A DNA stretch of 64,000 nucleotides from contig NZ_JAJTWU010000010.1 in assembly GCF_021353265.1 (NCBI RefSeq), positions 248,001-312,000 on the forward strand. The letters run 5' to 3'. Positions 1-64,000 of this stretch are shown one piece after another. How positions within the stretch are numbered: position 1 is the first letter of the stretch; the number at the start of each line of letters is the position of its first letter. Source of the DNA: Pelomonas cellulosilytica. Its GTDB lineage: Bacteria; Pseudomonadota; Gammaproteobacteria; Burkholderiales; Burkholderiaceae_C. The position numbers and the translations under genes were made by a program. Below the pieces are notes generated by a model that was not told where the DNA came from, made no database searches, and saw only the letters and a list, made by a program, of their open reading frames with translations.

Positions 1-1
1 G

Positions 2-1165
2 CGCGGTTTCAGCGACGCGCAGATCGGCCTGCTGAACGCGATCTACAGCCTGCCGAACGTCGTCATGGTGCTGGTCGGCGGGCTGCTGGTGGACCGCTTC
101 GGCGCGCCGCTGATGACGCTGGCGACGGCCACGCTCTGCCTGGTCGGCGCGCTGCTGACGGCCTTCAGCCCCGATTTCTACGGCATGGCGGCGGGACGGC
201 TGCTGTTCGGTATCGGCGCCGAGACCATGGGCATCGCGTCGCTGGCGGCCGCGGCCGACTACTTCCACGGCCCCGGCAGCCGCGTGGCGCTGGCCATGGC
301 CTCGCTCCTGGCTATCGGCCGGCTCGGCTCCTACAGCGCCGACATGTCGCCCACCTGGTTCGCCGGCGCCTATGCGCAGGGCTGGCAACCGCCGTTGGTC
401 ATCGCCGCGGTGATGGCCGCCACGTCCTGCCTCGCCGCGGCGCTGTACTGGTGGGCCGACCGCGGCCCGCGCCGCGCGGGGCAGCTGCCGACGTCGCAGC
501 GCGCCGAGGCTTTCGTCTGGCGTGACCTGCTGCACTTCGGCCGCGCCTACTGGGTGATGCTGCTGCTGTGCGTGCTCTGGTACGCCGTGATCCTGGCCTT
601 CCGCAGCACCTTCTCGATCAAGTATTTCCAGCATGTGCACGAGCTGGACCTGGCCACGGCCGGCGAGATGAACAGCTATGTGTTCCTGGCCGCCGTCGTC
701 GCAACCCCGGCCTTCGGCTGGCTCTGCGACCGCCAGGGCCGCTACGCCCCGTTCCTGGCCTTCGGTGCGCTGCTGCTCCCGCTGGCGCTGGCCATCCTGG
801 CGCTGACGCACTGGAACCTGTGGATCACGACGGTGCTGATCGGCGTCAGCTATTCGCTGGTGCCGGCCGTCATGTGGCCGCTGGCGAGCCGGCTGGTGTC
901 GGCGCAGCGCCTCGGCACGGCGATCGGCCTGATGTGGGTGGTGCAGAACGCCGGCGTCGGCGGAGCCAACCTCGTGGCCGGCTGGCTCAACGACCGCGCC
1001 GGTGCCAGCGCCGCCAACCCGGCGGGCTACGACGGCATGATGCTGTTCTTCGGCACGGCCAGCACCTTGGGCCTGGCCTGCGCGCTGGCGCTGTGGTGGA
1101 CGGCCGGGCGCCGCCACCACGAGCTCAGGGCCGCAACGTCACCAGGTCACGCAGCAGCAGGTTGA
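2..1165 (+). CDS. MFS transporter, 5' end missing
   Basis: The reading frame is open from the left window edge, so the start codon lies outside the window. About 387 residues remain of a usual 400-450. The visible part carries roughly eleven hydrophobic segments. It has an MFS-like loop 2-3 (GGLLVDRFG, residues about 24-32 of the visible part) and a repeat of it in the second half (GWLCDRQGRYAPF), which is the expected two-fold arrangement. A secondary transporter of the inner membrane is therefore well supported; the substrate cannot be read. Its last 41 bases overlap the end of the convergent lipoprotein gene on the other strand. Confidence 0.85.
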   Translation, partial: RGFSDAQIGLLNAIYSLPNVVMVLVGGLLVDRFGAPLMTLATATLCLVGALLTAFSPDFYGMAAGRLLFGIGAETMGIASLAAAADYFHGPGSRVALAMASLLAIGRLGSYSADMSPTWFAGAYAQGWQPPLVIAAVMAATSCLAAALYWWADRGPRRAGQLPTSQRAEAFVWRDLLHFGRAYWVMLLLCVLWYAVILAFRSTFSIKYFQHVHELDLATAGEMNSYVFLAAVVATPAFGWLCDRQGRYAPFLAFGALLLPLALAILALTHWNLWITTVLIGVSYSLVPAVMWPLASRLVSAQRLGTAIGLMWVVQNAGVGGANLVAGWLNDRAGASAANPAGYDGMMLFFGTASTLGLACALALWWTAGRRHHELRAATSPGHAAAG

Positions 1166-1679
1166 TGTTGGCGCGCAGCACGCGCTCGTTGGCCAGGCGC
1201 AGCCGCTCCGACGGCGACACGATGGCCTCGGTGAAGCCGGCCTCGTCGGTGTTGGCGATGCGCCGCTCGTAGACGGTGCGGCCGCTGGACTTGTCCACCA
1301 GCGCATAGCGCACGGCAGCCCCCACCGTGACGCCGGCCACCGGGATCAGCGGCTGGTCCAGCGGCAACAGCTGTGCCTGCAGCTCGAAGCGCGGTGCCGG
1401 CTCCGGCGCGGGCGGCTTCATGCCGACGGCGTAGAGCGACTCCTCCAGCGCCTGCTGCAGCGCCTCGGCACTGACCTGCGAGCCCCACCAGCGGCCCGTC
1501 ATCGCGCCGCCCTTCACGGGCGCCACGGCGACCTGGTGAAGTAGCGCCTCGGGCACCCAGCTGCGGATCTGCAGCGCATCCACCGGCGTGACGGTCATCG
1601 GCAGCGGCTGGCTGGGCGTGCCGCAGCCAGCCAGCGCGAGGGCCAGCAGCACGGCAGGAGCAAGGACGAGGCGGCGCAT
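1125..1679 (-). CDS. Predicted lipoprotein, family not recognised
   Basis: 184 residues. The N-terminus is a clear lipoprotein signal: basic MRRL, a hydrophobic stretch, then the lipobox LAGC with the lipidated Cys near residue 19. The mature part alternates short beta-type stretches and ends with a leucine-rich helix. I see no catalytic motif. It is likely anchored in the outer membrane or periplasm. It converges on the MFS gene with a 41-bp overlap. Its neighbour upstream on the same strand is a two-component system, but a 68-bp gap separates them and no operon is obvious. Function unknown. Confidence 0.75.
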   Translation of the reverse strand: MRRLVLAPAVLLALALAGCGTPSQPLPMTVTPVDALQIRSWVPEALLHQVAVAPVKGGAMTGRWWGSQVSAEALQQALEESLYAVGMKPPAPEPAPRFELQAQLLPLDQPLIPVAGVTVGAAVRYALVDKSSGRTVYERRIANTDEAGFTEAIVSPSERLRLANERVLRANINLLLRDLVTLRP

Positions 1680-1747
1680 GGGTCCCCCATGCTAGGTCGA
1701 ACGGTCGGGCCTGGCGACGCGAATAGCGCGACCGCGGCCGGGCTTCT

Positions 1748-3130
1748 TCAACCTTCGGACACGGGCGGCAGCGTCAGCCGGGCGCGCAGGCCGGGACCGC
1801 CATGGGCGTCGAGCAAGTCCAGCCGCCCCCCGTGACGGGCGGCGATGTCGGCCGCGATGGCGAGGCCCAGGCCGCTGCCCGCGGTACGCATGGATTGGTC
1901 GCCACGGCGGAAGCGCTGCATCGCCGCCGGCCGCTCGGCAGGTGGGATGCCGGGGCCGTTGTCCTCGACTTCCAGCCAGGAACCCTCCTCATCGTTGCCG
2001 CAGCGCACCGTGATGCGCGCGCCGGGGCCGGCGTAGTTGACGGCGTTGTGGATCAGGTTCTCCAGCAGCTCGCGCAGCAGGAAGGCATGGCCCAGCGCCG
2101 GCGCCTCGGCCAGCTCGAAACCGAGGTCCACGTCGTGCGGCAGCGTGCGGTGAGCCCAGTCCTGGCCGCTTTCCATCGCCACGTCGCGCAGGTCGATGCG
2201 CTGGCCCACGTCCACGCTGCGGTCCTCTGCCCGCGCCAGCGACAGCAGCTGCTGCGCGAGGCGGGCGCTGCGCACGACGCGCTGGCGCAGCCGCTGCAGC
2301 AGCGGGTCCAGGCGCTGGTCGTGAGGCTCCAGCAGCGCCAGCTCGATCTCGGTCTGCAGCGACGTCAGCGGCGTGCGCAGCTGGTGGGCGGCATCGGCGA
2401 GGAACTCGCGCTGCGCCTCGGCGGCGCGGCCCAGGCGGTCGAACAGCCGGTTGAACGCCGCCTGCAACGGCACCAGCTCGCGCGGCAGCGAGGCCCTCAG
2501 CGGCGTCAAGCGGTGCAGGTCGCGCCGCTCCAGTTCGGCGCTCAGGCCGGTCAGCGGCGCCAGGCCCTGGCGCGTGGCCCACCACACAGCCACGCCCAAC
2601 AGCAGCGCCAGCGCAATGCCGTTGACGGCGACGTAAGTCGCAATCTCGCGCTGCAGCGCGTCCCGCTTGTGCAGCGTCTCTGCCACGAGCACCTGGCAGG
2701 CACCCTGGCCGCACTCGCGGCCCAGCTGTACCAGGCGGAGCTCCCGGCCGCGCAACCACACGTCACCGTAGTAGGCGCTGCCGGCGACCTGCGGGTGGGG
2801 CCGCGGCTGCAGCTCGACGAGCCCGGCATCGCCCTGCAGCACCGTGCCGGCCGGCGACAGCACGAGGTAGAACACATCGTCCTGCCGGTCGAAGCGCAAT
2901 GCGCGGTCCATCGTCGCGCTGATGTCGATGCGTGGCTCACCGCCCCGCAGGTCGATCTGGCCGGCCAGCGTCAGCGCCGTGTCCTCCAGGCCTTCATCCA
3001 GCCAGCCCTGCGCGCTGTGCTGCACCTGCCGGTACAGCGCCGCCCCCAGCAGTGGCAGCATCACCAGCAGCGGCAGCATCAGCCAGCCGAACAGGCGGCG
3101 CCGCAGGCTCGACCGAGCGGGCGCGGGCAC
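1748..3130 (-). CDS. Sensor histidine kinase, TctE/QseC type
   Basis: 460 residues. Order: basic N-terminus and first membrane segment (about 10-32), periplasmic sensor part, second membrane segment (about 165-185), HAMP-like linker, HisKA dimerisation helix with the phospho-acceptor motif AHQLRTPLTS (His near 247), then the ATPase domain with N box ENLIHNAVNYAG, G1 box EDNGPGIP and G2 box GSGLGLAI. The extended periplasmic domain and motif wording fit the TctE/QseC class. It starts 4 bases after the response regulator gene ends, so the two form an operon and a signalling pair. The ligand is not visible. Confidence 0.92.
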   Translation of the reverse strand: MPAPARSSLRRRLFGWLMLPLLVMLPLLGAALYRQVQHSAQGWLDEGLEDTALTLAGQIDLRGGEPRIDISATMDRALRFDRQDDVFYLVLSPAGTVLQGDAGLVELQPRPHPQVAGSAYYGDVWLRGRELRLVQLGRECGQGACQVLVAETLHKRDALQREIATYVAVNGIALALLLGVAVWWATRQGLAPLTGLSAELERRDLHRLTPLRASLPRELVPLQAAFNRLFDRLGRAAEAQREFLADAAHQLRTPLTSLQTEIELALLEPHDQRLDPLLQRLRQRVVRSARLAQQLLSLARAEDRSVDVGQRIDLRDVAMESGQDWAHRTLPHDVDLGFELAEAPALGHAFLLRELLENLIHNAVNYAGPGARITVRCGNDEEGSWLEVEDNGPGIPPAERPAAMQRFRRGDQSMRTAGSGLGLAIAADIAARHGGRLDLLDAHGGPGLRARLTLPPVSEG

Positions 3131-3134
3131 CGCG

Positions 3135-3803
3135 TCAGCCTATTTCTTCGAGAAGGTAGCCCAGCCCACGCACAGTACGCAGCTGCACTCCGGCGGGCTC
3201 GATCTTGGCGCGCAGGCGCGACAGGCAGACCTCGATGGCGTTGTCGCTGACGCCCTGATCCCACGCATTGCTGGCCAGCGCGATGTGCTCCTTCGGCACC
3301 ACCTTGCCGGCCCGCGCCATCAGAAAGCCGAGCACGTCCCACTCGCGGGCCGACAACGCCAGTGGCTCGTCGTCGATGTAGGCACGACGGGCCTCCTGGT
3401 CGATACGCAGGCGCGCAAGCTGCAACTGGTTGCTTGTGCGGGCCTGGCTACGGCGCACCAGCGCGCGGGCACGGGCGACCAGCTCGGTCAGCGCGAAGGG
3501 CTTGACGAGGTAGTCGTCGGCACCGCCCTCCAGGCCGCGCACGCGGTCCTCGACGGCGTCGCGCGCCGTCAGGATCAGCGTGGGCACGGCTAGGCCCTCG
3601 GCGCGCACGCGGCGCAGCGTCTCGAAGCCATCGATGCCGGCGAGGCCGATGTCCAGGATGAGCAGGTCGTAGGCGTCCTCGCGCAGCGAACGCGGCACCG
3701 GTTCGCCGCGCGCTGTGCAATCCACGACCCACCCCTGCGACCGCAGGGCCCGGGCCGTGGTTTCCACCAATTGCTCGTCGTCTTCCACAAGGAGGATGCG
3801 CAT
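3135..3803 (-). CDS. OmpR-family response regulator
   Basis: 222 residues from the ATG at 3803; a longer frame to 3854 exists but adds residues not found in the family. The receiver domain shows the acidic pair EDD at 7-9, the phosphorylated Asp at 51 in LLILDIGLAG and the Lys in DYLVKPF near 101. The C-terminal winged helix (about 125-220) contains REWDVLGFLM and the recognition-helix region NAIEVCLSRLRAKI. It binds DNA as a dimer when phosphorylated by the kinase encoded just downstream. It is divergent from the hydrolase/ACP operon, which is a candidate target only by position. Confidence 0.93.
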   Translation of the reverse strand: MRILLVEDDEQLVETTARALRSQGWVVDCTARGEPVPRSLREDAYDLLILDIGLAGIDGFETLRRVRAEGLAVPTLILTARDAVEDRVRGLEGGADDYLVKPFALTELVARARALVRRSQARTSNQLQLARLRIDQEARRAYIDDEPLALSAREWDVLGFLMARAGKVVPKEHIALASNAWDQGVSDNAIEVCLSRLRAKIEPAGVQLRTVRGLGYLLEEIG

Positions 3804-3920
3804 GACCGACAGTATGGCGCGAGCACGCCGGAAGCGCTGACGAGGGCCTGTCACGCCGCGTCAGCTCGCGGCAAGGCTTGAGTCAAGCGTGTGACGGCCG
3901 GGGTTTCGACACTGCCGGCC

Positions 3921-4760
3921 ATGACTTCGTTGGATGCGCGCCGCCCGGCGGTACTGTTGTTTCACGGCCTGTGCGCCAACCCCCTTGAACTGGCTCCCGT
4001 GGCCAAATCACTGCGAGAGGCTGGCTATGTCGTCGAGACGCCGGCCATGGCCGGCTACGGCGTTAGCAGCAAGACGGGCGAGCAGTTGCCGGTGCCGCCG
4101 TTCGAGCATTGGCTGAACGAGGCCGAGGCGCTGTTCGACCGGCTCGCCGCCACGCATGGTCGCGTCGCCGTCGGCGGGCTGTGCATGGGCGCCGTGCTGG
4201 CGCTGGCGCTGGCGGCCCGCCGCCCCGCTGCGGCGCTGGTGCTGATCTCGACGACGCTGCATTTCGACGGCTGGAACGTCTCGCCCTGGCGCCGCCTGCT
4301 GCCGCTGGCCTACCTGCCGCCGCTACGCCGGCGCATGAGCTTCAAGGAGACAGCCCCCTTCGGACTGAAAAACGAGCGGCTGCGGGCCTGGGTCGAGCAG
4401 GCCATGGCGTCGGACCAGGTCTCTGCCGTCGGCGCCGCGCGGCTGTCGGCGGCGTCGCTGTACGAGGCCACGCGGCTGATCCGCCACGTGCGCGGCCGGC
4501 TCGGCGCTCTGAGCGCGCCGGCCATCGTGCTGCATGCGACGGAGGACGACGTGTCCGGCCCGCGCAGCGTGCACGAGCTGCAACAGCGCCTGGCCCAGGA
4601 GCCCGAAGTGCACTGGTTCCACGACAGCTATCACATGCTGACGCTCGACAACGAGCGCATCGCCGTCGCCCGCACCGTGCGCGACTTCCTGCTGCGGCGC
4701 TTGCCGCCGGCCCCATTCCGCCACCCGACTCCCGGAGCCCTTTATGAGCAACACGCTTGA
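3921..4760 (+). CDS. Alpha/beta hydrolase of an ACP/ketosynthase operon
   Basis: 279 residues from ATG 3921; a GTG at 3891 would add ten residues. The fold signatures are clear: LLFHGLCANPLEL (oxyanion region) and the nucleophile elbow GGLCMGAV, where the usual Ser is Cys (G-L-C-M-G). An acidic residue in HATEDDVSGP and the His of DSYHMLTLDNE complete a triad. A Cys nucleophile is unusual for this fold but occurs in dienelactone-hydrolase-like members. The last 17 bases overlap the acyl carrier protein gene, so the hydrolase is co-translated with it. It may release or proofread acyl chains from that carrier; the substrate is inferred from context only. Confidence 0.8.
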   Translation: MTSLDARRPAVLLFHGLCANPLELAPVAKSLREAGYVVETPAMAGYGVSSKTGEQLPVPPFEHWLNEAEALFDRLAATHGRVAVGGLCMGAVLALALAARRPAAALVLISTTLHFDGWNVSPWRRLLPLAYLPPLRRRMSFKETAPFGLKNERLRAWVEQAMASDQVSAVGAARLSAASLYEATRLIRHVRGRLGALSAPAIVLHATEDDVSGPRSVHELQQRLAQEPEVHWFHDSYHMLTLDNERIAVARTVRDFLLRRLPPAPFRHPTPGALYEQHA

Positions 4761-5001
4761 CCAACTCTGCACCATCGCCCAGCGCGAACTGGGCGCCGAG
4801 GCACTGAACGACAAGGTCGACACGCCCTTCGTCGAGCTGGGCCTCGACTCGCTGGGCCTCGTCGACTTCATGTTCACCGTGGAAGACCACTTCCACGTCA
4901 ACATCGAACACGACCGCGCGCTGCAGAACCCGACGCTGGCTGGCTTGGCCGCGCTGGTCGATGAACTGCTGGCCGCGAAAGCGGAGCCCGCGATCGCCTG
5001 A
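4744..5001 (+). CDS. Acyl carrier protein
   Basis: 85 residues, the usual ACP size. The phosphopantetheine attachment site is LGLDSLGLVDF with the modified Ser at 36. The protein is acidic with helices in ACP order. GGAG sits just before the ATG. It overlaps the hydrolase upstream by 17 bases and the ketosynthase downstream by one base (TGATG). It is therefore a dedicated carrier for a small pathway rather than the housekeeping AcpP, which normally sits with fabD/fabG/fabF. Confidence 0.92.
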   Translation: MSNTLDQLCTIAQRELGAEALNDKVDTPFVELGLDSLGLVDFMFTVEDHFHVNIEHDRALQNPTLAGLAALVDELLAAKAEPAIA

Positions 5002-6221
5002 TGACGCCCGTCTGGATCACGGGCCTCGGCGCGATCAGCGCGCTGGGCGCCGGCGCCGACACGCTGGCCGATGCGCTGCAGGCCGGCCGCTCGGGCATCA
5101 CGGCCCAGCCCGGCAGCGAGGCGCATGCCCTCAAGCCGTTCGCCGCGGGGGTCGTCACCGAGGCGCTGGCCGCCGGCATGCCGCCCGCACAGCGCAACCT
5201 GTACGACCGCCATGGCCTGCTGGCGCTGGAGGCGGCAGCCGAGGCCTGGGCGCAAGCCGGCCTGCCGGCCGCGGCGCCCGACCCGGAGCGCGCCGCCATC
5301 GCCTGGGGCACGGGCCTGGGCGGCTCGATCTCGATGGAGACGTCGTACACACAAATGTTCACGGCACGCCCGCCGCGCATCCACCCGTACACGGTCGTGC
5401 GCGTGATGGCCAACTCGGCGGCCTCGCACCTGGCGATGCGCCACCAGCTGCGCGCCGCACAGCTGGCCATCTCCAACGCCTGCGCCTCGTCGGCCCAGGC
5501 CATCGGCGAGGCGCTGTGGCTGCTGCGCAATGGCCGCGCGGACCTGGCCCTGGTGGGCGGCTCGGAGTCGATGCTGCATGTGGGCAGCGCGCTGGGCTGG
5601 CAAGCCATGGGCGTGATGGCGCCGCTGGACGCCGACGCACCCGCGCAGAGCTGCCGCCCGTTCGACGACGGCCGCAAGGGCCTGGTGCTCGGCGAAGGCG
5701 CGGCGGCGCTGGTGCTGGAGACTGAGGCACACGCCCGCGCCCGCGGCGCGACGCCGCTGGCGGTGCTGGCCGGCTACGGCCACAGCGTGGACGCGGTGCA
5801 CCTGTCGCGCCCCGACGCCGCCGGCCAGGCCCGCGCGATGACGGCCGCACTCCGTGACGCCGGCCTGGCAGCCGCCGACATCGGCTATGTCAACGCGCAT
5901 GGCACGGCCACCGAGGTGGGCGATGCGGTGGAAGCCGAGTCCATCGCTGCGGTGTTTGGCGAACGTGCCGTGGCCGTGTCCGCGACGAAAGCGCTGCACG
6001 GCCACCTGATCGGCGCTGGCGGCGCACTGGAACTGGTGGCCACCGTGCAGGCGCTTCGCCGCGGCCTGCTGCCGCCCAGCGCCCATGTGCGCAGCAGCGC
6101 GCTGGCCGCGCAGGTGGACCTCGTCACGGGCGAGGCCCGCCCGGCGGCTGCCCGCGCGGCGATGTCCAACTCCTTCGCCTTCGGCGGCAGCAACGTCGCG
6201 CTCGTCGTCCGCCTGACTTGA
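5001..6221 (+). CDS. Beta-ketoacyl-ACP synthase (FabF-like)
   Basis: 406 residues, a full-length KAS I/II type condensing enzyme. The catalytic triad is visible: Cys161 in ISNACASSAQ, His300 in VNAHGTATEVGD and His333 in ALHGHLIGAGG. The C-terminal SNSFAFGGSN glycine turn is present. It catalyses decarboxylative Claisen condensation on ACP-bound chains. It is translationally coupled to the preceding ACP. No ketoreductase, dehydratase or acyltransferase lies beside it, so the operon must borrow these from the fatty-acid pathway or serve a truncated pathway. Product unknown. Confidence 0.93.
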   Translation: MTPVWITGLGAISALGAGADTLADALQAGRSGITAQPGSEAHALKPFAAGVVTEALAAGMPPAQRNLYDRHGLLALEAAAEAWAQAGLPAAAPDPERAAIAWGTGLGGSISMETSYTQMFTARPPRIHPYTVVRVMANSAASHLAMRHQLRAAQLAISNACASSAQAIGEALWLLRNGRADLALVGGSESMLHVGSALGWQAMGVMAPLDADAPAQSCRPFDDGRKGLVLGEGAAALVLETEAHARARGATPLAVLAGYGHSVDAVHLSRPDAAGQARAMTAALRDAGLAAADIGYVNAHGTATEVGDAVEAESIAAVFGERAVAVSATKALHGHLIGAGGALELVATVQALRRGLLPPSAHVRSSALAAQVDLVTGEARPAAARAAMSNSFAFGGSNVALVVRLT

Positions 6222-6276
6222 GTCATGCGGCCGCAGGGCTGGCTATGCTGGCCGCTCCCCAACCGCCCGTGACGCC

Positions 6277-9018
6277 ATGCGACTCGCCCCACGCCTTGCC
6301 GCCCTGACGCTGCTGCTGCCGCTGCTGGCCGCCGCCGCGCCCGCCACGAACCCGCTCGCGCCAGTGCGCGAGGCCGAGGGCGTCAGCGAATACCGCCTCC
6401 CCAACGGCCTGCAGGTGCTGCTTATCCCCGATGCCAGCAAGCCCACGGTCACCGTCAACGTGACCTACCGCGTCGGCAGCCGCCACGAGGGCAGCGGCGA
6501 GACCGGCATGGCGCACCTGCTGGAGCACATGGTCTTCAAGACGTCGCGCCAGCACTCCAACATCGGAACCGAGCTGTCCAAGCGCGGCATGCAGTTCAAC
6601 GGCACGACCAGCGCCGACCGCACCAACTACTACGAGACCTTTCCGGCTGATCAGGCGCAGCTGAGCTGGGCGCTGGCGATGGAGGCCGACCGAATGACCG
6701 GCGCCAAGGTGCTGAAGAGCGACTTGGACACCGAGATGACCGTCGTGCGCAACGAGATGGAGGCCGGCGAGAACAACGCGCTGGGCATCCTCGTGCAGCG
6801 CACGCACGCCGCCGCATACCAGTGGCATGCCTACGGCCGCAGCACGATCGGCGCACGTGCCGACGTGGAAAACGTCGACATCCCGCGGCTGCAGGCCTTC
6901 TACAAGCGCTACTACCAGCCCGACAACGCGACGCTCACCGTTGCCGGCGCGTTCGACGCGCGCCGCACGCTGGCGGAGATCGGCCAACGGTTCGGCGCGA
7001 TCCCGAAGCCGGCACGCACGCTGTCGCCGACCTACACCGTGGAGCCGGTGCAGGAGGGTGAGCGCCTCGTGACGCTGCGCCGCATCAGCGCACAGCAGGG
7101 CGTGATCGCGAGCTATCACATCCCGGCGCTGGCCAGCCCCGACTATGCCGCCTTCGAGGTGGCCGTCACGGCGCTGTCCGACACGCCCAACGGCCGCCTG
7201 CACAAGCGCGCCGTCGAGCCGGGCATGGCGGCGCAGGCCTTCGGCTGGGCCGGCCGCAGCGCTGAGCCGGGCCTGCTGAACCTGGGCCTGGTGCTGAAGT
7301 CGGACAACGACGTGGACCGTGCTCAGCAGCTGCTCGTCGACACGGTGGAGGGCCTCGTCAAGGAGCCCATTACCGCCGAGGAGCTGCAACGCGCGCAGAC
7401 CCAGTGGGCCAAGAACTTCGACGAGCTGATGGCCAACCCTCAACAGCTGTGCGTGGAGCTGTCCGAGGCCATCGCCGCCGGCGACTGGCGGCTGCTGTTC
7501 CAGCTGCGCAACCGCGTCGAGGCAGCCACGGTGGATGGCGTCAACGCGACGCTGCGCCAATGGCTGCTGTCCAGCAACCGCACGCTCGGCCGGCTCTATG
7601 CCACGGCCCAGCCCGAGCGCACGCCGCTGGCGCTGCCCGTCGCCGCGGCGGACGCGCTGAAGGACTACAAGCCGAAGGCCGCCGTCGCCGCCGGGGAAAC
7701 CTTCGATACCAGCCCCACCAACATCGACCGCCGCACGCAGCGCTTCCAGCTGGCCAACGGCCTGCGCGTGGCGCTGCTGCCGAAGCGCTCGCGCGGCGAG
7801 ACCGTGGAGCTGGCGTTGAACCTGCACTACGGCACGCTGGACACGCTGCGCGGCCGGCGCACCGAGGCCGACGTCATCGGCGAGACGCTGATGCTGGGCA
7901 CGGGCCAGCACAGCCGCGCGCAGATCAGCGACCTGCTGGACCGCCTGAAGACGCGCGTGTCCGCGAACAGCGAGCCGACCGGCAGCGCCGTGCTGTCGCT
8001 GTCCAGCCACCGCCCGCAGCTGGGCGAGGCGCTTGCACTGCTCGCCGAGCTGTTGCGCGAGCCGAGCTTCCCGGCCGATGAGGTCGCGCAGTACGCGCGC
8101 CAGAAGATCGCCGGCGCCGAAGAAGCCCTGCAGCAGCCGCAGGCCGTCGCGTCGCACGCGCTTCGGCAGGCGCTCGCCGCGACCTACCCGGCCGACGACC
8201 CGCGCCACGTAGGCAGCATCGACGACGACATCGCCGCTCTGAAGGCCTTGACGCCACAGCAGCTGCTGGCCTTCCATCGCGAGTTCTGGAGCACGGCCCA
8301 TGGCGAGCTGGCGCTGGTGGGCGACTTCGACCCCGCCGAAGTCAAGCCGCTGCTGGAGCGCCTGTTCGGCAGCTGGACGGTGCCGCAGCCCTATGCGCGC
8401 GTGCCGCGCCCTCTGCCGGCCGTGCAGGGGCTGCGCATGAGCACGACGCTGAAGGACAAGGCCAATGCCATGGTGTCCGGACGCCTGCTGCTGCCGATCG
8501 ACGACGATCATGCGGACTACCCAGCGCTGCGCATCGCGACCCATGTGCTGGGCGCGAGCGGCTTCGACTCGCGGCTGCTGACGCGGCTGCGCCAAAAGGA
8601 AGGCATCTCCTACGGCGCGGGCGCCGGCCTCAGCGCGTCCAGCTTCGAACCCAATGCCCAGCTCGGCATGGGCGCGATCTTCGCACCCGAGGCCCGCGCC
8701 CGTGTGGAGGCGGCGTTGAACGACGAACTAGCCCGCCTGGTACGCGACGGCCTCACGCAAGCGGAGCTGGACACCGCCAAGCGCGCGATGAAGGCGGCCA
8801 GCGACACCTGGCGCAGCGATGACGCCGCCGTGGCCAGCGCCATCGCGGGGCAGCTGGAGCGCGGGCGGCAGTTCAAGTGGAACGCCGAGCTGGACGCCCG
8901 TGGCGAGGCGCTGACGCTGGCGCAAGTGAACGCCGCCATCAAGCGCTGGATCGACCCGGCCAAGGCCAACTGGTCGTGGGCCGGGGATTTCGACAAGGCG
9001 GCAGCCGCGGCGAAGTAA
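6277..9018 (+). CDS. Periplasmic M16 (pitrilysin-type) zinc peptidase
   Basis: 913 residues with a signal peptide (about 1-21). The inverted zinc motif HxxEH is HLLEH at 80-84, followed by the distal glutamate in VVRNEMEAGENN. The N-terminal half (about 35-450) is the catalytic M16 domain. The C-terminal half repeats the fold (about 485-900) without the zinc motif, as in pitrilysin-like fused M16 proteases. It is predicted to degrade peptides in the periplasm. It ends 36 bases from the end of the convergent M61 peptidase; a strong hairpin lies between them. Confidence 0.92.
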   Translation: MRLAPRLAALTLLLPLLAAAAPATNPLAPVREAEGVSEYRLPNGLQVLLIPDASKPTVTVNVTYRVGSRHEGSGETGMAHLLEHMVFKTSRQHSNIGTELSKRGMQFNGTTSADRTNYYETFPADQAQLSWALAMEADRMTGAKVLKSDLDTEMTVVRNEMEAGENNALGILVQRTHAAAYQWHAYGRSTIGARADVENVDIPRLQAFYKRYYQPDNATLTVAGAFDARRTLAEIGQRFGAIPKPARTLSPTYTVEPVQEGERLVTLRRISAQQGVIASYHIPALASPDYAAFEVAVTALSDTPNGRLHKRAVEPGMAAQAFGWAGRSAEPGLLNLGLVLKSDNDVDRAQQLLVDTVEGLVKEPITAEELQRAQTQWAKNFDELMANPQQLCVELSEAIAAGDWRLLFQLRNRVEAATVDGVNATLRQWLLSSNRTLGRLYATAQPERTPLALPVAAADALKDYKPKAAVAAGETFDTSPTNIDRRTQRFQLANGLRVALLPKRSRGETVELALNLHYGTLDTLRGRRTEADVIGETLMLGTGQHSRAQISDLLDRLKTRVSANSEPTGSAVLSLSSHRPQLGEALALLAELLREPSFPADEVAQYARQKIAGAEEALQQPQAVASHALRQALAATYPADDPRHVGSIDDDIAALKALTPQQLLAFHREFWSTAHGELALVGDFDPAEVKPLLERLFGSWTVPQPYARVPRPLPAVQGLRMSTTLKDKANAMVSGRLLLPIDDDHADYPALRIATHVLGASGFDSRLLTRLRQKEGISYGAGAGLSASSFEPNAQLGMGAIFAPEARARVEAALNDELARLVRDGLTQAELDTAKRAMKAASDTWRSDDAAVASAIAGQLERGRQFKWNAELDARGEALTLAQVNAAIKRWIDPAKANWSWAGDFDKAAAAAK

Positions 9019-9021
9019 ACA

Positions 9022-9046
9022 CGACGGCGGCGCGATGCCGCCGTCG
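9022..9046. other. Intergenic hairpin between convergent peptidase genes
   Basis: A perfect 10-bp GC-rich inverted repeat (9022-9031 with 9037-9046) with a 5-base loop lies between two convergent stop codons. There is no T-run on either side, so it is not a textbook Rho-independent terminator. It could stabilise both mRNA ends or slow polymerase. Confidence 0.6.
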
Positions 9047-9054
9047 CGGGTGCT

Positions 9055-10980
9055 TCAGGCGCGCGGCGCCATGATTTCACTAAGCCGGTCGGGCGTGCTG
9101 TCTACGCGCACCAGCTGCGGGTAGCGCAGCCCGCCGCGGTAGTCGACGCGCACGGTGCGGAAGTCGTCGCCTTCGCGCAGCAGCAGCGCCAGCGGCGCCT
9201 GACCGCCGATGTTGGCCGTGATGGCGTCGGCCAGCAGATCGGCGTCGTAGGCGCGGTCGTTGACCGCCACCAGCTTGCCCCCAGGCGCCAAGCCGGCGGC
9301 AAAGGCCGGGCTGTCCCACAGCACCTCCTTCAGCCGCCCGTCCTTGGCGATGCGCAGGCCGATGGAGAAGCTCAGGTCCTGGCCCTCCTGACGGCCCGGC
9401 CGGCCGGCGGCGAAACGGGCGAATTCGCTCTCGCGCTCGGTGTAGCCCAGCCGCCAGCCGCTGCGGGCCAGCCCGTCCAGCGGTGCGCCGGGGCCGTGCC
9501 CGTCCAGCCGCTCGCGCAGGAAGCCGCGCCAGTCGTGCGGCTGCACGGCGGTGAGTGCCGCCACCACGTCCTCGAAGGTGTAGGGCAGCGGCTCCATGCG
9601 CCCGTCCTGCACGCCGAAGAGGGCGCGCGCGGCATCGTCCAGCGAGCGCCGGCCGCCGCTGCGCTCGCGGATCAACGTGTCCACGTCCAGCCACAGCAGC
9701 GTGCACTCGGCGTAATAGTCCGCCGTGCGTTGCCAGCTCGGCCAGTCCTTGAAGCGGGCCGTGGCATAGAACAACGGCTCGGAGGTCGTGTCCTGCAGGC
9801 TGCGCCATGTCCGGCCGCGTCGCATCTCCAGCGTGGCGGCGTCGTAGGCCAGCGCGTCGCGGGCCTGCTCCAGCGTGCACAGGCCGCTGCGCGGCGTCAG
9901 CACATCGCCCCAGTAGGTCGTCATGCCTTCGTAGACCCACAGCAGGCTACCGCGCATGGGTTGCTCGTAGTTGCGGGTCAGCAAGTCGGCCGGGCGGCGG
10001 AACTTTCCGCACCAGGAGTGCGTGTACTCGTGCGGCAGCAGGCCGCGTGAGGCGACGCTCTTGTCCCAGTCCTTGAAGTAGCCGGTGCGCACGGCGTTCT
10101 CGCTGGACTCGTGGTGCTCCAGGCCGATCCCGCCGAAACGGTCGCTGACGGCTAGCAGGAAGTCGTAATGCCGGTAGTGGCGCGAGCCGTAGAGCCGATC
10201 GGCCTGCTGCACGAGCGCCCGGTGGGCGTCGAGCTGCGCGGGCGTCGCGGCGATGTCGGCCGGCGTATCGCCGAACAGGTGCAGCACGACGGGCCGCGCA
10301 GCGCCAGGCGGATCGAGCTCGACGCGCCGGTAGTGCGGGCCGGCGAACAGCGGCGAGTCGATCAGCCGCTCCAGCGAACAGGCGCCGAACTGCCACCAGC
10401 CCTGGGCATCGGCCTGGGCGAGCTGGCCATCGGGCGCCCGCAGCGCCGTGGCGGCCTGCCAGCCCGCAGGCAGGCGCAGACGCACGACCGTCTCGATGGC
10501 CGCTGCGGTATGGCCCTCGGGGTATAGCAGCAGGTTGTTCCACTCCAGCCCCAGCAACGCGGGCGTCATCGTGACGCGGTCCTGCTCCTCGCTTTGTGGG
10601 CTCAGGTGCTGCAAGCGCAGCCGCAACCGGTTCACGCCCGCCGGCACCTGTAGACGGAAGGCCAGCGCGTCGATGGTGTCGCGCTGCCAGCGCAGCGGCG
10701 CGCCGCTCTCCGATTCGATAGTTAGCCCGGCCAGCAGCGCTGGATTACCGTTCGGCCCATGCTCGCCGGGGAGCCACTGCGGCAGCCGCAGCGTCAGCGG
10801 CCCGGGTCGCACTGGCAGTGTCTGCACGACCTGCACGACACGGTGGGCCAGATCGGTGGCGTCCACTTCGAGTTCGAGGCGGCCCGGATAGGGGCGGCTC
10901 GACAGCGGCGCGCCAGGCTGGGCCCAGGCCGACAACGCAACGGCGCTCGGCAGCGCGAGCAGCAGACCACGACGACGCAT
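9055..10980 (-). CDS. M61-family metallopeptidase with PDZ domain
   Basis: About 641 residues from ATG 10980, where MRRRGLLLALPSAVALSAWAQ gives a signal peptide; an in-frame start at 11016 would add 12 residues. The middle holds the zinc-binding HEYTH motif (LLPHEYTHSW) and a downstream WVYEGMTTYWGD glutamate segment typical of glycyl-aminopeptidase-like M61 enzymes. The C-terminal 120 residues look like a PDZ domain (GLRIAKDGRL, APGGKLVAVN). It probably acts in the periplasm on small peptides. It runs convergent to the M16 peptidase; together they suggest peptide turnover. Confidence 0.9.
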   Translation of the reverse strand: MRRRGLLLALPSAVALSAWAQPGAPLSSRPYPGRLELEVDATDLAHRVVQVVQTLPVRPGPLTLRLPQWLPGEHGPNGNPALLAGLTIESESGAPLRWQRDTIDALAFRLQVPAGVNRLRLRLQHLSPQSEEQDRVTMTPALLGLEWNNLLLYPEGHTAAAIETVVRLRLPAGWQAATALRAPDGQLAQADAQGWWQFGACSLERLIDSPLFAGPHYRRVELDPPGAARPVVLHLFGDTPADIAATPAQLDAHRALVQQADRLYGSRHYRHYDFLLAVSDRFGGIGLEHHESSENAVRTGYFKDWDKSVASRGLLPHEYTHSWCGKFRRPADLLTRNYEQPMRGSLLWVYEGMTTYWGDVLTPRSGLCTLEQARDALAYDAATLEMRRGRTWRSLQDTTSEPLFYATARFKDWPSWQRTADYYAECTLLWLDVDTLIRERSGGRRSLDDAARALFGVQDGRMEPLPYTFEDVVAALTAVQPHDWRGFLRERLDGHGPGAPLDGLARSGWRLGYTERESEFARFAAGRPGRQEGQDLSFSIGLRIAKDGRLKEVLWDSPAFAAGLAPGGKLVAVNDRAYDADLLADAITANIGGQAPLALLLREGDDFRTVRVDYRGGLRYPQLVRVDSTPDRLSEIMAPRA

Positions 10981-11102
10981 GGAGGGGGCGGAGAAGGCTG
11001 GCGGAATGGCGGGCACGTACGGACTCGAAGTCAGGGAGCCCGCACGCTAAGTGCTCGCTGGCGTCGGCGCAAGCCCGTCTTCCCGCAGGGCCGGCCGGGC
11101 CG

Positions 11103-11474
11103 TCACGCGCCCGACCCGAAACCTTTCAGCCATTGCCGCAGCTGCTTGCGGCCATCGCTGTTGGTACCACGATAGGCCTTTAGTGCCAGTGCCAGGAACT
11201 GCTGCTCGGCGGGTGTCAGCCCCGCCGGCTCGCGCTCCTCGTCGAGCCAACCGGCCTCCTTGCCACTGTGGTGCTCGATCTGCCGCGCGAGCTTGTCGCC
11301 GATGGGCCGCGAACCGCTCTTGGCCATGGACCATGTCGCGCCGCTGACGCCGATGCGCGCGGCCCACGCAGCCTCCAGCCCCTTGGGCGGATCGCCCGCG
11401 GTGATGCGCTCCTCCGCGAAGGACTGGAACAGCGCGAGCGCATTGAGCCGGCGGATGGTGGAGGGACTGGGCAT
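11103..11474 (-). CDS. Small HTH-type putative regulator
   Basis: 123 residues from ATG 11474. Alternative in-frame starts at 11519 and 11546 would run through the palindrome at 11498-11514, so I prefer the short form. The segment from about 30 to 75 (ARIGVSGATWSMAKSG, then IGDKLARQIE) reads like a Cro/repressor-type helix-turn-helix, followed by WLDEERE. No sensor domain is apparent. The gene stands divergent to the plus-strand RNA-repair island, and a perfect operator-like palindrome lies 24-40 bases upstream of its start. Autoregulation and control of the island are inferred, not shown. Confidence 0.65.
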   Translation of the reverse strand: MPSPSTIRRLNALALFQSFAEERITAGDPPKGLEAAWAARIGVSGATWSMAKSGSRPIGDKLARQIEHHSGKEAGWLDEEREPAGLTPAEQQFLALALKAYRGTNSDGRKQLRQWLKGFGSGA

Positions 11475-11497
11475 GGTGAGCTGGTATGGCGGAGTGT

Positions 11498-11514
11498 TGT
11501 GAAAACACTTCACA
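11498..11514. promoter_or_regulatory. Operator-like palindrome TGTGAA-N5-TTCACA
   Basis: A perfect 6-5-6 inverted repeat in a comparatively AT-rich stretch, just upstream of the HTH gene start and about 25 bases before a plausible plus-strand -35 box. It is well placed to be bound by the HTH protein and to affect both directions. Confidence 0.6.
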
Positions 11515-11538
11515 CTCATTCTAGGTGGCACGTCGCGC

Positions 11539-11567
11539 TTGACCAAGTCGTGAACGTTCTTAACAAT
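11539..11567 (+). promoter_or_regulatory. Candidate sigma70 promoter facing the tRNA/RtcB island
   Basis: TTGACC (11539-11544), a 17-base spacer, then AACAAT (11562-11567; four of six to consensus). A transcript would start near 11574 and run toward the tRNA array, but it first meets the terminator at 11843-11880. Confidence 0.45.
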
Positions 11568-11641
11568 GCGCTGATTCGCTCAACACTGCTTGAGCCGCAA
11601 CATCAACCACAACCCAGACCGAACCGCTTTCGCGCCCTGAC

Positions 11642-11818
11642 ATGAACCGCCTTCTCGCCAACGTCATCGACTTCACCGGCTCCCTGAGCTGGTGCGATGC
11701 CGCGCGGCCGACACGGGATCAGGGACCGAAATCGCTGGGCATGCCCACGGTCGCCTATGCACACGGCTTCGGTCGTGAGCGCCATGACACCAATCCATCG
11801 GGTGAAGGCCCAGGCTAG
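11642..11818 (+). CDS. Possible 58-aa leader ORF
   Basis: An ATG-to-TAG frame of 58 codons lies between the candidate promoter and the terminator. It starts MNRLLANVIDFTG and ends in a Gly/Pro-rich tail. No good ribosome-binding site precedes it and no family is recognised. Its stop falls 24 bases before the terminator stem, the geometry of a leader peptide or of a small gene with its own terminator. The call rests on position only. Confidence 0.25.
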   Translation: MNRLLANVIDFTGSLSWCDAARPTRDQGPKSLGMPTVAYAHGFGRERHDTNPSGEGPG

Positions 11819-11842
11819 ACGCCGCCCTTCCACGCTCATTAG

Positions 11843-11880
11843 AGGCCCGGTCCCTGCCAAGGAACCGGGCCTTTTTGTTT
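11843..11880 (+). terminator. Rho-independent terminator, possibly conditional
   Basis: A perfect 9-bp GC stem (AGGCCCGGT at 11843-11851 with ACCGGGCCT at 11864-11872) is followed by TTTTTGTTTTT. An upstream segment, CAGGGACCG at 11720-11728, is fully complementary to 11848-11856 inside the 5' arm. An alternative antiterminator pairing is therefore possible. As it stands it would stop transcription about 300 bases before the first tRNA. Confidence 0.8.
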
Positions 11881-12185
11881 TTCCGCGGTCAACCGCACCC
11901 AGCGCCGGGCACGCCCCGACGCCGCTGCGTTCGCGCAGTGCCTGCTCTTTCACAACTCGCATCGAGCACCCGCCGGCCACATCGGCGCGGCGCTCAAAAC
12001 CGGCAGGCGCCGAGGGTTCGTCCCCGGCTGCCCTGCCCCATCTCGGGTGTGCCCACGCACAAGCACCGGCCGGTTCGGTGTGCATGTGCGCTCGGGCGGC
12101 CGCCTGTCGCGTGCAGCGACGCATCTCCAGCCTGCGCAGGCCGGTCGCGTCGCGTGTGGACACAGCCGAGATGGCTTCTCTTCTT
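11881..12185. other. Non-coding stretch before the tRNA array
   Basis: 305 bases without a convincing gene, tRNA or clear promoter. Several short GC-rich inverted repeats occur. A promoter for the tRNA array should lie here if the upstream terminator is constitutive, but I could not identify boxes with confidence. Confidence 0.5.
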
Positions 12186-12263
12186 GCCTCGTTAGCTCAG
12201 TGGAGTGAGAGCGCCGGTCTACGAAACCGTGGGTCGGACGTTCGAGTCGTCCACGCGGCACCA
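12186..12263 (+). tRNA. tRNA-Arg(ACG), atypical
   Basis: A full cloverleaf with encoded CCA (12261-12263). The D-stem is GCTC/GAGC and the T-arm GGACG/CGTCC has loop TTCGAGT. The anticodon loop CTACGAA places anticodon ACG at 12221-12223, which would be edited to ICG. Two mismatches stand out: U4-C69 in the acceptor stem and C27-U43 closing the anticodon stem. The D-loop is long at 10 bases. The anticodon loop matches a normal arginine tRNA while the helices are damaged. It is the first of the island's array. Confidence 0.85.
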
Positions 12264-12270
12264 CCACAAC

Positions 12271-12345
12271 GCCCCGTTGGACTTCCGGTGAGGTCCTCGG
12301 CCCTTCAAGCCGAAGAGGCGGGTTCGACTCCCGCACGGGGTACCA
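12271..12345 (+). tRNA. tRNA-Glu(UUC)-like, C33 variant
   Basis: The cloverleaf has CCA at 12343-12345. The acceptor GCCCCGT/ACGGGGT has a G1-U72 wobble; D-stem GACT/GGTC; anticodon stem TCGGC/GCCGA is perfect; T-arm GCGGG/CCCGC has loop TTCGACT; the variable loop is only four bases. The 7-base anticodon loop CCTTCAA gives UUC at 12304-12306, with C instead of the near-universal U33 at 12303. U33 makes the U-turn needed for normal decoding, so efficient translation by this tRNA is doubtful. Seven bases separate it from the previous gene. Confidence 0.75.
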
Positions 12346-12353
12346 ACACCGAT

Positions 12354-12429
12354 TGGTCATTGGCGCAACTGGCAGCGCAACGGTCTCCAAAACCGAAGGT
12401 TGCAGGTTCAAGTCCTGCATGGCCAGCCA
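12354..12429 (+). tRNA. tRNA-Trp(CCA), atypical
   Basis: Acceptor TGGTCAT/ATGGCCA (one U4-G69 wobble), discriminator G, CCA at 12427-12429. D-stem GCGC/GCGC. The anticodon loop CTCCAAA, as in ordinary tryptophan tRNAs, puts CCA at 12387-12389. T-arm GCAGG/CCTGC has loop TTCAAGT. The outer anticodon-stem pair is an A27-A43 mismatch. Otherwise it is the most normal member of the array. Confidence 0.85.
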
Positions 12430-12434
12430 CCCAA

Positions 12435-12468
12435 CGAAGCCCCTTGGCGAACTCACGCTTCGAGGGGC
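12435..12468 (+). other. Structured spacer with two competing hairpins
   Basis: GCCCCT (12439-12444) can pair with AGGGGC (12463-12468), while CGAAG (12435-12439) can pair with CTTCG (12458-12462). The two foldings exclude each other at their overlap. The spacer from 12430 to 12535 holds no gene; a second small hairpin and a T-rich run precede the next tRNA. Confidence 0.4.
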
Positions 12469-12535
12469 GCAAACCGGCCGCAACGATTGGGCGGCGTCGG
12501 AACCCGTCACCGACAACCCTTCTCATTTTTCTCAC

Positions 12536-12611
12536 GTCGCCATAGCTCAGCGGGGAGAGCGTCGGTCTGTCGAACCGGAGGTTGCGGGGTCGGAGCCCGC
12601 TGGCGGCGCCA
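12536..12611 (+). tRNA. tRNA-Asp(GUC), aberrant T-loop
   Basis: Acceptor GTCGCCA/TGGCGGC (U2-G71 wobble), discriminator G, CCA at 12609-12611. D-stem GCTC/GAGC; anticodon stem TCGGT/ACCGG with an outer U-G; anticodon GUC at 12569-12571. The T-stem GCGGG/CCCGC is perfect, but its loop is GTCGGAG: G replaces the conserved T54, and G stands where A58 is expected. That breaks the reverse-Hoogsteen pair that holds the tRNA elbow. Confidence 0.75.
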
Positions 12612-12633
12612 TCTTTCCATCCGTGTGCTTGGG

Positions 12634-12711
12634 GGTGGTCGTCGCCTAGAGGCCGAAGGCTCCAGGTCGTGACCCTGGCATCACCGGTTCGAATCCGGTC
12701 GACCACCCCCA
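12634..12711 (+). tRNA. tRNA-His(GUG)-like with hyper-extended acceptor helix
   Basis: Acceptor GTGGTCG (12635-12641) pairs with CGACCAC (12700-12706), and G-1 (12634) with C73 as histidine tRNAs require. D-stem GCCT/AGGC, anticodon stem CCAGG/CCTGG, T-arm ACCGG/CCGGT with normal loop TTCGAAT. The anticodon loop TCGTGAC gives GUG at 12669-12671, with C at position 33 (12668). The pairing continues outward for 12 more pairs, so 12623-12641 and 12700-12718 form a 19-bp helix (17 Watson-Crick, 2 G-U). The 3' tail reads CCCCA, one C more than expected, so the encoded CCA is displaced. Confidence 0.75.
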
Positions 12712-12742
12712 AGCGCATTCAACCAGCCACCCGGGAGCCATC

Positions 12743-12976
12743 ATGAAGAAGACCACCCGTCACAGCTTTCGAAACGATGAGCAAGCGCCGCAAGGGCTTC
12801 CCGTCTGAAACGCAGGTCAAGCGCGGCGACCGCGTCGTGCACGGCCACAAGGAATTGGTCGAGAAGCTCGGCCGTAACGACCCTTGCCCATGCGGCTCCG
12901 CGAGGTCGTTTCAAGCGCTGCTGCCTGCGCAGCGGCTGCTTTCGACGGCATGAACCGCGACCACTACCAGCGTTGA
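12743..12976 (+). pseudogene. SEC-C motif mini-protein gene needing three +1 shifts
   Basis: A GGGAG ribosome-binding site (12733-12737) precedes ATG 12743. Read straight, the frame stops at 12806. If one base is skipped at each of three UUU-C sites (12767-12770, 12909-12912, 12940-12943), a single 76-residue protein results, ending at TGA 12974-12976. It carries the zinc-binding SEC-C motif [10 protein letters not shown] followed by FKRCC, a C-x-C-x8-C-C pattern seen in SecA C-termini and many small RNA/protein-associated factors. The frames before and after every shift all encode sensible sequence, so the ancestral gene is certain. Whether the shifts are programmed, decay or sequencing errors is open. 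Confidence 0.7.
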
Positions 12977-13019
12977 CCGCCACCCTCAACCGTGCCCTGC
13001 CCAGAGAAAGGAGGCTCCG

Positions 13020-13580
13020 ATGCACGACGCTTTGCAGTTGGACATCACCGGCCTGCCGCAGGCCTGGATCTCGGTCGAGCAGGCCGCTACGCTCGTCGCC
13101 ACCGACGCCGTCGTGTGGTCGGCAGGCGAGCGTCCGCTCGCGGTGCTGCGTGGCGGCTTCAACGCCGCCACCGGCCGCCAGTCGATGCTGGAGGTTCCGG
13201 CCATCGTGGCGCTGGGCGGTTCTTCGAGGCTCAACCTCTTCGACCTCGCGCCGGTCTACGGCAAGGCCAAGGTCATCAAGCGTGACCGCTGCACCTGCGC
13301 CTACTGCGGCGTGGTGCACGATGCGCGCGTGCTGACCATCGACCACATCGTGCCGGCCAGCCGCGGCGGCCCGTTGAGCTGGATGAACACGGTCGCGGCC
13401 TGCCGTGCCTGCAATGCACGCAAGGCCGACCGCACGCCGGACGAGGCCCGCATGCCGCTGCTGTTCGCACCGTTCGTGCCGAGCCGCTTCGAGGACTTCA
13501 TCCTCAAGGGCCGCCACATCCGCACCGACGTGCACGAGTGGCTGGCCGCGCGCCTGCCGAAAGGATCCCGCCTCAACTGA
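13020..13580 (+). CDS. HNH endonuclease
   Basis: 186 residues with a strong AAAGGAGG ribosome-binding site. The C-terminal half is a treble-clef HNH domain: a zinc pair CAYC (about 98-101), the catalytic LTIDHIVPASRGG with the DH doublet, N in WMNTV, and a second pair CRAC with the downstream NARKADRTP. The N-terminal 85 residues form an unassigned alpha/beta part. HNH enzymes cut DNA or RNA with one metal ion. Placed inside an RNA-repair island, it may make or trim RNA ends, but its substrate cannot be read from sequence. Confidence 0.88.
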   Translation: MHDALQLDITGLPQAWISVEQAATLVATDAVVWSAGERPLAVLRGGFNAATGRQSMLEVPAIVALGGSSRLNLFDLAPVYGKAKVIKRDRCTCAYCGVVHDARVLTIDHIVPASRGGPLSWMNTVAACRACNARKADRTPDEARMPLLFAPFVPSRFEDFILKGRHIRTDVHEWLAARLPKGSRLN

Positions 13581-13645
13581 GGCGGCCACGAATCTGCCGA
13601 AGAAGGCAAAGGCCCACGGGCCGGGGTTCCCACGCCCCGCCGGTG

Positions 13646-13681
13646 CGCCGTGACCGGGCTTCATCGCTCGTTGCCACGGCG
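13646..13681 (+). other. Structured spacer, 7-bp stem after the HNH gene
   Basis: CGCCGTG (13646-13652) pairs perfectly with CACGGCG (13675-13681) around 22 bases. Other short GC hairpins lie at 13610-13640 and near 13693-13704. There is no T-run, so this is structured spacer or mRNA tail rather than a clear terminator. No gene was seen between 13581 and 13710. Confidence 0.4.
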
Positions 13682-13710
13682 TATGCCGCCCTGCCGGAAT
13701 CGGCTGATCT

Positions 13711-13764
13711 AGGAAATGCATGGTGCCCCGCAAGGGTTGGGTTCGATTCCCAACTTTCCTGCCA
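13711..13764 (+). ncRNA. 54-nt tRNA-like minihelix (acceptor plus T-arm)
   Basis: AGGAAA (13711-13716) pairs with TTTCCT (13755-13760). A perfect T-arm follows: TTGGG (13737-13741), canonical loop TTCGATT, CCCAA (13749-13753). It ends with discriminator G and CCA (13762-13764). Only 19 bases join acceptor and T-arm. They can make a 3-bp hairpin with a GCAA tetraloop but cannot form a D-arm or a proper anticodon arm. It would be seen by CCA- or T-arm-recognising enzymes but cannot decode. It may be a decayed tRNA or a purposeful tRNA mimic. Confidence 0.6.
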
Positions 13765-13838
13765 TTTGGATAGCTCAAACGGTAGAGCAACGAACTCGTA
13801 ATTCGTCTGTCGTGGGTTCGACTCCCACTCCAAAACCA
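13765..13838 (+). tRNA. tRNA-Thr(CGU) with 6-bp acceptor stem
   Basis: Starts on the base after the minihelix CCA. TTTGGA (13765-13770) pairs with TCCAAA (13829-13834), then A73 and CCA (13836-13838). Only six acceptor pairs fit; taking A13764 as base 1 gives an A-A mismatch and no discriminator. D-stem GCTC/GAGC, anticodon stem ACGAA/TTCGT perfect, loop CTCGTAA with anticodon CGU at 13797-13799, T-arm GTGGG/CCCAC with loop TTCGACT. All conserved loop bases are present, so only the acceptor is odd. Confidence 0.8.
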
Positions 13839-14075
13839 AACCGGTCGCAAGACCACTCCGCCGAACGTGCGCCCCGGCCCCGGCCGGATCGCGCATCAGC
13901 GGCCCGCGCTCGTGCGCCGGGCAAGCGGGGCTTCGCATCCACGGTCAGCCGAGAGCGTCTGCAGCGAGTAGGCGTTCGACGCGCGCCCTGGCTCCGGGCC
14001 CAGGCATCCGGCGTCCGCACGGGTCCCTGTAACGGCACCCTTTTCCAAACAAACACGCAACCCAAGGAGGATCCC
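13839..14075 (+). other. Untranslated leader of the slipin gene
   Basis: 237 bases without a convincing gene. It opens with a GCAA-tetraloop hairpin (GGTC 13843-13846 with GACC 13851-13854) and holds several GC-rich repeats. It ends with AAGGAGG at 14064-14070, the ribosome-binding site of the slipin gene. A longer in-frame start exists upstream, but it would make the tRNA-Thr gene coding and is rejected. Confidence 0.5.
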
Positions 14076-15221
14076 ATGAAGATCAAGCGTGTGACCGTGA
14101 AGAAGAACGAGCGCGGCCTGCTGCTGCGCAATGGCGATTTCGAGCGCGTGCTGCAACCGGGCACGCATTGGCTGTTCGCCGGCTTGGACGAGCTGAAGGT
14201 TGAACTCTTCAACCTCGGCGCACCGGCCTTCGTGCACCCGCTGACGGACTACCTGATGGCCCACGAGCCCGAGGTGGTGGACGCCGAGTTCACGCGCGTC
14301 GAGCTGGGCGAGCACCAGGTCGGCTTGCGCGCCGAGAACGGCGTGCTGGTCGAGCTGCTGCCGCCCGGCACGCGGCGCCTGTACTGGCGCGGCTTCGTCG
14401 ACGTGCAGGTCGAGGTGATCGACATCCGCGAGTCGGCCGAACTGCCGGCGGCCGCGGCTGCGCGCCTCGCGCAACCGCAGCTGCGCCCCCGCACCCTCAC
14501 CGGCCTGGCCGGCGTGCTGCAGGTCGAGGTGCCCGAACACGGTGCCGCGCTGCTGCGCGTGGACGGCAAGGTCGAGCGGCTGCTGGAACCCGGCGCGCAC
14601 GCGTTCTGGAAGTTCGGCCGCAACGTGGCCGTGGAGCTGGTGGACCTGCGACTGCAGGCGCTGGAGGTGACGGGCCAGGAAATCCTGACCCGGGACAAGG
14701 TCGCACTGCGGCTCAACCTCTCGGCGAACTGGCGTTATGCCAGCCCGGCGGACGTACTGCGCGCGTTCGAGCAACTGTCCAAGCCGGCTGACCACCTCTA
14801 CCGCGAGCTGCAGTTCGGCCTGCGCGCGGCGGTGGGCACCCGAACTCTGGACGAGTTGCTGGAGAACAAGTCGGTCATCGACGAGGTCGTGACGGCGCAT
14901 GTCGTGCCCAAGCTCGCCGGCTTCGGCCTGCAACTGGACGGCGTCGGCGTGAAGGACATCGTGCTTCCGGGCGAGATGAAGACCATCCTCGCCCAGGTGG
15001 TGGAGGCCGGCAAGGCGGCCGAAGCCAACGTGATCCGGCGCCGCGAGGAAACCGCGGCCACTCGCGCCCTGCTCAATACGGCCAAGGTGATGGAGGACAA
15101 CCCCGTCGCCCTGCGTCTGAAGGAGCTGGAAACGCTGGAACGCGTGGCCGAGCGCATCGACAAGATCTCCGTGTTCGGAGGTCTGGACCAGGTGCTCAAC
15201 GGGCTGGTGAAGCTGCGTTGA
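14076..15221 (+). CDS. Slipin / SPFH (band-7) family protein without membrane anchor
   Basis: 381 residues from ATG 14076. The C-terminal half (about 175-345) is an SPFH/band-7 domain: LTRDKVALRLNLSANWRYASP, the YRELQFGLRAAVGTRTLDELL helix and a coiled EAGKAAEANVIRRREE segment. The N-terminal part has three copies of one short unit, at about 10-35, 85-110 and 155-180, each with a GLL...PGTHxxW-like pattern. Slipins normally have a hydrophobic N-terminal hairpin; none is seen, so this may form a soluble ring or cage. RtcB neighbourhoods elsewhere also contain slipins, which supports a joint role. Confidence 0.88.
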   Translation: MKIKRVTVKKNERGLLLRNGDFERVLQPGTHWLFAGLDELKVELFNLGAPAFVHPLTDYLMAHEPEVVDAEFTRVELGEHQVGLRAENGVLVELLPPGTRRLYWRGFVDVQVEVIDIRESAELPAAAAARLAQPQLRPRTLTGLAGVLQVEVPEHGAALLRVDGKVERLLEPGAHAFWKFGRNVAVELVDLRLQALEVTGQEILTRDKVALRLNLSANWRYASPADVLRAFEQLSKPADHLYRELQFGLRAAVGTRTLDELLENKSVIDEVVTAHVVPKLAGFGLQLDGVGVKDIVLPGEMKTILAQVVEAGKAAEANVIRRREETAATRALLNTAKVMEDNPVALRLKELETLERVAERIDKISVFGGLDQVLNGLVKLR

Positions 15222-15272
15222 GTGCCGCCCTGCCGGCGTGGCCGGCAGGGCTTCATTTCCAAGGAGAGACCC

Positions 15273-16049
15273 ATGACGACGCCGGCTTTGAATGCGGCGG
15301 TCCGGCGCGCCTACGAGGTGTTCGGCGCCTACACGCCGCCCAAACACCCGCTGGACGTCTGCACGTCCTGCTGCATGGACGAAGAGCTCGAACGCGAGAT
15401 GCGGGCCGTTCCGCTGCGCCAGCTGAAGCGGCTGCATTTCTACGAGTACAGCACCGGCGCCAAGTCCGTCGACGGCCAGCCGGCCGACGAGGTGAAGTAC
15501 CTGCTCCCGCGTTTGCTGGAATTGCTGGCGAACGGCGAAGACACCCACCACTCGGTTGAGCTGACACTTGACCGCGTAGGCCGGTGCCCCACCGGCTCAT
15601 TCGATGCCGACGAACGCGCCGTTCTCAACGAGTTCATGCTGGCCTCATTCGACGCCTGCCTGCGCGGCGAGTGGACGGCTGATGGCATCTGGTACGACCT
15701 CGAAGACCCACTCGCACTGCTGGTGATGGCCGACTACGCCAGTCTCGCGCTGGAGCCCTTGCTGCAACACTGGGCTCAACACCCCAGCACGCACGCCACC
15801 GTACGCTTTGTCGAAAGCACCTACTGGGGTTTCTGGCCGAGCCACAAGATCACCAACGCCTTCGCGAGCGACCGACCACGGTTGCAGGCAATTTTCAAGG
15901 ACTGGATGCTGGCGCCCGGCACCAGGGCGGCCTTCACCCAAAGGCTGCTGCAACCTCAGTTTCTGGATCAGGTCGAACTGACAGCGTCCAACACCTGCGC
16001 ACCGTTCCCGGTGATGGTGGATGCGGTGTTCGATCACCTGACCTATTGA
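15273..16049 (+). CDS. Unrecognised protein between slipin and RtcB
   Basis: 258 residues from ATG 15273, which has AAGGAGAG before it; an earlier frame start lacks one. The N-terminus has a cysteine cluster, CTSCCMDEELERE (near 28-40). The rest is rich in aromatic residues (FVESTYWGFWPS) and predicted helices. No signal peptide or membrane segment. I do not recognise the family. It is 51 bases from the slipin stop and 14 from the RtcB ATG, so it is co-transcribed and likely part of the same response. Confidence 0.8.
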   Translation: MTTPALNAAVRRAYEVFGAYTPPKHPLDVCTSCCMDEELEREMRAVPLRQLKRLHFYEYSTGAKSVDGQPADEVKYLLPRLLELLANGEDTHHSVELTLDRVGRCPTGSFDADERAVLNEFMLASFDACLRGEWTADGIWYDLEDPLALLVMADYASLALEPLLQHWAQHPSTHATVRFVESTYWGFWPSHKITNAFASDRPRLQAIFKDWMLAPGTRAAFTQRLLQPQFLDQVELTASNTCAPFPVMVDAVFDHLTY

Positions 16050-16063
16050 AAGAAAGAACCACC

Positions 16064-17281
16064 ATGGAACCCCAACACATCCACGAAGACGTCCCCGGCG
16101 GCGTGCCGCTGAAGCTGTGGACGCAGGGCGTGCCCGTCGAAGACGCCGCCAGGCGCCAGCTGCAGAACGCGGCCCGCCTGCCTATCGTGTTCAAGCACAT
16201 CGCCGCGATGCCGGACGTGCACTTCGGCATTGGCGCCACCGTCGGCTCGGTCATCCCCACCGTCAAGGCCATCATCCCGGCCGCGGTCGGTGTGGACATC
16301 GGCTGCGGCATGATGGCCTGCAAGACGACGCTGGCTGCCGAAGACCTGCCCGACAACCTCGGCCCGCTGCGCGCGGCCATCGAGCGCGCCGTGCCGCACG
16401 GCCGCCAGCCGGGCAACCGCGACCCGGGCGCTTGGCAGAAGCCGCCCGGCTCGGTCAACACGGCATGGGCGCAGCTGGAGCCCGAGTTCACCGAGCTGTG
16501 CCGCAGCTACCCGAAGCTCGCCAAGACCAACCACATCCAGCATCTGGGCACGCTGGGTTCAGGCAACCACTTCATCGAGGTCTGCCTGGATGAGGCCGGC
16601 GCGGTCTGGTTCATGCTGCACTCGGGCTCGCGCGGCGTGGGCAACTTCATCGGCACGATGTTCATCGAGCTGGCCAAGCAGGACGCGCTACGCCACCAGG
16701 CGAATCTGCCGGACCGCGACCTGGCCTACTTCGAGGAAGGCAGCCGCTACTTCGGCGATTACGTACGCGCGGTCAGCTGGGCACAGAAGTTCGCGGCGCT
16801 GAACCGTGAACTGATGATGAAGCGCGTCATCGAGGCCGCGAAGACGGTCATCCGCAAGAACTTCCAGAGCCACATCGAGGCGGTGAACTGCCACCACAAC
16901 TATGTGCAGAAAGAAACGCACTTCGGCCAGGAGGTCTACTTGACCCGCAAGGGCGCGGTGAGTGCCAAGGCCGGCCAGCTGGGCATCATCCCGGGCAGCA
17001 TGGGCGCGCGCAGCTACATCGTGCGCGGCAAGGGCAACGCCGACAGCTTCGAGAGCTGCTCGCACGGCGCCGGCCGCGTGATGAGCCGCGGCGAAGCCAA
17101 GCGCCAGTTCACGCTGGCCGACCACCGGGCTGCGACCGAGGGCGTGGAGTGCCGCAAGGACAAGGACGTTATCGACGAAACGCCCGCCGCGTACAAGGAC
17201 ATCGACGCCGTCATGGCTGCGCAGCGCGAGCTGGTCGATGTGGTGCACTCGCTCAAGCAGGTGGTGTGCGTGAAGGGCTGA
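16064..17281 (+). CDS. rtcB: RNA-splicing ligase RtcB
   Basis: 405 residues from ATG 16064; a TTG at 16046 would add six. E. coli RtcB has 408. It joins RNA 2',3'-cyclic phosphate or 3'-phosphate ends to 5'-OH ends using GTP and Mn2+. All key residues are visible: Asp78 and Cys81 in GVDIGCGM, His169 in GSGNHFIEV, His186 in LHSGSRGVGN, and the guanylated His334 in SHGAGRVMSR. It closes the island, 14 bases after the unknown gene, and is followed by a strong terminator. No rtcA cyclase and no rtcR activator lie in the window. Confidence 0.97.
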   Translation: MEPQHIHEDVPGGVPLKLWTQGVPVEDAARRQLQNAARLPIVFKHIAAMPDVHFGIGATVGSVIPTVKAIIPAAVGVDIGCGMMACKTTLAAEDLPDNLGPLRAAIERAVPHGRQPGNRDPGAWQKPPGSVNTAWAQLEPEFTELCRSYPKLAKTNHIQHLGTLGSGNHFIEVCLDEAGAVWFMLHSGSRGVGNFIGTMFIELAKQDALRHQANLPDRDLAYFEEGSRYFGDYVRAVSWAQKFAALNRELMMKRVIEAAKTVIRKNFQSHIEAVNCHHNYVQKETHFGQEVYLTRKGAVSAKAGQLGIIPGSMGARSYIVRGKGNADSFESCSHGAGRVMSRGEAKRQFTLADHRAATEGVECRKDKDVIDETPAAYKDIDAVMAAQRELVDVVHSLKQVVCVKG

Positions 17282-17304
17282 TGGTGCGTGCCGCACCGCT
17301 GCAG

Positions 17305-17336
17305 GGCGTCTGACCTCGGTCAGGCGCCTTTTTTTT
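17305..17336 (+). terminator. Rho-independent terminator after rtcB
   Basis: GGCGTCTGACC pairs with GGTCAGGCGCC (one T-G pair, tight loop), followed by eight T residues. It lies 23 bases after the rtcB stop and marks the end of the island. Confidence 0.9.
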
Positions 17337-17420
17337 GGGACGCCGGTTCGCCACGGGAGCATTCACGAGGTCGCGACGACACATGCCCGCACTAACATTG
17401 CCGCCCTCCACGAGGTCACC

Positions 17421-18293
17421 ATGAAACTGCTCGCCAAATTCAACCTGGTCTACCTGCTCGTCATGAGCCTGGGCATCGCGCTGAGCGGCTACATCGCCCG
17501 CCAGCTGCTGCAGGACAACGCCAAGCAGGAGACCGTGGCGAGCGCGCAGATGCTGATGGAGAAGGCGCTGGCGGTGCGGGCCTACACGAACACCCAGATC
17601 AAGCCGCTGCTCGTGTCGCAGATGGCCAACGAGTTCCTGCCGCAGACGGTGCCCAGCTACTCCGCCACCGAGGTGCTTGGCACCTTGCTGTCCAAGCACC
17701 CGGAGTTCGCCTACAAGGAGGCGACGCTCAACCCCACCAACCCACGCGACCGGGCCACCAGCTGGGAGGCCGACATCGTGGGCCAGTTCCGCAGCAACGC
17801 CGACCTGAAGGAAACCGTCGGCCAGCGCGACACGCCGGCCGGCCCGTCGCTCTACATTGCCCGCCCGCTGCGCATCACCGACCCCGCCTGCCTGGCCTGC
17901 CACAGCAGCGTGGAGGCCGCACCGGCCACGATGGTGGCGAAGTACGGCCCGGCCAACGGCTTCGGCTGGAACCTCAACGAGGTCATCGGCGCGCAGATCG
18001 TCTCGGTGCCGCTCGGCGTGCCGCTGCAGCGGGCGGACCAGACCTTCAAGGTGTTCATCACGTCGCTGGTCGGCGTGTTCATCGCCGTCGGCATTGTGCT
18101 GAACCTGATGATCTGGCTGCTGGTCGTGAGACCCGTCACCAAGCTCTCGGCGCTGGCCGACCGCGTCAGCCAGGGCGACCTGGAGGCCCCGGAGTTCAAG
18201 GCCAGCGGCCGCGACGAGATCGCCACGCTGTCCGACTCGTTCTCGCGCATGCGCGCCAGCGTCGTGCAGGCCATGAAGCTGCTCGACGCCTGA
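17421..18293 (+). CDS. DUF3365 heme-type sensor with HAMP domain
   Basis: 290 residues. One N-terminal membrane helix (about 5-27), a periplasmic DUF3365 (Tll0287-like) domain with a single c-type heme motif CLACH (about 157-161), a second membrane helix (about 212-236), and a cytoplasmic HAMP region (VRPVTKLSALADRVSQGDL) ending the protein. It has no output domain. The next gene, 19 bases on, encodes a Ser/Thr kinase, so the HAMP output probably acts on it. Redox or gas sensing is the family expectation; covalent heme attachment is inferred from CxxCH. Confidence 0.88.
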   Translation: MKLLAKFNLVYLLVMSLGIALSGYIARQLLQDNAKQETVASAQMLMEKALAVRAYTNTQIKPLLVSQMANEFLPQTVPSYSATEVLGTLLSKHPEFAYKEATLNPTNPRDRATSWEADIVGQFRSNADLKETVGQRDTPAGPSLYIARPLRITDPACLACHSSVEAAPATMVAKYGPANGFGWNLNEVIGAQIVSVPLGVPLQRADQTFKVFITSLVGVFIAVGIVLNLMIWLLVVRPVTKLSALADRVSQGDLEAPEFKASGRDEIATLSDSFSRMRASVVQAMKLLDA

Positions 18294-18312
18294 CGCCGGC
18301 TCATCTCACGCC

Positions 18313-19797
18313 ATGACTGAGCGCAAGCACCCCACCCAGCTCGGCAAGTACCGCATCACCGCGGTGTTGGGCGAGGGCGCGATGGGCGTGGTCTACAAGG
18401 GCTTCGACCCCGACATCCAGCGCACCGTCGCGCTGAAGACCATCCGCACCGGGCTGGACGCCGAGGACGACAGCCCCGGCGCGCCGGCCTCGCGCTTCCG
18501 CAACGAGGCGCAGGCGGCGGGGCGGCTGGGCCATCCGGGCATCGTGGCGGTCTACGACTTCGGGCGCGACCAGCACATCGCCTACATCGCGATGGAGTTC
18601 GTTGAGGGCCGGTCGCTGGCCAGCTACCTCAGCGCCAAGGTGCGCTTCACCGACACCGACATCCCCGGCATCATGAGCCAACTGCTCGATGCGCTGGACC
18701 ATGCCCATGACAAGGGCGTGTGGCACCGCGACGTGAAGCCGGCCAACATCATCATGATGAGCAACGGCCGGCTCAAGGTGGCCGATTTCGGCATCGCGCG
18801 CATCGACAGCACGCACCTCACGCAGACGCACTACATGGTGGGCACGCCCAGCCACATGGCGCCCGAGCAGTTCCTCGGCAAGCCCATGGACCGGCGCGTG
18901 GATGTGTACGGCGCCGGCGTCGTGCTCTACCAGCTGCTCACCGGTCGTGCGCCGTTCGCCGGCACGACCGAGGCGCTCATGTACAAGGTCGTCAACGAGC
19001 AGCCCGAACCGCCGTCGCTCGTCGCGGGCGTGGACCGCCCGGCGTGGTTCGACCCCATCGTCATGCGCGCGCTGGCCAAGCGCGCCGAGGACCGCTTCGA
19101 CACCGCCGAGGACTTCAAGCAGGCGCTGCTGGACGCCGTCGGCCAGAGCATCGACGACAGCAGCTGGGAGAAGACGGTGATGATGGCGCCGCCGCGCATG
19201 GCCCGGCCGCCGATGTCGCCGCCCACCTTCGCCCCGCCCTCGGTCGGGTCGCCCAGCAGCGGCGCGCCCAGCCTCGGCTCGGCCGGCACCGCCTTGCCCA
19301 CGCACTGGGACAAGGCGCAGCTGACGCTGGCCGAGCAGTCTCTGGCCCGCTACGTCGGCCCGCTGGCCAGCGTGCTCGTGCGCCGCGCGGCCCGCGAGTG
19401 CCACGACCTCAACGAGCTGTACGGCAAGCTCGCCGAGCAGGTGACCGACCCGCGCGCCCGCGACGCCTTCCTTGGCCAGGCCAGCCTCGTCACAGGCGGC
19501 AGCCCCCGCACGGCGGGCGGCACGCGCGGCACGCCTTCGTCGCCAGGCTCCCGCGGATCGCTTGGCTCGGCAGGGTCTGCCGGAGCCACCACCATCGGCG
19601 GCCCGCTGAACGACGCCGTCATCGACAAGGCCCAGGCGCTGCTGGCCCAGTACGTGGGCCCGATCGCCAAGGTGTTGGTCAAACGCGCGGCCACGGGCAT
19701 CGACAGCCGGGCGGTGTTCTTCAACCGGCTGGCGGAAGCCGTCAACGACCCCGCGGCGCGGGAGAAGCTGCTGAAGGACCTGGGCCGCCTGGGGTGA
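18313..19797 (+). CDS. Hanks-type Ser/Thr protein kinase
   Basis: 494 residues. The kinase domain (about 13-275) has the glycine loop GEGAMGVVYKG, VALK lysine, catalytic HRDVKPANI, DFG magnesium loop and a GTPSHMAPE activation segment; all essential residues are intact. A Pro/Ser/Gly-rich linker (about 295-335) follows. Two related C-terminal modules (about 335-390 and 430-490) share the pattern ARYVGP(L/I)A.V(L)V(R/K)RAA and resemble the DUF8082-type helical repeats. No transmembrane helix. It forms an operon with the heme-type sensor. Confidence 0.92.
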   Translation: MTERKHPTQLGKYRITAVLGEGAMGVVYKGFDPDIQRTVALKTIRTGLDAEDDSPGAPASRFRNEAQAAGRLGHPGIVAVYDFGRDQHIAYIAMEFVEGRSLASYLSAKVRFTDTDIPGIMSQLLDALDHAHDKGVWHRDVKPANIIMMSNGRLKVADFGIARIDSTHLTQTHYMVGTPSHMAPEQFLGKPMDRRVDVYGAGVVLYQLLTGRAPFAGTTEALMYKVVNEQPEPPSLVAGVDRPAWFDPIVMRALAKRAEDRFDTAEDFKQALLDAVGQSIDDSSWEKTVMMAPPRMARPPMSPPTFAPPSVGSPSSGAPSLGSAGTALPTHWDKAQLTLAEQSLARYVGPLASVLVRRAARECHDLNELYGKLAEQVTDPRARDAFLGQASLVTGGSPRTAGGTRGTPSSPGSRGSLGSAGSAGATTIGGPLNDAVIDKAQALLAQYVGPIAKVLVKRAATGIDSRAVFFNRLAEAVNDPAAREKLLKDLGRLG

Positions 19798-19887
19798 ATA
19801 CCCCCCGCGGGCCCGGCCCGCCATGCGTGGCAACATCCGGCGCCGCGGCCTGCCGCCGCCTCTCTGCCCCGCCACCGCCTTGACACC

Positions 19888-20514
19888 ATGAACAAATCCG
19901 TCTTGTCCGCCGCCCTGCTGCTTGGTACCGCGCTGCTGGCGCCGCTCGCCTCGGCGCAGGAGCTCCGCGCCGTCACCGAGGACGGCCGCAGAGTCGTGCT
20001 TCTGCCGGACGGCAAATGGCGCTTCGACAACAAGGCCCGGCCGGCCGGCGCCGGCAGCGCGGCCTCCAACGACGGCATCTCGCCCTACCAGACCGCGGTC
20101 AAGAAGATCAGCATGGCCTTCAACGCCAGCGAGTGGACGCTGACGCCCCGGCGCGACAGCGAGGCCGCCAACAAGCGCATGTTCCAGCACCGCTCGCTGC
20201 CGCTGTACGCGATGGTCATCGCCGACGAGATGCCGGCCAGCAACGAGGCGATGAAGAACGTGCTGCTGACCAACGCGGCCAGCGCTGGCTTCGCGACGAC
20301 GACGCTGCTCGATGAGCAGAAGCAGTTGTCCAACCACCAGATCGGCAACCTGCGCTTCACGGCGTCCAACAAGGGCGTGGACTTCGTCTTCTCGGCCTAC
20401 TACTACGCCGACGAGGACGGCAACGTGCAGGCCGTCTGCTACACAGGCCAGGCGTTGTTCCACAAGTACCAGGCCGACTGCGAGAAGTTCCTGAGCGGCC
20501 TCGTCATCAAGTGA
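19888..20514 (+). CDS. Secreted protein of unknown function
   Basis: 208 residues with a signal peptide cleaved near ASAQ (residue 23-24). After a short beta segment ending LPDGKWRFD, typical of small periplasmic proteins, comes an alpha/beta domain (about 55-208) with a Cys pair near the end (VCYTGQ, DCEKF) that could make a disulfide. No catalytic motif. It follows the kinase gene at 90 bases and overlaps the convergent methyltransferase by 8 bases. Confidence 0.75.
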   Translation: MNKSVLSAALLLGTALLAPLASAQELRAVTEDGRRVVLLPDGKWRFDNKARPAGAGSAASNDGISPYQTAVKKISMAFNASEWTLTPRRDSEAANKRMFQHRSLPLYAMVIADEMPASNEAMKNVLLTNAASAGFATTTLLDEQKQLSNHQIGNLRFTASNKGVDFVFSAYYYADEDGNVQAVCYTGQALFHKYQADCEKFLSGLVIK

Positions 20515-21436
20515 CGCCCACCGCCGGCCGGCGGTAGACCACCACCTTCAGCGCCCGCTCGGGCGCGATGTCGTCGAAGGCCGGCGGGTTGTCCACCCGC
20601 CCGACGAGGGCCAGTTCTGGCGCATGCTCGGCCATCACGCCGTGCAGAAAGTCCAGGCCCAGTTCCGGCGCGTTCAGGCACAGCAGCGCGTGGCCACCGG
20701 GCGCCAGCAGCGCCGGCAGTCGCCTGGCCAGCCGCGCATAGTCCTTGGTCGCAACGAAGCTGCCCTTCTGGAAGCTCGGCGGGTCGCAGACGACGAGGTC
20801 GTACGGCCCGCCCCGCGTGAGCTTGCCCCAGGAGTTGAAGATGTCGTGGGCCAGGAACTTGGCGCCGGCCTTCACGCCGTTGAGCTCGTGGTTTGTGCGG
20901 CCGGCGGCCAGCGCGCCGGAGGCCATGTCCACGTTGACGACCTCGGCCGCGCCGGCCTGCAGCGCGACGACCGAGAACGCGCAGGTGTAGGCGAACAGGT
21001 TCAGCACCTTCGCCCCCGGGGCGACATGCTCGCGCACCCAGCGCCGGCCCTCGGCCATGTCCAGGAACAGCCCATGGTTCTGGCCGCGCAGCAGGTGCAC
21101 CGCGTAGCGCGTGCCGGCCTCGGTGACGACATGCGGCTCCGGCACCGCGCCGGCCATCGGCCGCGTCTCGGCGCCCTCGCCTCGGCATTGGTAAGCCCAG
21201 TTCAGCGGCTCGGTCGATATTTCGCGCCAGCGGGCCGCCAGCACCTCGCCGACGGCCGCGAGCTGCGCATCGTCCAGCGGCTTGAACGAAGTCAGCAGCA
21301 GCACCGGCGGGTAAGCGTCCAGCGCCAGGTGCTCGCAGCCGGGAAAGCGGCCGCCGCGGCCGTGGAAGAGGCGCCGGGCCTCGGTGGGACAGGCCATCGT
21401 CGCGATGGCATCGAGCAGGGCTTGCATGGGCGGCAT
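20507..21436 (-). CDS. Class I SAM-dependent methyltransferase (RlmI-like)
   Basis: About 309 residues from ATG 21436, with another ATG at 21427. Much longer in-frame extension is antisense to the glutaminase and is rejected. The Rossmann core has VLNLFAYTCAFSVVAL (motif I), the acidic VVNVDMASGAL, HDIFNSW and the post-binding VVCDPPSFQKGSF, the last being the N/D-PP-S/F motif of rRNA methyltransferases of the RlmI/RlmK kind. No PUA domain, so target choice may differ. It is divergent from the glutaminase, with only 24 bases between starts. Confidence 0.85.
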   Translation of the reverse strand: MPPMQALLDAIATMACPTEARRLFHGRGGRFPGCEHLALDAYPPVLLLTSFKPLDDAQLAAVGEVLAARWREISTEPLNWAYQCRGEGAETRPMAGAVPEPHVVTEAGTRYAVHLLRGQNHGLFLDMAEGRRWVREHVAPGAKVLNLFAYTCAFSVVALQAGAAEVVNVDMASGALAAGRTNHELNGVKAGAKFLAHDIFNSWGKLTRGGPYDLVVCDPPSFQKGSFVATKDYARLARRLPALLAPGGHALLCLNAPELGLDFLHGVMAEHAPELALVGRVDNPPAFDDIAPERALKVVVYRRPAVGVT

Positions 21437-21460
21437 TGTCCGGGCCGCAGAATGCGGGCC

Positions 21461-22375
21461 ATGGACTTCCAGCCCATCCTCGACGAGATCGACGACGAAC
21501 TCCGCCCGATGCTCGGCACCGCGGGCGGTACCGTTGCCCGCTACATCCCGGCGCTGGCGCGCGTGTCGCCGCTGCAGTTCGGCATCGCGTTGCGCACCTG
21601 CAGCGGCGAGACGGCCGCGGCCGGCGACGCCGCCGTGCCGTTCTCCATCCAGAGCGTGTCCAAGGTGTTCTCGCTGACGCTGGCTATCAAGGCGCTGGGC
21701 GAGGCGATGTGGGACCGCATCGGCCGCGAGCCCTCCGGCACGGCGTTCAACTCGCTGGTACAGCTGGAGAGCGAGCGCGGCATCCCGCGCAACCCGTTCA
21801 TCAATGCCGGCGCCATCGCCGTGGCCGACCGGCTCGTGTCGCTGGGCGATGCGAAGGCCGAGCTGCTGGCCATGCTCGGCCGCCTGTGCGGCGAGCCCAT
21901 CCACATCGACGAGGAAGTGGCGAGCTCGGAAGCCGACACGGGCTTCCGCAACCGCGCGCTCGCCAACTTCATGAAGGCCTTCGGCACGCTGGACAACGAC
22001 GTGGACGAGGTGCTGGACGTCTACTTCCACCAGTGCGGCATCGCCATGACCTGTGAGCAGCTTGCCTGCGCCGCCGGCTACCTGTGCCGCGACGGCCGCC
22101 ACCCGCTGGCCGGCACTCCGGTACTCAGCAAGGCGCAGGCGCGCCGCGTCAACGCACTGATGCTGACGTGCGGCACCTACGACGCAGCCGGCGAGTTCGC
22201 CTTCCGCATCGGCCTGCCGTGCAAGAGCGGCGTGGGCGGCGGCATCGTGGCCGTCGTGCCGGACCGCCTCACACTGTGCGTCTGGTCGCCGGCGCTGGAT
22301 GCGACCGGCAACTCGCTGCTCGGTCGACGGGCGCTGGAACTGTTTGTCGAGAAGACCGGGATGTCGGTCTTTTAG
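21461..22375 (+). CDS. glsA: Glutaminase
   Basis: 304 residues, the standard length for bacterial serine-type glutaminases. The nucleophile motif is SIQSVSKVFSL (S-x-x-K), with a conserved NPFINAGAIA segment, the EADTGFRNRALANFM block and the C-terminal GIVAVVPD. It hydrolyses glutamine to glutamate and ammonia in the cytoplasm. No other nitrogen gene is adjacent. Confidence 0.95.
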   Translation: MDFQPILDEIDDELRPMLGTAGGTVARYIPALARVSPLQFGIALRTCSGETAAAGDAAVPFSIQSVSKVFSLTLAIKALGEAMWDRIGREPSGTAFNSLVQLESERGIPRNPFINAGAIAVADRLVSLGDAKAELLAMLGRLCGEPIHIDEEVASSEADTGFRNRALANFMKAFGTLDNDVDEVLDVYFHQCGIAMTCEQLACAAGYLCRDGRHPLAGTPVLSKAQARRVNALMLTCGTYDAAGEFAFRIGLPCKSGVGGGIVAVVPDRLTLCVWSPALDATGNSLLGRRALELFVEKTGMSVF

Positions 22376-22549
22376 CCTCTCGCCCAGCCTCGCGCCGCTG
22401 AACGGGCGCCAACCTGTTCGGTCCCCCGAGGGAACACCGATGCTTGCAGCTTCGAGCCACAAGCACATCGCCATGGCGGGCCGGCTCGAGAGCGACCCAG
22501 CACTCGGCCCACGAGGCGCACCAAGGCGCCCACCGAGACGCCAGCCCTG
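22376..22549. other. Intergenic, nothing recognised
   Basis: 174 bases between the convergent glutaminase and thioredoxin-like genes. Short GC repeats only; no terminator with a T-run was found. Confidence 0.5.
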
Positions 22550-23155
22550 TCAGCTTGCGTACTTCACCGAGCAGCCGTAAGGCCGCGTCGACGCCTTCTC
22601 CACCTTGCGACCCGCGGCCACCGCAGCGAGCGCGTTCGTCAGGTAGGGCTCGGCCTTGGCGATGTCGGCCGGGTCGGCGGTGGCGAGGCTGTCGATGCCG
22701 CCCTTGTAGGCCAGCATGCCGTCGCCCTTGATGACGTAGAGATGCGGCGTGGTCTGCGCGCCGTAGAGGCGGCCCAGCTCGCCCTTCGGGTCCAACAGCG
22801 TTGAGGTGGGCGCCGCGCCGCGGTCGGCGTTGAGCTTCTGCGCGGCGGTGCCGTCGACGAAGCCCTGCTGGCCCGGCGCGGACGAGATCACCTGCAGCCA
22901 AACGACACCCTGGCCGGTCGCCGCCTTCTGCTGCGCCTGCATGTTGCCGCTGCCGTAGTGCTTCTTGACGTAGGGACAGTCGTGGTTGGTCCACTCCAGC
23001 ACGACGGTCTTGCCCTTGAAGTCTGCCAGGTTGACGGTCTTGCCGTCGGCCGTGGTGGCGGTGAAGGCGGGCGCCGGCGCGTCAACGGTGGCGGCGGCAT
23101 GCGCCAGCACGGGTGCGATCAGGGCGGCGAGCAGGCTGCGGCGAAGCATGGGCAT
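22550..23155 (-). CDS. Periplasmic thioredoxin-like protein
   Basis: 201 residues with a signal peptide (cleavage near AHA-AATV). The thioredoxin fold follows AhpC/TSA-type order: VDAPAPAFTATTADGKTV, LADFKGKTVVLEW and the region NHDCPYVKKHY. There is a single Cys where peroxiredoxins place theirs, and no CxxC. TTPHLYVI carries the cis-Pro. It is encoded directly after dsbD on the same strand with a 2-base gap, so it may receive electrons from DsbD or act as a thiol peroxidase-like partner. Confidence 0.85.
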   Translation of the reverse strand: MPMLRRSLLAALIAPVLAHAAATVDAPAPAFTATTADGKTVNLADFKGKTVVLEWTNHDCPYVKKHYGSGNMQAQQKAATGQGVVWLQVISSAPGQQGFVDGTAAQKLNADRGAAPTSTLLDPKGELGRLYGAQTTPHLYVIKGDGMLAYKGGIDSLATADPADIAKAEPYLTNALAAVAAGRKVEKASTRPYGCSVKYAS

Positions 23156-23157
23156 GG

Positions 23158-25251
23158 CTAACTCCTGGAGGCGGTGGTGGGAGGTGGGGAGACGGCCTCG
23201 ATGACGAGGCCGGGGGTGAGGATCTGCGGCAGCACCTGGGCCTCGGCAGCGCCCGGCGCGTAGTAGAGGTACAGCGGCACGCCGGAGCGGCCGTGGGCCT
23301 TCAGAACGGCGGTGATCTTCGGGTCCTCGCGCGTCCAGTCGCCCTTGAGGTAGACGACGCCGGCCTTGGCGAAGGCGTCCTTCACCTCGGGGCGGGACAG
23401 TGCGACGCGCTCATTGACGAGGCAGGAGATGCACCAGGCGGCCGTCAGGTTGACGAACACCGGCTTGTTCTGCGCGCGCAACTCGGCCAGGCGCTCGGCG
23501 CTGAAGGCTTCGACACTCGAATCGCCGGCCGCTGCCTGGGCCGCGGCGGTGACCGGCTTGATCCACGTCGCCACGCTGAAGGCGAGCGCGAAACTCACGG
23601 TCATCACCACAGCACTCGCGAGGCTGCGGCTGGCGCGACGCAGCCACAGGCCGAACGCCAGCAGCACCAACCCACCCAGCGCCAGCGCGACGCCATCGGC
23701 TCCCGCCTGCTGCGCCAGCACCCACAGCAGCCAGACGACGGCCGCATACATCGGGAAGGCAAGGAACTGCTTGAAGGTGTCCATCCACGCCCCCGGCCGC
23801 GGCAGCCAGCGCTGCGCCGCGGGCCAGAACGCCAGTACGAGGAAGGGCAGCGCAAGTCCCAGGCCCAGCGCGAGGAAGACGGCCAGCATCACCGCCGCCG
23901 GCTGCGCCAGCGCGAACGCCAGCGCCGCGCCCATGAACGGCGCCGTGCACGGCGTGGCGACGACGGCCGCCAGCACGCCCGTGAAGAAGCTGCCGGCCAG
24001 GCCTTGCTTGGCCGCGAGACCCGAGCCGAGACCGGTGACGCCCGCGCCGAACTCGAAGAAGCCCGACAGGTTCAGGCCGACGAGGAACAGCAGATAGGCC
24101 ACCACCAGCACGAAGACCGGCGAATGGAATTGGAAGCCCCAGCCCACCTGCTGGCCGCCGGCGCGCAGCGCAATGAGCACGGCGGCCAGCACGGCGAAGC
24201 TGGCCAGCACGCCGGCCGTGTAGGCAAGTCCCTCGGCCTTGTGGCTCCCTTCCTCGCGCACCAGCGCCAGCGCCTTGATCGACAGCACCGGGAACACGCA
24301 GGGCATCAGGTTCAGGATCAGACCGCCCGCCAGCGCCAGCGCGAGCGCGGGCAGCAGGCCCAGGTCGCTCTCGGGGGCGGCCACGGGCGTCGGGGCTTCC
24401 GTCACGGGTGCGGAGAGATCAGCCGGGCCGGGGCCCTTGCCGGCGCCTTCGGGCACGGGCGCCGAGACCGTCCAGGCCTGCTCACCAGACGCGGTCGTCA
24501 GCACGACGACGCCAGACAGCGGCTGGCCGGCCTTCAGCGGCTCGTCGCCGGCGGGAATGTCCAGTGCCCAGCCGCCGCCGTCCTGCGTGAGCGGTTGCGG
24601 CGCGCTGTGGGCGACGGCGCCCCAGGCGTCTGCGAAGAAATAGGCCTTGGTGACGCCCGCTGTCGGGCCGCTCAGCCTCACGCCCTGGGGCGCCGGCTGC
24701 AGCTTGACGGCGAACGGCGCCGGCTTGGGAATGGCGGCGCGCCACTCGTCGATCTGCGGCGCGTCGGCACCGGCCTTGGGCTCGGCGGCCACGGCGAGGT
24801 CCAGGCCCAGCGACACCTGCTCAGGGATGCAGACGTCCTTGCAGACCAGCCACTTCACGTCAGCCTGGGGCTGGAAGCGGGCGCCGGGCTTGGCATCGGC
24901 CGGCACGGTCAGGTCGACCAGCAACGCGGCGCGGCCCTCGTAGCCGTAGTTGACGATGGGGCCGATGGCCTGGATGGACGGCGTCGGCCACTGCAGCGGG
25001 CCGGCCTGGGCGCCTGTCCAGTCGATGGTCGTGGCCTGGCCGGAATCGCCGGGGTTGACCCAGTAGGTGTGCCAGTGCGGCTTGATGACTTGCTCCAGCG
25101 CCACCGTGAAGCGCTGGCCCGGCGCAACGGTCGACTGGCTGGACACCAGGCGCGCCTGGACATGTTCGGTCGACGCCTCGGGCGCGGCCGCGAAGGCGAT
25201 GACGGGGGCGGCCAGCAAGGCCGGGAAAAGCAGGCGCAGGACGGAGAGCAT
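23158..25251 (-). CDS. dsbD: Thiol:disulfide interchange protein DsbD
   Basis: 697 residues. Signal peptide, periplasmic N-terminal domain with the Cys pair around KWLVCKDVCIPEQ (about 130-145), eight membrane helices (about 290-560) with the Cys in LMPCVFPVLS and the partner in VATPCTAPFM, then a C-terminal thioredoxin domain with AAWCISCLVNE. All three Cys pairs needed to move electrons from cytoplasmic thioredoxin to the periplasm are present. It shares an operon with the thioredoxin-like gene. Confidence 0.95.
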   Translation of the reverse strand: MLSVLRLLFPALLAAPVIAFAAAPEASTEHVQARLVSSQSTVAPGQRFTVALEQVIKPHWHTYWVNPGDSGQATTIDWTGAQAGPLQWPTPSIQAIGPIVNYGYEGRAALLVDLTVPADAKPGARFQPQADVKWLVCKDVCIPEQVSLGLDLAVAAEPKAGADAPQIDEWRAAIPKPAPFAVKLQPAPQGVRLSGPTAGVTKAYFFADAWGAVAHSAPQPLTQDGGGWALDIPAGDEPLKAGQPLSGVVVLTTASGEQAWTVSAPVPEGAGKGPGPADLSAPVTEAPTPVAAPESDLGLLPALALALAGGLILNLMPCVFPVLSIKALALVREEGSHKAEGLAYTAGVLASFAVLAAVLIALRAGGQQVGWGFQFHSPVFVLVVAYLLFLVGLNLSGFFEFGAGVTGLGSGLAAKQGLAGSFFTGVLAAVVATPCTAPFMGAALAFALAQPAAVMLAVFLALGLGLALPFLVLAFWPAAQRWLPRPGAWMDTFKQFLAFPMYAAVVWLLWVLAQQAGADGVALALGGLVLLAFGLWLRRASRSLASAVVMTVSFALAFSVATWIKPVTAAAQAAAGDSSVEAFSAERLAELRAQNKPVFVNLTAAWCISCLVNERVALSRPEVKDAFAKAGVVYLKGDWTREDPKITAVLKAHGRSGVPLYLYYAPGAAEAQVLPQILTPGLVIEAVSPPPTTASRS

Positions 25252-25260
25252 CCCGAAATG

Positions 25261-25809
25261 CTAGGGCAAACGCGTTTCCCCCCGTCTCGACAAGCCCGCA
25301 TGAACAAATGCGTGGAACGCCGCCCACAGCGGCGCGAAGCGCTCGGGGCTGCCTTCCAGCGTCGTGAGCGCAAGCAGGCCGGACTCCAGCGTCGACAGCT
25401 GTCCGGGCCGGTGCGCCCGCCGCAGCGCGTAGCGGCCGGGCTGTGGCGGCAGGCTCAGCCGCGGCAGCCCGGCCAGCCAGGGGTTGGCGGCCAGCAGGCG
25501 GCGGCTCTGGCGCCAGGTACCGTCGAGCAGCACAAGTTGCCCGACCGGGCCGCTCGGCGCCGGCCCATCACCGGGGTAGAGCAGCACCGCACCGCCGGCG
25601 GCGACGCTGGCGTCGAACACCTCGCCGCACAGCAGCCGCGCCCGTTGCAGGCCCAGCGTCAGCAGGGCCGCCGTGTTCTTGGCATGCCCGGCCTCGGCCG
25701 GATGCTGCAGGATGAGCAGCTCGGTGCGGTGCGCCAGCGGCGGCGGCAGCGTCGCGCAGAGGCAGGTGCGGGTCGGGCGACCACAGCGCCTGCAGGCGGG
25801 TCGCGTCAA
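25261..25809 (-). CDS. tapT: DTW-family tRNA-uridine aminocarboxypropyltransferase
   Basis: 182 residues. N-terminal cysteine cluster CRRCGRPTRTCLC, then the DTW-type core with ILQHPAEAGHAKNTA and the signature LLDGTWRQSRRLL, ending with LSTLESGLLAL. TapT adds the acp3 group to U47 of tRNAs from S-adenosylmethionine. Its start overlaps the end of the following membrane-protein gene by 4 bases. The link to tRNA biology is shared with the RtcB island 8 kb away but may be chance. Confidence 0.88.
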   Translation of the reverse strand: MTRPACRRCGRPTRTCLCATLPPPLAHRTELLILQHPAEAGHAKNTAALLTLGLQRARLLCGEVFDASVAAGGAVLLYPGDGPAPSGPVGQLVLLDGTWRQSRRLLAANPWLAGLPRLSLPPQPGRYALRRAHRPGQLSTLESGLLALTTLEGSPERFAPLWAAFHAFVHAGLSRRGETRLP

Positions 25810-26378
25810 TGCGGCGGCGCGACGGTCTGCGGACCGGGCACAGACGCGGTGCTGTCGACGTCGTCCGCCGCTGCGCCAGCCGTCTGGGAGCGGCGCCGCG
25901 AGCGAGTGTGCGGCAGGCTCAACTGCTTGCGCCGGGCCAGCTTGCCCGCCAGCCAGACGCCGCCGATGACGCCGAAGATGTTCAGCGCGCCGAACAGCGG
26001 CGCGGCGTCGGACGCGAGCAACACGCTCTGCAGCGGCGCGGAGTAGGCGCGGGGTTTCAGCGCGAAGTTGAACGCGCCGAAGATCAGCCAGCCGGCCCAG
26101 GCCACGCCCACGCCGGACAGCATCCAGGCCGTGGCGGGCCGGTGGCGCCGGCGGGACGGCTTGAGGGACACGTAACCCCAGACTGCGGCCAACAGAAAGA
26201 GCAGCAGCGCCAGCACCACCGCCTCGCCGAGCATGACCGGCAACGCATTGCGCCCGCCGAACGGGACATAGACCTGGCGCGGCAGGCCGGTAGCGGCGTA
26301 CTTCATGGCCGCGCCAATACCGAAGGAGTAGAGCAGGACGCCGGAGACGAAGGCGACGGAACGGCGGGCAGCTTTCAT
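25806..26378 (-). CDS. Membrane protein, unknown function
   Basis: 190 residues from ATG 26378; upstream in-frame codons give a poor N-terminus. Four hydrophobic segments (about 10-28, 48-68, 88-106, 122-145) with basic loops suggest an inner-membrane protein. The C-terminal 40 residues are polar and basic (RSRRRSQTAG) and likely cytoplasmic. It overlaps tapT by 4 bases. Family not recognised. Confidence 0.7.
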   Translation of the reverse strand: MKAARRSVAFVSGVLLYSFGIGAAMKYAATGLPRQVYVPFGGRNALPVMLGEAVVLALLLFLLAAVWGYVSLKPSRRRHRPATAWMLSGVGVAWAGWLIFGAFNFALKPRAYSAPLQSVLLASDAAPLFGALNIFGVIGGVWLAGKLARRKQLSLPHTRSRRRSQTAGAAADDVDSTASVPGPQTVAPPH

Positions 26379-26431
26379 GGCGCGCATTCTCGCGGCAGCC
26401 GGCCGGGGCGCTGCAAGCGGGTGTGCGCCGG

Positions 26432-26468
26432 GCAAAACAAAACCCGCCGTCCGTGACAGATGGCGGGT
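26432..26468 (-). terminator. Rho-independent terminator (minus strand)
   Basis: A 7-bp stem (ACCCGCC 26442-26448 with GGCGGGT 26462-26468) is followed, on the minus strand, by TTTTGTTTTG. It lies 36 bases after the end of the small gene at 26505 and supports that gene being expressed. Confidence 0.8.
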
Positions 26469-26504
26469 CGGGTCGGAAGGCGCCGCGCGGGCGGCGCGGG
26501 AGGA

Positions 26505-26678
26505 TCAGCGCTTGCGGTCGAAGCGCAGCGCGCGGGCGAGACCGCGGCGTTCGCCGCTGTAGAAGCCGGTGTCAAAAGCCTCGTGCTTGCGGCCCTTGTC
26601 GGCGCTCCCCTCGTGGCCCAGGTCAGGCATCGGGAGGCGGCGCTGGGGGTGGTCGTTGCGGGGTTGCATCTTCATCAT
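26505..26678 (-). CDS. Small basic protein, unknown
   Basis: 57 residues from ATG 26678 (MMKMQPRNDHPQ...). Very polar, rich in Arg, Gly and His, with DTGFYSGERRGL near the middle and a strongly basic end (RFDRKR). No hydrophobic segment. No good ribosome-binding site is seen. The clear terminator downstream is the best evidence that this is a gene. It is divergent from the M17 peptidase. Confidence 0.5.
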   Translation of the reverse strand: MMKMQPRNDHPQRRLPMPDLGHEGSADKGRKHEAFDTGFYSGERRGLARALRFDRKR

Positions 26679-26824
26679 GGTGGTTCTGGCCTGGCGGCCG
26701 TCTCGCGGTTTGGGGCGCGATTGCGAGTCACAACGCCGGCACTTCGCCGCCGGTTGACAGCGCGCTAACACTTCTTTGCATTCCTGATGGTTTGACAATC
26801 CCGGTTTCGATTCAGGCGCCCACC

Positions 26825-28207
26825 ATGACCGTCAAGCTCAAGAAATCCCTCCCGGCCCAGGCCACCCCCATCACCGTCGTCGACCGCGCGAGCTTCCCCG
26901 CACTCGCGGCGACCCTGCCGGACGCCACCCGTCACTGGCTGGCCACGGTCGGCTTCACCGGCGCGCCGGACAGCCACGCGCTGGTGCCCAGCGCGGATGG
27001 CAAGCTCGGGCAGGTGTTCGCGGGCGTCGGCCACATCGCCCAGCCGTTTGCGCTCAGCAGCCTGCCGCTGGCTCTGCCGGCCGGCGACTACTGCCTGGAC
27101 GGTGCCGGCCTGGCCCTGCGCGCTGACGCGGCGGCAATGTCCTGGGCGCTGGGCGGCTACCGATTCGACCTGTACAAGCCGGCCCAGCGCGAGCCGGCCA
27201 CGCTCTGGCTCAAGCCGGGCGCCGACGCCGAACGCGGCCTCGCGCTGGCGGCGGCCATCGAGGCGGCCCGGGATCTCGTCAACACACCGGCCGAACACAT
27301 GGGCCCGGCCGAACTGTCCGCCGCCGCCAAGCTGCTGGCCAGGCAGCATGGCGCGACCTTCTCCGAGGTGGTCGGCGACGCCTTGCTAAAGAAGAACTTC
27401 CCCAGCATTCACGCGGTCGGCCGCGCGAGCGTGCGCTCACCTCGCCTGATCGAGGTGAACTGGGGCAACCCCAAGCACCCGCGGCTCGCGCTGGTGGGCA
27501 AGGGTGTCTGCTTCGACTCCGGCGGCCTGAACATCAAGCCAGGCGAAGGCATGCGGCAGATGAAGAAGGACATGGGCGGCGCCGCCAACGCGCTGGCGCT
27601 GGCCGGGCTCATCATGGCCTTCAAGCTGCCGGTGCGGCTGCAGTTGCTGATCCCGGCGGTCGAGAACTCGATTGCCGGCAATGCCTACCGGCCGGGTGAC
27701 GTCATCAAGACGCGCAAGGGTCTGCACATCGAGATAGGCAACACCGACGCCGAGGGCCGCGTCATCCTGTGCGACGCGCTGGCCTACGCGGCAGAGTCCC
27801 GTCCGGACCTCGTCATCGACCTGGCCACGCTGACCGGCGCCGCCCGCGTGGCGCTGGGCGCGCAGCTGCCGGCGCTGTTCGCCAAGCACATGGACACCGC
27901 GCGCGACCTCGTGGACCTCGGCCTGAAGCTGGAGGACCCGCTGTGGCACATGCCGCTGTGGGCGCCGTATCACGCGGGCATCGAGAGCAGCATCGGCGAC
28001 ATCGTCAACACCGGCCGGAGCCCGCTGGCCGGCGCGATCAACGCGGCGCTGTTCCTGGAAGACTTCCTGCCGCGCGACCAGGACTGGCTGCACGTGGACC
28101 TGTTTGCCTGGAACGACGCCGCGCGCCCGGGTCGCCCTGTGGGCGGCGAGGCGCAAACGATCCGCACGCTGCTCGCCTACCTGGAGCAGCGCTACGCGGC
28201 GGCCTGA
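26825..28207 (+). CDS. Leucyl aminopeptidase family (M17) enzyme
   Basis: 460 residues from ATG 26825; the longer frame upstream is non-coding in style. The C-terminal catalytic domain holds VGKGVCFDSGGLNIKP (metal-binding Lys and Asp), MKKDMGGA, VENSIAGNAYRPGD and the signature NTDAEGR. Two-metal aminopeptidases of this family form hexamers in the cytoplasm and trim N-terminal residues. Its stop codon directly abuts that of the convergent proQ-like gene. Confidence 0.93.
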   Translation: MTVKLKKSLPAQATPITVVDRASFPALAATLPDATRHWLATVGFTGAPDSHALVPSADGKLGQVFAGVGHIAQPFALSSLPLALPAGDYCLDGAGLALRADAAAMSWALGGYRFDLYKPAQREPATLWLKPGADAERGLALAAAIEAARDLVNTPAEHMGPAELSAAAKLLARQHGATFSEVVGDALLKKNFPSIHAVGRASVRSPRLIEVNWGNPKHPRLALVGKGVCFDSGGLNIKPGEGMRQMKKDMGGAANALALAGLIMAFKLPVRLQLLIPAVENSIAGNAYRPGDVIKTRKGLHIEIGNTDAEGRVILCDALAYAAESRPDLVIDLATLTGAARVALGAQLPALFAKHMDTARDLVDLGLKLEDPLWHMPLWAPYHAGIESSIGDIVNTGRSPLAGAINAALFLEDFLPRDQDWLHVDLFAWNDAARPGRPVGGEAQTIRTLLAYLEQRYAAA

Positions 28208-29050
28208 TTACTCGGCCGGGTCCTGGGGCGGCTGCTGATCGGCAGCAGGTTCCGCCTTTGCGGCCCGGGCGGCCTGCAGCGCCTGGGCCATCTGCGACAC
28301 GACGGGCTGCTCGACCTGCTGGGGCACCGGCTTGCGGGCCGGCTGCGGCGAGCGGCCGCCGGCGCCGCGCGCGGGGCGGTCGCCACGCGGCGGGTCGCGC
28401 CGGTCCCCGGCCGCACGCTGGTCCGGGCGACGCGGGCCTCGGCCCTCGGGCCGGCCGCCACCGGGGCGGCGGTCGTCGCGACGGGGCTCCCGCGGCGGCG
28501 CAGGCGGCGCCTCGGCGCGCTCCTTGCGGGCGATTTCCAGCAAGCCGGGCAGTTCCTCGACCGGTACGCCCTTGAGCGCGCTGAAGTTGGCCTCGGTCAG
28601 CGTCGTGCGTTCGAAGTCCCACAGCAGCTGGGCGCGATTGCGGCGCTGCTGTACTTCCAGCTGCTCGCGCTCCTGGCGGGCACCTTTGCGGCGCGCCAGT
28701 TCCTCGCGGGCGGCGTTCAGGTGCTCCTCGGTGATCTCGCCAGCCGGCTGGCCATCGAGGTCGAAGCGGGTCTTGGACTGCGTCAGCGCGATCAGGTAGC
28801 CCGTGCTGCCGGTATGGCGGCGCAGAAAGGCGCTGAGCTGGGCCTTCGTGAACTTGCCTGGCGCCCGCTCCTGGATGTCGGCCTGGATGCGCAGCTTGAC
28901 CGGCTTGGGCTTGCCGGTGAAGAGCGCAGGGAACAAGGCCTTGAGTTCGGCCGTCGCGTCACGCGCAGGCGCCTCGTCTGCGGCGGCTGGCGCTGCGGGC
29001 GTGGGGGTCTCGTCAGCCGGAGCGGCGGTCTCGGGAAGATCGGAATTCAT
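28208..29050 (-). CDS. proQ: ProQ/FinO-family RNA chaperone
   Basis: 280 residues from ATG 29050. The FinO/ProQ domain (about 35-150) shows LFPALFTGKPKPVKLRIQ, RAPGKFTKAQLSAFLRRHTG and LTQSKTRFDLDGQPAGEI. It is followed by a charged helix and a long disordered Arg/Pro/Gly-rich tail. Such proteins bind structured small RNAs and mRNA 3' ends. The unusually long basic tail suggests extra non-specific RNA contacts. Confidence 0.9.
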   Translation of the reverse strand: MNSDLPETAAPADETPTPAAPAAADEAPARDATAELKALFPALFTGKPKPVKLRIQADIQERAPGKFTKAQLSAFLRRHTGSTGYLIALTQSKTRFDLDGQPAGEITEEHLNAAREELARRKGARQEREQLEVQQRRNRAQLLWDFERTTLTEANFSALKGVPVEELPGLLEIARKERAEAPPAPPREPRRDDRRPGGGRPEGRGPRRPDQRAAGDRRDPPRGDRPARGAGGRSPQPARKPVPQQVEQPVVSQMAQALQAARAAKAEPAADQQPPQDPAE

Positions 29051-29136
29051 GAACAAGGCCTGAAAGCAGGGGGCGGATTGTCGTTCACGTCACCGGCAAG
29101 CGGCGCGCCGGCGTTGGCGGCGCGTCCACACGGGGC

Positions 29137-29811
29137 TCAACCCAGTCCGCCGAAGACCTTTTTCAGGATGGCGCTACCCGTGCCGACCGGGTCGCGGCGG
29201 ATCTTCTTTTCCTCCTCGCCGATGAGGCGGTAGAGGCCGTCCAGCGCCTTGCCGGTGACGTACTGCTGCAGGTTCGCGTCGTCGCCGCGCACGAGGCCGA
29301 AGCCGGACGCCTTTTTCGCCACGGCGTTGTACTTGTCGGCCAGCGCGACCTTCTCGGTGGCGCGGGTGACGATGGGCAGGAACTGCAACTGCAGCGGCTC
29401 GCGCGTCTTGCCGGCGAAGAAGGTCGTCACCGAATCATCGCCGCCGCGCAGGATCTGCAGCCCATCCTCCACGCTCATGTCCCGCACGGCCTTCACGAGC
29501 AGCGGCTTGGCGGCCGGCACCGCGGCCTCGGCGGCGCGGTTCATCGCCGTGACAAGCTCGTCGAGCCGCGCGCCCTGGCCCATGCCGCGCAGCAGCCGGG
29601 CCGCGTCCTTCAGGTGGCCGGGCAGCTCGATGCGGACCAGCGGGTTACCCAGAAAACCATCGGGCCGCCCAAGCAGCGCGACCGCGGCGGTGGCACCACG
29701 CTCCAGCGCGGTGCGGATACCGGCATTGGCATCACCTTCGCTCAGGCCCGCAGCGCTCGCGGGGCGCAGCAGCCAGGCGGGGGCACAGGCGATGAGGTGG
29801 CGGCGTTGCAT
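29137..29811 (-). CDS. DUF4197 periplasmic protein
   Basis: 224 residues from ATG 29811, beginning with a signal-type N-terminus (MQRRHLIACAPAWLL). The mature part matches the DUF4197 pattern: GIRTALERGATAAVALLG, the MNRAAEAAVPAAKPLLVKAV helix, and a basic end with EEEKKIRRDPVGTGS. Helical, soluble and probably periplasmic. Function of the family is unknown. Confidence 0.82.
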   Translation of the reverse strand: MQRRHLIACAPAWLLRPASAAGLSEGDANAGIRTALERGATAAVALLGRPDGFLGNPLVRIELPGHLKDAARLLRGMGQGARLDELVTAMNRAAEAAVPAAKPLLVKAVRDMSVEDGLQILRGGDDSVTTFFAGKTREPLQLQFLPIVTRATEKVALADKYNAVAKKASGFGLVRGDDANLQQYVTGKALDGLYRLIGEEEKKIRRDPVGTGSAILKKVFGGLG

Positions 29812-29859
29812 GAGGGACTCCTGCGGGGCGAAGGCCCGCATCTTCCCACCGCCGCGGCG

Positions 29860-30858
29860 TCAGGCCACCAGGTGCGGCTGGCCGCGCTTGTGGTGGTACA
29901 TGCGCTGGTCGGCCAGGTCAATGAGCGCGGACACGTCGCTGCCGTCCTCGGGGAAGCGCGCCGCCCCCATGCTCGCACCGACTTGCAACTGGCGCCCCTC
30001 GAACTCGAAGCTGCCATTGATCTGCATGGACAGCCGGCGCATCGTGGCCTCCAGGCCGCCCTCCGCGGCCAACGGCCGCAGCAGCACGCCGAACTCGTCG
30101 CCGCCCAGCCGCGCCGCGGTGTCGGACTGCCGCACGCCACCGTTCAGCCGGCGCGCGAATTCCAGCAGCGCCGCGTCGCCGGCCCGGTGGCCGTGATGGT
30201 CGTTGATGGGCTTGAGGCCATTCATGTCCAGCATCATGACCGCCAGCGGCTGGCGATCCCGCACGGCCTGGGCCAGCGAGGCATGCAGCCGGTCGAGGAA
30301 CAGCGCGCGGTTGGGCAGGTCCGTCAGGCTGTCGTGCGTGGCCTTGTGGAACAGCTCGTGCGGCGCATAGCGCGTGGCAAAGTACAGCGCCGAGGCCACC
30401 AGCTCGGACACCATGTCCAGCAACGCCCGGTGCGGCGCACCGAAATGGCCCACGCGGCGCGACATCGCCTTGAGCACGCCCACCGTCTCGCCATGGTGGC
30501 GCAGCGGCACGACGAGCGTGGAGCGAAGGCCCAGCCGGGCGCAGGCGGCGCTGTCGACGCGCGGGTCGGCCAGCGCATCGTCACAGATCAGCGACAACCC
30601 CTGCTCGGCGCAGACGCCGGACAGACTCTGATGGCGCTTGAGCCGCAGGCCCAGGCTGCCGTCGGCCATGCCTGCCGTGGCGCGGTAGACCATCTCGTCG
30701 CCCTCGGCCAGTTGCACGGCGGCGCCGTCCGCGGCCACGAGCCCCACGGTGCGCTGGGCCACCAGCCCCAGCAGGCGCCCCAGATCGAGATCCCAGCCCA
30801 ACGCGGCGACCTCGGTCTGAAGCGCAATGACTTCCAGCAGCTTGCCCCTGCTCGGCAT
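29860..30858 (-). CDS. GAF-GGDEF diguanylate cyclase
   Basis: 332 residues. The start ATG at 30858 has GGAGG five bases before it, which decides against the earlier in-frame start. A GAF domain (about 15-155) precedes a GGDEF domain (about 165-330) with the intact active site LGGDEFGVLL and the nucleotide-binding HDSLTDLPNR. It should make cyclic di-GMP in the cytoplasm in response to a small ligand bound by GAF. No EAL domain. Confidence 0.93.
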   Translation of the reverse strand: MPSRGKLLEVIALQTEVAALGWDLDLGRLLGLVAQRTVGLVAADGAAVQLAEGDEMVYRATAGMADGSLGLRLKRHQSLSGVCAEQGLSLICDDALADPRVDSAACARLGLRSTLVVPLRHHGETVGVLKAMSRRVGHFGAPHRALLDMVSELVASALYFATRYAPHELFHKATHDSLTDLPNRALFLDRLHASLAQAVRDRQPLAVMMLDMNGLKPINDHHGHRAGDAALLEFARRLNGGVRQSDTAARLGGDEFGVLLRPLAAEGGLEATMRRLSMQINGSFEFEGRQLQVGASMGAARFPEDGSDVSALIDLADQRMYHHKRGQPHLVA

Positions 30859-30879
30859 CCAGCCCTCCTCGATGCACAT

Positions 30880-31069
30880 GCCCGGGCGGCGCGGCCTGTC
30901 AGCCCGGCGCTGCCACCCTGTCTGTTAGCCGGCAAGTGTCTCACGCAAGCAGAAATGACCGCCGCGGGCGAGATCGGCGCAGCTATGGCGTCGCGGCCAT
31001 CGCACGGTTGCTCTGCGTCAAAGGCGCGACCGACCGCGCTGCCTAGCATGGGCCTCAGGAGACGCCACC
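30880..31069. other. Divergent intergenic region
   Basis: 190 bases between the cyclase and the deacetylase gene. No gene, clear promoter or repeat was recognised. Confidence 0.4.
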
Positions 31070-32008
31070 ATGCTGCCCGCCTACATCAGCCATGCCGACT
31101 GCACGCGCCACGAGATGGGCGAGGATCACCCCGAGTGCCCCGAGCGCCTGGCGGCTATTGCCGACGCGCTGCTGCTGCGCGGCCTGCTCGACTACATGCT
31201 GCCGCATGACGCGCCACTGGCGACCGTCGAGCAGTTGCAGCGCGCGCATTCGGCGCTGCATGTGCGCCGCGTGTTCGACATGGCGCCGGATTCGGGCTAT
31301 ACGCAGGTCGACCCCGACACGCGCATGAACCCGCACACGCTGGCCGCCGCGCTGCGCGCCGCGGGCGCCGTGGTGCTGGCCACCGACCTCGTGCTCGGCG
31401 GCGAGGCCCCGTCCGCCTTCTGCGCGGTGCGCCCACCCGGCCACCACGCGGAGCGCGAGGCCGCCATGGGCTTCTGCTTCTTCAACAACGTGGCCGTCGG
31501 CATCCGCCATGCGCTGGATGTGCACGGCGTCGAGCGCGTGGCGCTGATCGACTTCGACGTGCACCACGGCAACGGCAGCGAGGACATCCTGGCCGGCGAC
31601 GAGCGCGTGTTGATGTGCAGCATCTTCGAGACCGGCCTCTACCCGTTCAACGGCCCGGACGCCCGCTCGCTGAAGGACGGCCCCAACCTGCTGAACATCG
31701 GCCTGCCGCCACGCAGCGGCAGCGACGCCTTCCGCGCTGCCGTCACGCAGCACTGGCTGCCGGCGCTGGACCGCTTCCGCCCGGAGTTGCTCTACATCAG
31801 CGCGGGCTTCGACGCGCACCGCGACGACGACATGGGCAACCTGGGCCTCGTCGACGCGGACTACGAATGGGTCACGCGCCAGTTGATGGAGGTGGCGCGG
31901 CGCCACTGCCGCGGCCGCGTGATTTCCTGCCTGGAAGGCGGCTACGTGCTCAACCCGCTGGCTCGCAGCGCCGCCGCGCATGTCAAGGTGCTGATCGGCG
32001 CCGACTAG
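31070..32008 (+). CDS. Histone deacetylase-family amidohydrolase
   Basis: 312 residues. Class II HDAC-like zinc hydrolase with RPPGHHAEREAAMGFCFFNN (catalytic His pair), the metal-binding ALIDFDVHHGNG, and the ISAGFDAHRDDDMGNL segment. It removes acetyl groups from lysine side chains or polyamines. It is followed after 10 bases by a Pat-type lysine acetyltransferase gene, suggesting a matched deacetylase/acetylase pair, as acuC and acuA are in Bacillus. Confidence 0.93.
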   Translation: MLPAYISHADCTRHEMGEDHPECPERLAAIADALLLRGLLDYMLPHDAPLATVEQLQRAHSALHVRRVFDMAPDSGYTQVDPDTRMNPHTLAAALRAAGAVVLATDLVLGGEAPSAFCAVRPPGHHAEREAAMGFCFFNNVAVGIRHALDVHGVERVALIDFDVHHGNGSEDILAGDERVLMCSIFETGLYPFNGPDARSLKDGPNLLNIGLPPRSGSDAFRAAVTQHWLPALDRFRPELLYISAGFDAHRDDDMGNLGLVDADYEWVTRQLMEVARRHCRGRVISCLEGGYVLNPLARSAAAHVKVLIGAD

Positions 32009-32018
32009 AGTCTCTCCC

Positions 32019-34715
32019 ATGGACCACCATTTCCTCACCCCGTTGTTCATGCCCGCCTCGGTGGTCGTCTTCGCCGGCCCTCCGGACGCTCCCGACCGCC
32101 AGACCCGCCAGGCGCGCGTACTGCGCGCCGCGCTCGAAGCCGCCCCGGGCACCAATCCGCCGCAATTCCTGGACGGCGACACGACCGGCACGCTCGGCGA
32201 ACTGGCACGCTCCCGCGCCGATCTGGCCATCATTGCGCTGCCGCCCGACGAGATCGCGCCAGCGCTGGAAGTGGCTGGCCGCATCGCCTGCCGCTCTGCG
32301 CTCATCATCAGCGACGGCATCGACGCCGAGCTGGCGGCGCAGCTCAAGCGCATCGCCCGCCGCGAAGGCGTGCACCTGCTGGGCCCGAACTGCCTGGGCT
32401 TTCAGCGCCCGCACCTGAAGCTCAATGCCAGCGCCGCCGGGCCGCTGGCCGCAGAAGGCTCGCTGGCGCTGGTGTCGCAGTCCGGCGCGCTCACGTCGGC
32501 GATGCTGGACTGGGCGCGGCAGAACCATGTCGGCTTCAGCCAGGTCGTCTCGCTGGGGCCTAACGCTGCGGTGGACCTCGCCCAGGTGCTGGACTTCCTC
32601 GCCGCCGACGCGCGCACGCAGAGCATCGTCGTCTACCTCGAAGGCATCTCCAGCGCGCGCCGCTTCATGAGCGCGCTGCGCTCGGCCGCGCATGCCAAGC
32701 CGGTGGTGGTGCTGAAGGCCGGCCGCCGCAGCGCCGGCAACGAGGCGGCGCTGACGCACAGCCGCGCCATCGTCGGCAGCGACGACGTGTTCGACGCCGC
32801 GCTGCGCCGCGCTGGCGCCGTGCGCGTGCGCAGCTTCGTCGAGCTGTTCTCCGCGGCCAAATGCCTGGCCGCACGCTACCGGCCCGTGGGCAAGCGGCTG
32901 GCCATCATCACGAACGGCGGCGGCCCCGGCGTGCTGGCGGCGGACTGGGTCAGCGAGATCGGCCTGCAGCTCGGCAAGCTGTCGACCGACGTGGCCCGTG
33001 CGCTGCAGCCGCGCCTGGCAGAGGGCGCCTCGCTGGCCGACCTCGTCGACCTCGGCGCCGCGGCGACGCCCGAGCACTTCCGCGCCGCCATTGAGGCCGC
33101 CGCGCAGGACGTGACGGTGGACGGCCTGCTGGTCGTCTACGCGCCGCAGATCGGCTCCGACGCGGCCGAGACCGCGCGAGCCGTCGTCGCCGCCAAGGCC
33201 GGCACGGCCAAGCCGCTGCTGGCCTGCTGGATGGGCGACGCGTCGGTGCAGGAGGCGCGCCGCGTGCTGAACGAAGCCGCCGTCGCCAACTTCCGCACGC
33301 CCGAGGCCGCCGTTGGCGCCTTCGGCAACATTGCCAGCTTCTACGCCAACCAGCAGCTGCTGATGCAGACGCCGCCGCCGATGTCCACGCTGGCCCAGCC
33401 GGACGTGGAGGCCGCGCGACTGCTCATCGAAAGCGTGCTGGCCGAGCGCCGCCGCACGCTGACCGAGATGGAGAGCAAGGCGCTGCTGGCAGCCTTCCAC
33501 ATTCCCGTCACGCAGACGGTGCTGGCGCGCAGCGCGACCGAGGCCATGATGCTGGCCACCCAGCTGGGCTTCCCCGTGGCGCTGAAGATCGACTCGCCCG
33601 ACATCTCGCACAAGAGCGACGTGCAGGGCGTGGCGCTGAACATCCAGAGCGGCGCGGCCGCCCGCGACACCTTCAACGAGATGGTGGCCCGTGTAAAGCG
33701 GCTGCAGCCGCAGGCGCGCATCAACGGCGTGACGGTGCAGAAGATGGCGCGCGCGCGGCGCGGCCACGAGGTCTGCGTGGGCCTCGTAACAGACGAGGCC
33801 TTCGGCCCGGCCATCGTCTTCGGCGCTGGCGGCACGATGATCGAGCTGATCGCCGACCGCGCAATGGAACTGCCACCACTGAACCAGTTCCTGGCCCGCC
33901 GTCTCGTCGAGCGCGCCCGCGTGGCCGAGGGCCTGGCCGAAGGCCGCGGCGGCGGCGCGCCGGCCGACATGGAGGCACTGGAACGCGTGCTGTTGCGCGT
34001 ATCGGAGATGGTCTGCGAGTTCCCGCAGCTGCGCGAGATGGATATCAACCCGCTGATCGTCGACGAGCACGGCGCCATCGCGGTGGACGCACGCGTCGTG
34101 CTGCAGCCCGGGCCGCAAGGCGGCATCGCGCGCGCCTTCGACTACCCGCACCTGGCCATCCTGCCGTACCCGGCACGCTTCGAACAGGTCTGGCCACTGG
34201 CCGGCGGCGGCGAGGTGACCGTGCGACCGGTACGGCCCGACGACGCGCAGATGCTGCAGGACCTGGTGCGTGGCCTGAAGCCCGAGAGCCGCTACTTCCG
34301 CTTCGCCAGCGTCATCAAGGAACTGCCGCCGCAACTGCTGGCGCGGCTCACGCTGATCGACTACGACCGCGAGATGGCGCTGGTGGCCGTCTACTGCGAG
34401 CGCACGGCGCGCGACGATGGCGGCTTCGACGAGCGCGAGCGCATCGTCGGCGTGAGCCGCATCATCACCAATGCCGACCAGACGAGTTGCGAATTCAGCC
34501 TGCTGGTGGCCGACGACTTCGGCGGCAAGGGCCTGGGCTCACGGCTGATGGAGGGCATCACCGATGCCGCCCGCGAGAAGGGTCTGAGTGACATCGAAGG
34601 CCTGGTGCTGAGCAACAACGCGGACATGCTCAAGCTGATGCGCGGCCTGGGCTTCACGGTCAAGCCGTTTGCGGACGATCCTGACTTCAAGCTGGTGACG
34701 CGGGCGCTCGATTAG
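32019..34715 (+). CDS. Pat/PatZ-type protein acetyltransferase with ACS-like domains
   Basis: 898 residues. The N-terminal two thirds resemble ADP-forming acetyl-CoA synthetase: CoA-binding domain (about 10-130), succinyl-CoA-ligase flavodoxin-like domain with SQSGALTSAMLDWA and LTHSRAIVGSDDVFDA, then an ATP-grasp domain (about 480-700) with GFPVALKIDSPDISHKSD. The C-terminal 190 residues are a GNAT domain with GKGLGSRLMEGI. Pat acetylates acetyl-CoA synthetase and other metabolic enzymes. Co-transcription with an HDAC gene strongly suggests reversible acetylation control. Confidence 0.92.
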   Translation: MDHHFLTPLFMPASVVVFAGPPDAPDRQTRQARVLRAALEAAPGTNPPQFLDGDTTGTLGELARSRADLAIIALPPDEIAPALEVAGRIACRSALIISDGIDAELAAQLKRIARREGVHLLGPNCLGFQRPHLKLNASAAGPLAAEGSLALVSQSGALTSAMLDWARQNHVGFSQVVSLGPNAAVDLAQVLDFLAADARTQSIVVYLEGISSARRFMSALRSAAHAKPVVVLKAGRRSAGNEAALTHSRAIVGSDDVFDAALRRAGAVRVRSFVELFSAAKCLAARYRPVGKRLAIITNGGGPGVLAADWVSEIGLQLGKLSTDVARALQPRLAEGASLADLVDLGAAATPEHFRAAIEAAAQDVTVDGLLVVYAPQIGSDAAETARAVVAAKAGTAKPLLACWMGDASVQEARRVLNEAAVANFRTPEAAVGAFGNIASFYANQQLLMQTPPPMSTLAQPDVEAARLLIESVLAERRRTLTEMESKALLAAFHIPVTQTVLARSATEAMMLATQLGFPVALKIDSPDISHKSDVQGVALNIQSGAAARDTFNEMVARVKRLQPQARINGVTVQKMARARRGHEVCVGLVTDEAFGPAIVFGAGGTMIELIADRAMELPPLNQFLARRLVERARVAEGLAEGRGGGAPADMEALERVLLRVSEMVCEFPQLREMDINPLIVDEHGAIAVDARVVLQPGPQGGIARAFDYPHLAILPYPARFEQVWPLAGGGEVTVRPVRPDDAQMLQDLVRGLKPESRYFRFASVIKELPPQLLARLTLIDYDREMALVAVYCERTARDDGGFDERERIVGVSRIITNADQTSCEFSLLVADDFGGKGLGSRLMEGITDAAREKGLSDIEGLVLSNNADMLKLMRGLGFTVKPFADDPDFKLVTRALD

Positions 34716-34721
34716 CCGGGT

Positions 34722-35660
34722 TCAACGCAGGCGGGCGAGGCGCTCCGTCAGCAGCGCGAAGAAGCCGTCCGCGTCCACATGCCGCAGCACCTGCGCGTTG
34801 GCGGACAGGCCGGTGACGCCCCACCAGTCGATGACGCTCATGCCACGCGTCAGCTCGCTGTGCGTCTCGATGCGCACATTGCAGTCGCGCCCGCTGAACA
34901 GTTGCGGTTGCAACAGCCAGGCGATGACGCAGGGGTCGTGCAGCGGGCCGCCGTCCTGGCCGTATTTCTCTTCGTCATAGCGCTCGAAGAACTCCATCCA
35001 CGCGGCCACAACCGTGCCCACGCGGTTGCCCACGCGGCGGATAGCGTCGATGCGAGCGGCCGTCGTCAGCACCTGGTGCGTGACGTCCAGCGGCGCCATC
35101 GTGATCGGCACGCCGCTGGTGAAGACTTCGTGCGCCGCCTGCGGGTCGACGTAGACGTTGAACTCGGCGGCCGGCGTGACGTTGCCGCCCTCGAAGAAGC
35201 CGCCGCCCATCAGCACGATGCGGCGGATGCGCGGCGCGATGTCCGGCGCCTGGCGCAGCGCCAGCGCGATGTTGGTCAGCGGGCCAAGCGGGCACAGCGT
35301 CACGGTGCCGGCCTCGCGCTCGCGCAGCGTCTGCACGATGAAATCGACCGCGTGGCGCGGGTCCACCGGCAGCGTTGGCTCGGGCAGGTCCACGCCGTTC
35401 AGGCCGGTATCGCCGTGCACATGCTCGGCGGTGACGAGATCGCGGTCCAGCGGCCGGTCGGCGCCGGCGCAGACCGGCACGTCGTCGCGGCCAGCCAACT
35501 CCAGCACCTTGCGAGCGTTCAGCGTCGTCAGCCGCAGCGGCACGTTGCCGGCCACGGTGGTCACGCCCAGCAGTTCCAGCTCTGGGCTCGCGGCGGCGAG
35601 CAGCAGTGCGACGGCGTCGTCCTGGCCGGGGTCGGTGTCGATGATGATGGGGGTGGTCAT
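34722..35660 (-). CDS. Inosine-uridine-type nucleoside hydrolase
   Basis: 312 residues. N-terminal calcium-binding motif IIIDTDPGQDDAVALL, the conserved LTNIALAL and VLMGGGFFEGGNVTPAAEFN, and a C-terminal part with His/Trp residues near the active site. It cleaves the N-glycosidic bond of ribonucleosides. Its start overlaps the end of the FAH-like gene by 4 bases, so they are translated together. Ends six bases from the convergent acetyltransferase stop. Confidence 0.93.
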   Translation of the reverse strand: MTTPIIIDTDPGQDDAVALLLAAASPELELLGVTTVAGNVPLRLTTLNARKVLELAGRDDVPVCAGADRPLDRDLVTAEHVHGDTGLNGVDLPEPTLPVDPRHAVDFIVQTLREREAGTVTLCPLGPLTNIALALRQAPDIAPRIRRIVLMGGGFFEGGNVTPAAEFNVYVDPQAAHEVFTSGVPITMAPLDVTHQVLTTAARIDAIRRVGNRVGTVVAAWMEFFERYDEEKYGQDGGPLHDPCVIAWLLQPQLFSGRDCNVRIETHSELTRGMSVIDWWGVTGLSANAQVLRHVDADGFFALLTERLARLR

Positions 35661-36424
35661 GCGGCAGGAAGTTCGAGGTCGATGGCGCCGAAGCAGGTGT
35701 TGCCGTCGGCTGTCTTGAGATCCAGGTGAAGGCTGTCGCCGGCTGCAAGCGCCACGTCCAAGGCGCCGAGCGACGCGCCGACGACCTGGCCGGCGCGCAG
35801 CGCACGCAGCCGGGCCACACGGGCGAGCGCGTCCCCGGGCTCGGCGCTGACGTCGCGCGGCTCGCGCTTGCTACCGTTGTGCAGCGCGACGAGCCGTGCC
35901 TGCAGCCGGCCGGCGTTCCAGCCCTCACCCAGCTCGCCCGGCGTCACGGCCAGCGGCGCGGCCTGGGTGGCGACCAGCTCGCCGGCCACGCGCCAGTCCA
36001 CCGCCAGCGTCAGCAGCCGCAGCGCATCGAGCGCGGCCGGCGCATCGCTGGCAGCAGAGAGGTCGCCCGTCAGGCCGGCCAGGACCGCCTCGCCCATGGC
36101 CGGCGCGCGCAGCGGCTGGTGCGGCGGCGCGAAGTGGCCGGCGTCGCGGCGGATGCCGCCTTCGCCATCTACCACCGCCCAGCCGAAGGCACGCGGCAGC
36201 GGAGCCAGGCACTTGTCAGGCTCGAACGCGAAGGCATGGCGCAACTTGCCGTGGTTGAGCTGCACGGCGAGGTCCTCCAGCTGCGGCGCGAGGAAGCCCC
36301 AGTCGTCCAGCACCTGTTGCAGGCGCGTGGCGATGCCTGTGGCGTAATGGGCTTGGGTCAGGTCGCGCGAGACGACGACGAGGTGGCCGTCGCGCGAGCC
36401 GTCGGCGTAGCTGGCGAGTTTCAT
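35657..36424 (-). CDS. Shortened FAH-family protein lacking the metal site
   Basis: 255 residues from ATG 36424. N-terminus MKLASYADGSRDG and the LQQVLDDWGFLAPQLEDLA helix match FAH-family enzymes of about 330 residues. The C-terminal FGAIDLEL also matches. Between them the usual core with NHVELVRKARGAEVP and the Glu/Asp metal ligands is absent, so catalysis of the fumarylacetoacetase type seems impossible. It may be a pseudo-enzyme kept for another role. It is translationally coupled to the nucleoside hydrolase. Confidence 0.7.
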   Translation of the reverse strand: MKLASYADGSRDGHLVVVSRDLTQAHYATGIATRLQQVLDDWGFLAPQLEDLAVQLNHGKLRHAFAFEPDKCLAPLPRAFGWAVVDGEGGIRRDAGHFAPPHQPLRAPAMGEAVLAGLTGDLSAASDAPAALDALRLLTLAVDWRVAGELVATQAAPLAVTPGELGEGWNAGRLQARLVALHNGSKREPRDVSAEPGDALARVARLRALRAGQVVGASLGALDVALAAGDSLHLDLKTADGNTCFGAIDLELPAA

Positions 36425-36484
36425 GGGAAGTCGCGGAGTGTGAGGGGCCGTCCGGGGTCGGCCGACTGATGGCAGCATTGTGCG

Positions 36485-37378
36485 ATGCGCGCCCGCCTGC
36501 TCCCGCCTCGCGCCGCCTGGTTCGCGCTGGCGGCCAGCCTCGCGGTGCATTCGCTGCTGTTGGGCGGGGATCGCGAACGCCGCGACGCGCCACGCCCGCC
36601 CCGCGCCGTCACGCTGGCCCTGCCGATCGCGCCGGCCACGCCACGGCCCGCCCCGCAGGCCGAGGCCGCACCGCCCGCACCACCAAGCCGTTCGCGCCCG
36701 CCGCAGGACAAGCCCGCGGCTCCGGCCGCCGAGACACCGGCGGCGGCGGCGGCCGAGGCGCCGCCGTTGCGGCTGGCCGGCCCCGCGTCCTGGCCCTACC
36801 GGCTGCGCCAGGACGGCCAGGACGGTGACGCGCTGCTGGACTGGCAGCCCCAGCCCGATGGCCGCTACACGCTGCGGCTGACGCGCCGCATCGGCGAGCG
36901 CGCGCTGCCCGCGCTGGAAAGCCTGGGCCGCACCGGCGGTGGCGGCCTGGCGCCCGAGCGCTTCGCCTTGCAGCGCGGCGGCCGAGACCGGCAGGCCATC
37001 AATTTCGACAGCGAGGGGCGGCGCGTCAGTTTCTCCGCCAGCCCCGCGCAGCTGCCGCTGCCGGACGGCGCACAGGACCGTCTGTCCTGGTGGCTGCAGC
37101 TGGCCGCGCTGGTGCAGGCCGCGCCGGCACCGGGCGGACGCTGGCGGCTGTGGGTCGCCGGCGTGCGCGGGGAGCTGCGGGAGTGGGTGTTCAAGGCGGT
37201 CGATGGCGACCCTGTCGATGCCGGCGCGCTGCACCTACGACGTCAGTCGCTCGGCGAGCACGACCCGGGCATCGACGTCTGGCTGGACACGTCCCGCGGC
37301 TACTGGCCCGTCCGTCTGCGCTACGGCGACCCGGAGACGAAGGGTTACGAAATCACGTTGGCCGACGTGAACTCCTGA
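36485..37378 (+). CDS. DUF3108 protein with TonB-like N-terminus
   Basis: 297 residues. One N-terminal membrane segment, then a long Pro/Ala-rich linker (about 35-95) like those of TonB-type periplasm-spanning proteins, then a beta-rich DUF3108 domain (about 100-295) ending in WPVRLRYGDPETKGYEITL. It is probably periplasmic and envelope-associated. Divergent from the FAH-like gene with 60 bases between starts. Confidence 0.85.
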   Translation: MRARLLPPRAAWFALAASLAVHSLLLGGDRERRDAPRPPRAVTLALPIAPATPRPAPQAEAAPPAPPSRSRPPQDKPAAPAAETPAAAAAEAPPLRLAGPASWPYRLRQDGQDGDALLDWQPQPDGRYTLRLTRRIGERALPALESLGRTGGGGLAPERFALQRGGRDRQAINFDSEGRRVSFSASPAQLPLPDGAQDRLSWWLQLAALVQAAPAPGGRWRLWVAGVRGELREWVFKAVDGDPVDAGALHLRRQSLGEHDPGIDVWLDTSRGYWPVRLRYGDPETKGYEITLADVNS

Positions 37379-37501
37379 CGCTTCCTACACGTTGTCAGGC
37401 CAGGGGATGACCCGATTTGAACCCCGTTCTGCCAGTATCTGTCCCGACCGGGGCTTGAAACGCCCCGCCCAAGCCGCAGTTGAAGCCCCGAGGAGAACTC
37501 C

Positions 37502-37774
37502 ATGCACATGCTCTACAACTCCGACAGCTTCATCGTCGTCCAGTTCGACGTGCCGCCCGCTGAAGAGCTGGCCGGCCCGCAGCTCAACCGCGGCGGTTTC
37601 GAGATCGTCGACAAGTTCGCCCGCAAGGAAATCTTCATCGAAGGCGCGCTGGCCGAATCCTTCCAGCAGGGCGTGCAGGCGCTCATCGAGGACGGCGAGC
37701 CGTCCGAGGACGAACTGGACGCCTTCATCGAGCGCTACGCGCTGATGGGCCAGCAGCCGGTCGTGATGCACTGA
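37502..37774 (+). CDS. DUF3567 protein
   Basis: 90 residues, beginning MHMLYNSDSFIVVQFD, which is characteristic of the DUF3567 family found in beta-proteobacteria. Acidic, cytoplasmic, one alpha/beta domain. GAGGAG precedes the start. Role unknown. It is a useful taxonomic marker for the window. Confidence 0.92.
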   Translation: MHMLYNSDSFIVVQFDVPPAEELAGPQLNRGGFEIVDKFARKEIFIEGALAESFQQGVQALIEDGEPSEDELDAFIERYALMGQQPVVMH

Positions 37775-37864
37775 ACACTGTCGGGCCGCCTCTTACATTT
37801 GATCGGCCTCCAACCCTGATACAAGATGGGCAGCGCCGGCCTTCAGCCGGCAAGGAGCCCATCG

Positions 37865-40177
37865 ATGGTGAAGCGAGCCGCCGCCGCAGAGACAGCCCCC
37901 CGGGCCTCCGCCGCCCGCGTGCTGCCCTCGCCCGGCCTGGACAGCGCCCCGGTGCTGGACCGCATGTGCTCGCAGTTCGTGCTGACGCTGACCGTCAAGC
38001 ACGCCGGGCGGTTCAACCTGCGCCGCGACTTCAACGGCCTGCTTTCCTTCACAGGTCGCCACCTCGTGTGGCCTGTGCGCGTGCTGCAGCGCTTGCGTGG
38101 CTACCTGGGTCAGCGCTGCACCGGAAACGAGCTGTGGCGCGGCCATGAAGCGCTGCCGGACGACGTCTTCCTTGAACGCTTCGGCCAATGGAGCGGCCCG
38201 TTCTCCGAGGGCACGCTGTTCTTCTACCTGGACGAATACGCCAAGGACGCGCCCAAGGACATGATGGCGCTGCTCGCCACCACGTGCGAGCACCTGGACC
38301 GCCAGCTCAAGCGCGAGTCCACGCTGGTCGAGAAGAACATCGACGCGCTGGGCCAGTTGCTGCAGCTGAACCCGGCCGAGCGCGCCATCCTGCTGTATGG
38401 CACGCTGGCCCGCTACCAGCGCGAGCTGCGCGGCGCGTTGGTCGAATTCAAGGTCAACACCGCGCAGGAGGCCTTCGCCGCTATCGCCGCGGTCGCCGGC
38501 GTCGACGAGCGCGAGGTGGCCGAGGCACTGCGCGCCGGTTCGCGGCTGGAACGCATCGGCATGGTGGAGAACCTGATCTCCGAACACAACATCACCGACC
38601 TGGCCGACCTGATGAAGGTCAGCGACCAGCTGCCTCCGGTGCTGATGCGCGAGTACCAGGGACCGCACGACCTGATGGCCGTCTTCACGCGGCCCGCCGT
38701 GCCCAGCACGCTGGCGCCGGCCGACTTCCAGTTCGTCGCCGAAGACCTCAGCCTGCTGCAGGGCCTGCTGCGCCGCGCCGTGGCCACGCATGCCACCGGC
38801 GTCAACATCCTGCTCTACGGCCCGCCGGGCACTGGCAAGACGGAACTCGCCAAGGTGGCCGCAGCCGCGGCGGGGCTGGACCTGTACGAAGTCGAGTACG
38901 CCGACCGTGACGGCAATTCGCTGTCCGGCCGCGACCGCTACCGCTCCCTGCAGATCAGCCAGGTGTTCCTGAAGGCCAGCGCCAACGTGGCGCTACTGTT
39001 CGACGAGGTGGAGGACGTGTTCCCGCCGCTGTCTAGCGACACGGCCTCGCTGCTGAACCGGCTGGACGCCAGCGCCGAAGGTGGTGTCGGCAACTCCGTC
39101 AGCGGCAAGGCCTGGGTCAATCAAATCCTGGAAACCAACCCGGTGCCGGTCATCTGGGTGACCAACCGCATCGAGCAGATCGACCCCGCCTTCCGCCGCC
39201 GCTTCCAGTACCACCTGGAGCTGAAGTCGCCACCGCCCGGCGCCCGCCGCGGGCTCGTCGCCAAGGCGCTGGGCGAGGTGGCCATCAGCGAGGCCTTCAT
39301 CGCCAAGCTGGCCGAACGCCCGGGCCTGACGCCGGCGCAGATCCGCACGGCGGTGCGCTTCGCGCAGCTAGCCGGCTCGCCCGACGACGCCGAGAAGCTC
39401 ATCGAACGGCAATTGCAGAACGCCGACAAGGCGCTGGGCCGTGACGACGGAGCCAGCCTGGCCCGCCCCTGCGTCACGCAGTACACGCTGGACCTGCTGA
39501 ACTGCGAGAGCCGTTTCGAGATCCCACGCATCGTTGAGGCGCTGCGCCGCAAAGGTCGCGGCCAGCTGTGCTTCTACGGGCCTCCCGGCACCGGCAAGAC
39601 CGCGCTGGCCGAGCACATCGCGCAGGCACTCGGCCGGCCGCTGATGGTGCGCCGCGCCAGCGACATCGCCAGCAAGTTTGTCGGCGAGACCGAGCAGAAC
39701 ATGGCGCGCATGTTCGAGAGCGCGCAGACGGAAGGCGCCGTACTGCTGCTGGACGAGGCCGACAGCTTCCTGCGCAGCCGCAGGCACGCGGAGCGCAACT
39801 ACGAGGTCAGCGAGGTCAATGAGATGCTGGCCGGCATGGAGCGCTTCAATGGGCTCTTCATCTGTACGACCAACCTGTTCGACGACCTTGACGAGGCCGC
39901 GCTCAGGCGCTTCGCGTTCAAGATCCGCTTCAAGGCCTTGAAGACGGAGCAGCGTGTGGCGATGTTCGAGCGCGAGGCGGGCGCGGCACCTACCGACGAA
40001 CAATGCTCGCGCCTCGCGGCGCTGGACTGCTTGGCACATGGCGACTTCGCCGCGGTTCGTCAGCAGGTAGACATCCTGGGTGAAGCCTTCACGCCGGATG
40101 AGTTCCTGGCGCAGCTGGAGGCCGAGCATCGGGCCAAGCCGCAGGTACGAGAGCGCAGGGGTATCGGGTTCCGCTAG
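37865..40177 (+). CDS. Tandem AAA+ ATPase
   Basis: 770 residues from ATG 37865, with AAGGAG ahead; an upstream in-frame start lacks this. N-terminal helical part (about 1-270), then two AAA+ modules. Module 1: Walker A LLYGPPGTGKTELAK, Walker B ALLFDEVED. Module 2: FYGPPGTGKTALAEH, LLLDEADSF, arginine segment RRFAFKIRF. Both look catalytically complete, as in Cdc48/ClpB-like unfoldases though not of those families. Likely a cytoplasmic remodelling machine; partner unknown. Confidence 0.9.
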   Translation: MVKRAAAAETAPRASAARVLPSPGLDSAPVLDRMCSQFVLTLTVKHAGRFNLRRDFNGLLSFTGRHLVWPVRVLQRLRGYLGQRCTGNELWRGHEALPDDVFLERFGQWSGPFSEGTLFFYLDEYAKDAPKDMMALLATTCEHLDRQLKRESTLVEKNIDALGQLLQLNPAERAILLYGTLARYQRELRGALVEFKVNTAQEAFAAIAAVAGVDEREVAEALRAGSRLERIGMVENLISEHNITDLADLMKVSDQLPPVLMREYQGPHDLMAVFTRPAVPSTLAPADFQFVAEDLSLLQGLLRRAVATHATGVNILLYGPPGTGKTELAKVAAAAAGLDLYEVEYADRDGNSLSGRDRYRSLQISQVFLKASANVALLFDEVEDVFPPLSSDTASLLNRLDASAEGGVGNSVSGKAWVNQILETNPVPVIWVTNRIEQIDPAFRRRFQYHLELKSPPPGARRGLVAKALGEVAISEAFIAKLAERPGLTPAQIRTAVRFAQLAGSPDDAEKLIERQLQNADKALGRDDGASLARPCVTQYTLDLLNCESRFEIPRIVEALRRKGRGQLCFYGPPGTGKTALAEHIAQALGRPLMVRRASDIASKFVGETEQNMARMFESAQTEGAVLLLDEADSFLRSRRHAERNYEVSEVNEMLAGMERFNGLFICTTNLFDDLDEAALRRFAFKIRFKALKTEQRVAMFEREAGAAPTDEQCSRLAALDCLAHGDFAAVRQQVDILGEAFTPDEFLAQLEAEHRAKPQVRERRGIGFR

Positions 40178-40618
40178 AACAGCGCGCCTGGTCGATGTCG
40201 TCGTCCATCAAAAGTACGAAAGGGCCTCTGACATCAAGCACGCCGCGCCTGGCACCAGCGGCGGCGTCTTGGGTGGTCTCGTTGCGGCGTCGGCCACGAC
40301 GCAAAACGGCGGCACAGTGGCATCGACGGCGGCCATCAGGCCGCGGGGAGAGAGGGAGGAGATCTACATCCGATCGGTCGAAAGCACCTCATCGATCCTT
40401 TAGTTTTTGGAATCGATTGGGGCCAGCCGGGCGATGTCGCGCCGGTGCATTTGAAGGCGAGCGGCACTACCGGTCATGCTGGTGACGCCGCGGGGGCGGA
40501 GGCCACCTTCTTGTTCAAGGACTTCAACCCCTGGAACAACCAAGCCCAATCGATCTATCGCCACATCCTTCAACCCCTCGTCCTCGTGCAACGCATGGGC
40601 GTGAAGGCGACACCGTGA
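40178..40618 (+). pseudogene. Possible gene remnant
   Basis: Plus-strand frames here look protein-like in pieces but do not join. One frame encodes DVVVHQKYERASDIKHAAPG and then SGGVLGGLVAASATTQNGG (about 40195-40310). Another, open to TGA 40616-40618, encodes HLIDPLVFGIDWGQPGDV and KDFNPWNNQAQSIYRHI (about 40385-40615) without a start codon. GC appears lower than in flanking genes. It may be the decayed end of an acquired gene. The last 49 bases overlap the opposite GNAT gene. Confidence 0.4.
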
Positions 40619-41562
40619 CGCCGGACCGCCGGGCCGCTCTCGACAAAACCGAGCGCACGATAGGCTGGCACGGCATTCAGGCTCGCATTGACCGTGTAGG
40701 GCTCTTCGGCCGACGCGGGACCAGCTTCGGCCAGCATGCAACGCCACAACGTCCGAGCGAGTCCACGGCGCTGAAATCCGCGGTCGACGAAGAGGTGGAA
40801 GACGTGCCTGGCATCTCGCGACGCGATGAAGCCGAGCAACTCTCCGGTCGGCGCATGCGCCAACCAGAAGCGATATCGAGCATCGGCAAGGTAGCTCCGT
40901 TCCCCGGCCGAGCTGACGGACGCCATGAAGGCCTCGGCCCCTTCGCCTCCAGGATCTGACAAAAGCTCCTGCTCATAGCTCGCAATCAGCGCGGCCACCG
41001 CGTCAGCATCCTCGGGCCGCCCGCGCCGGATGACTGGCGAAGGCGTGAGGTGCAGGTAGTAGTAGGTTGTCGAGCAGGGTCGGCCATCGGGCATCAACGC
41101 GTAGTTCGGGATATCCCCCGCCCTCTGCCACCCCAGCCGCTCGTAGACCCGCGACGCCTCGCTGCCCGTGACGGTGTCCAGCACCAGCGTCGTCCGGCCC
41201 AGCTCGCGGGCCTTCACTTCCAACGCGCGCAGCAGCCGTTCGGCGATGCCGCGACGGCGCGCGCCGCGGTGGACCAGCATCTTGCTGACGTCGGCGCGGT
41301 GCGGCTGGTTGTCGGGCATGTCGATGACCAGCGACAACGTGCCGCAGATGCGGCCGGTCTCGTCTTCGGCGACGAACAGATGGCGCTCGCCAGCTGCGAC
41401 GGCGTCGGCCACGCGGCGCCAGAAGGCCTCCGGCCGCCCCTCGGCCAGCGGCAGCATGAAGCCCACCGATGCGCCGCCCTCGACGCAGTCACGCAGCACC
41501 TCGGCCAGTTCGTCGACATGGGCCAGCGCCTCGGCACTATCGAGTTCACGGATCGTAGTCAT
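40570..41562 (-). CDS. Fused double GNAT acetyltransferase
   Basis: 330 residues from ATG 41562. Two GNAT folds in tandem. The first (about 1-175) has VSKMLVHRGARRRGIAERLL with the acetyl-CoA loop RRRGIAE and YERLGWQ. The second (about 180-330) has HLFVDRGFQRRGLARTLW and a degraded end (AYRALGFVESG). Each could acetylate a small molecule. It is translationally coupled (4-base overlap) to an XRE-cupin regulator, a pairing often seen with amine or antibiotic detoxification. Confidence 0.88.
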   Translation of the reverse strand: MTTIRELDSAEALAHVDELAEVLRDCVEGGASVGFMLPLAEGRPEAFWRRVADAVAAGERHLFVAEDETGRICGTLSLVIDMPDNQPHRADVSKMLVHRGARRRGIAERLLRALEVKARELGRTTLVLDTVTGSEASRVYERLGWQRAGDIPNYALMPDGRPCSTTYYYLHLTPSPVIRRGRPEDADAVAALIASYEQELLSDPGGEGAEAFMASVSSAGERSYLADARYRFWLAHAPTGELLGFIASRDARHVFHLFVDRGFQRRGLARTLWRCMLAEAGPASAEEPYTVNASLNAVPAYRALGFVESGPAVRRHGVAFTPMRCTRTRG

Positions 41563-42125
41563 CGCTCGGCTCCAGTGAGTGCAACGAGGTAGCGCGCCGG
41601 TCTGGCGCCCGGGTTGTGGAAACTGATCGGCGCGTCCAGCCGCACGGCCAGGCAGTCGCCGGCCTGCAACTGCCATCGGTCGGCACCGTGGCCGATCTCC
41701 ATCGTGCCGTCGATCATCCAGATGAGCTGGTGGATGTCGGCATCGCGCGCCGAAGTCTCGAAGGCCACGCGCTGCCCGGCGGGGAAGATCACGTCCACCA
41801 GCTGCAGCGGCGACGCGCCCGGCGGCGACACGTTGCGGCGCACATAGCCCGAAGCCGGGTCGCTCCACACCGGCTGGTCGGCCACGCGGGCTAGGGGCGA
41901 CGGGGCGGCGGGCGCCGGGGCGGCCTCAAACATCGAAGCGACGCTTACGCCCAGCGCCGACGACAGCTTGTCAAGCACGACGGCCGTCGGGCTGCTCTGG
42001 CCGCGCTCGATCAGCGAGATGTTGGAACGGCTGACGCCGCTCTTTTGCGCCAACGCGTCCAGCGACAGGCCAGCCGCCGCACGCAGCTCGCGCAGGCGGC
42101 GCCCGATGAGTTCGGTGATGTCCAT
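41559..42125 (-). CDS. XRE-family regulator with cupin sensor domain
   Basis: 188 residues. Helix-turn-helix at about 10-65 (RRLRELRAAAGLSLDALAQKSGVSRSNISLIERG split by the usual turn), followed by a cupin beta-barrel (about 100-185) with DIHQLIWMIDGTMEIG and GDCLAVRLDAPISFHNPG. Such regulators sense a small ligand, often a polyamine or amino acid, and control the neighbouring gene, here the double GNAT enzyme. Confidence 0.92.
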   Translation of the reverse strand: MDITELIGRRLRELRAAAGLSLDALAQKSGVSRSNISLIERGQSSPTAVVLDKLSSALGVSVASMFEAAPAPAAPSPLARVADQPVWSDPASGYVRRNVSPPGASPLQLVDVIFPAGQRVAFETSARDADIHQLIWMIDGTMEIGHGADRWQLQAGDCLAVRLDAPISFHNPGARPARYLVALTGAER

Positions 42126-42153
42126 TCCTCCAGTTTACTGGAGGACAAATCCA

Positions 42154-43149
42154 TCAAACTGGAATGGCCCGCTCCACCGCGCTGCGCCAGGCCGGGTCGG
42201 GCCACTGGCGGTCCAGCCGCCATGCCGCGTGCGTGAGCTTGATGACGTGCAAGTCGTTATGGGCACAGGCCGCCGCGATCAACGCCGGCCAGGGGCGGCT
42301 GGGCGAGTTGCCCAGCGCGAACGACGGTGTGGCGCCGCTGGCGAGCAGGCCGGCGGCAGCGGCCACGCTGAAACCATGCGGCAGCTCGGAGGTGGGCCAC
42401 CAGGGCTGCAGCACGCTCATCGCATGGCTTGCGGTCAGCAGGTGCAGCACGGTGAAGTTCCCGCTGGCAGCGTAGGTACGGGCCGCCAGCAGCGCGAGGT
42501 CGCGCAGCGAGTCGGGCCCGGTCTGCAGCCGGCCGGCGACGGCGGCGAAGCCGGGCGTACCGCCCCAGGCCTGCATGCGGTCGGCGATGAAGCTGCCGAC
42601 CGGGTAGGCGGGGCGGAGCAGCGACCTCAGCGCCTGCAGCCAGCCGGCCAGCGCCAGCGGGGCGCCGTCCGCCACCGCCAGCGGCGTGAAGTGCGACGCC
42701 CAATGCGCCAACCCCGCGGCCAGTTCGCCGTCATGGCCGGCCAGCACCGCGTGGCCTGTGCGGATCAGGCCATGGAAGGCGATCGCGCCGGCCCCCGGCA
42801 GCAGCACCGCCAACGCCTCGCGCAGTGCCGCGTCCGCTCCCACGTCGGCGATGCGGCCGGCAAAGTGCGATCGCCAGGCGGCGTCGCGGTCGGGCCGGCC
42901 CAGGTCGCGTGAGGCGTCGCTGCGCGCCGGCCACGCCACGGCCTGCGGTTCAAGATGAGACTCCTCGGCCTCGGTGAAGGCCTGCAGCCGGCCGGTCGAC
43001 GCGCCCAGCTCCAGCAACGCCTGCTGGGCCATAGGCAGGTGATTGCTCATCCGTTCGAGATAGGTGGCGGACCAGGCCCGGCCGGCATCGAGCAGGTGGT
43101 GCAGCTGGGCCGGCGTGGCGGGCGTGAAGGTGGCAGTCTCGGGCGACAT
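42154..43149 (-). CDS. Questin oxidase-like protein
   Basis: 331 residues from ATG 43149. The family pattern is seen in YLERMSNHLPMAQQALLELG, AFHGLIRTGHAV, NFTVLHLLTASHAM and HNDLHVIKLTHAAW, with conserved histidines in each. Questin oxidases open anthraquinone rings by Baeyer-Villiger-type chemistry. The gene is divergent from soxR with a SoxR-box between, suggesting induction by redox-cycling quinones, which fits the enzyme. Confidence 0.82.
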   Translation of the reverse strand: MSPETATFTPATPAQLHHLLDAGRAWSATYLERMSNHLPMAQQALLELGASTGRLQAFTEAEESHLEPQAVAWPARSDASRDLGRPDRDAAWRSHFAGRIADVGADAALREALAVLLPGAGAIAFHGLIRTGHAVLAGHDGELAAGLAHWASHFTPLAVADGAPLALAGWLQALRSLLRPAYPVGSFIADRMQAWGGTPGFAAVAGRLQTGPDSLRDLALLAARTYAASGNFTVLHLLTASHAMSVLQPWWPTSELPHGFSVAAAAGLLASGATPSFALGNSPSRPWPALIAAACAHNDLHVIKLTHAAWRLDRQWPDPAWRSAVERAIPV

Positions 43150-43179
43150 GGGAGCCTCGGGTCGTGGGAACATGGCGCC

Positions 43180-43659
43180 ATGCTCGAAGTTGAAGTTGAC
43201 TTGAAGTCAAGCGCGGTGTTGCTGACCATCGGCCAGCTGGCGCGCCGCGCGGGCGTCGCGACCAGCGCCTTGCGCTTCTACGAGGCCGAGGGCCTGATCG
43301 CCGCCACGCGCAGCGCGGGTGGCCATCGTCAGTACCCGCGGCATGTGCTGCGCCGCGTGGCCTTCATCCGGGCGGCCCAGGTGGTGGGGCTGACGCTGCC
43401 GCAGATCAGAGCCGCGCTGGCTACGCTGCCCGATGGCCGCACGCCCAACAAGGCGGACTGGACGCGGCTGTCGGCCCAGTGGACGCCGCTGCTTGACGAG
43501 CGCATCGCCGCGCTTCAGCAACTGCGCGAGCGGCTCACCGGCTGCATCGGCTGCGGCTGCCTGTCGCTGAAGGCCTGCGCGCTGTACAACCCGGCGGACG
43601 TCAAGCGCGAGGAAGGCCCGGGGCCACGCCTGCTGAAACTGCATCCAAACTCCCCCTGA
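43180..43659 (+). CDS. soxR: Redox-sensing regulator SoxR
   Basis: 159 residues from ATG 43180; GTG 43216 is an alternative that would leave the operator outside the coding part. MerR-type winged helix (about 14-85: LTIGQLARRAGVATSALRFY), a dimerisation helix, and the [2Fe-2S] cluster signature CIGCGCLSLKAC (C-x2-C-x-C-x5-C). Oxidation of the cluster by redox-active compounds switches on the target promoter. It is divergent from the questin-oxidase-like gene. Confidence 0.95.
   Translation: MLEVEVDLKSSAVLLTIGQLARRAGVATSALRFYEAEGLIAATRSAGGHRQYPRHVLRRVAFIRAAQVVGLTLPQIRAALATLPDGRTPNKADWTRLSAQWTPLLDERIAALQQLRERLTGCIGCGCLSLKACALYNPADVKREEGPGPRLLKLHPNSP
43189..43206. promoter_or_regulatory. SoxR-box-like operator
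   Basis: GTTGAAGTTGACTTGAAG agrees with the SoxR box (CCTCAAGTTAACTTGAGG) at 13 of 18 positions, including nearly the whole core. It lies 40 bases upstream of the questin-oxidase-like start and across the N-terminal codons of soxR, the usual place for autoregulation with a divergent target. Confidence 0.7.
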
Positions 43660-43750
43660 TTGCTGGTGGCACGCGCGGAGCCGCCCTGGCCTTGATTAAC
43701 ATGCCGCCGCCAGCGGCCAGCCCAAGGCGCTGAGTTATCAGGGAGAAGTC

Positions 43751-46354
43751 ATGATCAAGAAGATTCGGCACGCGGCCGCCGCATGCCTGGGAGCAGCTTT
43801 GCTCGCGTTGAGCGCCTGTGGCGGCGGTGCCGGCAGCAGCGCACCTTCCACGGCGCCCGCTGCCGCGGAACCTCCGACGGCCGTCATCCGCGCAACGGCG
43901 CTGGCGGCGACAGGCACGAGCAACGCCACGGTGCAGGCGCCCGTCGGCAGCACCCTGACGCTCGACGGAAGCAGCAGCACTGCCGCCGGCAGCATCAGCA
44001 GCTATCTGTGGACGGTGAGCGCCAAACCCGCAGGAAGCACGGCTGCACTGCAGAACGCCACCGCAGCGACTGCGACGTTCGTCCCCGACGTCGCGGGTAA
44101 CTACCAGTTCACGCTGCAGGTCGGCGCCAACGGCACGACCGCCAGCACCGTGCTGCCCGTGACCGTCACGGCGGCCGTGCCGGTCGTGAACGTCGATGCC
44201 GCGGTGAACTTCGCCGGGCCGGTGAGCAACCGCCCGACCCAGTCGGTGTCGGCCGGTTCCGTCGTGACTCTCGATGGCGCGGGTAGCACGGACGCGAATG
44301 GCGGTGCGGTGACGCTCGCGTTCACGCTGCTTTCGGCGCCCAGCGGCAGCACTGCGAAGCTGTCGTCCACCAGCACGACGGCCCGGTTGACGCCCGATGT
44401 CGTGGGTACCTACCAGGTCCGCGTGCGCGCAACGTCGCTGTCCGGTCTCTACGCCGATGCCGTGCATACATTTGACGTCGGCAATCTCGCGCCGACCGTC
44501 GTCGTGTCGAGCAGCGTGTCGACAGTGTCGGCCAGCAGCAGCCTGGACGCTCCGGTGGGCAGCCTTGTGTCGCTGGACGGCGGCGGCAGCTATGCGCCAA
44601 GCGGCAGCGCCGACAGCAGCTGGTCAGTCGTGGACAAGCCGTGGGGCAGCGCGCTCACGCAGCTCATCAACGTGTCGCCAACCGCCATCAGCTTCGTGCC
44701 CGACGCGGCAGGCTCGTACACGCTGCAATTCGCGGTGCTGGACCGCATCACCGGCGCGTCGGCCTTCCATCGGGTCACCGTCAAGGCCGCCTTCGGCCCC
44801 ATTGCCGTCGTTTCCGCCAGCGCTGCCCCGGTGGCCCAGGCCGGCGGGCCTAGCTATGTGGCCGTCGTCGGCAGCGCCATCACGCTGCGTGGCAGCGGCA
44901 GCCAGGATCCTGCCGGCGGCGCGCTGACCTACAGCTGGACGCTCGATACGCGCCCCGCCGGCAGCACGACCACGCTCAGCGATGCAGGCACCGCCACGCC
45001 GAGCTTCACGCCGGACCGGGACGGGCGCTACTCGGCCACGCTGACGGTCACCAATGCTGCGGGGCTGCGCGCCGTGCAGTCGGTCAACGTCGACGTCGGC
45101 AATCGCCCGCCTGTCGTCGTGCTCGACCGCAGCCAGGCCATGGTGCTGCTGGGCGGCAACATCACGGCCTCAGCGGCCAGCAGCTACAGCAGGAACAACA
45201 ACGGCACGCTGACCTACAGCTGGGCGCTGGACACCCGCCCGGCGGGCTCCAATGCCAGCCCCGCAACGACCAACACAGCCACGCTGAATCTGACGCCTGA
45301 CGTGCCGGGCGACTACTACGCGTCCGTCACGGTCAGCGACGGCCAGGTCAGCGCGGTGGCCGGTGTGAGCATCAGCGTGCTGAGCGCCACGGCCGGCACG
45401 GTGCCGCTGGCGTACAAGCCGTTGCTGATGCGCTTCAGCCGCTCGCAGAACAAGCTCGTCGTCGTCTCGGCCAATCCCAACCAGCTGCACCTCGTCGACC
45501 CGTCGGCCGGCACTGACCTGGCGATTGCGCTGCCGACAGCCGTCAAGGCGCTGTCGCTGTCTGCCGATGGACGGCTGGCAGGGGTGCTCTATGAAGGCAG
45601 CGTGAGCCTGGTCGATGTGGCAGCGGGCACGCTGCTGAACACGACGAGCACGAACGGTACGCAGACCGAGGTGCTCACCGCCAACTCCGGAATCGTGTTC
45701 GTCATGGGGCAGTCCTCTGGCTCGTACGGGAACCAGCCCATCACGGCCATCAACGCCCGGACCGGGGCGATACTCGGCAACAACGGTCCGTACTACTCGG
45801 GCTACTACGGCGTCACGCGAGGCGTGCTGTCGGAGTCACTCGGACGGGCGTACCTCTTGCCAGACGGATATGGCTCAACCTCGTGGACGGCCGTCAATGT
45901 AGCCAACGGCAGCTTCCCCGGCAGCACGGGGGGTACGCCGTCGTCCGCCACAGGCGACTATTCGATGACCAACCCTTTGTGGCTGTCGACGGACGAATCG
46001 CTGCTGTTCTCCGCCCGAGGCAACTACTTCCGGACGTCGGACCTGCAGTACTTGGGTACGCTGGGTGGCCCCGTGCTGTCGGTGAGCCACAGCGCCACGG
46101 CCGCCGAGGCGATCGCCATCGTGAATGCGGCTCCCAATGGCAGCTACTCGCCGCAGTACCCCGAGGTGCTCAAGCGCTTTACCGGCTCGCTGCTGTTCCC
46201 CGCCGGGGACATCCGGTTGCCCGTGATCGGTGGGACGCAGTCCTATGGCATCGCCGTGTTCCACGCCAGCGACGACAGACGCGTGGCGGTGGTGCAGACG
46301 GGCAGCAGCGACACGCAGGCCAGCGGCGTGCAGTACTTCCTCGTGGTGCGCTGA
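43751..46354 (+). CDS. Lipoprotein with five PKD-like repeats
   Basis: 867 residues. Signal and lipobox LSAC (lipidated Cys near 20), followed by a low-complexity Gly/Ser/Ala linker. Five PKD/Ig-like repeats of about 95 residues follow, each with a W-T-hydrophobic strand, a PAGST-like turn and a PDVAGNY-like end (about 75-115, 180-225, 280-330, 390-435, 490-530). The C-terminal 300 residues have repeated blades (LVDVAAGTLL, VNVANGSF) suggesting a beta-propeller. Likely surface-anchored, for binding polysaccharide or protein. Confidence 0.85.
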   Translation: MIKKIRHAAAACLGAALLALSACGGGAGSSAPSTAPAAAEPPTAVIRATALAATGTSNATVQAPVGSTLTLDGSSSTAAGSISSYLWTVSAKPAGSTAALQNATAATATFVPDVAGNYQFTLQVGANGTTASTVLPVTVTAAVPVVNVDAAVNFAGPVSNRPTQSVSAGSVVTLDGAGSTDANGGAVTLAFTLLSAPSGSTAKLSSTSTTARLTPDVVGTYQVRVRATSLSGLYADAVHTFDVGNLAPTVVVSSSVSTVSASSSLDAPVGSLVSLDGGGSYAPSGSADSSWSVVDKPWGSALTQLINVSPTAISFVPDAAGSYTLQFAVLDRITGASAFHRVTVKAAFGPIAVVSASAAPVAQAGGPSYVAVVGSAITLRGSGSQDPAGGALTYSWTLDTRPAGSTTTLSDAGTATPSFTPDRDGRYSATLTVTNAAGLRAVQSVNVDVGNRPPVVVLDRSQAMVLLGGNITASAASSYSRNNNGTLTYSWALDTRPAGSNASPATTNTATLNLTPDVPGDYYASVTVSDGQVSAVAGVSISVLSATAGTVPLAYKPLLMRFSRSQNKLVVVSANPNQLHLVDPSAGTDLAIALPTAVKALSLSADGRLAGVLYEGSVSLVDVAAGTLLNTTSTNGTQTEVLTANSGIVFVMGQSSGSYGNQPITAINARTGAILGNNGPYYSGYYGVTRGVLSESLGRAYLLPDGYGSTSWTAVNVANGSFPGSTGGTPSSATGDYSMTNPLWLSTDESLLFSARGNYFRTSDLQYLGTLGGPVLSVSHSATAAEAIAIVNAAPNGSYSPQYPEVLKRFTGSLLFPAGDIRLPVIGGTQSYGIAVFHASDDRRVAVVQTGSSDTQASGVQYFLVVR

Positions 46355-46445
46355 AGCCGCGGCCGAGCCTCCGGGAGGGGGCTCGGCGCCGCCTGGCTCG
46401 ACGTAGCGCGAAGGCGGCCCACGCGATTGCTTGACCTTCCTCAGA

Positions 46446-46466
46446 CCGGGGAAGGCCACTTCCCGG
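46446..46466. promoter_or_regulatory. Inverted repeat upstream of fpr
   Basis: CCGGGGAAG (46446-46454) faces CTTCCCGG (46459-46466) with one bulged base. It lies about 40 bases before the start of the ferredoxin-NADP reductase gene, downstream of a TTGACC box near 46432. A candidate operator. Confidence 0.4.
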
Positions 46467-46501
46467 CGAAAATATGGGGTTAACCCACAAACCTGATCGC
46501 C

Positions 46502-47278
46502 ATGAGTGCCTTCCACGAAGAGACCGTCTTGACCGTCCACCACTGGACGGACCGCCTGTTCAGCTTCACGACCACGCGCGACCAGGCGCTGCGGTTCTCC
46601 AATGGTCACTTCACGATGATTGGGCTGAAGGGCGACAACGGCAAGCCGCTGCTGCGCGCGTACTCCATCGTCAGCGCGAACTACGAGGAAAACCTCGAGT
46701 TCCTGAGCATCAAGGTGCCGGACGGCCCGCTGACGTCCAAGCTGCAGCACATCAAGCCGGGCGACAAGATCATCGTCGGCCGCAAGCCCACCGGCACGCT
46801 GCTGATCGACTACCTGCTGCCGGGCAAGCGCCTGTACCTGCTGGGCAGCGGCACGGGCTTGGCTCCGTTCATCAGCATCGCGCGCGACCCTGTGACGTAC
46901 GAGCGCTTCGAGAAGGTCATCGTCGTGCACGGCGTGCGCGAGGTGGCCGAGCTGGCCTACCACGACCACCTGGCGATGGACCTGCCCAAGCACGAGTTCC
47001 TCGGCGAGTTCGCGAGCGAGCAGCTGATGTACTACCCCACCGTCACGCGCGAGCCCTACCGGAACATGGGGCGCATCACCGACCTGATCCAGACCGGCAA
47101 GCTGCAGGCTGACCTGGGCCTGCCGCCGCTGAACCCGGAGGAAGACCGCATCATGCTGTGCGGCAGCCCGGCGCTGCTGCGCGACATGAAGCAGATGCTG
47201 GAGATCCGCGGCTTCAAGGAAGGCAGCACGACGACGCCGGGCGATTACGTCATCGAGCGCGCTTTCGTCGAGCAGTGA
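46502..47278 (+). CDS. fpr: Ferredoxin--NADP+ reductase
   Basis: 258 residues, the bacterial (subclass II) size. FAD-binding RAYSIVSANYE with the R-x-Y-S motif, the phosphate-binding LTSKLQHIKPGD, then the NADP domain with GSGTGLAPFISIARDP and MLCGSPALLRDM. C-terminus AFVEQ, as in Fpr. It exchanges electrons between NADPH and ferredoxin or flavodoxin, often induced by oxidative stress, in line with the SoxR locus 3 kb away. Confidence 0.95.
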   Translation: MSAFHEETVLTVHHWTDRLFSFTTTRDQALRFSNGHFTMIGLKGDNGKPLLRAYSIVSANYEENLEFLSIKVPDGPLTSKLQHIKPGDKIIVGRKPTGTLLIDYLLPGKRLYLLGSGTGLAPFISIARDPVTYERFEKVIVVHGVREVAELAYHDHLAMDLPKHEFLGEFASEQLMYYPTVTREPYRNMGRITDLIQTGKLQADLGLPPLNPEEDRIMLCGSPALLRDMKQMLEIRGFKEGSTTTPGDYVIERAFVEQ

Positions 47279-47450
47279 CGCGCCGGCCGTCGCGGGAGCG
47301 GCGGCCCACCATCGCCGGCCCCACCATTGCCGGCATCAGGAATGCATAAGTCCGGCGTGCCTGTGGCCGGGTGATTCGTGACTTTCGGCGCCGCCGGCAG
47401 AGCGGGCACACTCCGCACCTGTCGAAACCGGCAGGAGGCTGGAAGCACCG

Positions 47451-48575
47451 ATGAACACCCCCAAGCGCATCGCCGGCACGCTCGTCGTGTTGGCCTTGTT
47501 CGGTGGCGCCCTGTTCTGGGCATTGCGCAGCGAGCACCAGACCCAGACCCTTGAACACGAGCAGACCGTCATCGCGCAGACGTCGCCGCTGAAGGGCCTC
47601 ATCGCGGTCGACGTCGAGCCGTTCTTCAAGGACGAGCGCGTCACCCGGCTGCTGGCCAGCGAGCGGCTGCCAGTACAGGCGGTGCGCGTCGGCAGCCGCG
47701 ACATGGCGGCCAAGCTGGGCGAGGCGCCGGACTTCTTCCTCGCCAGCGGCGTGGTGGCTGCCAACATGATCCTGGACGCCGCGCGCAAGGCCAACAAGCC
47801 GGCGACCCAGAGCTCTCCCTTCCACACGCCGCTGGTCGTGGCCTCCTGGGAGCCGGTGGCCAAGATCCTCGTCGCCAACCAGATGGCCAAGCCGATGGCG
47901 CCCAAGGTCTACGGCCTGGACATGGAGAAGCTGACCGAGGCGATGCTGGCCAGGAAGCGCTGGCGCGACCTGAAGGACAGCGGCGAGTACGCCGTGTCGC
48001 GGAGCGTGCTGGTGTCGACGACGGACATCCGCCGCAGCAACTCGGCCGCGATGTACCTCGCGCTGACGTCGCAGGCGCTCAACGGCGAGGTCGTCAGCGA
48101 CCGCGCGCGCGGCAACGAGCTGGCCGTGAAGCTGGCTGAGCTGTTCAAGCGCCAGGGCTTCCAGGAGAACTACGTCAACGGCGCCTTCGACGACTACCTC
48201 GCCATCGGCATGGGCAAGACGCCGCTGGCCTTCATCTACGAGAACCAGATGCTGGCGCAGGCCCAGAAGCCCGGCGGCAGCTTGCGACCGGAGATGGTGC
48301 TGATGTACCCGCAGCCGACCATCGTCAACAAGTGGGTCGTCGTCGCGATGACCGAGCGCGGCAAGCGGCTGGCCGAACTGCTTGCGACGAACAAGGAGCT
48401 GCAGGCTGTAGCGCTGGAGCAGGGCTTCCGCACCGGTGACCCGGCCGCCTTCGCCGCCGCCGCCAAGCAAGCCGGCCTGGCCGTGGACACGCAATTGCGC
48501 CAGGTCGTCGACCCGCCGGGCTTCGACCTGATGTTCGAGATGATCGACACCGTCAGCCGGGAGATGAACCAATGA
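47451..48575 (+). CDS. Membrane-anchored binding-protein-like component
   Basis: 374 residues. One N-terminal membrane helix (about 8-26), then a large periplasmic domain with two-lobed binding-protein character (VDVEPFFKDERV, PLVVASWEPVAKILV, FIYENQMLAQA, MVLMYPQPTIVNKWVVV). It begins a four-gene operon; its stop overlaps the next start (ATGA). No matching permease exists nearby, so it may sense rather than import. Confidence 0.75.
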   Translation: MNTPKRIAGTLVVLALFGGALFWALRSEHQTQTLEHEQTVIAQTSPLKGLIAVDVEPFFKDERVTRLLASERLPVQAVRVGSRDMAAKLGEAPDFFLASGVVAANMILDAARKANKPATQSSPFHTPLVVASWEPVAKILVANQMAKPMAPKVYGLDMEKLTEAMLARKRWRDLKDSGEYAVSRSVLVSTTDIRRSNSAAMYLALTSQALNGEVVSDRARGNELAVKLAELFKRQGFQENYVNGAFDDYLAIGMGKTPLAFIYENQMLAQAQKPGGSLRPEMVLMYPQPTIVNKWVVVAMTERGKRLAELLATNKELQAVALEQGFRTGDPAAFAAAAKQAGLAVDTQLRQVVDPPGFDLMFEMIDTVSREMNQ

Positions 48576-50212
48576 AGCGACGCCTGGCCCTCATCCTGCT
48601 GACCGTGGCGCTCGCCGCGTGCAGCAAGCGCGACGAGCCCTCGCCCGCACAGGCGGCGCCTGCCGCGCCCCAGAACACGCTGAACGTGCTGGCCACCAGC
48701 GACCTGAAGGACGTGGAGCCGCTGGCCGCGCAGATCGAGGCCGCGACCGGCGTGGCTGTGAAGTTCCGCTTCGGCGGCACGATGGAGAGCACGCAGGAGG
48801 TACTCAGCGGTTCATCGGCCGACGCTGCCTGGTTCGCCAACGCCAAGTACCTGCTCAGCGACGCCGCCGGCCAGCGCCGCGTGAAGCTGCAGGAGAAGAT
48901 CATGCTGTCGCCCCTTATCCTGGGCGTCAGCGAAAGCGACGCGGCGCGTATAGGCTGGAACAAGCCGGACACCAAACTCACCTGGGCCGACATCACGAAG
49001 GCCGCCAAGCGCGGCGACCTGCGCTACGCGCTCAGCAACCCGGCCACGAGCAACCAGGGTTTCATGGCGCTGCTGGGAGTCGTCGCCGCGGCGGGCGGCA
49101 AGGGCGAGGCGCTGACGGCTGCAGACGTGGACCGCCAGGCGATTGCCGACTTCCTGACCGGCTACAAGATCGTCGGCGACAACTCCACCTACCTCGCCGA
49201 ACAGTTCATCAAGCAGCAGGGTACGCGGGCCAATGCCTTCATCAACTACGAGAGCTGGCTGCTGAGCCTGAACGCCAATGGCAAGCTGCGCGAGAAGCTG
49301 CACCTCATCTACCCGTTCGAAGGCGTTTCCACGGCGGACTACCCCTTCATGCTGCTGAACGACGCGAAGCGCGCCGACTACCTGAAGGTCGTCGACTACC
49401 TGAAGAGCGATACGGCCCAGCTGTGGCTGGCCCGCCAGACGCTGCGCCGGCCGATGAAGGCCGACCTGGCTGCGCAGGTGGCCGACCTGCTGCCCGAGCG
49501 CGGCGTACAGGTGGAGCTGCCGTTCTCGCCCGACCGGCAGCTGGCCGACGGCCTCATCGACGCCTACCTGAACGAGTTCCGCAAGCCCATCGCGTCGACG
49601 TTCGTGCTGGACACCAGCGGCAGCATGCAGGGCCAGCGGCGCGAGCAGCTCGTGGAAGCCATCCACTACCTGGCCGGCGCCGACGTGTCGCTGACAGGCC
49701 GAGTCGCCAAGCTCACCAACCGCGAAAAGCTGTGGTTCCTGCCCTTCAGCGACCGGCCGCGCGAGCCGGTGCTGTTCGAGATTCCGGCCGGCAGCCCTGT
49801 GCGCAAGGGGGTGGCGCCACAGGCCGACACGGAGGCCAAGAAAGCCGCGCTGCAGCAGGTGCGCGACGCCGCGGACGACCTGCGCATGCAGGGCGGCACG
49901 GCGCTGTACGACGCCGTGCTGGCCGCGCTGAACCACATGCTGGAAGAGCGCAAGCAGCACCCCGACTACCAGTACTCCGTCGTCGCCTTCACTGACGGCA
50001 AGAACAACCAGGGTCGCAATCTGCTGGCCTTCAAGCAGGCCTACGAGCAGCTGCCCGAGGACGTTCGTGGCATCCCCGTCTTCATGGTGCTGTACGGCGA
50101 AGCGGCCGAGGGCGACCTGCAGCAGCTCGTGAACATCACCGGCGGCAAGGTGTTTGATGCACGCAAGACGCCGCTGTATGCGGTGTTCAAGGACATCCGG
50201 TCTTATCAATGA
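48572..50212 (+). CDS. Lipoprotein: binding-protein fold fused to VWA domain
   Basis: 546 residues. Lipobox LAAC (Cys near 17), a binding-protein domain (about 35-330) with NVLATSDLKDVEPLA and TGVAVKFRFGGTMESTQ, like extracellular solute-binding proteins. A von Willebrand A domain follows (about 340-545) with an intact MIDAS: DTSGSM, a Thr in GGTALYD and the Asp in VVAFTDGKN. Fused SBP-VWA lipoproteins accompany TelA in some genomes. Overlaps both neighbours by 4 bases. Confidence 0.85.
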   Translation: MKRRLALILLTVALAACSKRDEPSPAQAAPAAPQNTLNVLATSDLKDVEPLAAQIEAATGVAVKFRFGGTMESTQEVLSGSSADAAWFANAKYLLSDAAGQRRVKLQEKIMLSPLILGVSESDAARIGWNKPDTKLTWADITKAAKRGDLRYALSNPATSNQGFMALLGVVAAAGGKGEALTAADVDRQAIADFLTGYKIVGDNSTYLAEQFIKQQGTRANAFINYESWLLSLNANGKLREKLHLIYPFEGVSTADYPFMLLNDAKRADYLKVVDYLKSDTAQLWLARQTLRRPMKADLAAQVADLLPERGVQVELPFSPDRQLADGLIDAYLNEFRKPIASTFVLDTSGSMQGQRREQLVEAIHYLAGADVSLTGRVAKLTNREKLWFLPFSDRPREPVLFEIPAGSPVRKGVAPQADTEAKKAALQQVRDAADDLRMQGGTALYDAVLAALNHMLEERKQHPDYQYSVVAFTDGKNNQGRNLLAFKQAYEQLPEDVRGIPVFMVLYGEAAEGDLQQLVNITGGKVFDARKTPLYAVFKDIRSYQ

Positions 50213-50859
50213 GTGCCTTGTTCCGCTGGCTCAACGCCCCGGCCAATTGGTGCGGCCTGCTGGCCGCCACCGGCGTGCTGGTGCTGAAGGCACTGGGCCT
50301 GCTGGGCGGCCTGGGCCTGGGCGTGGCGGCGCTGGGCTATGCGGGAGGACTCGTCGTCGGCGCGATGTGGTGGGGCTGGCCCAGCACGAAGGAGGCCGAG
50401 TGGCAGGCGCTGGAGTTCAAGGACGAAGGCGACGCCCGCGAGGCCATGGGCCGGGCGCTGTCCGGCGTGCGGCGGCTGACCGAGCACAACCCGGGCCAGC
50501 GCATCCCCGGGCCGCTGGCCACGCGCATCCAGCAGCTGTGCGCCAAGCTGGAGAGCCTGCTGGACCAGTGGGAGCGCAGCCAGGGCCAGCTGCCGCTGCA
50601 GGAGAGCTTCCACGCGCGGCACATCGCCATCAGCTACCTGCCCGATGCGCTGAACACCTACCTCAGCATTCCGCCGCAGTTCGCCACCAGGAAGCTGCTC
50701 AGCAACGGCAAGACGGCAGAAGCGACCTTCGAGGGCGTGCTGGCGGAACTGGAAGCCAAGGTGGAGCAACTCGGCGACGACCTGGCCGCGCAGGACGCCC
50801 AGGCCTTCCTGCGCCACAGCGAGTTCCTGCAGCAGAAATTCGGAGCCAAGACCCCATGA
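50209..50859 (+). CDS. XpaC-like membrane protein
   Basis: 216 residues. Two hydrophobic segments (about 13-35 and 38-56), then a helical cytoplasmic part with a conserved-looking RIQQLCAKLESLLDQWERSQ and YLPDALNTYLSIPPQF. This arrangement fits XpaC-like proteins, which sit beside TelA-family genes (xpaC-yaaN in Bacillus). Coupled by ATGA to both neighbours. Confidence 0.75.
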   Translation: MSALFRWLNAPANWCGLLAATGVLVLKALGLLGGLGLGVAALGYAGGLVVGAMWWGWPSTKEAEWQALEFKDEGDAREAMGRALSGVRRLTEHNPGQRIPGPLATRIQQLCAKLESLLDQWERSQGQLPLQESFHARHIAISYLPDALNTYLSIPPQFATRKLLSNGKTAEATFEGVLAELEAKVEQLGDDLAAQDAQAFLRHSEFLQQKFGAKTP

Positions 50860-52052
50860 GCGACATCACCACCAAGCCCGCTTTCACGCTGACGCCACCC
50901 GAGGTCATCACCCCGGTCGAGCCGCCCCAGGCGGTCGACGCTGTGCCGCTGAAGCCCGAACTCGCCACGCAGGTTGACGAGCAGGTGCGCCGCTTCATCG
51001 ACGCGCTGGAGAAGGAAGACCTGCACAGCGAGCCCTTCAAGGCCAAGCTGGACAGCGCCTTCCAGCTCGGCCGGCAGGAGATCAGCCTGGCCGCCAGCCT
51101 GATGCAGGGTAGCCTGATGCAGCGCAACTTCGTCGGCGCCACCGACACACCGGCCTACCAGGCCATCAACGCCATCCGCGCGCAGCTCGACGAGCTCAAC
51201 CCCGGCAAGGACGGCGACCTGCTGCAGCCGCGCAAGTTGCTCGGGCTCATCCCCTTCGGCAACAAACTGGAGGCCTACTTCCGCAAGTTCGAGAGCGCCG
51301 CCAGCCAACTACAGACCAGCATGACGCAGCTGTACGCGGCCAAGGACGGCATCCAGAAGGACGTCATCGACATCGAGGCCACGCGCACCAAGCTGTGGGA
51401 GGCCATGCAGGCGCTCGCGGCCGCCGCGCGCTTCGCCCGCACGCTGGACACGAGGCTGGCCGAACGCGTCGACCAGCTCAAGCCGACGGACCCGCTGAAG
51501 GCCAAGGCGCTGGAGCAGGAAGTGCTGTTCTATGCGCGCCAGAACCTCGCCGACATCCAGACCCAGCAGGCCGTCTGCGTGAACGGCTACCTGGCGCTGG
51601 ACGTGCTGAAGAAGACAGGCCGCGAGATGATGATCGGCTGCGACCGCGTTGCCACCACCGGCATGAGCGCGCTGGCCGTGGCGCAGACCGTGGCGCGCGC
51701 CACGGGCAACCAGATCGAGGTCATGAAGATGCTGCAAGGCGTCAACGCGACCATCGGCAACCTCATCCACCAGACCGGCCAGGCGCTGAACCAGCACGTC
51801 GACCAGACGGCCGAGTTCGCCGCCAATCCCATGCTGGGCATTGAGCAGATCCAGTCCATGTTCGACCAGACCTTCCAGGCGATGGACGCGATGGACAACT
51901 TCCGGTCGAAGGCGATCGCGACGATGGGCGCGAACAACAAGCTCATCGAGGCGCAGCTGCAGCGGGCGGACAGCTATGTGGACCGCACGCGGCAGCAGCA
52001 CGCGCGGGAGGCGGTGTCGGGTGGGGGTGTGGCGGGGCCGGTGAAACTTTAA
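50856..52052 (+). CDS. telA: Toxic anion resistance protein, TelA family
   Basis: 398 residues from ATG 50856. Almost all helical; the TelA core shows KLLGLIPFGNKLEAYFRKFE, QLYAAKDGIQKDVIDIEATR, LKPTDPLKAKALEQEVLFYA and LAVAQTVARATGNQIEVM. TelA/KlaA/YaaN proteins are tied to resistance to tellurite and other envelope stresses; the mechanism is unknown. Last gene of the operon. Confidence 0.92.
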   Translation: MSDITTKPAFTLTPPEVITPVEPPQAVDAVPLKPELATQVDEQVRRFIDALEKEDLHSEPFKAKLDSAFQLGRQEISLAASLMQGSLMQRNFVGATDTPAYQAINAIRAQLDELNPGKDGDLLQPRKLLGLIPFGNKLEAYFRKFESAASQLQTSMTQLYAAKDGIQKDVIDIEATRTKLWEAMQALAAAARFARTLDTRLAERVDQLKPTDPLKAKALEQEVLFYARQNLADIQTQQAVCVNGYLALDVLKKTGREMMIGCDRVATTGMSALAVAQTVARATGNQIEVMKMLQGVNATIGNLIHQTGQALNQHVDQTAEFAANPMLGIEQIQSMFDQTFQAMDAMDNFRSKAIATMGANNKLIEAQLQRADSYVDRTRQQHAREAVSGGGVAGPVKL

Positions 52053-52208
52053 GAAGGTCGAATCTGCTGTTGGTATTGGAGGAAGGCGAACAAGCCTAGC
52101 CAATCGCGCGCCATCCAGGCAGGTCTGGCTAAACGTAAGCCCATCTCAGCAGATGAACCCTCTGGCGAATCATGACCATCCGACTCGTCGCCGAGACGGC
52201 GTCACAGG
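52053..52208. other. Intergenic, nothing recognised
   Basis: 156 bases between convergent telA and transporter genes, with lower GC than the surroundings. No terminator with a T-run was found. Confidence 0.4.
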
Positions 52209-53210
52209 TCAAACCGCGACGGGGTGCTGCGGAGCCTCCCGCGCATACCGCCGCGCCACCGACGCACACACCATCAGCTGCATCTGGTGGAACACCATCA
52301 ACGGCAGCACCAGCAGGCCCACAGCCTGGCCGGCGAAGAGGATCTGGGCCATCGGCACGCCGCTGGCCAGCGTCTTCTTGGACCCGCAGAAGACGATGGC
52401 GATCTCGTCCTCGCGCGAGAAGCCCAGCACCCTGCTCAGCCACGTCAGCAGCGGCATGACGACGGCCAGCAGCAACGCGCAGATGCCCAGCACGGCTGCG
52501 AGCGTGGCCGGAGGGAGGTGGCTGTAGAGGCCTTGCACCGTCGCCGCGCTGAAGGCGCCATAGACGACCAGCAGGATGGCGCCTTGATCACTCGCACGCA
52601 CCCAGGCCTTGTGGGCGGCCACCCAGGGCCCGGTCCAGCGCTGCAGCGCCTGGCCGGCGACGAAGGGCAGCAACAGCGTCGTGACGATGCCTTCGAACGT
52701 GTGCCAGCTCAGCTGCACCGCGCCCGCCCCCGCCGAGGCGCCCACCCAGCGGGCCATGCCGGCCATCAGCAGCGGCGTGATCGCCATGCCGACGATGTTG
52801 GACGTGGACGCGCTGCACATGGCCGCGGCCACGTTGCCGCGCGCCAGCGACGTGAAGGCGATGGACGACTGCACGGTGGACGGTAGCGCGCAGATGAACA
52901 GCACGCCGAGGTAGAGCGTCGGGCCAACCAGCGGTTCCAGCCACGGCCGCAGCGCCAGGCCCAGCAGCGGGAAAAGCACGAAGGTGGCGGCAAACACCAG
53001 CGCATGCAGCCGCCAGTGCAGCAGGCCCTCCCACACGGCGCGGCGCGACAGCTTGCTGCCGTGCATGAAGAACAGCAGCGCGACGGCTGCCTGCGTCAGC
53101 GCGTCCAGCACCGCGACACCGCGGCCATGCACGGGCGCCAGCGTGGCGAGCGCGATGGTGGCGCAGAGCATCAGGACGAGGTTGTCGGGCAGCCAAGCGG
53201 GACGTTTCAT
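52209..53210 (-). CDS. Bile acid:sodium symporter-family transporter (YfeH-like)
   Basis: 333 residues with about ten hydrophobic helices. The family signatures are the central ICALPSTVQSSIAFTSLARGN and the late FCGSKKTLASGVPMAQILF, both near the sodium/substrate crossing. Members export or import organic anions. It is divergent from a LysR gene with an operator between them. Confidence 0.92.
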   Translation of the reverse strand: MKRPAWLPDNLVLMLCATIALATLAPVHGRGVAVLDALTQAAVALLFFMHGSKLSRRAVWEGLLHWRLHALVFAATFVLFPLLGLALRPWLEPLVGPTLYLGVLFICALPSTVQSSIAFTSLARGNVAAAMCSASTSNIVGMAITPLLMAGMARWVGASAGAGAVQLSWHTFEGIVTTLLLPFVAGQALQRWTGPWVAAHKAWVRASDQGAILLVVYGAFSAATVQGLYSHLPPATLAAVLGICALLLAVVMPLLTWLSRVLGFSREDEIAIVFCGSKKTLASGVPMAQILFAGQAVGLLVLPLMVFHQMQLMVCASVARRYAREAPQHPVAV

Positions 53211-53248
53211 GGCCGCGATTGGAGCGGAGCGGGGTCGCGCCGTGAAAT

Positions 53249-53271
53249 GGATTAATCAGATGGTTTAATCC
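53249..53271. promoter_or_regulatory. LysR-type operator
   Basis: GGATTAA (53249-53255), nine bases, TTAATCC (53265-53271): a perfect inverted repeat in the 91-base divergent region, containing the T-N11-A pattern of LysR boxes. Likely bound by the adjacent LysR protein. Confidence 0.7.
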
Positions 53272-53301
53272 GTACAACCAATCAATAACCGCGCTGCACC
53301 G

Positions 53302-54216
53302 ATGCCCACTTCCGCCATCACGCTGCGCCAGCTGCGCGTGCTCCTCGCCGTGGCGCGGCATGGCGGCTTCGGCCGCGCGGGCGACGACATCGGGCTGTCG
53401 CAGCCGGCCGTTAGCCAGGCGGTGCGCAGCCTGGAGGCGGAGCTGGGCGTCAAGCTGCTAGACCGCACGACGCGCGAGGTGGTGCTGACGGCGGCCGGGC
53501 AGTCGCTCGTGGCGCCGCTGCAGCGCGCGCTGGACGAACTGGACGGTGTGCTGGACGACGCCCGCGGGCAGGCGGCCGCGGCGCGCGGCGTCGTGGACAT
53601 CGCGAGCGCGCCGACGATCTCGGGCGGGCTGATGCCGCAGGTGCTGGCCGCCGCGCGCGAGCGCCACCCGGCAATCCAGGTGCGGCTGCGCGACCAGGTG
53701 CAGCAGCTGGCCATCGAGGGCGTGCGCAGCGGTGCGGTGGACTTCGCCGTGCTGGTGGGCATGGAGGACGACGCACCGGACCTGGAGCAGCAGCCGCTGT
53801 TCGACGAACGTTTCGTGCTCGTCTGCCCGGCCGCGCATGCGCTGGCACGGCGCCGGCTCGTGAGGATGGCCGACGCGGCCGGCTGGCCGCTGGTACTGCT
53901 GGACCACAGCTCCGGCAGCCGCCCGCTGATCGACCGCGCCTTCGCCCGGGCGGGCGTGGCCTTGCAGGCGGCCATCGACGTGGGGCATGCGGCCACGGCC
54001 TTCCGCATGGTGCAGGCGGGTCTGGGCGTGTCGGTGCTGCCGGCGCTGAGCCTGCCGCTGCCCGACACCGCCGGCCTGTGCGCCGTGCCGATGGAGCCGG
54101 CGCTGAGCCGGCAGGTGGTGCTGGCCCGGCGCCGGCAGCGGTCGCTGGCGCCGGCCGCGCAGACGCTGTGGACGCTGGTCGCCGAGCTGGCGGCGCCCCG
54201 CGCTACATGCCCTTGA
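53302..54216 (+). CDS. LysR-family transcriptional regulator
   Basis: 304 residues. Winged helix-turn-helix at about 6-65 (TLRQLRVLLAVARHGGFGRA, LSQPAVSQAVRSLEAELG), then the two-lobed effector domain (about 92-295). It should control the divergent transporter gene through the repeat at 53249-53271. Its last 14 bases overlap the convergent response regulator. Confidence 0.93.
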   Translation: MPTSAITLRQLRVLLAVARHGGFGRAGDDIGLSQPAVSQAVRSLEAELGVKLLDRTTREVVLTAAGQSLVAPLQRALDELDGVLDDARGQAAAARGVVDIASAPTISGGLMPQVLAAARERHPAIQVRLRDQVQQLAIEGVRSGAVDFAVLVGMEDDAPDLEQQPLFDERFVLVCPAAHALARRRLVRMADAAGWPLVLLDHSSGSRPLIDRAFARAGVALQAAIDVGHAATAFRMVQAGLGVSVLPALSLPLPDTAGLCAVPMEPALSRQVVLARRRQRSLAPAAQTLWTLVAELAAPRATCP

Positions 54217-55024
54217 ACAGGTGCGTGTAGCTGCGGCTGACTTCGAGCTTCTCGGTCAGGCCTTTCACACCCACCAGCTGGCGGCCGCGGAAGTCGCGCG
54301 TGATGCCGTCGATGGCGTGTGCGTTGACGAGCGTGGAGCGGTGGATCTGCCAGAACAGCTGCGGGTCCAGCTCGTCCACCAACTCCTTGATGGGCTTGCG
54401 GATCAGCGCCTCGATCTTGGCCGTCTGCACGCGGGTGTACTTCTCGTCGCTGATGAAGAACAGCACGTCATCGACCGGGATCATCTGGATGGCCTGGCCC
54501 ACGGTGGCCTGGATCCACTGCAGGTACTGCGGCTTTGCAGCCGGGTTCATGCCGGCGGACAGCTGGTGCAGCAGCTGCTGCAGCGGCACCGGCGCGCTGT
54601 CGGTGAAGTCGCCGGTCGGCGCGTCCCGCTGGGCCAGGCGCTTCTTGATGCGCGCGACCGTCAGCTGCAGGCGCTCGCGCTCGGCGGGCTTCAGCACATA
54701 GTCGGCCACGCCCTGCTCGAAGGCCTCCACCGCGTACTGGTCGTAGGCCGTGATGAAGACGATTTCCGGCACGAGCCAGTCGTCGTCTTCCGGCAGCTGG
54801 GCGATCTGGCGGGCAGCGTCCACGCCGGTGAGGCCCGGCATGCGGATGTCGAGGAAGACGAGGTCGGGCTTGTGCTCCTTCGTCAGCTCGACGGCCTCCA
54901 GGCCGTTTTTGGCCTCGGCGACGATGTCCAGCTCGGGCCAGACTTCCATCAATCGGCTGCGCAGCTGCTCGCGCATCAGGCGCTCGTCATCGGCCAGGAC
55001 GGCTCTCACGGGGGGGGTGCTCAT
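54203..55024 (-). CDS. LytTR-family response regulator
   Basis: 273 residues. Receiver domain with ADDERLMREQL, the phosphorylated Asp in LVFLDIRMPG (near 59) and DYVLKPAE. C-terminal LytTR DNA-binding domain (about 170-272) with DEKYTRVQT, FWQIHRSTLVNAHAI and the end motif LEVSRSYTHLFKGM. It is paired with the LytS-type kinase two genes upstream. Confidence 0.93.
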   Translation of the reverse strand: MSTPPVRAVLADDERLMREQLRSRLMEVWPELDIVAEAKNGLEAVELTKEHKPDLVFLDIRMPGLTGVDAARQIAQLPEDDDWLVPEIVFITAYDQYAVEAFEQGVADYVLKPAERERLQLTVARIKKRLAQRDAPTGDFTDSAPVPLQQLLHQLSAGMNPAAKPQYLQWIQATVGQAIQMIPVDDVLFFISDEKYTRVQTAKIEALIRKPIKELVDELDPQLFWQIHRSTLVNAHAIDGITRDFRGRQLVGVKGLTEKLEVSRSYTHLFKGM

Positions 55025-55039
55025 GAACGCGATGCTAGT

Positions 55040-55435
55040 TCAGCTCGGGTCCACGCGGCGCGCTTGGTTGGCACGGTGGCGGTTGCGCAGCACGACGAAC
55101 AGCAGCAGGCCCAGCACGATCAGCGGCGAGCTGACGACCGCGCCGACGCCCAGCACGCTGGCCACGAGCAGCGCGACGACGCAGCCGACAATGAGCAGCG
55201 GCAGCGCCACGCCCAGCAGCAGCACCAGCGGCACCACCAGCACGCACACAGCGGCGGCGATGAACAGGCCGATGCTGGCGCCCAGCCAGTCGCCGAAGCC
55301 GCCGAGCTGCAGTTCGTCGTCGTTGACGACGATGTGCATGTCGGAGCCGTGGTGCAGCAGCGCCAGGCCGCCCAGCATGGCCAGCACTACCATCAGCGCG
55401 GTGCCGATGAACAGGATCTTGAACAGGGTCTTCAT
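55040..55435 (-). CDS. Small membrane protein between kinase and regulator
   Basis: 131 residues. Several hydrophobic helices (about 5-27, 48-75, 76-100, 104-118) around a short polar region, HHGSDMHIVVNDDELQLGG. Its start overlaps the kinase stop by 4 bases, and it ends just before the regulator gene. It may be an accessory of the two-component system. Family not recognised. Confidence 0.75.
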   Translation of the reverse strand: MKTLFKILFIGTALMVVLAMLGGLALLHHGSDMHIVVNDDELQLGGFGDWLGASIGLFIAAAVCVLVVPLVLLLGVALPLLIVGCVVALLVASVLGVGAVVSSPLIVLGLLLFVVLRNRHRANQARRVDPS

Positions 55436-56907
55436 GCGGACGCTCCTTCGTCGTTGCGGCTGCGGTAGGGCACGGTGATGGTGACCACGGTGCCGGACGG
55501 TTGGTTCTCGGTGACGGTGACGGACGCCTTGTTGCCGTGCAGAAGCTGCAGGCGTTCGCGGATGTTGGCCAGGCCCACGCCGGTGCCGCTGGTGGCCGCG
55601 CGGCCGAAGCCCAGGCCGGTGTCAGCCACGGTGACGGCCAGCTTGCCGTGCAGGATCTCGGCCTTGACGGTCAGCTTGCCGCCCTCGGCCTTGGGCTCCA
55701 GGCCGTGCTTGATGGCGTTCTCGACGAGGCCCTGAATCATCATGGGCGGGAACTCGGCGGACATCAGGCCTTCGGGCACGTCGATCTCGGTCTGCAGCCG
55801 CTCTTCCATGCGCATCTTCAGGATTTCGAGGTAGGGCCGGATGACGGCCAGCTCGCGGCCCAGATCGCGCACGGCGCCGTTGGCGTTGGCCTCGCGCATG
55901 GTGGGCATGGAGGCCCGCAGCAGCGCGATGAGGTTCTTCTGCATCTTGCTGGCCGTGGGCGGGTCGACCTCGATGAGGTGGTCGATGCTGGCCAGCGTGT
56001 TGAACAGGAAGTGCGGCTCGACCTGCGCCTGCATCGCGGCCATGCGGGCTTCGACGACCTGGCGCTTCAGCGCCTCGGCCTCGGCGTTCTCGGTGGCCTG
56101 CGCGGCCTTGACCTCGGCCTGGATGCGGCCCTTGTACATGGCCTTGATGACGGCCGAAGCCAGGACCCACAGCGTGGCCAGGTCCACCAACGAGTCGCCG
56201 AGCTGCACGTACGTGACGTGCCGGCGGGTGCCCGACGACGACGCCTGCTCCGCGGCCTGCGCGGCCGTCTCCGCGGCTGCCTCGGCGGCGGCCTCCTGGG
56301 CTTCCTGGGCGGCCTCCGCTGCCGCGTCCTGCGCCGCCTTGGCGGCCTCGGCGTCGCGCTTGAGCTGGTGCAGCTGGTCCTTGGCTTGGTCGATGGCGAT
56401 GCGGACGTCGTCGGGCTTGGCGCTCTTGGGGAAGTCAATGGCGATGGCCGGCGCATCGTCGCCGCGGGCCTCGTCGCCATCGCCATCGGCGCTGCTCGCG
56501 GCGGACGCCGCCGGGCGCACGGGCTGGATGCGCACGCCGCGCTCGTCGATCTTGATCTCGTAATGCACCGACTTGTCCGGCGCCTTCGTCGTGGCCTGCT
56601 CGGCGGCCTTCTTGGCCCGCTCAGCCGCGCGGCGCGCCTGCGCCTCGAGCTTGGCCTGGCGGCGGGCGGCATCGCCGTGATCATGCTCCTCGACGATCTC
56701 GCTGACGCGCCAGGTGAAGGGTGGCAGGCCCTTGAGCACGTTGGCGCCGATCAGCAGCGCCAGCGACAGCAGCGCGAAGCGCTTCCAGCTGATGCCCACC
56801 AGCCAGCCGGCGTAGGCATGGAAGTAGCGCAGCGCGGCGGCCAGGAAGCGCTGCCAGCGCTCGATCCAGAGCTGCTGCTGCGGGCTGGGGGTGAAGGAAG
56901 GAGTCAT
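55432..56907 (-). CDS. LytS/AlgZ-type histidine kinase with Ala-rich coiled coil
   Basis: 491 residues from ATG 56907; longer frames have no support. One membrane segment near 40-58, a long Ala/Glu/Lys-rich stretch (about 70-225) likely coiled and extracytoplasmic, a second membrane segment near 245-262, then the His_kinase domain with QVEPHFLFNTLASIDHLIE (His near 298) and an ATPase part with NAIKHGLEPKAEGG and GVGLANIRERLQLLHG. It probably phosphorylates the LytTR regulator. Confidence 0.9.
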   Translation of the reverse strand: MTPSFTPSPQQQLWIERWQRFLAAALRYFHAYAGWLVGISWKRFALLSLALLIGANVLKGLPPFTWRVSEIVEEHDHGDAARRQAKLEAQARRAAERAKKAAEQATTKAPDKSVHYEIKIDERGVRIQPVRPAASAASSADGDGDEARGDDAPAIAIDFPKSAKPDDVRIAIDQAKDQLHQLKRDAEAAKAAQDAAAEAAQEAQEAAAEAAAETAAQAAEQASSSGTRRHVTYVQLGDSLVDLATLWVLASAVIKAMYKGRIQAEVKAAQATENAEAEALKRQVVEARMAAMQAQVEPHFLFNTLASIDHLIEVDPPTASKMQKNLIALLRASMPTMREANANGAVRDLGRELAVIRPYLEILKMRMEERLQTEIDVPEGLMSAEFPPMMIQGLVENAIKHGLEPKAEGGKLTVKAEILHGKLAVTVADTGLGFGRAATSGTGVGLANIRERLQLLHGNKASVTVTENQPSGTVVTITVPYRSRNDEGASA

Positions 56908-57093
56908 GGCCGGGTGTCGTCGTTGGAGGCCACTGTACGCAAGCGTTCCGGGCGCCGTGGGGCCTGCGCGACACGCCGGCCGGTGCGGGGGACGAACTGC
57001 AGCGGCGGGCGACAGGCGGGAGCGGTGTTGAGCCGCAAGCAGATCGTCAGCGGGTCGGTTTGGGGCGGCTCGGCGCCCAGCCCGTGGCCATAA
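56908..57093. other. Intergenic upstream of the kinase gene
   Basis: 186 bases between the kinase start and the terminator of the YceI gene. Must hold the promoter of the two-component operon; no boxes could be assigned. Confidence 0.4.
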
Positions 57094-57124
57094 AGCAAAA
57101 GCCCGCCATTGGCGGGCTTTTGCT
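57094..57124 (-). terminator. Strong bidirectional-looking terminator after yceI
   Basis: A perfect 14-bp inverted repeat (AGCAAAAGCCCGCC with its mirror, 3-base loop). Its outer part supplies a T-run in either direction. It lies 13 bases after the stop of the minus-strand YceI gene. Confidence 0.85.
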
Positions 57125-57137
57125 GGTGCTGAAGGGC

Positions 57138-57704
57138 TTACTGCTTGACCGCTTCGATCTGGATCAGCAGGCGCACGCTGTCCGGGATGCCCGGGATGCC
57201 GTACATGACGCCCCACTGGCTGCGCTGGATCGTGGCCTCGAAGTCGCCGCCGCAGACCTCGCGCTTGAGCATGGGGTTCTGGTAGCAGTTGAAGCTGCTG
57301 GCCGTCAGCGTGACCGGGTTGGTCTTGCCGCGCAGCGTCAGGTCACCGGTGACGCTGACCAGCTTGTCGCCGTTGAACGTGAACTTGTCGCCGACGAACT
57401 TGGCCGTCGGGAATTCCTCGACCGCGAAGAAGTCCTTGCTCTTCAGGTGACCGTCGAACGGGCCGATGCCGGTGGAGATGGAGGCCATGTCGATCGTGAT
57501 GTCGACCTTGCCGGTCTTGGCGGCCTTGTCGTAGGTGATCGTGCCTTCCTTCTTGTCCCAGCGGCCACGGTTGGTGCTGGTGCCGAAGTGCTTGGCCTCG
57601 AAGTAGACCTGGGTGTGGGTCGGCTCGAGCGAGTAGGTGGCGCTTTGCGCGTGGGCGGCGCCGGCGGTGGCCAGCAGGGCGGCGAGCAGCAGGGTGGTCT
57701 TCAT
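57138..57704 (-). CDS. YceI-family periplasmic protein (1)
   Basis: 188 residues from ATG 57704 (GGAGA ahead). Signal peptide ending AAHAQS, then the lipocalin-like YceI barrel: YSLEPTHTQVYFEAKHFG, GRWDKKEGTITYD, DKFTFNGDKLVSVTGDLTL. YceI proteins bind isoprenoid lipids such as ubiquinone precursors. Third gene of a cytochrome b561/YceI/YceI operon. Confidence 0.92.
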   Translation of the reverse strand: MKTTLLLAALLATAGAAHAQSATYSLEPTHTQVYFEAKHFGTSTNRGRWDKKEGTITYDKAAKTGKVDITIDMASISTGIGPFDGHLKSKDFFAVEEFPTAKFVGDKFTFNGDKLVSVTGDLTLRGKTNPVTLTASSFNCYQNPMLKREVCGGDFEATIQRSQWGVMYGIPGIPDSVRLLIQIEAVKQ

Positions 57705-57754
57705 CAGGGAGGTCTCCTGGACAGTGGGTTGAAACGAGGAAAGGAAACGGCCCG

Positions 57755-58297
57755 TCACAGGCCGGAGAACGACAGCTTGAACTTGACAGTGACGTCGTTG
57801 GCGACGACCGAGGTGTCGGCCCATTCGCCATCACCGACCTTGAAGTCCAGCCGCTTGATCGGCACGCTGCCGGCGGCCACGCCGCTGCTGAGCGTAATGG
57901 GCACGACGACGTCGCGGCTGGCGCCCTTGATCGTCAGCTTGCCGGCCACGTCGTACTTGCCTGCGCCGGTGGGCTTGATGCCGGTGGACACGAAGGTGGC
58001 CTTGCCGTTGCGCTTGGTGTCGAACCAGGTCGAGCCGGCCAGCTCCTTGTCGAAGCTCGGGTCACCCAGCGACACGCTGCCCAGGTCCACCGTGAAGGCG
58101 ATCTTTCCGGCCTCGGGCTTCTTGGCGTCGAAGTCGAGCTGGGCTTCGAACTTCTTGAACTTGCCGTCGACCGGCACGCCCATCTGCTTGAAGGTGAAGC
58201 TGAGCTCGCTCTTGTCGGGCTGCAGCGTGGCGCCGTGGGCCGGCAGCAACGCGGCGCTCAGCGCGAGGGCGGCGGCGAATGTGGAGAGGCGGTTCAT
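57755..58297 (-). CDS. YceI-family periplasmic protein (2)
   Basis: 180 residues from ATG 58297. Signal peptide ending AHGAT, then a divergent YceI barrel (KSELSFTFKQMGVPVDG, STWFDTKRNGKATFVST, GAGKYDVAGKLTIKG). Only distantly similar to its neighbour, so not a fresh duplication. Operon with cytochrome b561 and the other YceI. Confidence 0.92.
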   Translation of the reverse strand: MNRLSTFAAALALSAALLPAHGATLQPDKSELSFTFKQMGVPVDGKFKKFEAQLDFDAKKPEAGKIAFTVDLGSVSLGDPSFDKELAGSTWFDTKRNGKATFVSTGIKPTGAGKYDVAGKLTIKGASRDVVVPITLSSGVAAGSVPIKRLDFKVGDGEWADTSVVANDVTVKFKLSFSGL

Positions 58298-58311
58298 GGC
58301 GGTTCCTTCCT

Positions 58312-58848
58312 TCAGGAGCGGCGCAGCGACATGCGGGCCAGCAGCCCGTCGCGGTCGACGAATTGGTGTTTGAGGGCAGCGGCCACATGGGCCAGCACGA
58401 GGGCGGCCAGGCCCCAGGCCAGCGCGGCATGGACCCGTTCCAGCAGTTCGCCCAGGTCGTGGTCCTTGGGCACGAAGTCGGGCAGCGGCAGCACGCCGAA
58501 CCAGACGATGGGGAAGCCCTTGGCGGAGCTCATCGCCCAGCCGGTCAACGGCACGGCGAAGAAGGCGATGTACAGCAGCACGTGCACGGCATGCGCAACG
58601 CGCGCCTGCCAGGCGGGCATCGGCAGGTCGGCCGGCGGGCGGTGGCTCAGGCGCCACAGCAGGCGCAGCGCCGACAGCGCGAGGATGGTGACGCCAGCCC
58701 ACTTGTGCCAGTTATAGAGCTTGAGTCGCGTCAGCGAGAACGGCAGGTCCGACATGTAGACGCCCACGCCGAAGGCGCCGACGATGGCCAGCGCCAGCAG
58801 CCAGTGCAGGACGATGGCGACGGGGGTGTAGCGGTGGGCTGGGCTCAT
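58312..58848 (-). CDS. Cytochrome b561
   Basis: 178 residues from ATG 58848; the longer in-frame start adds an unlikely N-terminus. Four membrane helices with heme-ligand histidines: IVLHWLLALAIVG, YNWHKWAGVTIL, AHAVHVLLYIAFF and HVAAALKHQFVDRD. It takes electrons from the quinone pool. The following two YceI genes suggest joint quinone-related work. Confidence 0.93.
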   Translation of the reverse strand: MSPAHRYTPVAIVLHWLLALAIVGAFGVGVYMSDLPFSLTRLKLYNWHKWAGVTILALSALRLLWRLSHRPPADLPMPAWQARVAHAVHVLLYIAFFAVPLTGWAMSSAKGFPIVWFGVLPLPDFVPKDHDLGELLERVHAALAWGLAALVLAHVAAALKHQFVDRDGLLARMSLRRS

Positions 58849-58953
58849 GATGGGAACGAAGTGTGTGCCCGGGAAGCAGTGCTTCGGTTCACCGGGCTTG
58901 TTGCCAATGTTCAGCCATTTTGAATTGCGAGGGCCCGGGCTCGTCAAGCCGGT

Positions 58954-59874
58954 TCAGCGCGCAGCCGCCCGCGGCCGGGCGCCAACGAGGAAGACGCCGG
59001 CCAGCACCAGCCCCGTGCCCACGGCGATCCATGCATTCATCGGCTCGCCGAGGATGGCGTAGCCCATCAGGATGGTGCTCATCGGCCCGACCATGCCCAC
59101 CTGCGAGGACAGCGGCGCACCGATGCGCGAGATGGCCAGCATCACCATCAGCACCGGCGCCACCGTGCAGGCCGTGGCATTGACCACCGACAGCCACACG
59201 ACAGGCGCGGGCACGACCGCGGCGGACAGCGGCCGCAGCAGCACGAACTGGCCGAGGCACAGCATGCAGGCCACGCTGCTGGCCAGTCCCGTCAGCCGCA
59301 GCGGGCCCAGGCGCTGCACGACCCGCCCGCTGAGCGCAAGGTAGATGGCGTAGCTGATCGCGCTGCCGAACACCAGCGCAGCGCCGATGGCGGTGGACAT
59401 GCCTTCGAAGTGCAGCTCGTGGCCGAACACCGCGACGACACCGCCATAGCTGAGCGCCAGCGCGAGCGCCTGGCGGCGCTCGATGCGGTGGTGGAAGCAC
59501 ACCGCCGAGATCAGCAGCACCAGCGTCGGGTTCAAGTACAGGATGAGCCGCTCCAGGCTGGCAGAGATGTAGGCCAGGCCGGCGAAGTCGAGGTAGCTCG
59601 CGAGGTAGTAGCCGGTGAAGCCCAGCACGGCGATGTCACGCCAGTCGCGTCGCGTCAGCGCCGGCTGGCCCCGGCCCGCCCACCAGGCCATGGCCAGGAA
59701 GAACGGCAGCGCCAGCAGCATGCGCCACATCAACAGCGTCACGGCGTCCACGCCATGCCGGTAGGCCAGCTTGACGATGATGGCCTTGCCGGAGAAGCCG
59801 ATGGCGCCCAGCACCGCGAGCAGCAGACCGGGCCAGCGGGAACGGGACGACGGGGCTCGGGACGGCTCGGGCAT
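58954..59874 (-). CDS. DMT/EamA-family transporter
   Basis: 306 residues, ten hydrophobic helices in two EamA repeats (about 12-140 and 160-295). Basic tails at both ends. Exporters of this superfamily move metabolites or amino acids; substrate not readable. No operon partner is certain. Confidence 0.9.
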   Translation of the reverse strand: MPEPSRAPSSRSRWPGLLLAVLGAIGFSGKAIIVKLAYRHGVDAVTLLMWRMLLALPFFLAMAWWAGRGQPALTRRDWRDIAVLGFTGYYLASYLDFAGLAYISASLERLILYLNPTLVLLISAVCFHHRIERRQALALALSYGGVVAVFGHELHFEGMSTAIGAALVFGSAISYAIYLALSGRVVQRLGPLRLTGLASSVACMLCLGQFVLLRPLSAAVVPAPVVWLSVVNATACTVAPVLMVMLAISRIGAPLSSQVGMVGPMSTILMGYAILGEPMNAWIAVGTGLVLAGVFLVGARPRAAAR

Positions 59875-59926
59875 CGAGTCAGTCTAGGGCTGGCATCCTG
59901 CGTGCGCCGCGAAGCGCAGTCGCTCC

Positions 59927-60703
59927 TCAACTGAAGCCGTGGCTGGCCCGAAGGCGGGCCGCGGTGCCATTGGCCTCAATGGCCTGCATGGCAGCCGTGA
60001 GCCGCGCCAGCCGCGCCGGCTGCACCGTCGGCGACACGGCCACCAGCAGCGGTTCCGCGGCGAACACCGCGGGCAGCATGCGCACCTGATCCTGCAGGCC
60101 CTCGGCCTGAATCAGCTGGCGGATCATGCCCTCCGACTGGTAGAAGAACCGGCCGCGGCCCTTCAGCAGCTTGCGCAGGTTCTGCAGGTGGTCGGTCGCA
60201 CCGTCATCCACCTTCAGCCCCGACTGCTGCAGCAGGAAGCTGGTGTAAGCCGTGCCCCGCGTGGCCAGCACGACGCCGTCGTCACCCAGCGCGCGGATGT
60301 CGTCGAAGTTGCGCACCGCGTCGGCGTCATGATCGTCCGCCCGCACCGCGGCGCGGTGCCGCGACACATAGAGTGCCGGCTGGTCGATGAAGCGGAAGCG
60401 CTCCAGCCGGGCCGGCGTCTTCAGCAGGCCGAAGAACACGTCCAGCGAGCCCAGGGCCAGTTCACGCTCGATGCGCAGCACAGGCAGGTAGCGATCCAGC
60501 CCGTCGAGTTGCAAGTGCGGGTCGTGATCGGTCAGCGCGCGCATGTAGGCCAGACAGAAGCCCGATGACGCCGCCCCGGGCGGGCCGAACTTGTGCGGTG
60601 CACCGGCCTCGGCCACCGTCTTCAACCGGACGACCGGCGCCGCTGCCGAAACGCCGGTGCTCCAGGCCAGGCTGGCAGCCAGCAGGGTTCGGCGGCGATT
60701 CAT
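59927..60703 (-). CDS. Periplasmic amino-acid-binding-like protein
   Basis: 258 residues with a signal peptide (cleavage near VSAAAP). The two-lobed SBP_bac_3-like pattern is visible: YMRALTDHDPHLQLDGL, DVFFGLLKTPARLERF and DDGVVLATRGTAYTSFL. There is no transporter next to it, so it may be a stand-alone sensor or an enzyme-like relative. Confidence 0.78.
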   Translation of the reverse strand: MNRRRTLLAASLAWSTGVSAAAPVVRLKTVAEAGAPHKFGPPGAASSGFCLAYMRALTDHDPHLQLDGLDRYLPVLRIERELALGSLDVFFGLLKTPARLERFRFIDQPALYVSRHRAAVRADDHDADAVRNFDDIRALGDDGVVLATRGTAYTSFLLQQSGLKVDDGATDHLQNLRKLLKGRGRFFYQSEGMIRQLIQAEGLQDQVRMLPAVFAAEPLLVAVSPTVQPARLARLTAAMQAIEANGTAARLRASHGFS

Positions 60704-60745
60704 GACGCCATTATTGGGCGGCGCGGCGGCACCGGCCAGCCGCCG

Positions 60746-63700
60746 CTAGACCTGCGCGAGCAACTCCTGCCAGCGAGCGCGTGCAGACTCCTCATGCCGG
60801 GCCTTCACATGGCCGTAGCCGCGGATGCCTTCTGGCACGCGGGCCAGCTCCACTGCGGTGGGCAGCGTCAGGGCATTGAGCCCGGCCAGCGCCTTCTCAA
60901 TGCCGGCGCGGTAGTCCACGATCCAGCGGCGCTCCATCCGGCGCTCTTCGGTGTGCCCGAAGACGTCGAAGGCCGTGCCGCGCAAGCCTTTCATCTTCGC
61001 CAGCAGCCGGAACGCCGGGCGCACCCAGCCGCCGAACGGCTGCTTGACCAGCTCGCCCTTGGCGTTCTTCTTCGCCAGTAGCGGCGGCGCGAGGTGGTGG
61101 ACGACCTTGTAGTCGCCCTCGAACATCTCGGCGATCTTCTCGTCGAAGCCCATCTGCGTGTGCAGCCGCGCCACCTCGTACTCGTCCTTGTAGGCCATCA
61201 GCTTGAAGAGATAGCGGGCGACGGCCTCCGTCAGCGCCGTGCCCCCGCCGAGCGCGCTCTCCGCGGCGCGCACCTTGTCGACGAAGGCCTTGTAGTCGGC
61301 CGCGTAGGCGGCGCTCTGGTAGCCGGTCAGGAACTCGACGCGCCGCGTGACGACCTCGTCCAGGCCCGGGCGCTTGACAAACTGGATGACGGCCTGCGCC
61401 GCATACAGCGCCTGCACGGCTTTGAGGTCGTGCGCGCATCGGCGGCCCCACTCGAACGCGGCCTTGTTGTTGTCCACCTGCACGCCGTTGAGTTCGATGG
61501 CGCGCATCAGCGCGTCATAGCTCAGCGGCACGCGGCCCTGCTGCCACGCGTAGCCCAGCATCAGCGGGTTGGTGTAGAGCGAATCGCCCAGCAGCTTGAC
61601 GGCGACCTCCTCGGCGTCAAAGGCGCCCAGGTGGCCCGCACCAACGGCCTTGCCCAGCGCCTGCTCGCAGGCCGTGCCGGGGAAGGTCCAGTCGGGGTTG
61701 TTGACCAGCGTGGCGGTCGGCGAGCCATGGGTGTTCAGGGCGACGAAGGTGCGGCCCTCGCGCATGACGGCCAGCGTCGCCTTGTTGGCCGCGACGATGG
61801 CATCGCAGGCGATGACAAGGTCGGCCTCGGCCGTGCCGACCTTGGTGCAGTAGATGGCCTCGGTCCGGTTGGCGATCTGGATGTGGCTCCACGTCGCGCC
61901 GCCCTTCTGCGCCAGGCCCGCGGCATCCTGCGTGATGACGCCCTTGCCTTCGAGGTGCGCTGCCATGCCCAGCAGCTGGCCGATCGTGATGACACCCGTG
62001 CCACCCACGCCGGCCACGACGATGCCCCAGGCTTCTTCCGCGTTCGGGATGACCGGCAGCGGCAGCACGCCCAGCGCCGTGTCGAATGGGCTCTTGCGGC
62101 CTTCCTTCTTCGGCTTCTTCAGCGCGCCGCCCTCGACTGTGACGAAGCTCGGGCAGAAGCCCTTCACGCAGGAGTAGTCCTTGTTGCAGGTGTTCTGGTT
62201 GATCTGGCGCTTACGGCCGAACTCGGTCTCCAGCGGCTCCACGCTCAGACAGTTGGACTGCACGGAACAGTCGCCGCAGCCCTCGCAGACCAGCTCGTTG
62301 ATGACCACACGCTTGGCCGGGTCCACCATCTTGCCGCGCTTGCGGCGACGGCGTTTTTCGGTGGCGCACGTCTGGTCGTAGATGATGGCTGTCGTGCCCT
62401 TGATGTCGCGGAACTGACGCTGGAGGTCGTCAAGCTCGTCGCGGTGGTGCACGGTCACGCCGGGCGCCAGCGCGACGCCTTCGTACTTGGCCGGCTCGTC
62501 GGTCACGATGACGAGCTTCTGCACGCCCTCCGAGATCACGCTGTTCATGATCTGGATGACGGTGTGCCCCTCGGGCCGCTCGCCGACGGTCTGGCCGCCG
62601 GTCATCGCGACGGCGTCGTTGTAGAGGATCTTGTAGGTGATGTTCACACCCGCGGCGATGCTCTGGCGGATGGCCAGGCTGCCGCTGTGGAAGTAGGTGC
62701 CGTCGCCGAGATTGCTGAAGATGTGCTTCTCGTTGGTGAACGGCGCCTGGCCCACCCAGGGCACACCCTCGCCGCCCATCTGCGTGAACGTGGCCGTGTT
62801 GCGGCCGGGCATCCACGTGACCATGTAGTGGCAGCCGATGCCGCCGACGGCGCGCGAGCCGTCAGGCACGCGCGTGCTGGTGTTGTGCGGGCAGCCCGAG
62901 CAGAACCACGGCGTGCGGTCGGCGCCGCCGGCGGTCTTTTCCTCGGCCTTGAGCGACGCTTCCTTGGCGTCGATGACGGCCAGACGGGCATCCAGGCGGG
63001 CGCGGATGTCGGCGTCCACGCCCATTCTTCTAAGCCGCTTGGCGATGGCGCGGGCAATGAGGGCCGGCGTCAGGTCGGCCTGCGGGCGCAGCAGCCAGTG
63101 GTCGCTCGGGTTGGGCACGCTCCACTCGCCGCCCTCGCCGTCACCGGCGTCGAACTTGCCGAGCACGTTGGGCCGTACGTCCGAGCGCCAGTTGTAGAGC
63201 TCTTCCTTGACCTGGTACTCGATGATCTGGCGCTTCTCCTCGACGACGAGGATCTCCTGCAGGCCCTGCGCGAACTCGCGCGCCACCTGCGCCTCCAGCG
63301 GCCACACGACGTTGACCTTGTGCAGCCGGATGCCGATGCGCCGGCAGGTGTCGTCGTCCAGGCCCAGGTCGTGCAGCGCCTGGCGTGTGTCGTTGAAGGC
63401 CTTGCCGCTGGTGATCAGCCCGAAGCGGTCATTCGGCCCCTCGATGACGTTGTAGTTCAGCCGGTTGGCGCGGATGTAGGCCAGCGCGGCGTACCACTTG
63501 AAGTTCATCATCCGCGCCTCTTGCTCCAGAGGCGGGTCGGGCCAGCGGATGTGCAGGCCGCCCGGCGGCATCTGGAAATCCTCGGGCAGCAGGATGTTCA
63601 CGCGATCAGGATCGACGCTGACGGAGGCCGAGCTTTCGACGATCTCCTGGATGGTCTTCATGCCGGCCCACAGGCCCGAGAAGCGGCTCATGGCAAAGGC

Positions 63701-64000
63701 ATGCAGGCCCATGTCCAGGATGTCCTGCACGCTACTCGGGAAGAAGGTCGGGAAGCCGACTGCCTTGAAGACGTGGTCGCTCTGGTGCGCCGCTGTCGAG
63801 CTCTTGGCGATGTGGTCGTCGCCCGCAATGGCGATGACGCCGCCGTGCTTGGACGTACCGGCCATGTTGGCGTGCTTGAAAACGTCGATGCAGCGGTCCA
63901 CGCCCGGGCCCTTGCCGTACCAGAGGCCGAACACGCCGTCGAACTTGGCCTTCTCGGGGAAGAGGTCCAGCTGCTGCGTGCCCCACACGGCGGTCGCGCC
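60746..64000 (-). CDS. Indolepyruvate:ferredoxin oxidoreductase, fused, 5' end missing
   Basis: About 1084 residues are inside the window and the frame stays open to the right edge, so roughly 60-80 N-terminal residues are missing. TPP-dependent alpha part: GVFGLWYGKGPGVDR, FCSGCPHNTSTRVPDGS and the TPP-binding GDGTYFHSG. Two iron-sulfur clusters: CEGCGDCSVQSNC and CNKDYSCVKGFC. Gamma-type domain: VVAGVGGTGVITIGQLLG. It oxidatively decarboxylates aryl pyruvates or related 2-oxoacids to acyl-CoA. Confidence 0.93.
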   Translation of the reverse strand, partial: GATAVWGTQQLDLFPEKAKFDGVFGLWYGKGPGVDRCIDVFKHANMAGTSKHGGVIAIAGDDHIAKSSTAAHQSDHVFKAVGFPTFFPSSVQDILDMGLHAFAMSRFSGLWAGMKTIQEIVESSASVSVDPDRVNILLPEDFQMPPGGLHIRWPDPPLEQEARMMNFKWYAALAYIRANRLNYNVIEGPNDRFGLITSGKAFNDTRQALHDLGLDDDTCRRIGIRLHKVNVVWPLEAQVAREFAQGLQEILVVEEKRQIIEYQVKEELYNWRSDVRPNVLGKFDAGDGEGGEWSVPNPSDHWLLRPQADLTPALIARAIAKRLRRMGVDADIRARLDARLAVIDAKEASLKAEEKTAGGADRTPWFCSGCPHNTSTRVPDGSRAVGGIGCHYMVTWMPGRNTATFTQMGGEGVPWVGQAPFTNEKHIFSNLGDGTYFHSGSLAIRQSIAAGVNITYKILYNDAVAMTGGQTVGERPEGHTVIQIMNSVISEGVQKLVIVTDEPAKYEGVALAPGVTVHHRDELDDLQRQFRDIKGTTAIIYDQTCATEKRRRRKRGKMVDPAKRVVINELVCEGCGDCSVQSNCLSVEPLETEFGRKRQINQNTCNKDYSCVKGFCPSFVTVEGGALKKPKKEGRKSPFDTALGVLPLPVIPNAEEAWGIVVAGVGGTGVITIGQLLGMAAHLEGKGVITQDAAGLAQKGGATWSHIQIANRTEAIYCTKVGTAEADLVIACDAIVAANKATLAVMREGRTFVALNTHGSPTATLVNNPDWTFPGTACEQALGKAVGAGHLGAFDAEEVAVKLLGDSLYTNPLMLGYAWQQGRVPLSYDALMRAIELNGVQVDNNKAAFEWGRRCAHDLKAVQALYAAQAVIQFVKRPGLDEVVTRRVEFLTGYQSAAYAADYKAFVDKVRAAESALGGGTALTEAVARYLFKLMAYKDEYEVARLHTQMGFDEKIAEMFEGDYKVVHHLAPPLLAKKNAKGELVKQPFGGWVRPAFRLLAKMKGLRGTAFDVFGHTEERRMERRWIVDYRAGIEKALAGLNALTLPTAVELARVPEGIRGYGHVKARHEESARARWQELLAQV

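Follow-up and report, generated by a model that had tools for sequence, protein, structure and literature searches.

The DNA analysed here, a window of 64,000 nt from Pelomonas cellulosilytica (NZ_JAJTWU010000010.1, 248,001-312,000), contains an island at 12186-17281 that is probably a module for responding when tRNAs are damaged and translation stalls, as its sequence and those of its relatives suggest. The island comprises five array tRNAs, an array-type HNH gene, a tandem tRNA-like leader RNA, a slipin gene, a gene for an unfamiliar protein, rtcB and a terminator-like hairpin. As judged by sequence comparison, the array, the array-type HNH gene, the tandem leader, slipin and RtcB are kept together, and a SEC-C gene that in most cases lies close to rtcB has a series of two or three putative +1 frameshift sites at UUU-C/U. 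A sequence-only reading of the window had described this gene set on one strand, which is real and conserved in relatives, and had interpreted it as an island for tRNA under attack; retention of the set in dozens of loci and the published stress co-regulation of its Anabaena counterparts (PMC10272220) favour this interpretation, except for the bait role it allowed the array.

The RtcB RNA ligase is encoded on the positive strand at 16064-17281 with a full-length domain (PF01139, 1.1e-127, positions 1-426 of 426) and is the sole RtcB match in the genome. Upstream on the same strand lie genes for a 381-aa slipin of the SPFH/Band 7 family (14076-15221; PF01145, 8.7e-29), for which phages yielded no match, and for an uncharacterised, predicted helical protein of 258 aa (15273-16049) from an RtcB-neighbour family whose members adjoin rtcB. 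The latter had no Pfam match, and its AlphaFold model (mean pLDDT 82) gave no significant fold match in the PDB. An intrinsic-terminator-like hairpin (12-pair stem, loop of 4, T tail) is located at 17303-17336 on the positive strand, such sites not being enriched there as a class (6 found against 3.9 expected). No sigma-70-like promoter site was found within the island, and the transcription unit therefore remains putative.

The HNH gene (13020-13580, positive strand; Pfam HNH_5, 1.3e-13) encodes a 186-aa protein of an array type whose scores are separated by a gap from those of a paralogue that is nearly ubiquitous. In a sample drawn evenly over the family, comprising 35 array-type HNH genes and 12 control paralogues, with fragments mostly of ~18 kb (three array fragments were below 10 kb), RtcB was found in the fragment for 22 of the array-type genes, leaving 13 without it, and for none of the controls. 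At least one tRNA gene was present in 31/35 array-type fragments compared with 2/12 controls, the latter being single Met genes. The possibility set beforehand as refuting the association, that no other genome has tRNA-type genes beside rtcB and slipin, fails because dozens of loci keep this arrangement.

It is unlikely that a mobile, phage- or plasmid-derived array with its HNH gene was simply inserted near rtcB, by chance or for its own spread, and has no functional tie to RNA repair. The same HNH family does mark plasmid tRNA arrays in Methylibium, Variovorax, Acidiphilium, Mycobacterium and Nostoc (5 of 11 plasmid HNH relatives examined are without an array), a viral contig bears both an array and a SEC-C homologue, and an endonuclease, often HNH, is given as the most widespread coding sequence of mycobacterial arrays (PMC5966550). 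However, the order and strand of the loci are preserved over many genera, the proximity to RtcB is confined to the array type in the sample above, an RNA ligase (PF09414) sits within one plasmid array, and array-HNH modules are joined to two types of repair operon, one with slipin and tRNA-like RNA and the other of the form RtcR-Ro60-Y RNA-RtcBA. The presence of Ro60, RtcR and RtcA beside arrays was confirmed by Pfam on representatives, and that of Y RNA by Rfam.

The absence of rtcA, rtcR, Ro60 and Y RNA remarked on earlier holds here: the whole genome gave no match to RtcR (PF06956), RtcA (PF01137) or TROVE/Ro60 (PF05731), and no YrlA RNA was found in the 64-kb window; related arrays, however, do adjoin exactly those genes. 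Among slipin loci, RtcR is present in 2/28 with an array or array-type HNH and in 39/40 without, a clade-structured contrast that nearly reduces to one or two evolutionary events; RtcR and an array occur together in one full locus (L030/L149). Repeated replacement was considered as an explanation of this exclusivity and rejected, as the arrays form mainly a single clade in the tree. Within that clade, the predicted SEC-C gene stands where relatives have RtcR.

ARAGORN detected six tRNA-type genes in the window, all on the positive strand between 12186 and 13837, and a covariance-model scan agreed, the Rfam tRNA threshold being reached by five genes in the window and by the Arg gene in the whole-genome scan. 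The array has the unusual density of a tRNA array unit, with five genes in 526 bases: Arg-ACG (12186-12263), Glu-TTC (12271-12345), Trp-CCA (12354-12429), Asp-GTC (12536-12611) and His-GTG (12634-12711), each with an encoded CCA. The sixth gene lies 1.05 kb beyond the array and there are no others in the window. Arrays of relatives hold up to 19 tRNAs, and the window array is a reduced copy that, with five tRNAs only, may be decaying.

A tRNA-like minihelix (13711-13764, positive strand), composed of an acceptor stem, a short hairpin, a T arm and a CCA end (fold -14.7 kcal/mol), is followed immediately by the tRNA-like leader RNA, or S element (13764-13837, positive strand), which starts 312 nt upstream of slipin. 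A T-arm-like hairpin occurs at the place of the minihelix in 28/30 array/HNH, 33/36 RtcR and 8/8 other loci, counts that have no chance control and cover the loci in which the S anchor could be recognised (7 of 81 rows lacked it and were dropped). The S element, called tRNA-Thr-CGT and taken at first for an ordinary tRNA, belongs to a tRNA-like leader family in which the anticodon varies freely and the CCA is mostly not encoded (CCA end in 3/35). The covariance model R1 scores the window copy, a member of its training set, at 90.7 bits.

Free anticodons in the leader elements, together with C33 in 27/188 array tRNAs against 0/51 housekeeping tRNAs, would suit a role of array and leader as baits for tRNA-cleaving enzymes. 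Such a role is improbable, and for the array unlikely because its tRNAs have stems paired at 97-99% and discriminator bases that match the isotype in 157/184 comparisons; a CCA is encoded in 165/188, as for charging and translation. The array tRNAs look functional rather than bait in their sequence features, and the spare tRNAs that had also been suggested would be the better fit.

The SEC-C mini-gene (12743-12976, positive strand) had been recognised as such but read as a single ORF, overlooking its serial frameshifts; the SEC-C identity stands, and one protein is joined by three putative +1 shifts, giving 76 aa if all are used. Ordinary ORF finding fails to show it as one gene. All three window sites are TTT-C (12767-12770, 12909-12912 and 12940-12943, sites 1 to 3). 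The read-through protein covers 19/19 SEC-C positions of PF02810 (36.4 bits), its CxC...CC zinc motif being complete after shift 2, compared with 9/19 positions and 22.1 bits for the version of a relative (L008) without shift 2. Site 1 is conserved in 28/31 cores, site 2 is TTT-CAR in 31/31, and site 3 is shifted in 24/30 loci and in frame with a similar tail in 6/30. The slip codon re-pairs one base on, at TTT-C/T, before a putative slow or stop codon: CGA (13), CAC (9), TGA (2) or others (4) after site 1, and CAA or CAG in all 31 cores after site 2, with TAA in two further copies. AGG stands two codons 5′ of site 2 in 12/31 cores and AAG in 6, as checked for a Shine-Dalgarno-like stimulator. 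A core-frame ATG that could bypass site 1 is present in 5/31 cores, including the window (12777).

Downstream of each of sites 1, 2 and 3, purifying selection is seen in the shifted frame, with pN/pS of 0.28, 0.45 and 0.35 for segments 2, 3 and 4 in the proposed frames versus 0.88-2.05 in other frames. The segment before site 1 gave 1.06 across 28 loci and 0.70 for a subset of 12 loci, in which another frame reached 0.64; an in-frame ATG precedes site 1 in 28/28. On a contig predicted to be phage, which bears 21 tRNAs, the SEC-C homologue is in frame at site 2 only, where a single frame reads through; site 1 remains TTT CGA, 3′ of an AGGAGG-ATG start, and site 3 is TTT TGA. A pseudogene that has inherited damaging frameshifts, or an assembly artefact, is very unlikely. 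The lack of clear coding selection before site 1 and a plainly degenerate copy with an in-frame TGA (L192) speak for it; against it stand 31 distinct cores, the selection in the frames after the sites, the use of TTT at the sites when the unshifted core prefers TTC (26 TTC, 3 TTT), the in-frame forms of site 3 with their similar tail and the in-frame site 2 of the phage relative. Constitutive decoding of UUUC as a four-base codon by a dedicated array tRNA, to which the three TTTC sites of the window and the adjoining array might point, is set aside as very unlikely because an unshifted in-frame TTT CCG occurs in L030 and some sites are TTT-T (TTT TGA, TTT TAA), and further because L019 has CTT TGA C at site 3 and the window array has no Phe tRNA.

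Among SEC-C genes that were located from their own sequence, RtcB was in the fragment in 8/10 cases, and in 2/3 of a second set, one of the two being only 30% identical. In L224, L227 and L228 the gene lies near rtcB but no array is present, and in L230, L231 and L245 the fragment contains no rtcB. The gene was found in only 11/35 array-HNH fragments and 12/80 slipin loci, counts that miss short or cut copies.

In the response module proposed here, the trigger would be tRNA cleavage or A-site starvation. RtcB would reseal tRNA ends, slipin and the tRNA-like RNA may act as a scaffold, and the array would provide a second tRNA set. Ribosomes waiting on the codon or stop after UUU would slip forward from UUU to UUC or UUU, and the complete zinc-binding SEC-C protein would therefore be made mainly under such stress. 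SEC-C motifs occur in the ribosome-binding proteins SecA and YecA, and the protein is for this reason expected to act on ribosomes under stress or in controlling the module. RtcR is a sensor of broken tRNA, and we infer that the SEC-C protein may be a translation-stress sensor tied to RNA repair. A more specific version, whose chances we would put somewhat under even, is that the gene is a translational AND gate needing slips at two or three successive UUU sites, which reports tRNA depletion straight from the ribosome, works with RtcB and replaces RtcR in the array clade, with the array as recovery stock.

What bacterial tRNA arrays do is still under debate. Their conserved linkage to RtcB operons of two kinds suggests a role in recovering from tRNA damage, which deletion could put to the test. 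A SEC-C gene with serial frameshifts would serve naturally to report slipping ribosomes or a shortage of tRNA.

Burroughs and Aravind (2016) reportedly described repair systems of SPFH/Band-7 proteins, tRNA-like RNA and RtcB. Like these, the island unites slipin, a tRNA-like leader RNA and RtcB, and the conserved tRNA-like RNA accompanying the SPFH gene may be of the same kind: S elements lie 280-470 nt upstream of slipin in 77/80 loci and covary, with both-sided changes in 13/20 pairs. It differs in adding the tRNA array, the array-type HNH gene and the serially frameshifted SEC-C gene, and in being without RtcR and RtcA. The programmed frameshift of prfB is likewise a +1 slip that takes place while a slow or stop codon occupies the A site, and the CTT TGA C at site 3 of L019 has the same sequence as the prfB site; in contrast to prfB, the 76-codon SEC-C gene has two to three sites in series, and UUU is the P-site codon in nearly all of them. 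We are aware of no bacterial gene in which two or three +1 frameshifts are conserved in series; among open-licence PMC articles, searched by titles and abstract starts, neither such a gene, nor a serially frameshifted SEC-C gene, nor a tRNA array beside RtcB was described.

Salmonella has an rsr-Y RNA-rtcBA operon under RtcR control (PMC7790460). The RtcB ligase is shared, and arrays of relatives lie directly beside RtcR, Ro60, YrlA and RtcA, whereas the present genome is without RtcR, RtcA and TROVE and the window without YrlA. The trn operon and TrcR regulon of Anabaena place a tRNA array, rtcB, slipin and HNH under one repressor that is relieved by translational stress, however in several separate loci with the array on a megaplasmid rather than in one island (PMC10272220). 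Mycobacterial and plasmid array units share the dense tRNA genes and the HNH gene, and a mycobacterial plasmid HNH matching that of the window also has an array; a term search gave no occurrence of RtcB or repair in the text on mycobacterial arrays (PMC5966550), whereas the array described here is tied to RNA repair.

All six tRNA genes that ARAGORN detects in the 64 kb lie on the plus strand within 12186-13837. The other genes of the island include those encoding an HNH protein (13020-13580), a Band_7 slipin (14076-15221), a 258-aa protein without a Pfam match (15273-16049) and RtcB (16064-17281), the last followed by a terminator-like hairpin of 12 pairs. The window belongs to the Burkholderiales, with its closest slipin relatives in Roseateles and Pelomonas. 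Its own genome contains one RtcB match, and a whole-genome search found no RtcR, RtcA or TROVE domain, in agreement with the sequence-only reading that rtcR, rtcA and Ro60 are missing here. Outside the window this genome carries 51 tRNA genes that serve all 20 amino acids, and the array is therefore redundant. The 258-aa protein gives a helical predicted model (pLDDT 82) for which a fold search returned no match; across 9 aligned members of its family a C-x2-CC motif is invariant, and the family adjoins rtcB in both slipin and Ro60 loci.

The expectation that tRNA-type genes are kept near rtcB and slipin elsewhere was borne out in the best 80 of the 506 slipin relatives found on genome contigs, where array tRNA (at least one, more than 500 nt upstream) occurs in 31 loci, or 32 when the window is counted, one of them (L083) included on the strength of a single Gly tRNA gene. 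These 80 loci (1.40 Mb) hold 221 tRNAs by ARAGORN, 217 of which are on the slipin strand and at most 7 kb upstream of slipin; arrays reach 19 tRNAs with broadly conserved gene order, and the HNH gene is also present in 24 of the 31 loci. To this can be added a search for HNH in 299 genomes evenly drawn from the family, in which the matches listed split into 36 places scoring at least 241 bits and others of at most 198 bits, the latter representing a near-ubiquitous paralogue. All 35 high-scoring places besides the window were compared with 12 paralogue places: at least one tRNA is found in 31/35 fragments versus 2/12 (one Met tRNA each), and RtcB in 22/35, including one just 34% identical and one partial, versus 0/12. 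Judged from these counts, which like the others given here were drawn from related genomes and do not amount to independent trials, array, HNH and RtcB operons are linked. The same family sample contains 26 slipin orthologues, own genome included. Six array loci free of slipin have Ro60 and RtcA (L136, L137, L139, L141, L144 and L146) and another, L149, has slipin together with Ro60, RtcR and RtcA, these calls being confirmed with Pfam on representatives; YrlA, a Y RNA, was found in five of eight loci scanned with Rfam. Arrays occur beside both slipin-RtcB and Ro60/RtcA-RtcB loci and thus join two kinds of RtcB operon. L136 also contains a GOLLD RNA (12366-12835, Rfam) within an array of ~28 tRNAs near its Ro60-RtcBA operon.

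Among the 68 slipin loci that retain 2.5 kb or more of upstream sequence (12 shorter loci were dropped), array and RtcR are distributed differently: RtcR is present in 39 of 40 loci without array or HNH versus 2 of 28 with them, L030 and L083, the latter having a lone Gly gene as its sole "array" tRNA. Nearly all array loci fall in one clade of the slipin tree, plus L027 and L057, and the exclusion thus reflects one or few events, not many. The tRNA-like leader upstream of slipin is shared by RtcR and array types: it was located 280-470 nt ahead of slipin in 77 of 80 loci, as read from the score table of a covariance model that was trained on 26 of the same 80 loci and to which array tRNAs score too. 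It was missed in L069 and in two loci truncated by the end of a contig. Its D-arm pairs are invariant, its T arm is conserved and its anticodon stem covaries, with both-sided changes at all five pairs. The element earlier identified as tRNA-Thr belongs to this tRNA-like family, in which the anticodon is free to vary. Of the 74 rows that have an anchor (7 others were dropped), 69 show a T-arm-like minihelix ahead of the leader. Burroughs and Aravind (2016) reportedly described SPFH modules having a novel tRNA-like RNA, which we take to be probably the same element. The RtcR-slipin-RtcB locus of Pseudomonas aeruginosa PA7 (L080) has the same leader with anticodon ACG.

In 184 comparisons with same-anticodon tRNAs of their own genomes, the array tRNAs proved diverged, with acceptor stems 53% identical, yet their stems are 97-99% paired, the discriminator base agrees in 157/184 (versus 43% between unlike housekeeping tRNAs) and CCA is encoded in 165/188. 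U33 is near-universal in tRNAs; in array Gly-GCC genes C33 stands in its place, and all 11 such tRNAs from 11 loci have the anticodon loop ACGCCAT. Overall, C33 occurs in 27/188 array tRNAs versus 0/51 housekeeping tRNAs. The array had been proposed as substrate, spare or bait; pure bait does not suit the paired stems, matching discriminators and encoded CCA, whereas these features, taken with C33, suit spare tRNAs having altered anticodon loops. Phage tRNAs are reported to evade tRNA-cutting defences through altered anticodon loops (PMC10264068). Relatives of the HNH gene also matched 81 plasmid records, with a tRNA array in 6 of the 11 examined. Plasmid 3 of Variovorax sp. RA8 (L122) has a gene for a different ligase type, RNA_ligase (PF09414), at 4653-5714 inside a 23-tRNA array, and plasmid 2 of Variovorax sp. 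SRS16 (L123) has a release-factor-like gene with an RF-1 domain at 10811-11329, on a fragment that also carries 27 tRNAs as well as an HNH relative.

The SEC-C ORF of the window breaks off midway through its zinc motif, and the gene appears to be serially FRAMESHIFTED. If TTTC is read as a single step at each of three positions, one 76-aa protein results, running from the ATG at 12743 to the TGA at 12974-12976, and the Pfam SEC-C model becomes complete once the shifts are read through. Searching the compared loci with the unshifted core yielded 31 distinct cores, all with TTT-CAA or TTT-CAG at site 2; two additional orthologues from a class-wide sample have TTT and a stop codon, TAA, there. 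Phe codons within the core are TTC in 26 cases and TTT in 3, and in the window's long ORFs 7.7% of the Phe codons are TTT. At site 3 a shift is needed in 24 of 30 loci (L192 dropped), at TTT TGA, TTT CGA or, in L019, CTT TGA C, and in the other six a similar DG..R..Y tail follows without a shift. By pN/pS, the frames after the sites are under purifying selection, with values of 0.28, 0.45 and 0.35 in segments 2, 3 and 4, compared with 0.88-2.05 when the other frames are scored. Site 1 (TTT-C/T leading into the core frame) was found in 28 of 31 cores within a 24-nt search span, L230 and L232 having TTTC further upstream and L192 being degenerate, and an in-frame ATG precedes it in 28/28. It is the least sure of the sites, because the short stretch ahead of it carries no sign of coding selection (pN/pS 1.06 in 28 loci; in 12 MKP-type loci 0.70, against 0.64 for another frame) and a core-frame ATG lies just past it in 5/31 cores, the window among them. 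The degenerate L192 copy, at 8001-8135 on a Candidatus Manganitrophus plasmid (Nitrospirota), keeps TTT-CAA and adjoins an integrase and a SIR2 gene.

The best evidence for a genuine peptide downstream of site 2 is a viral homologue in L241 (IMG/VR IMGVR_UViG_3300020195_000410), in which site 2 is crossed in one frame. At site 1 this homologue keeps TTT CGA, downstream of an AGGAGG motif and of an ATG that is in the other frame; at site 3 it has TTT TGA. In its stretch 1437-9878 the predicted viral contig encodes, besides this homologue, 21 tRNAs, solely of Leu, Ser, Phe and Tyr types, and a 398-aa EF-Tu-like ORF, named by eye.

The SEC-C gene seems tied more closely to RtcB than to the array. 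At E ≤1.3e-13 (the next match, 1.4e-11, sits in a 725-aa open frame), an own-sequence search of the order sample (399 genomes) found orthologues in 10 other genomes, eight with RtcB in the fragment, and the class sample (369 genomes) gave three, two with RtcB, one of these just 30% identical. SEC-C lies beside RtcB with no array in L224, which has a lone Arg tRNA, L227 and L228, and is present in 11/35 array-HNH fragments. The fragments examined from Roseateles saccharophilus (L005) and Pelomonas (L007) yielded no SEC-C gene. In the proposed mechanism, A-site starvation or a stop codon would make the P-site Phe-tRNA slip +1 at the SEC-C sites, so that the complete protein would report translation stress, while RtcB would reseal and the array restock tRNAs. 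The closest experimental support for such a mechanism is the Anabaena regulon (PMC10272220), in which relief of one repressor by translational stress turns on a 26-tRNA array, rtcB, slipin and HNH genes.
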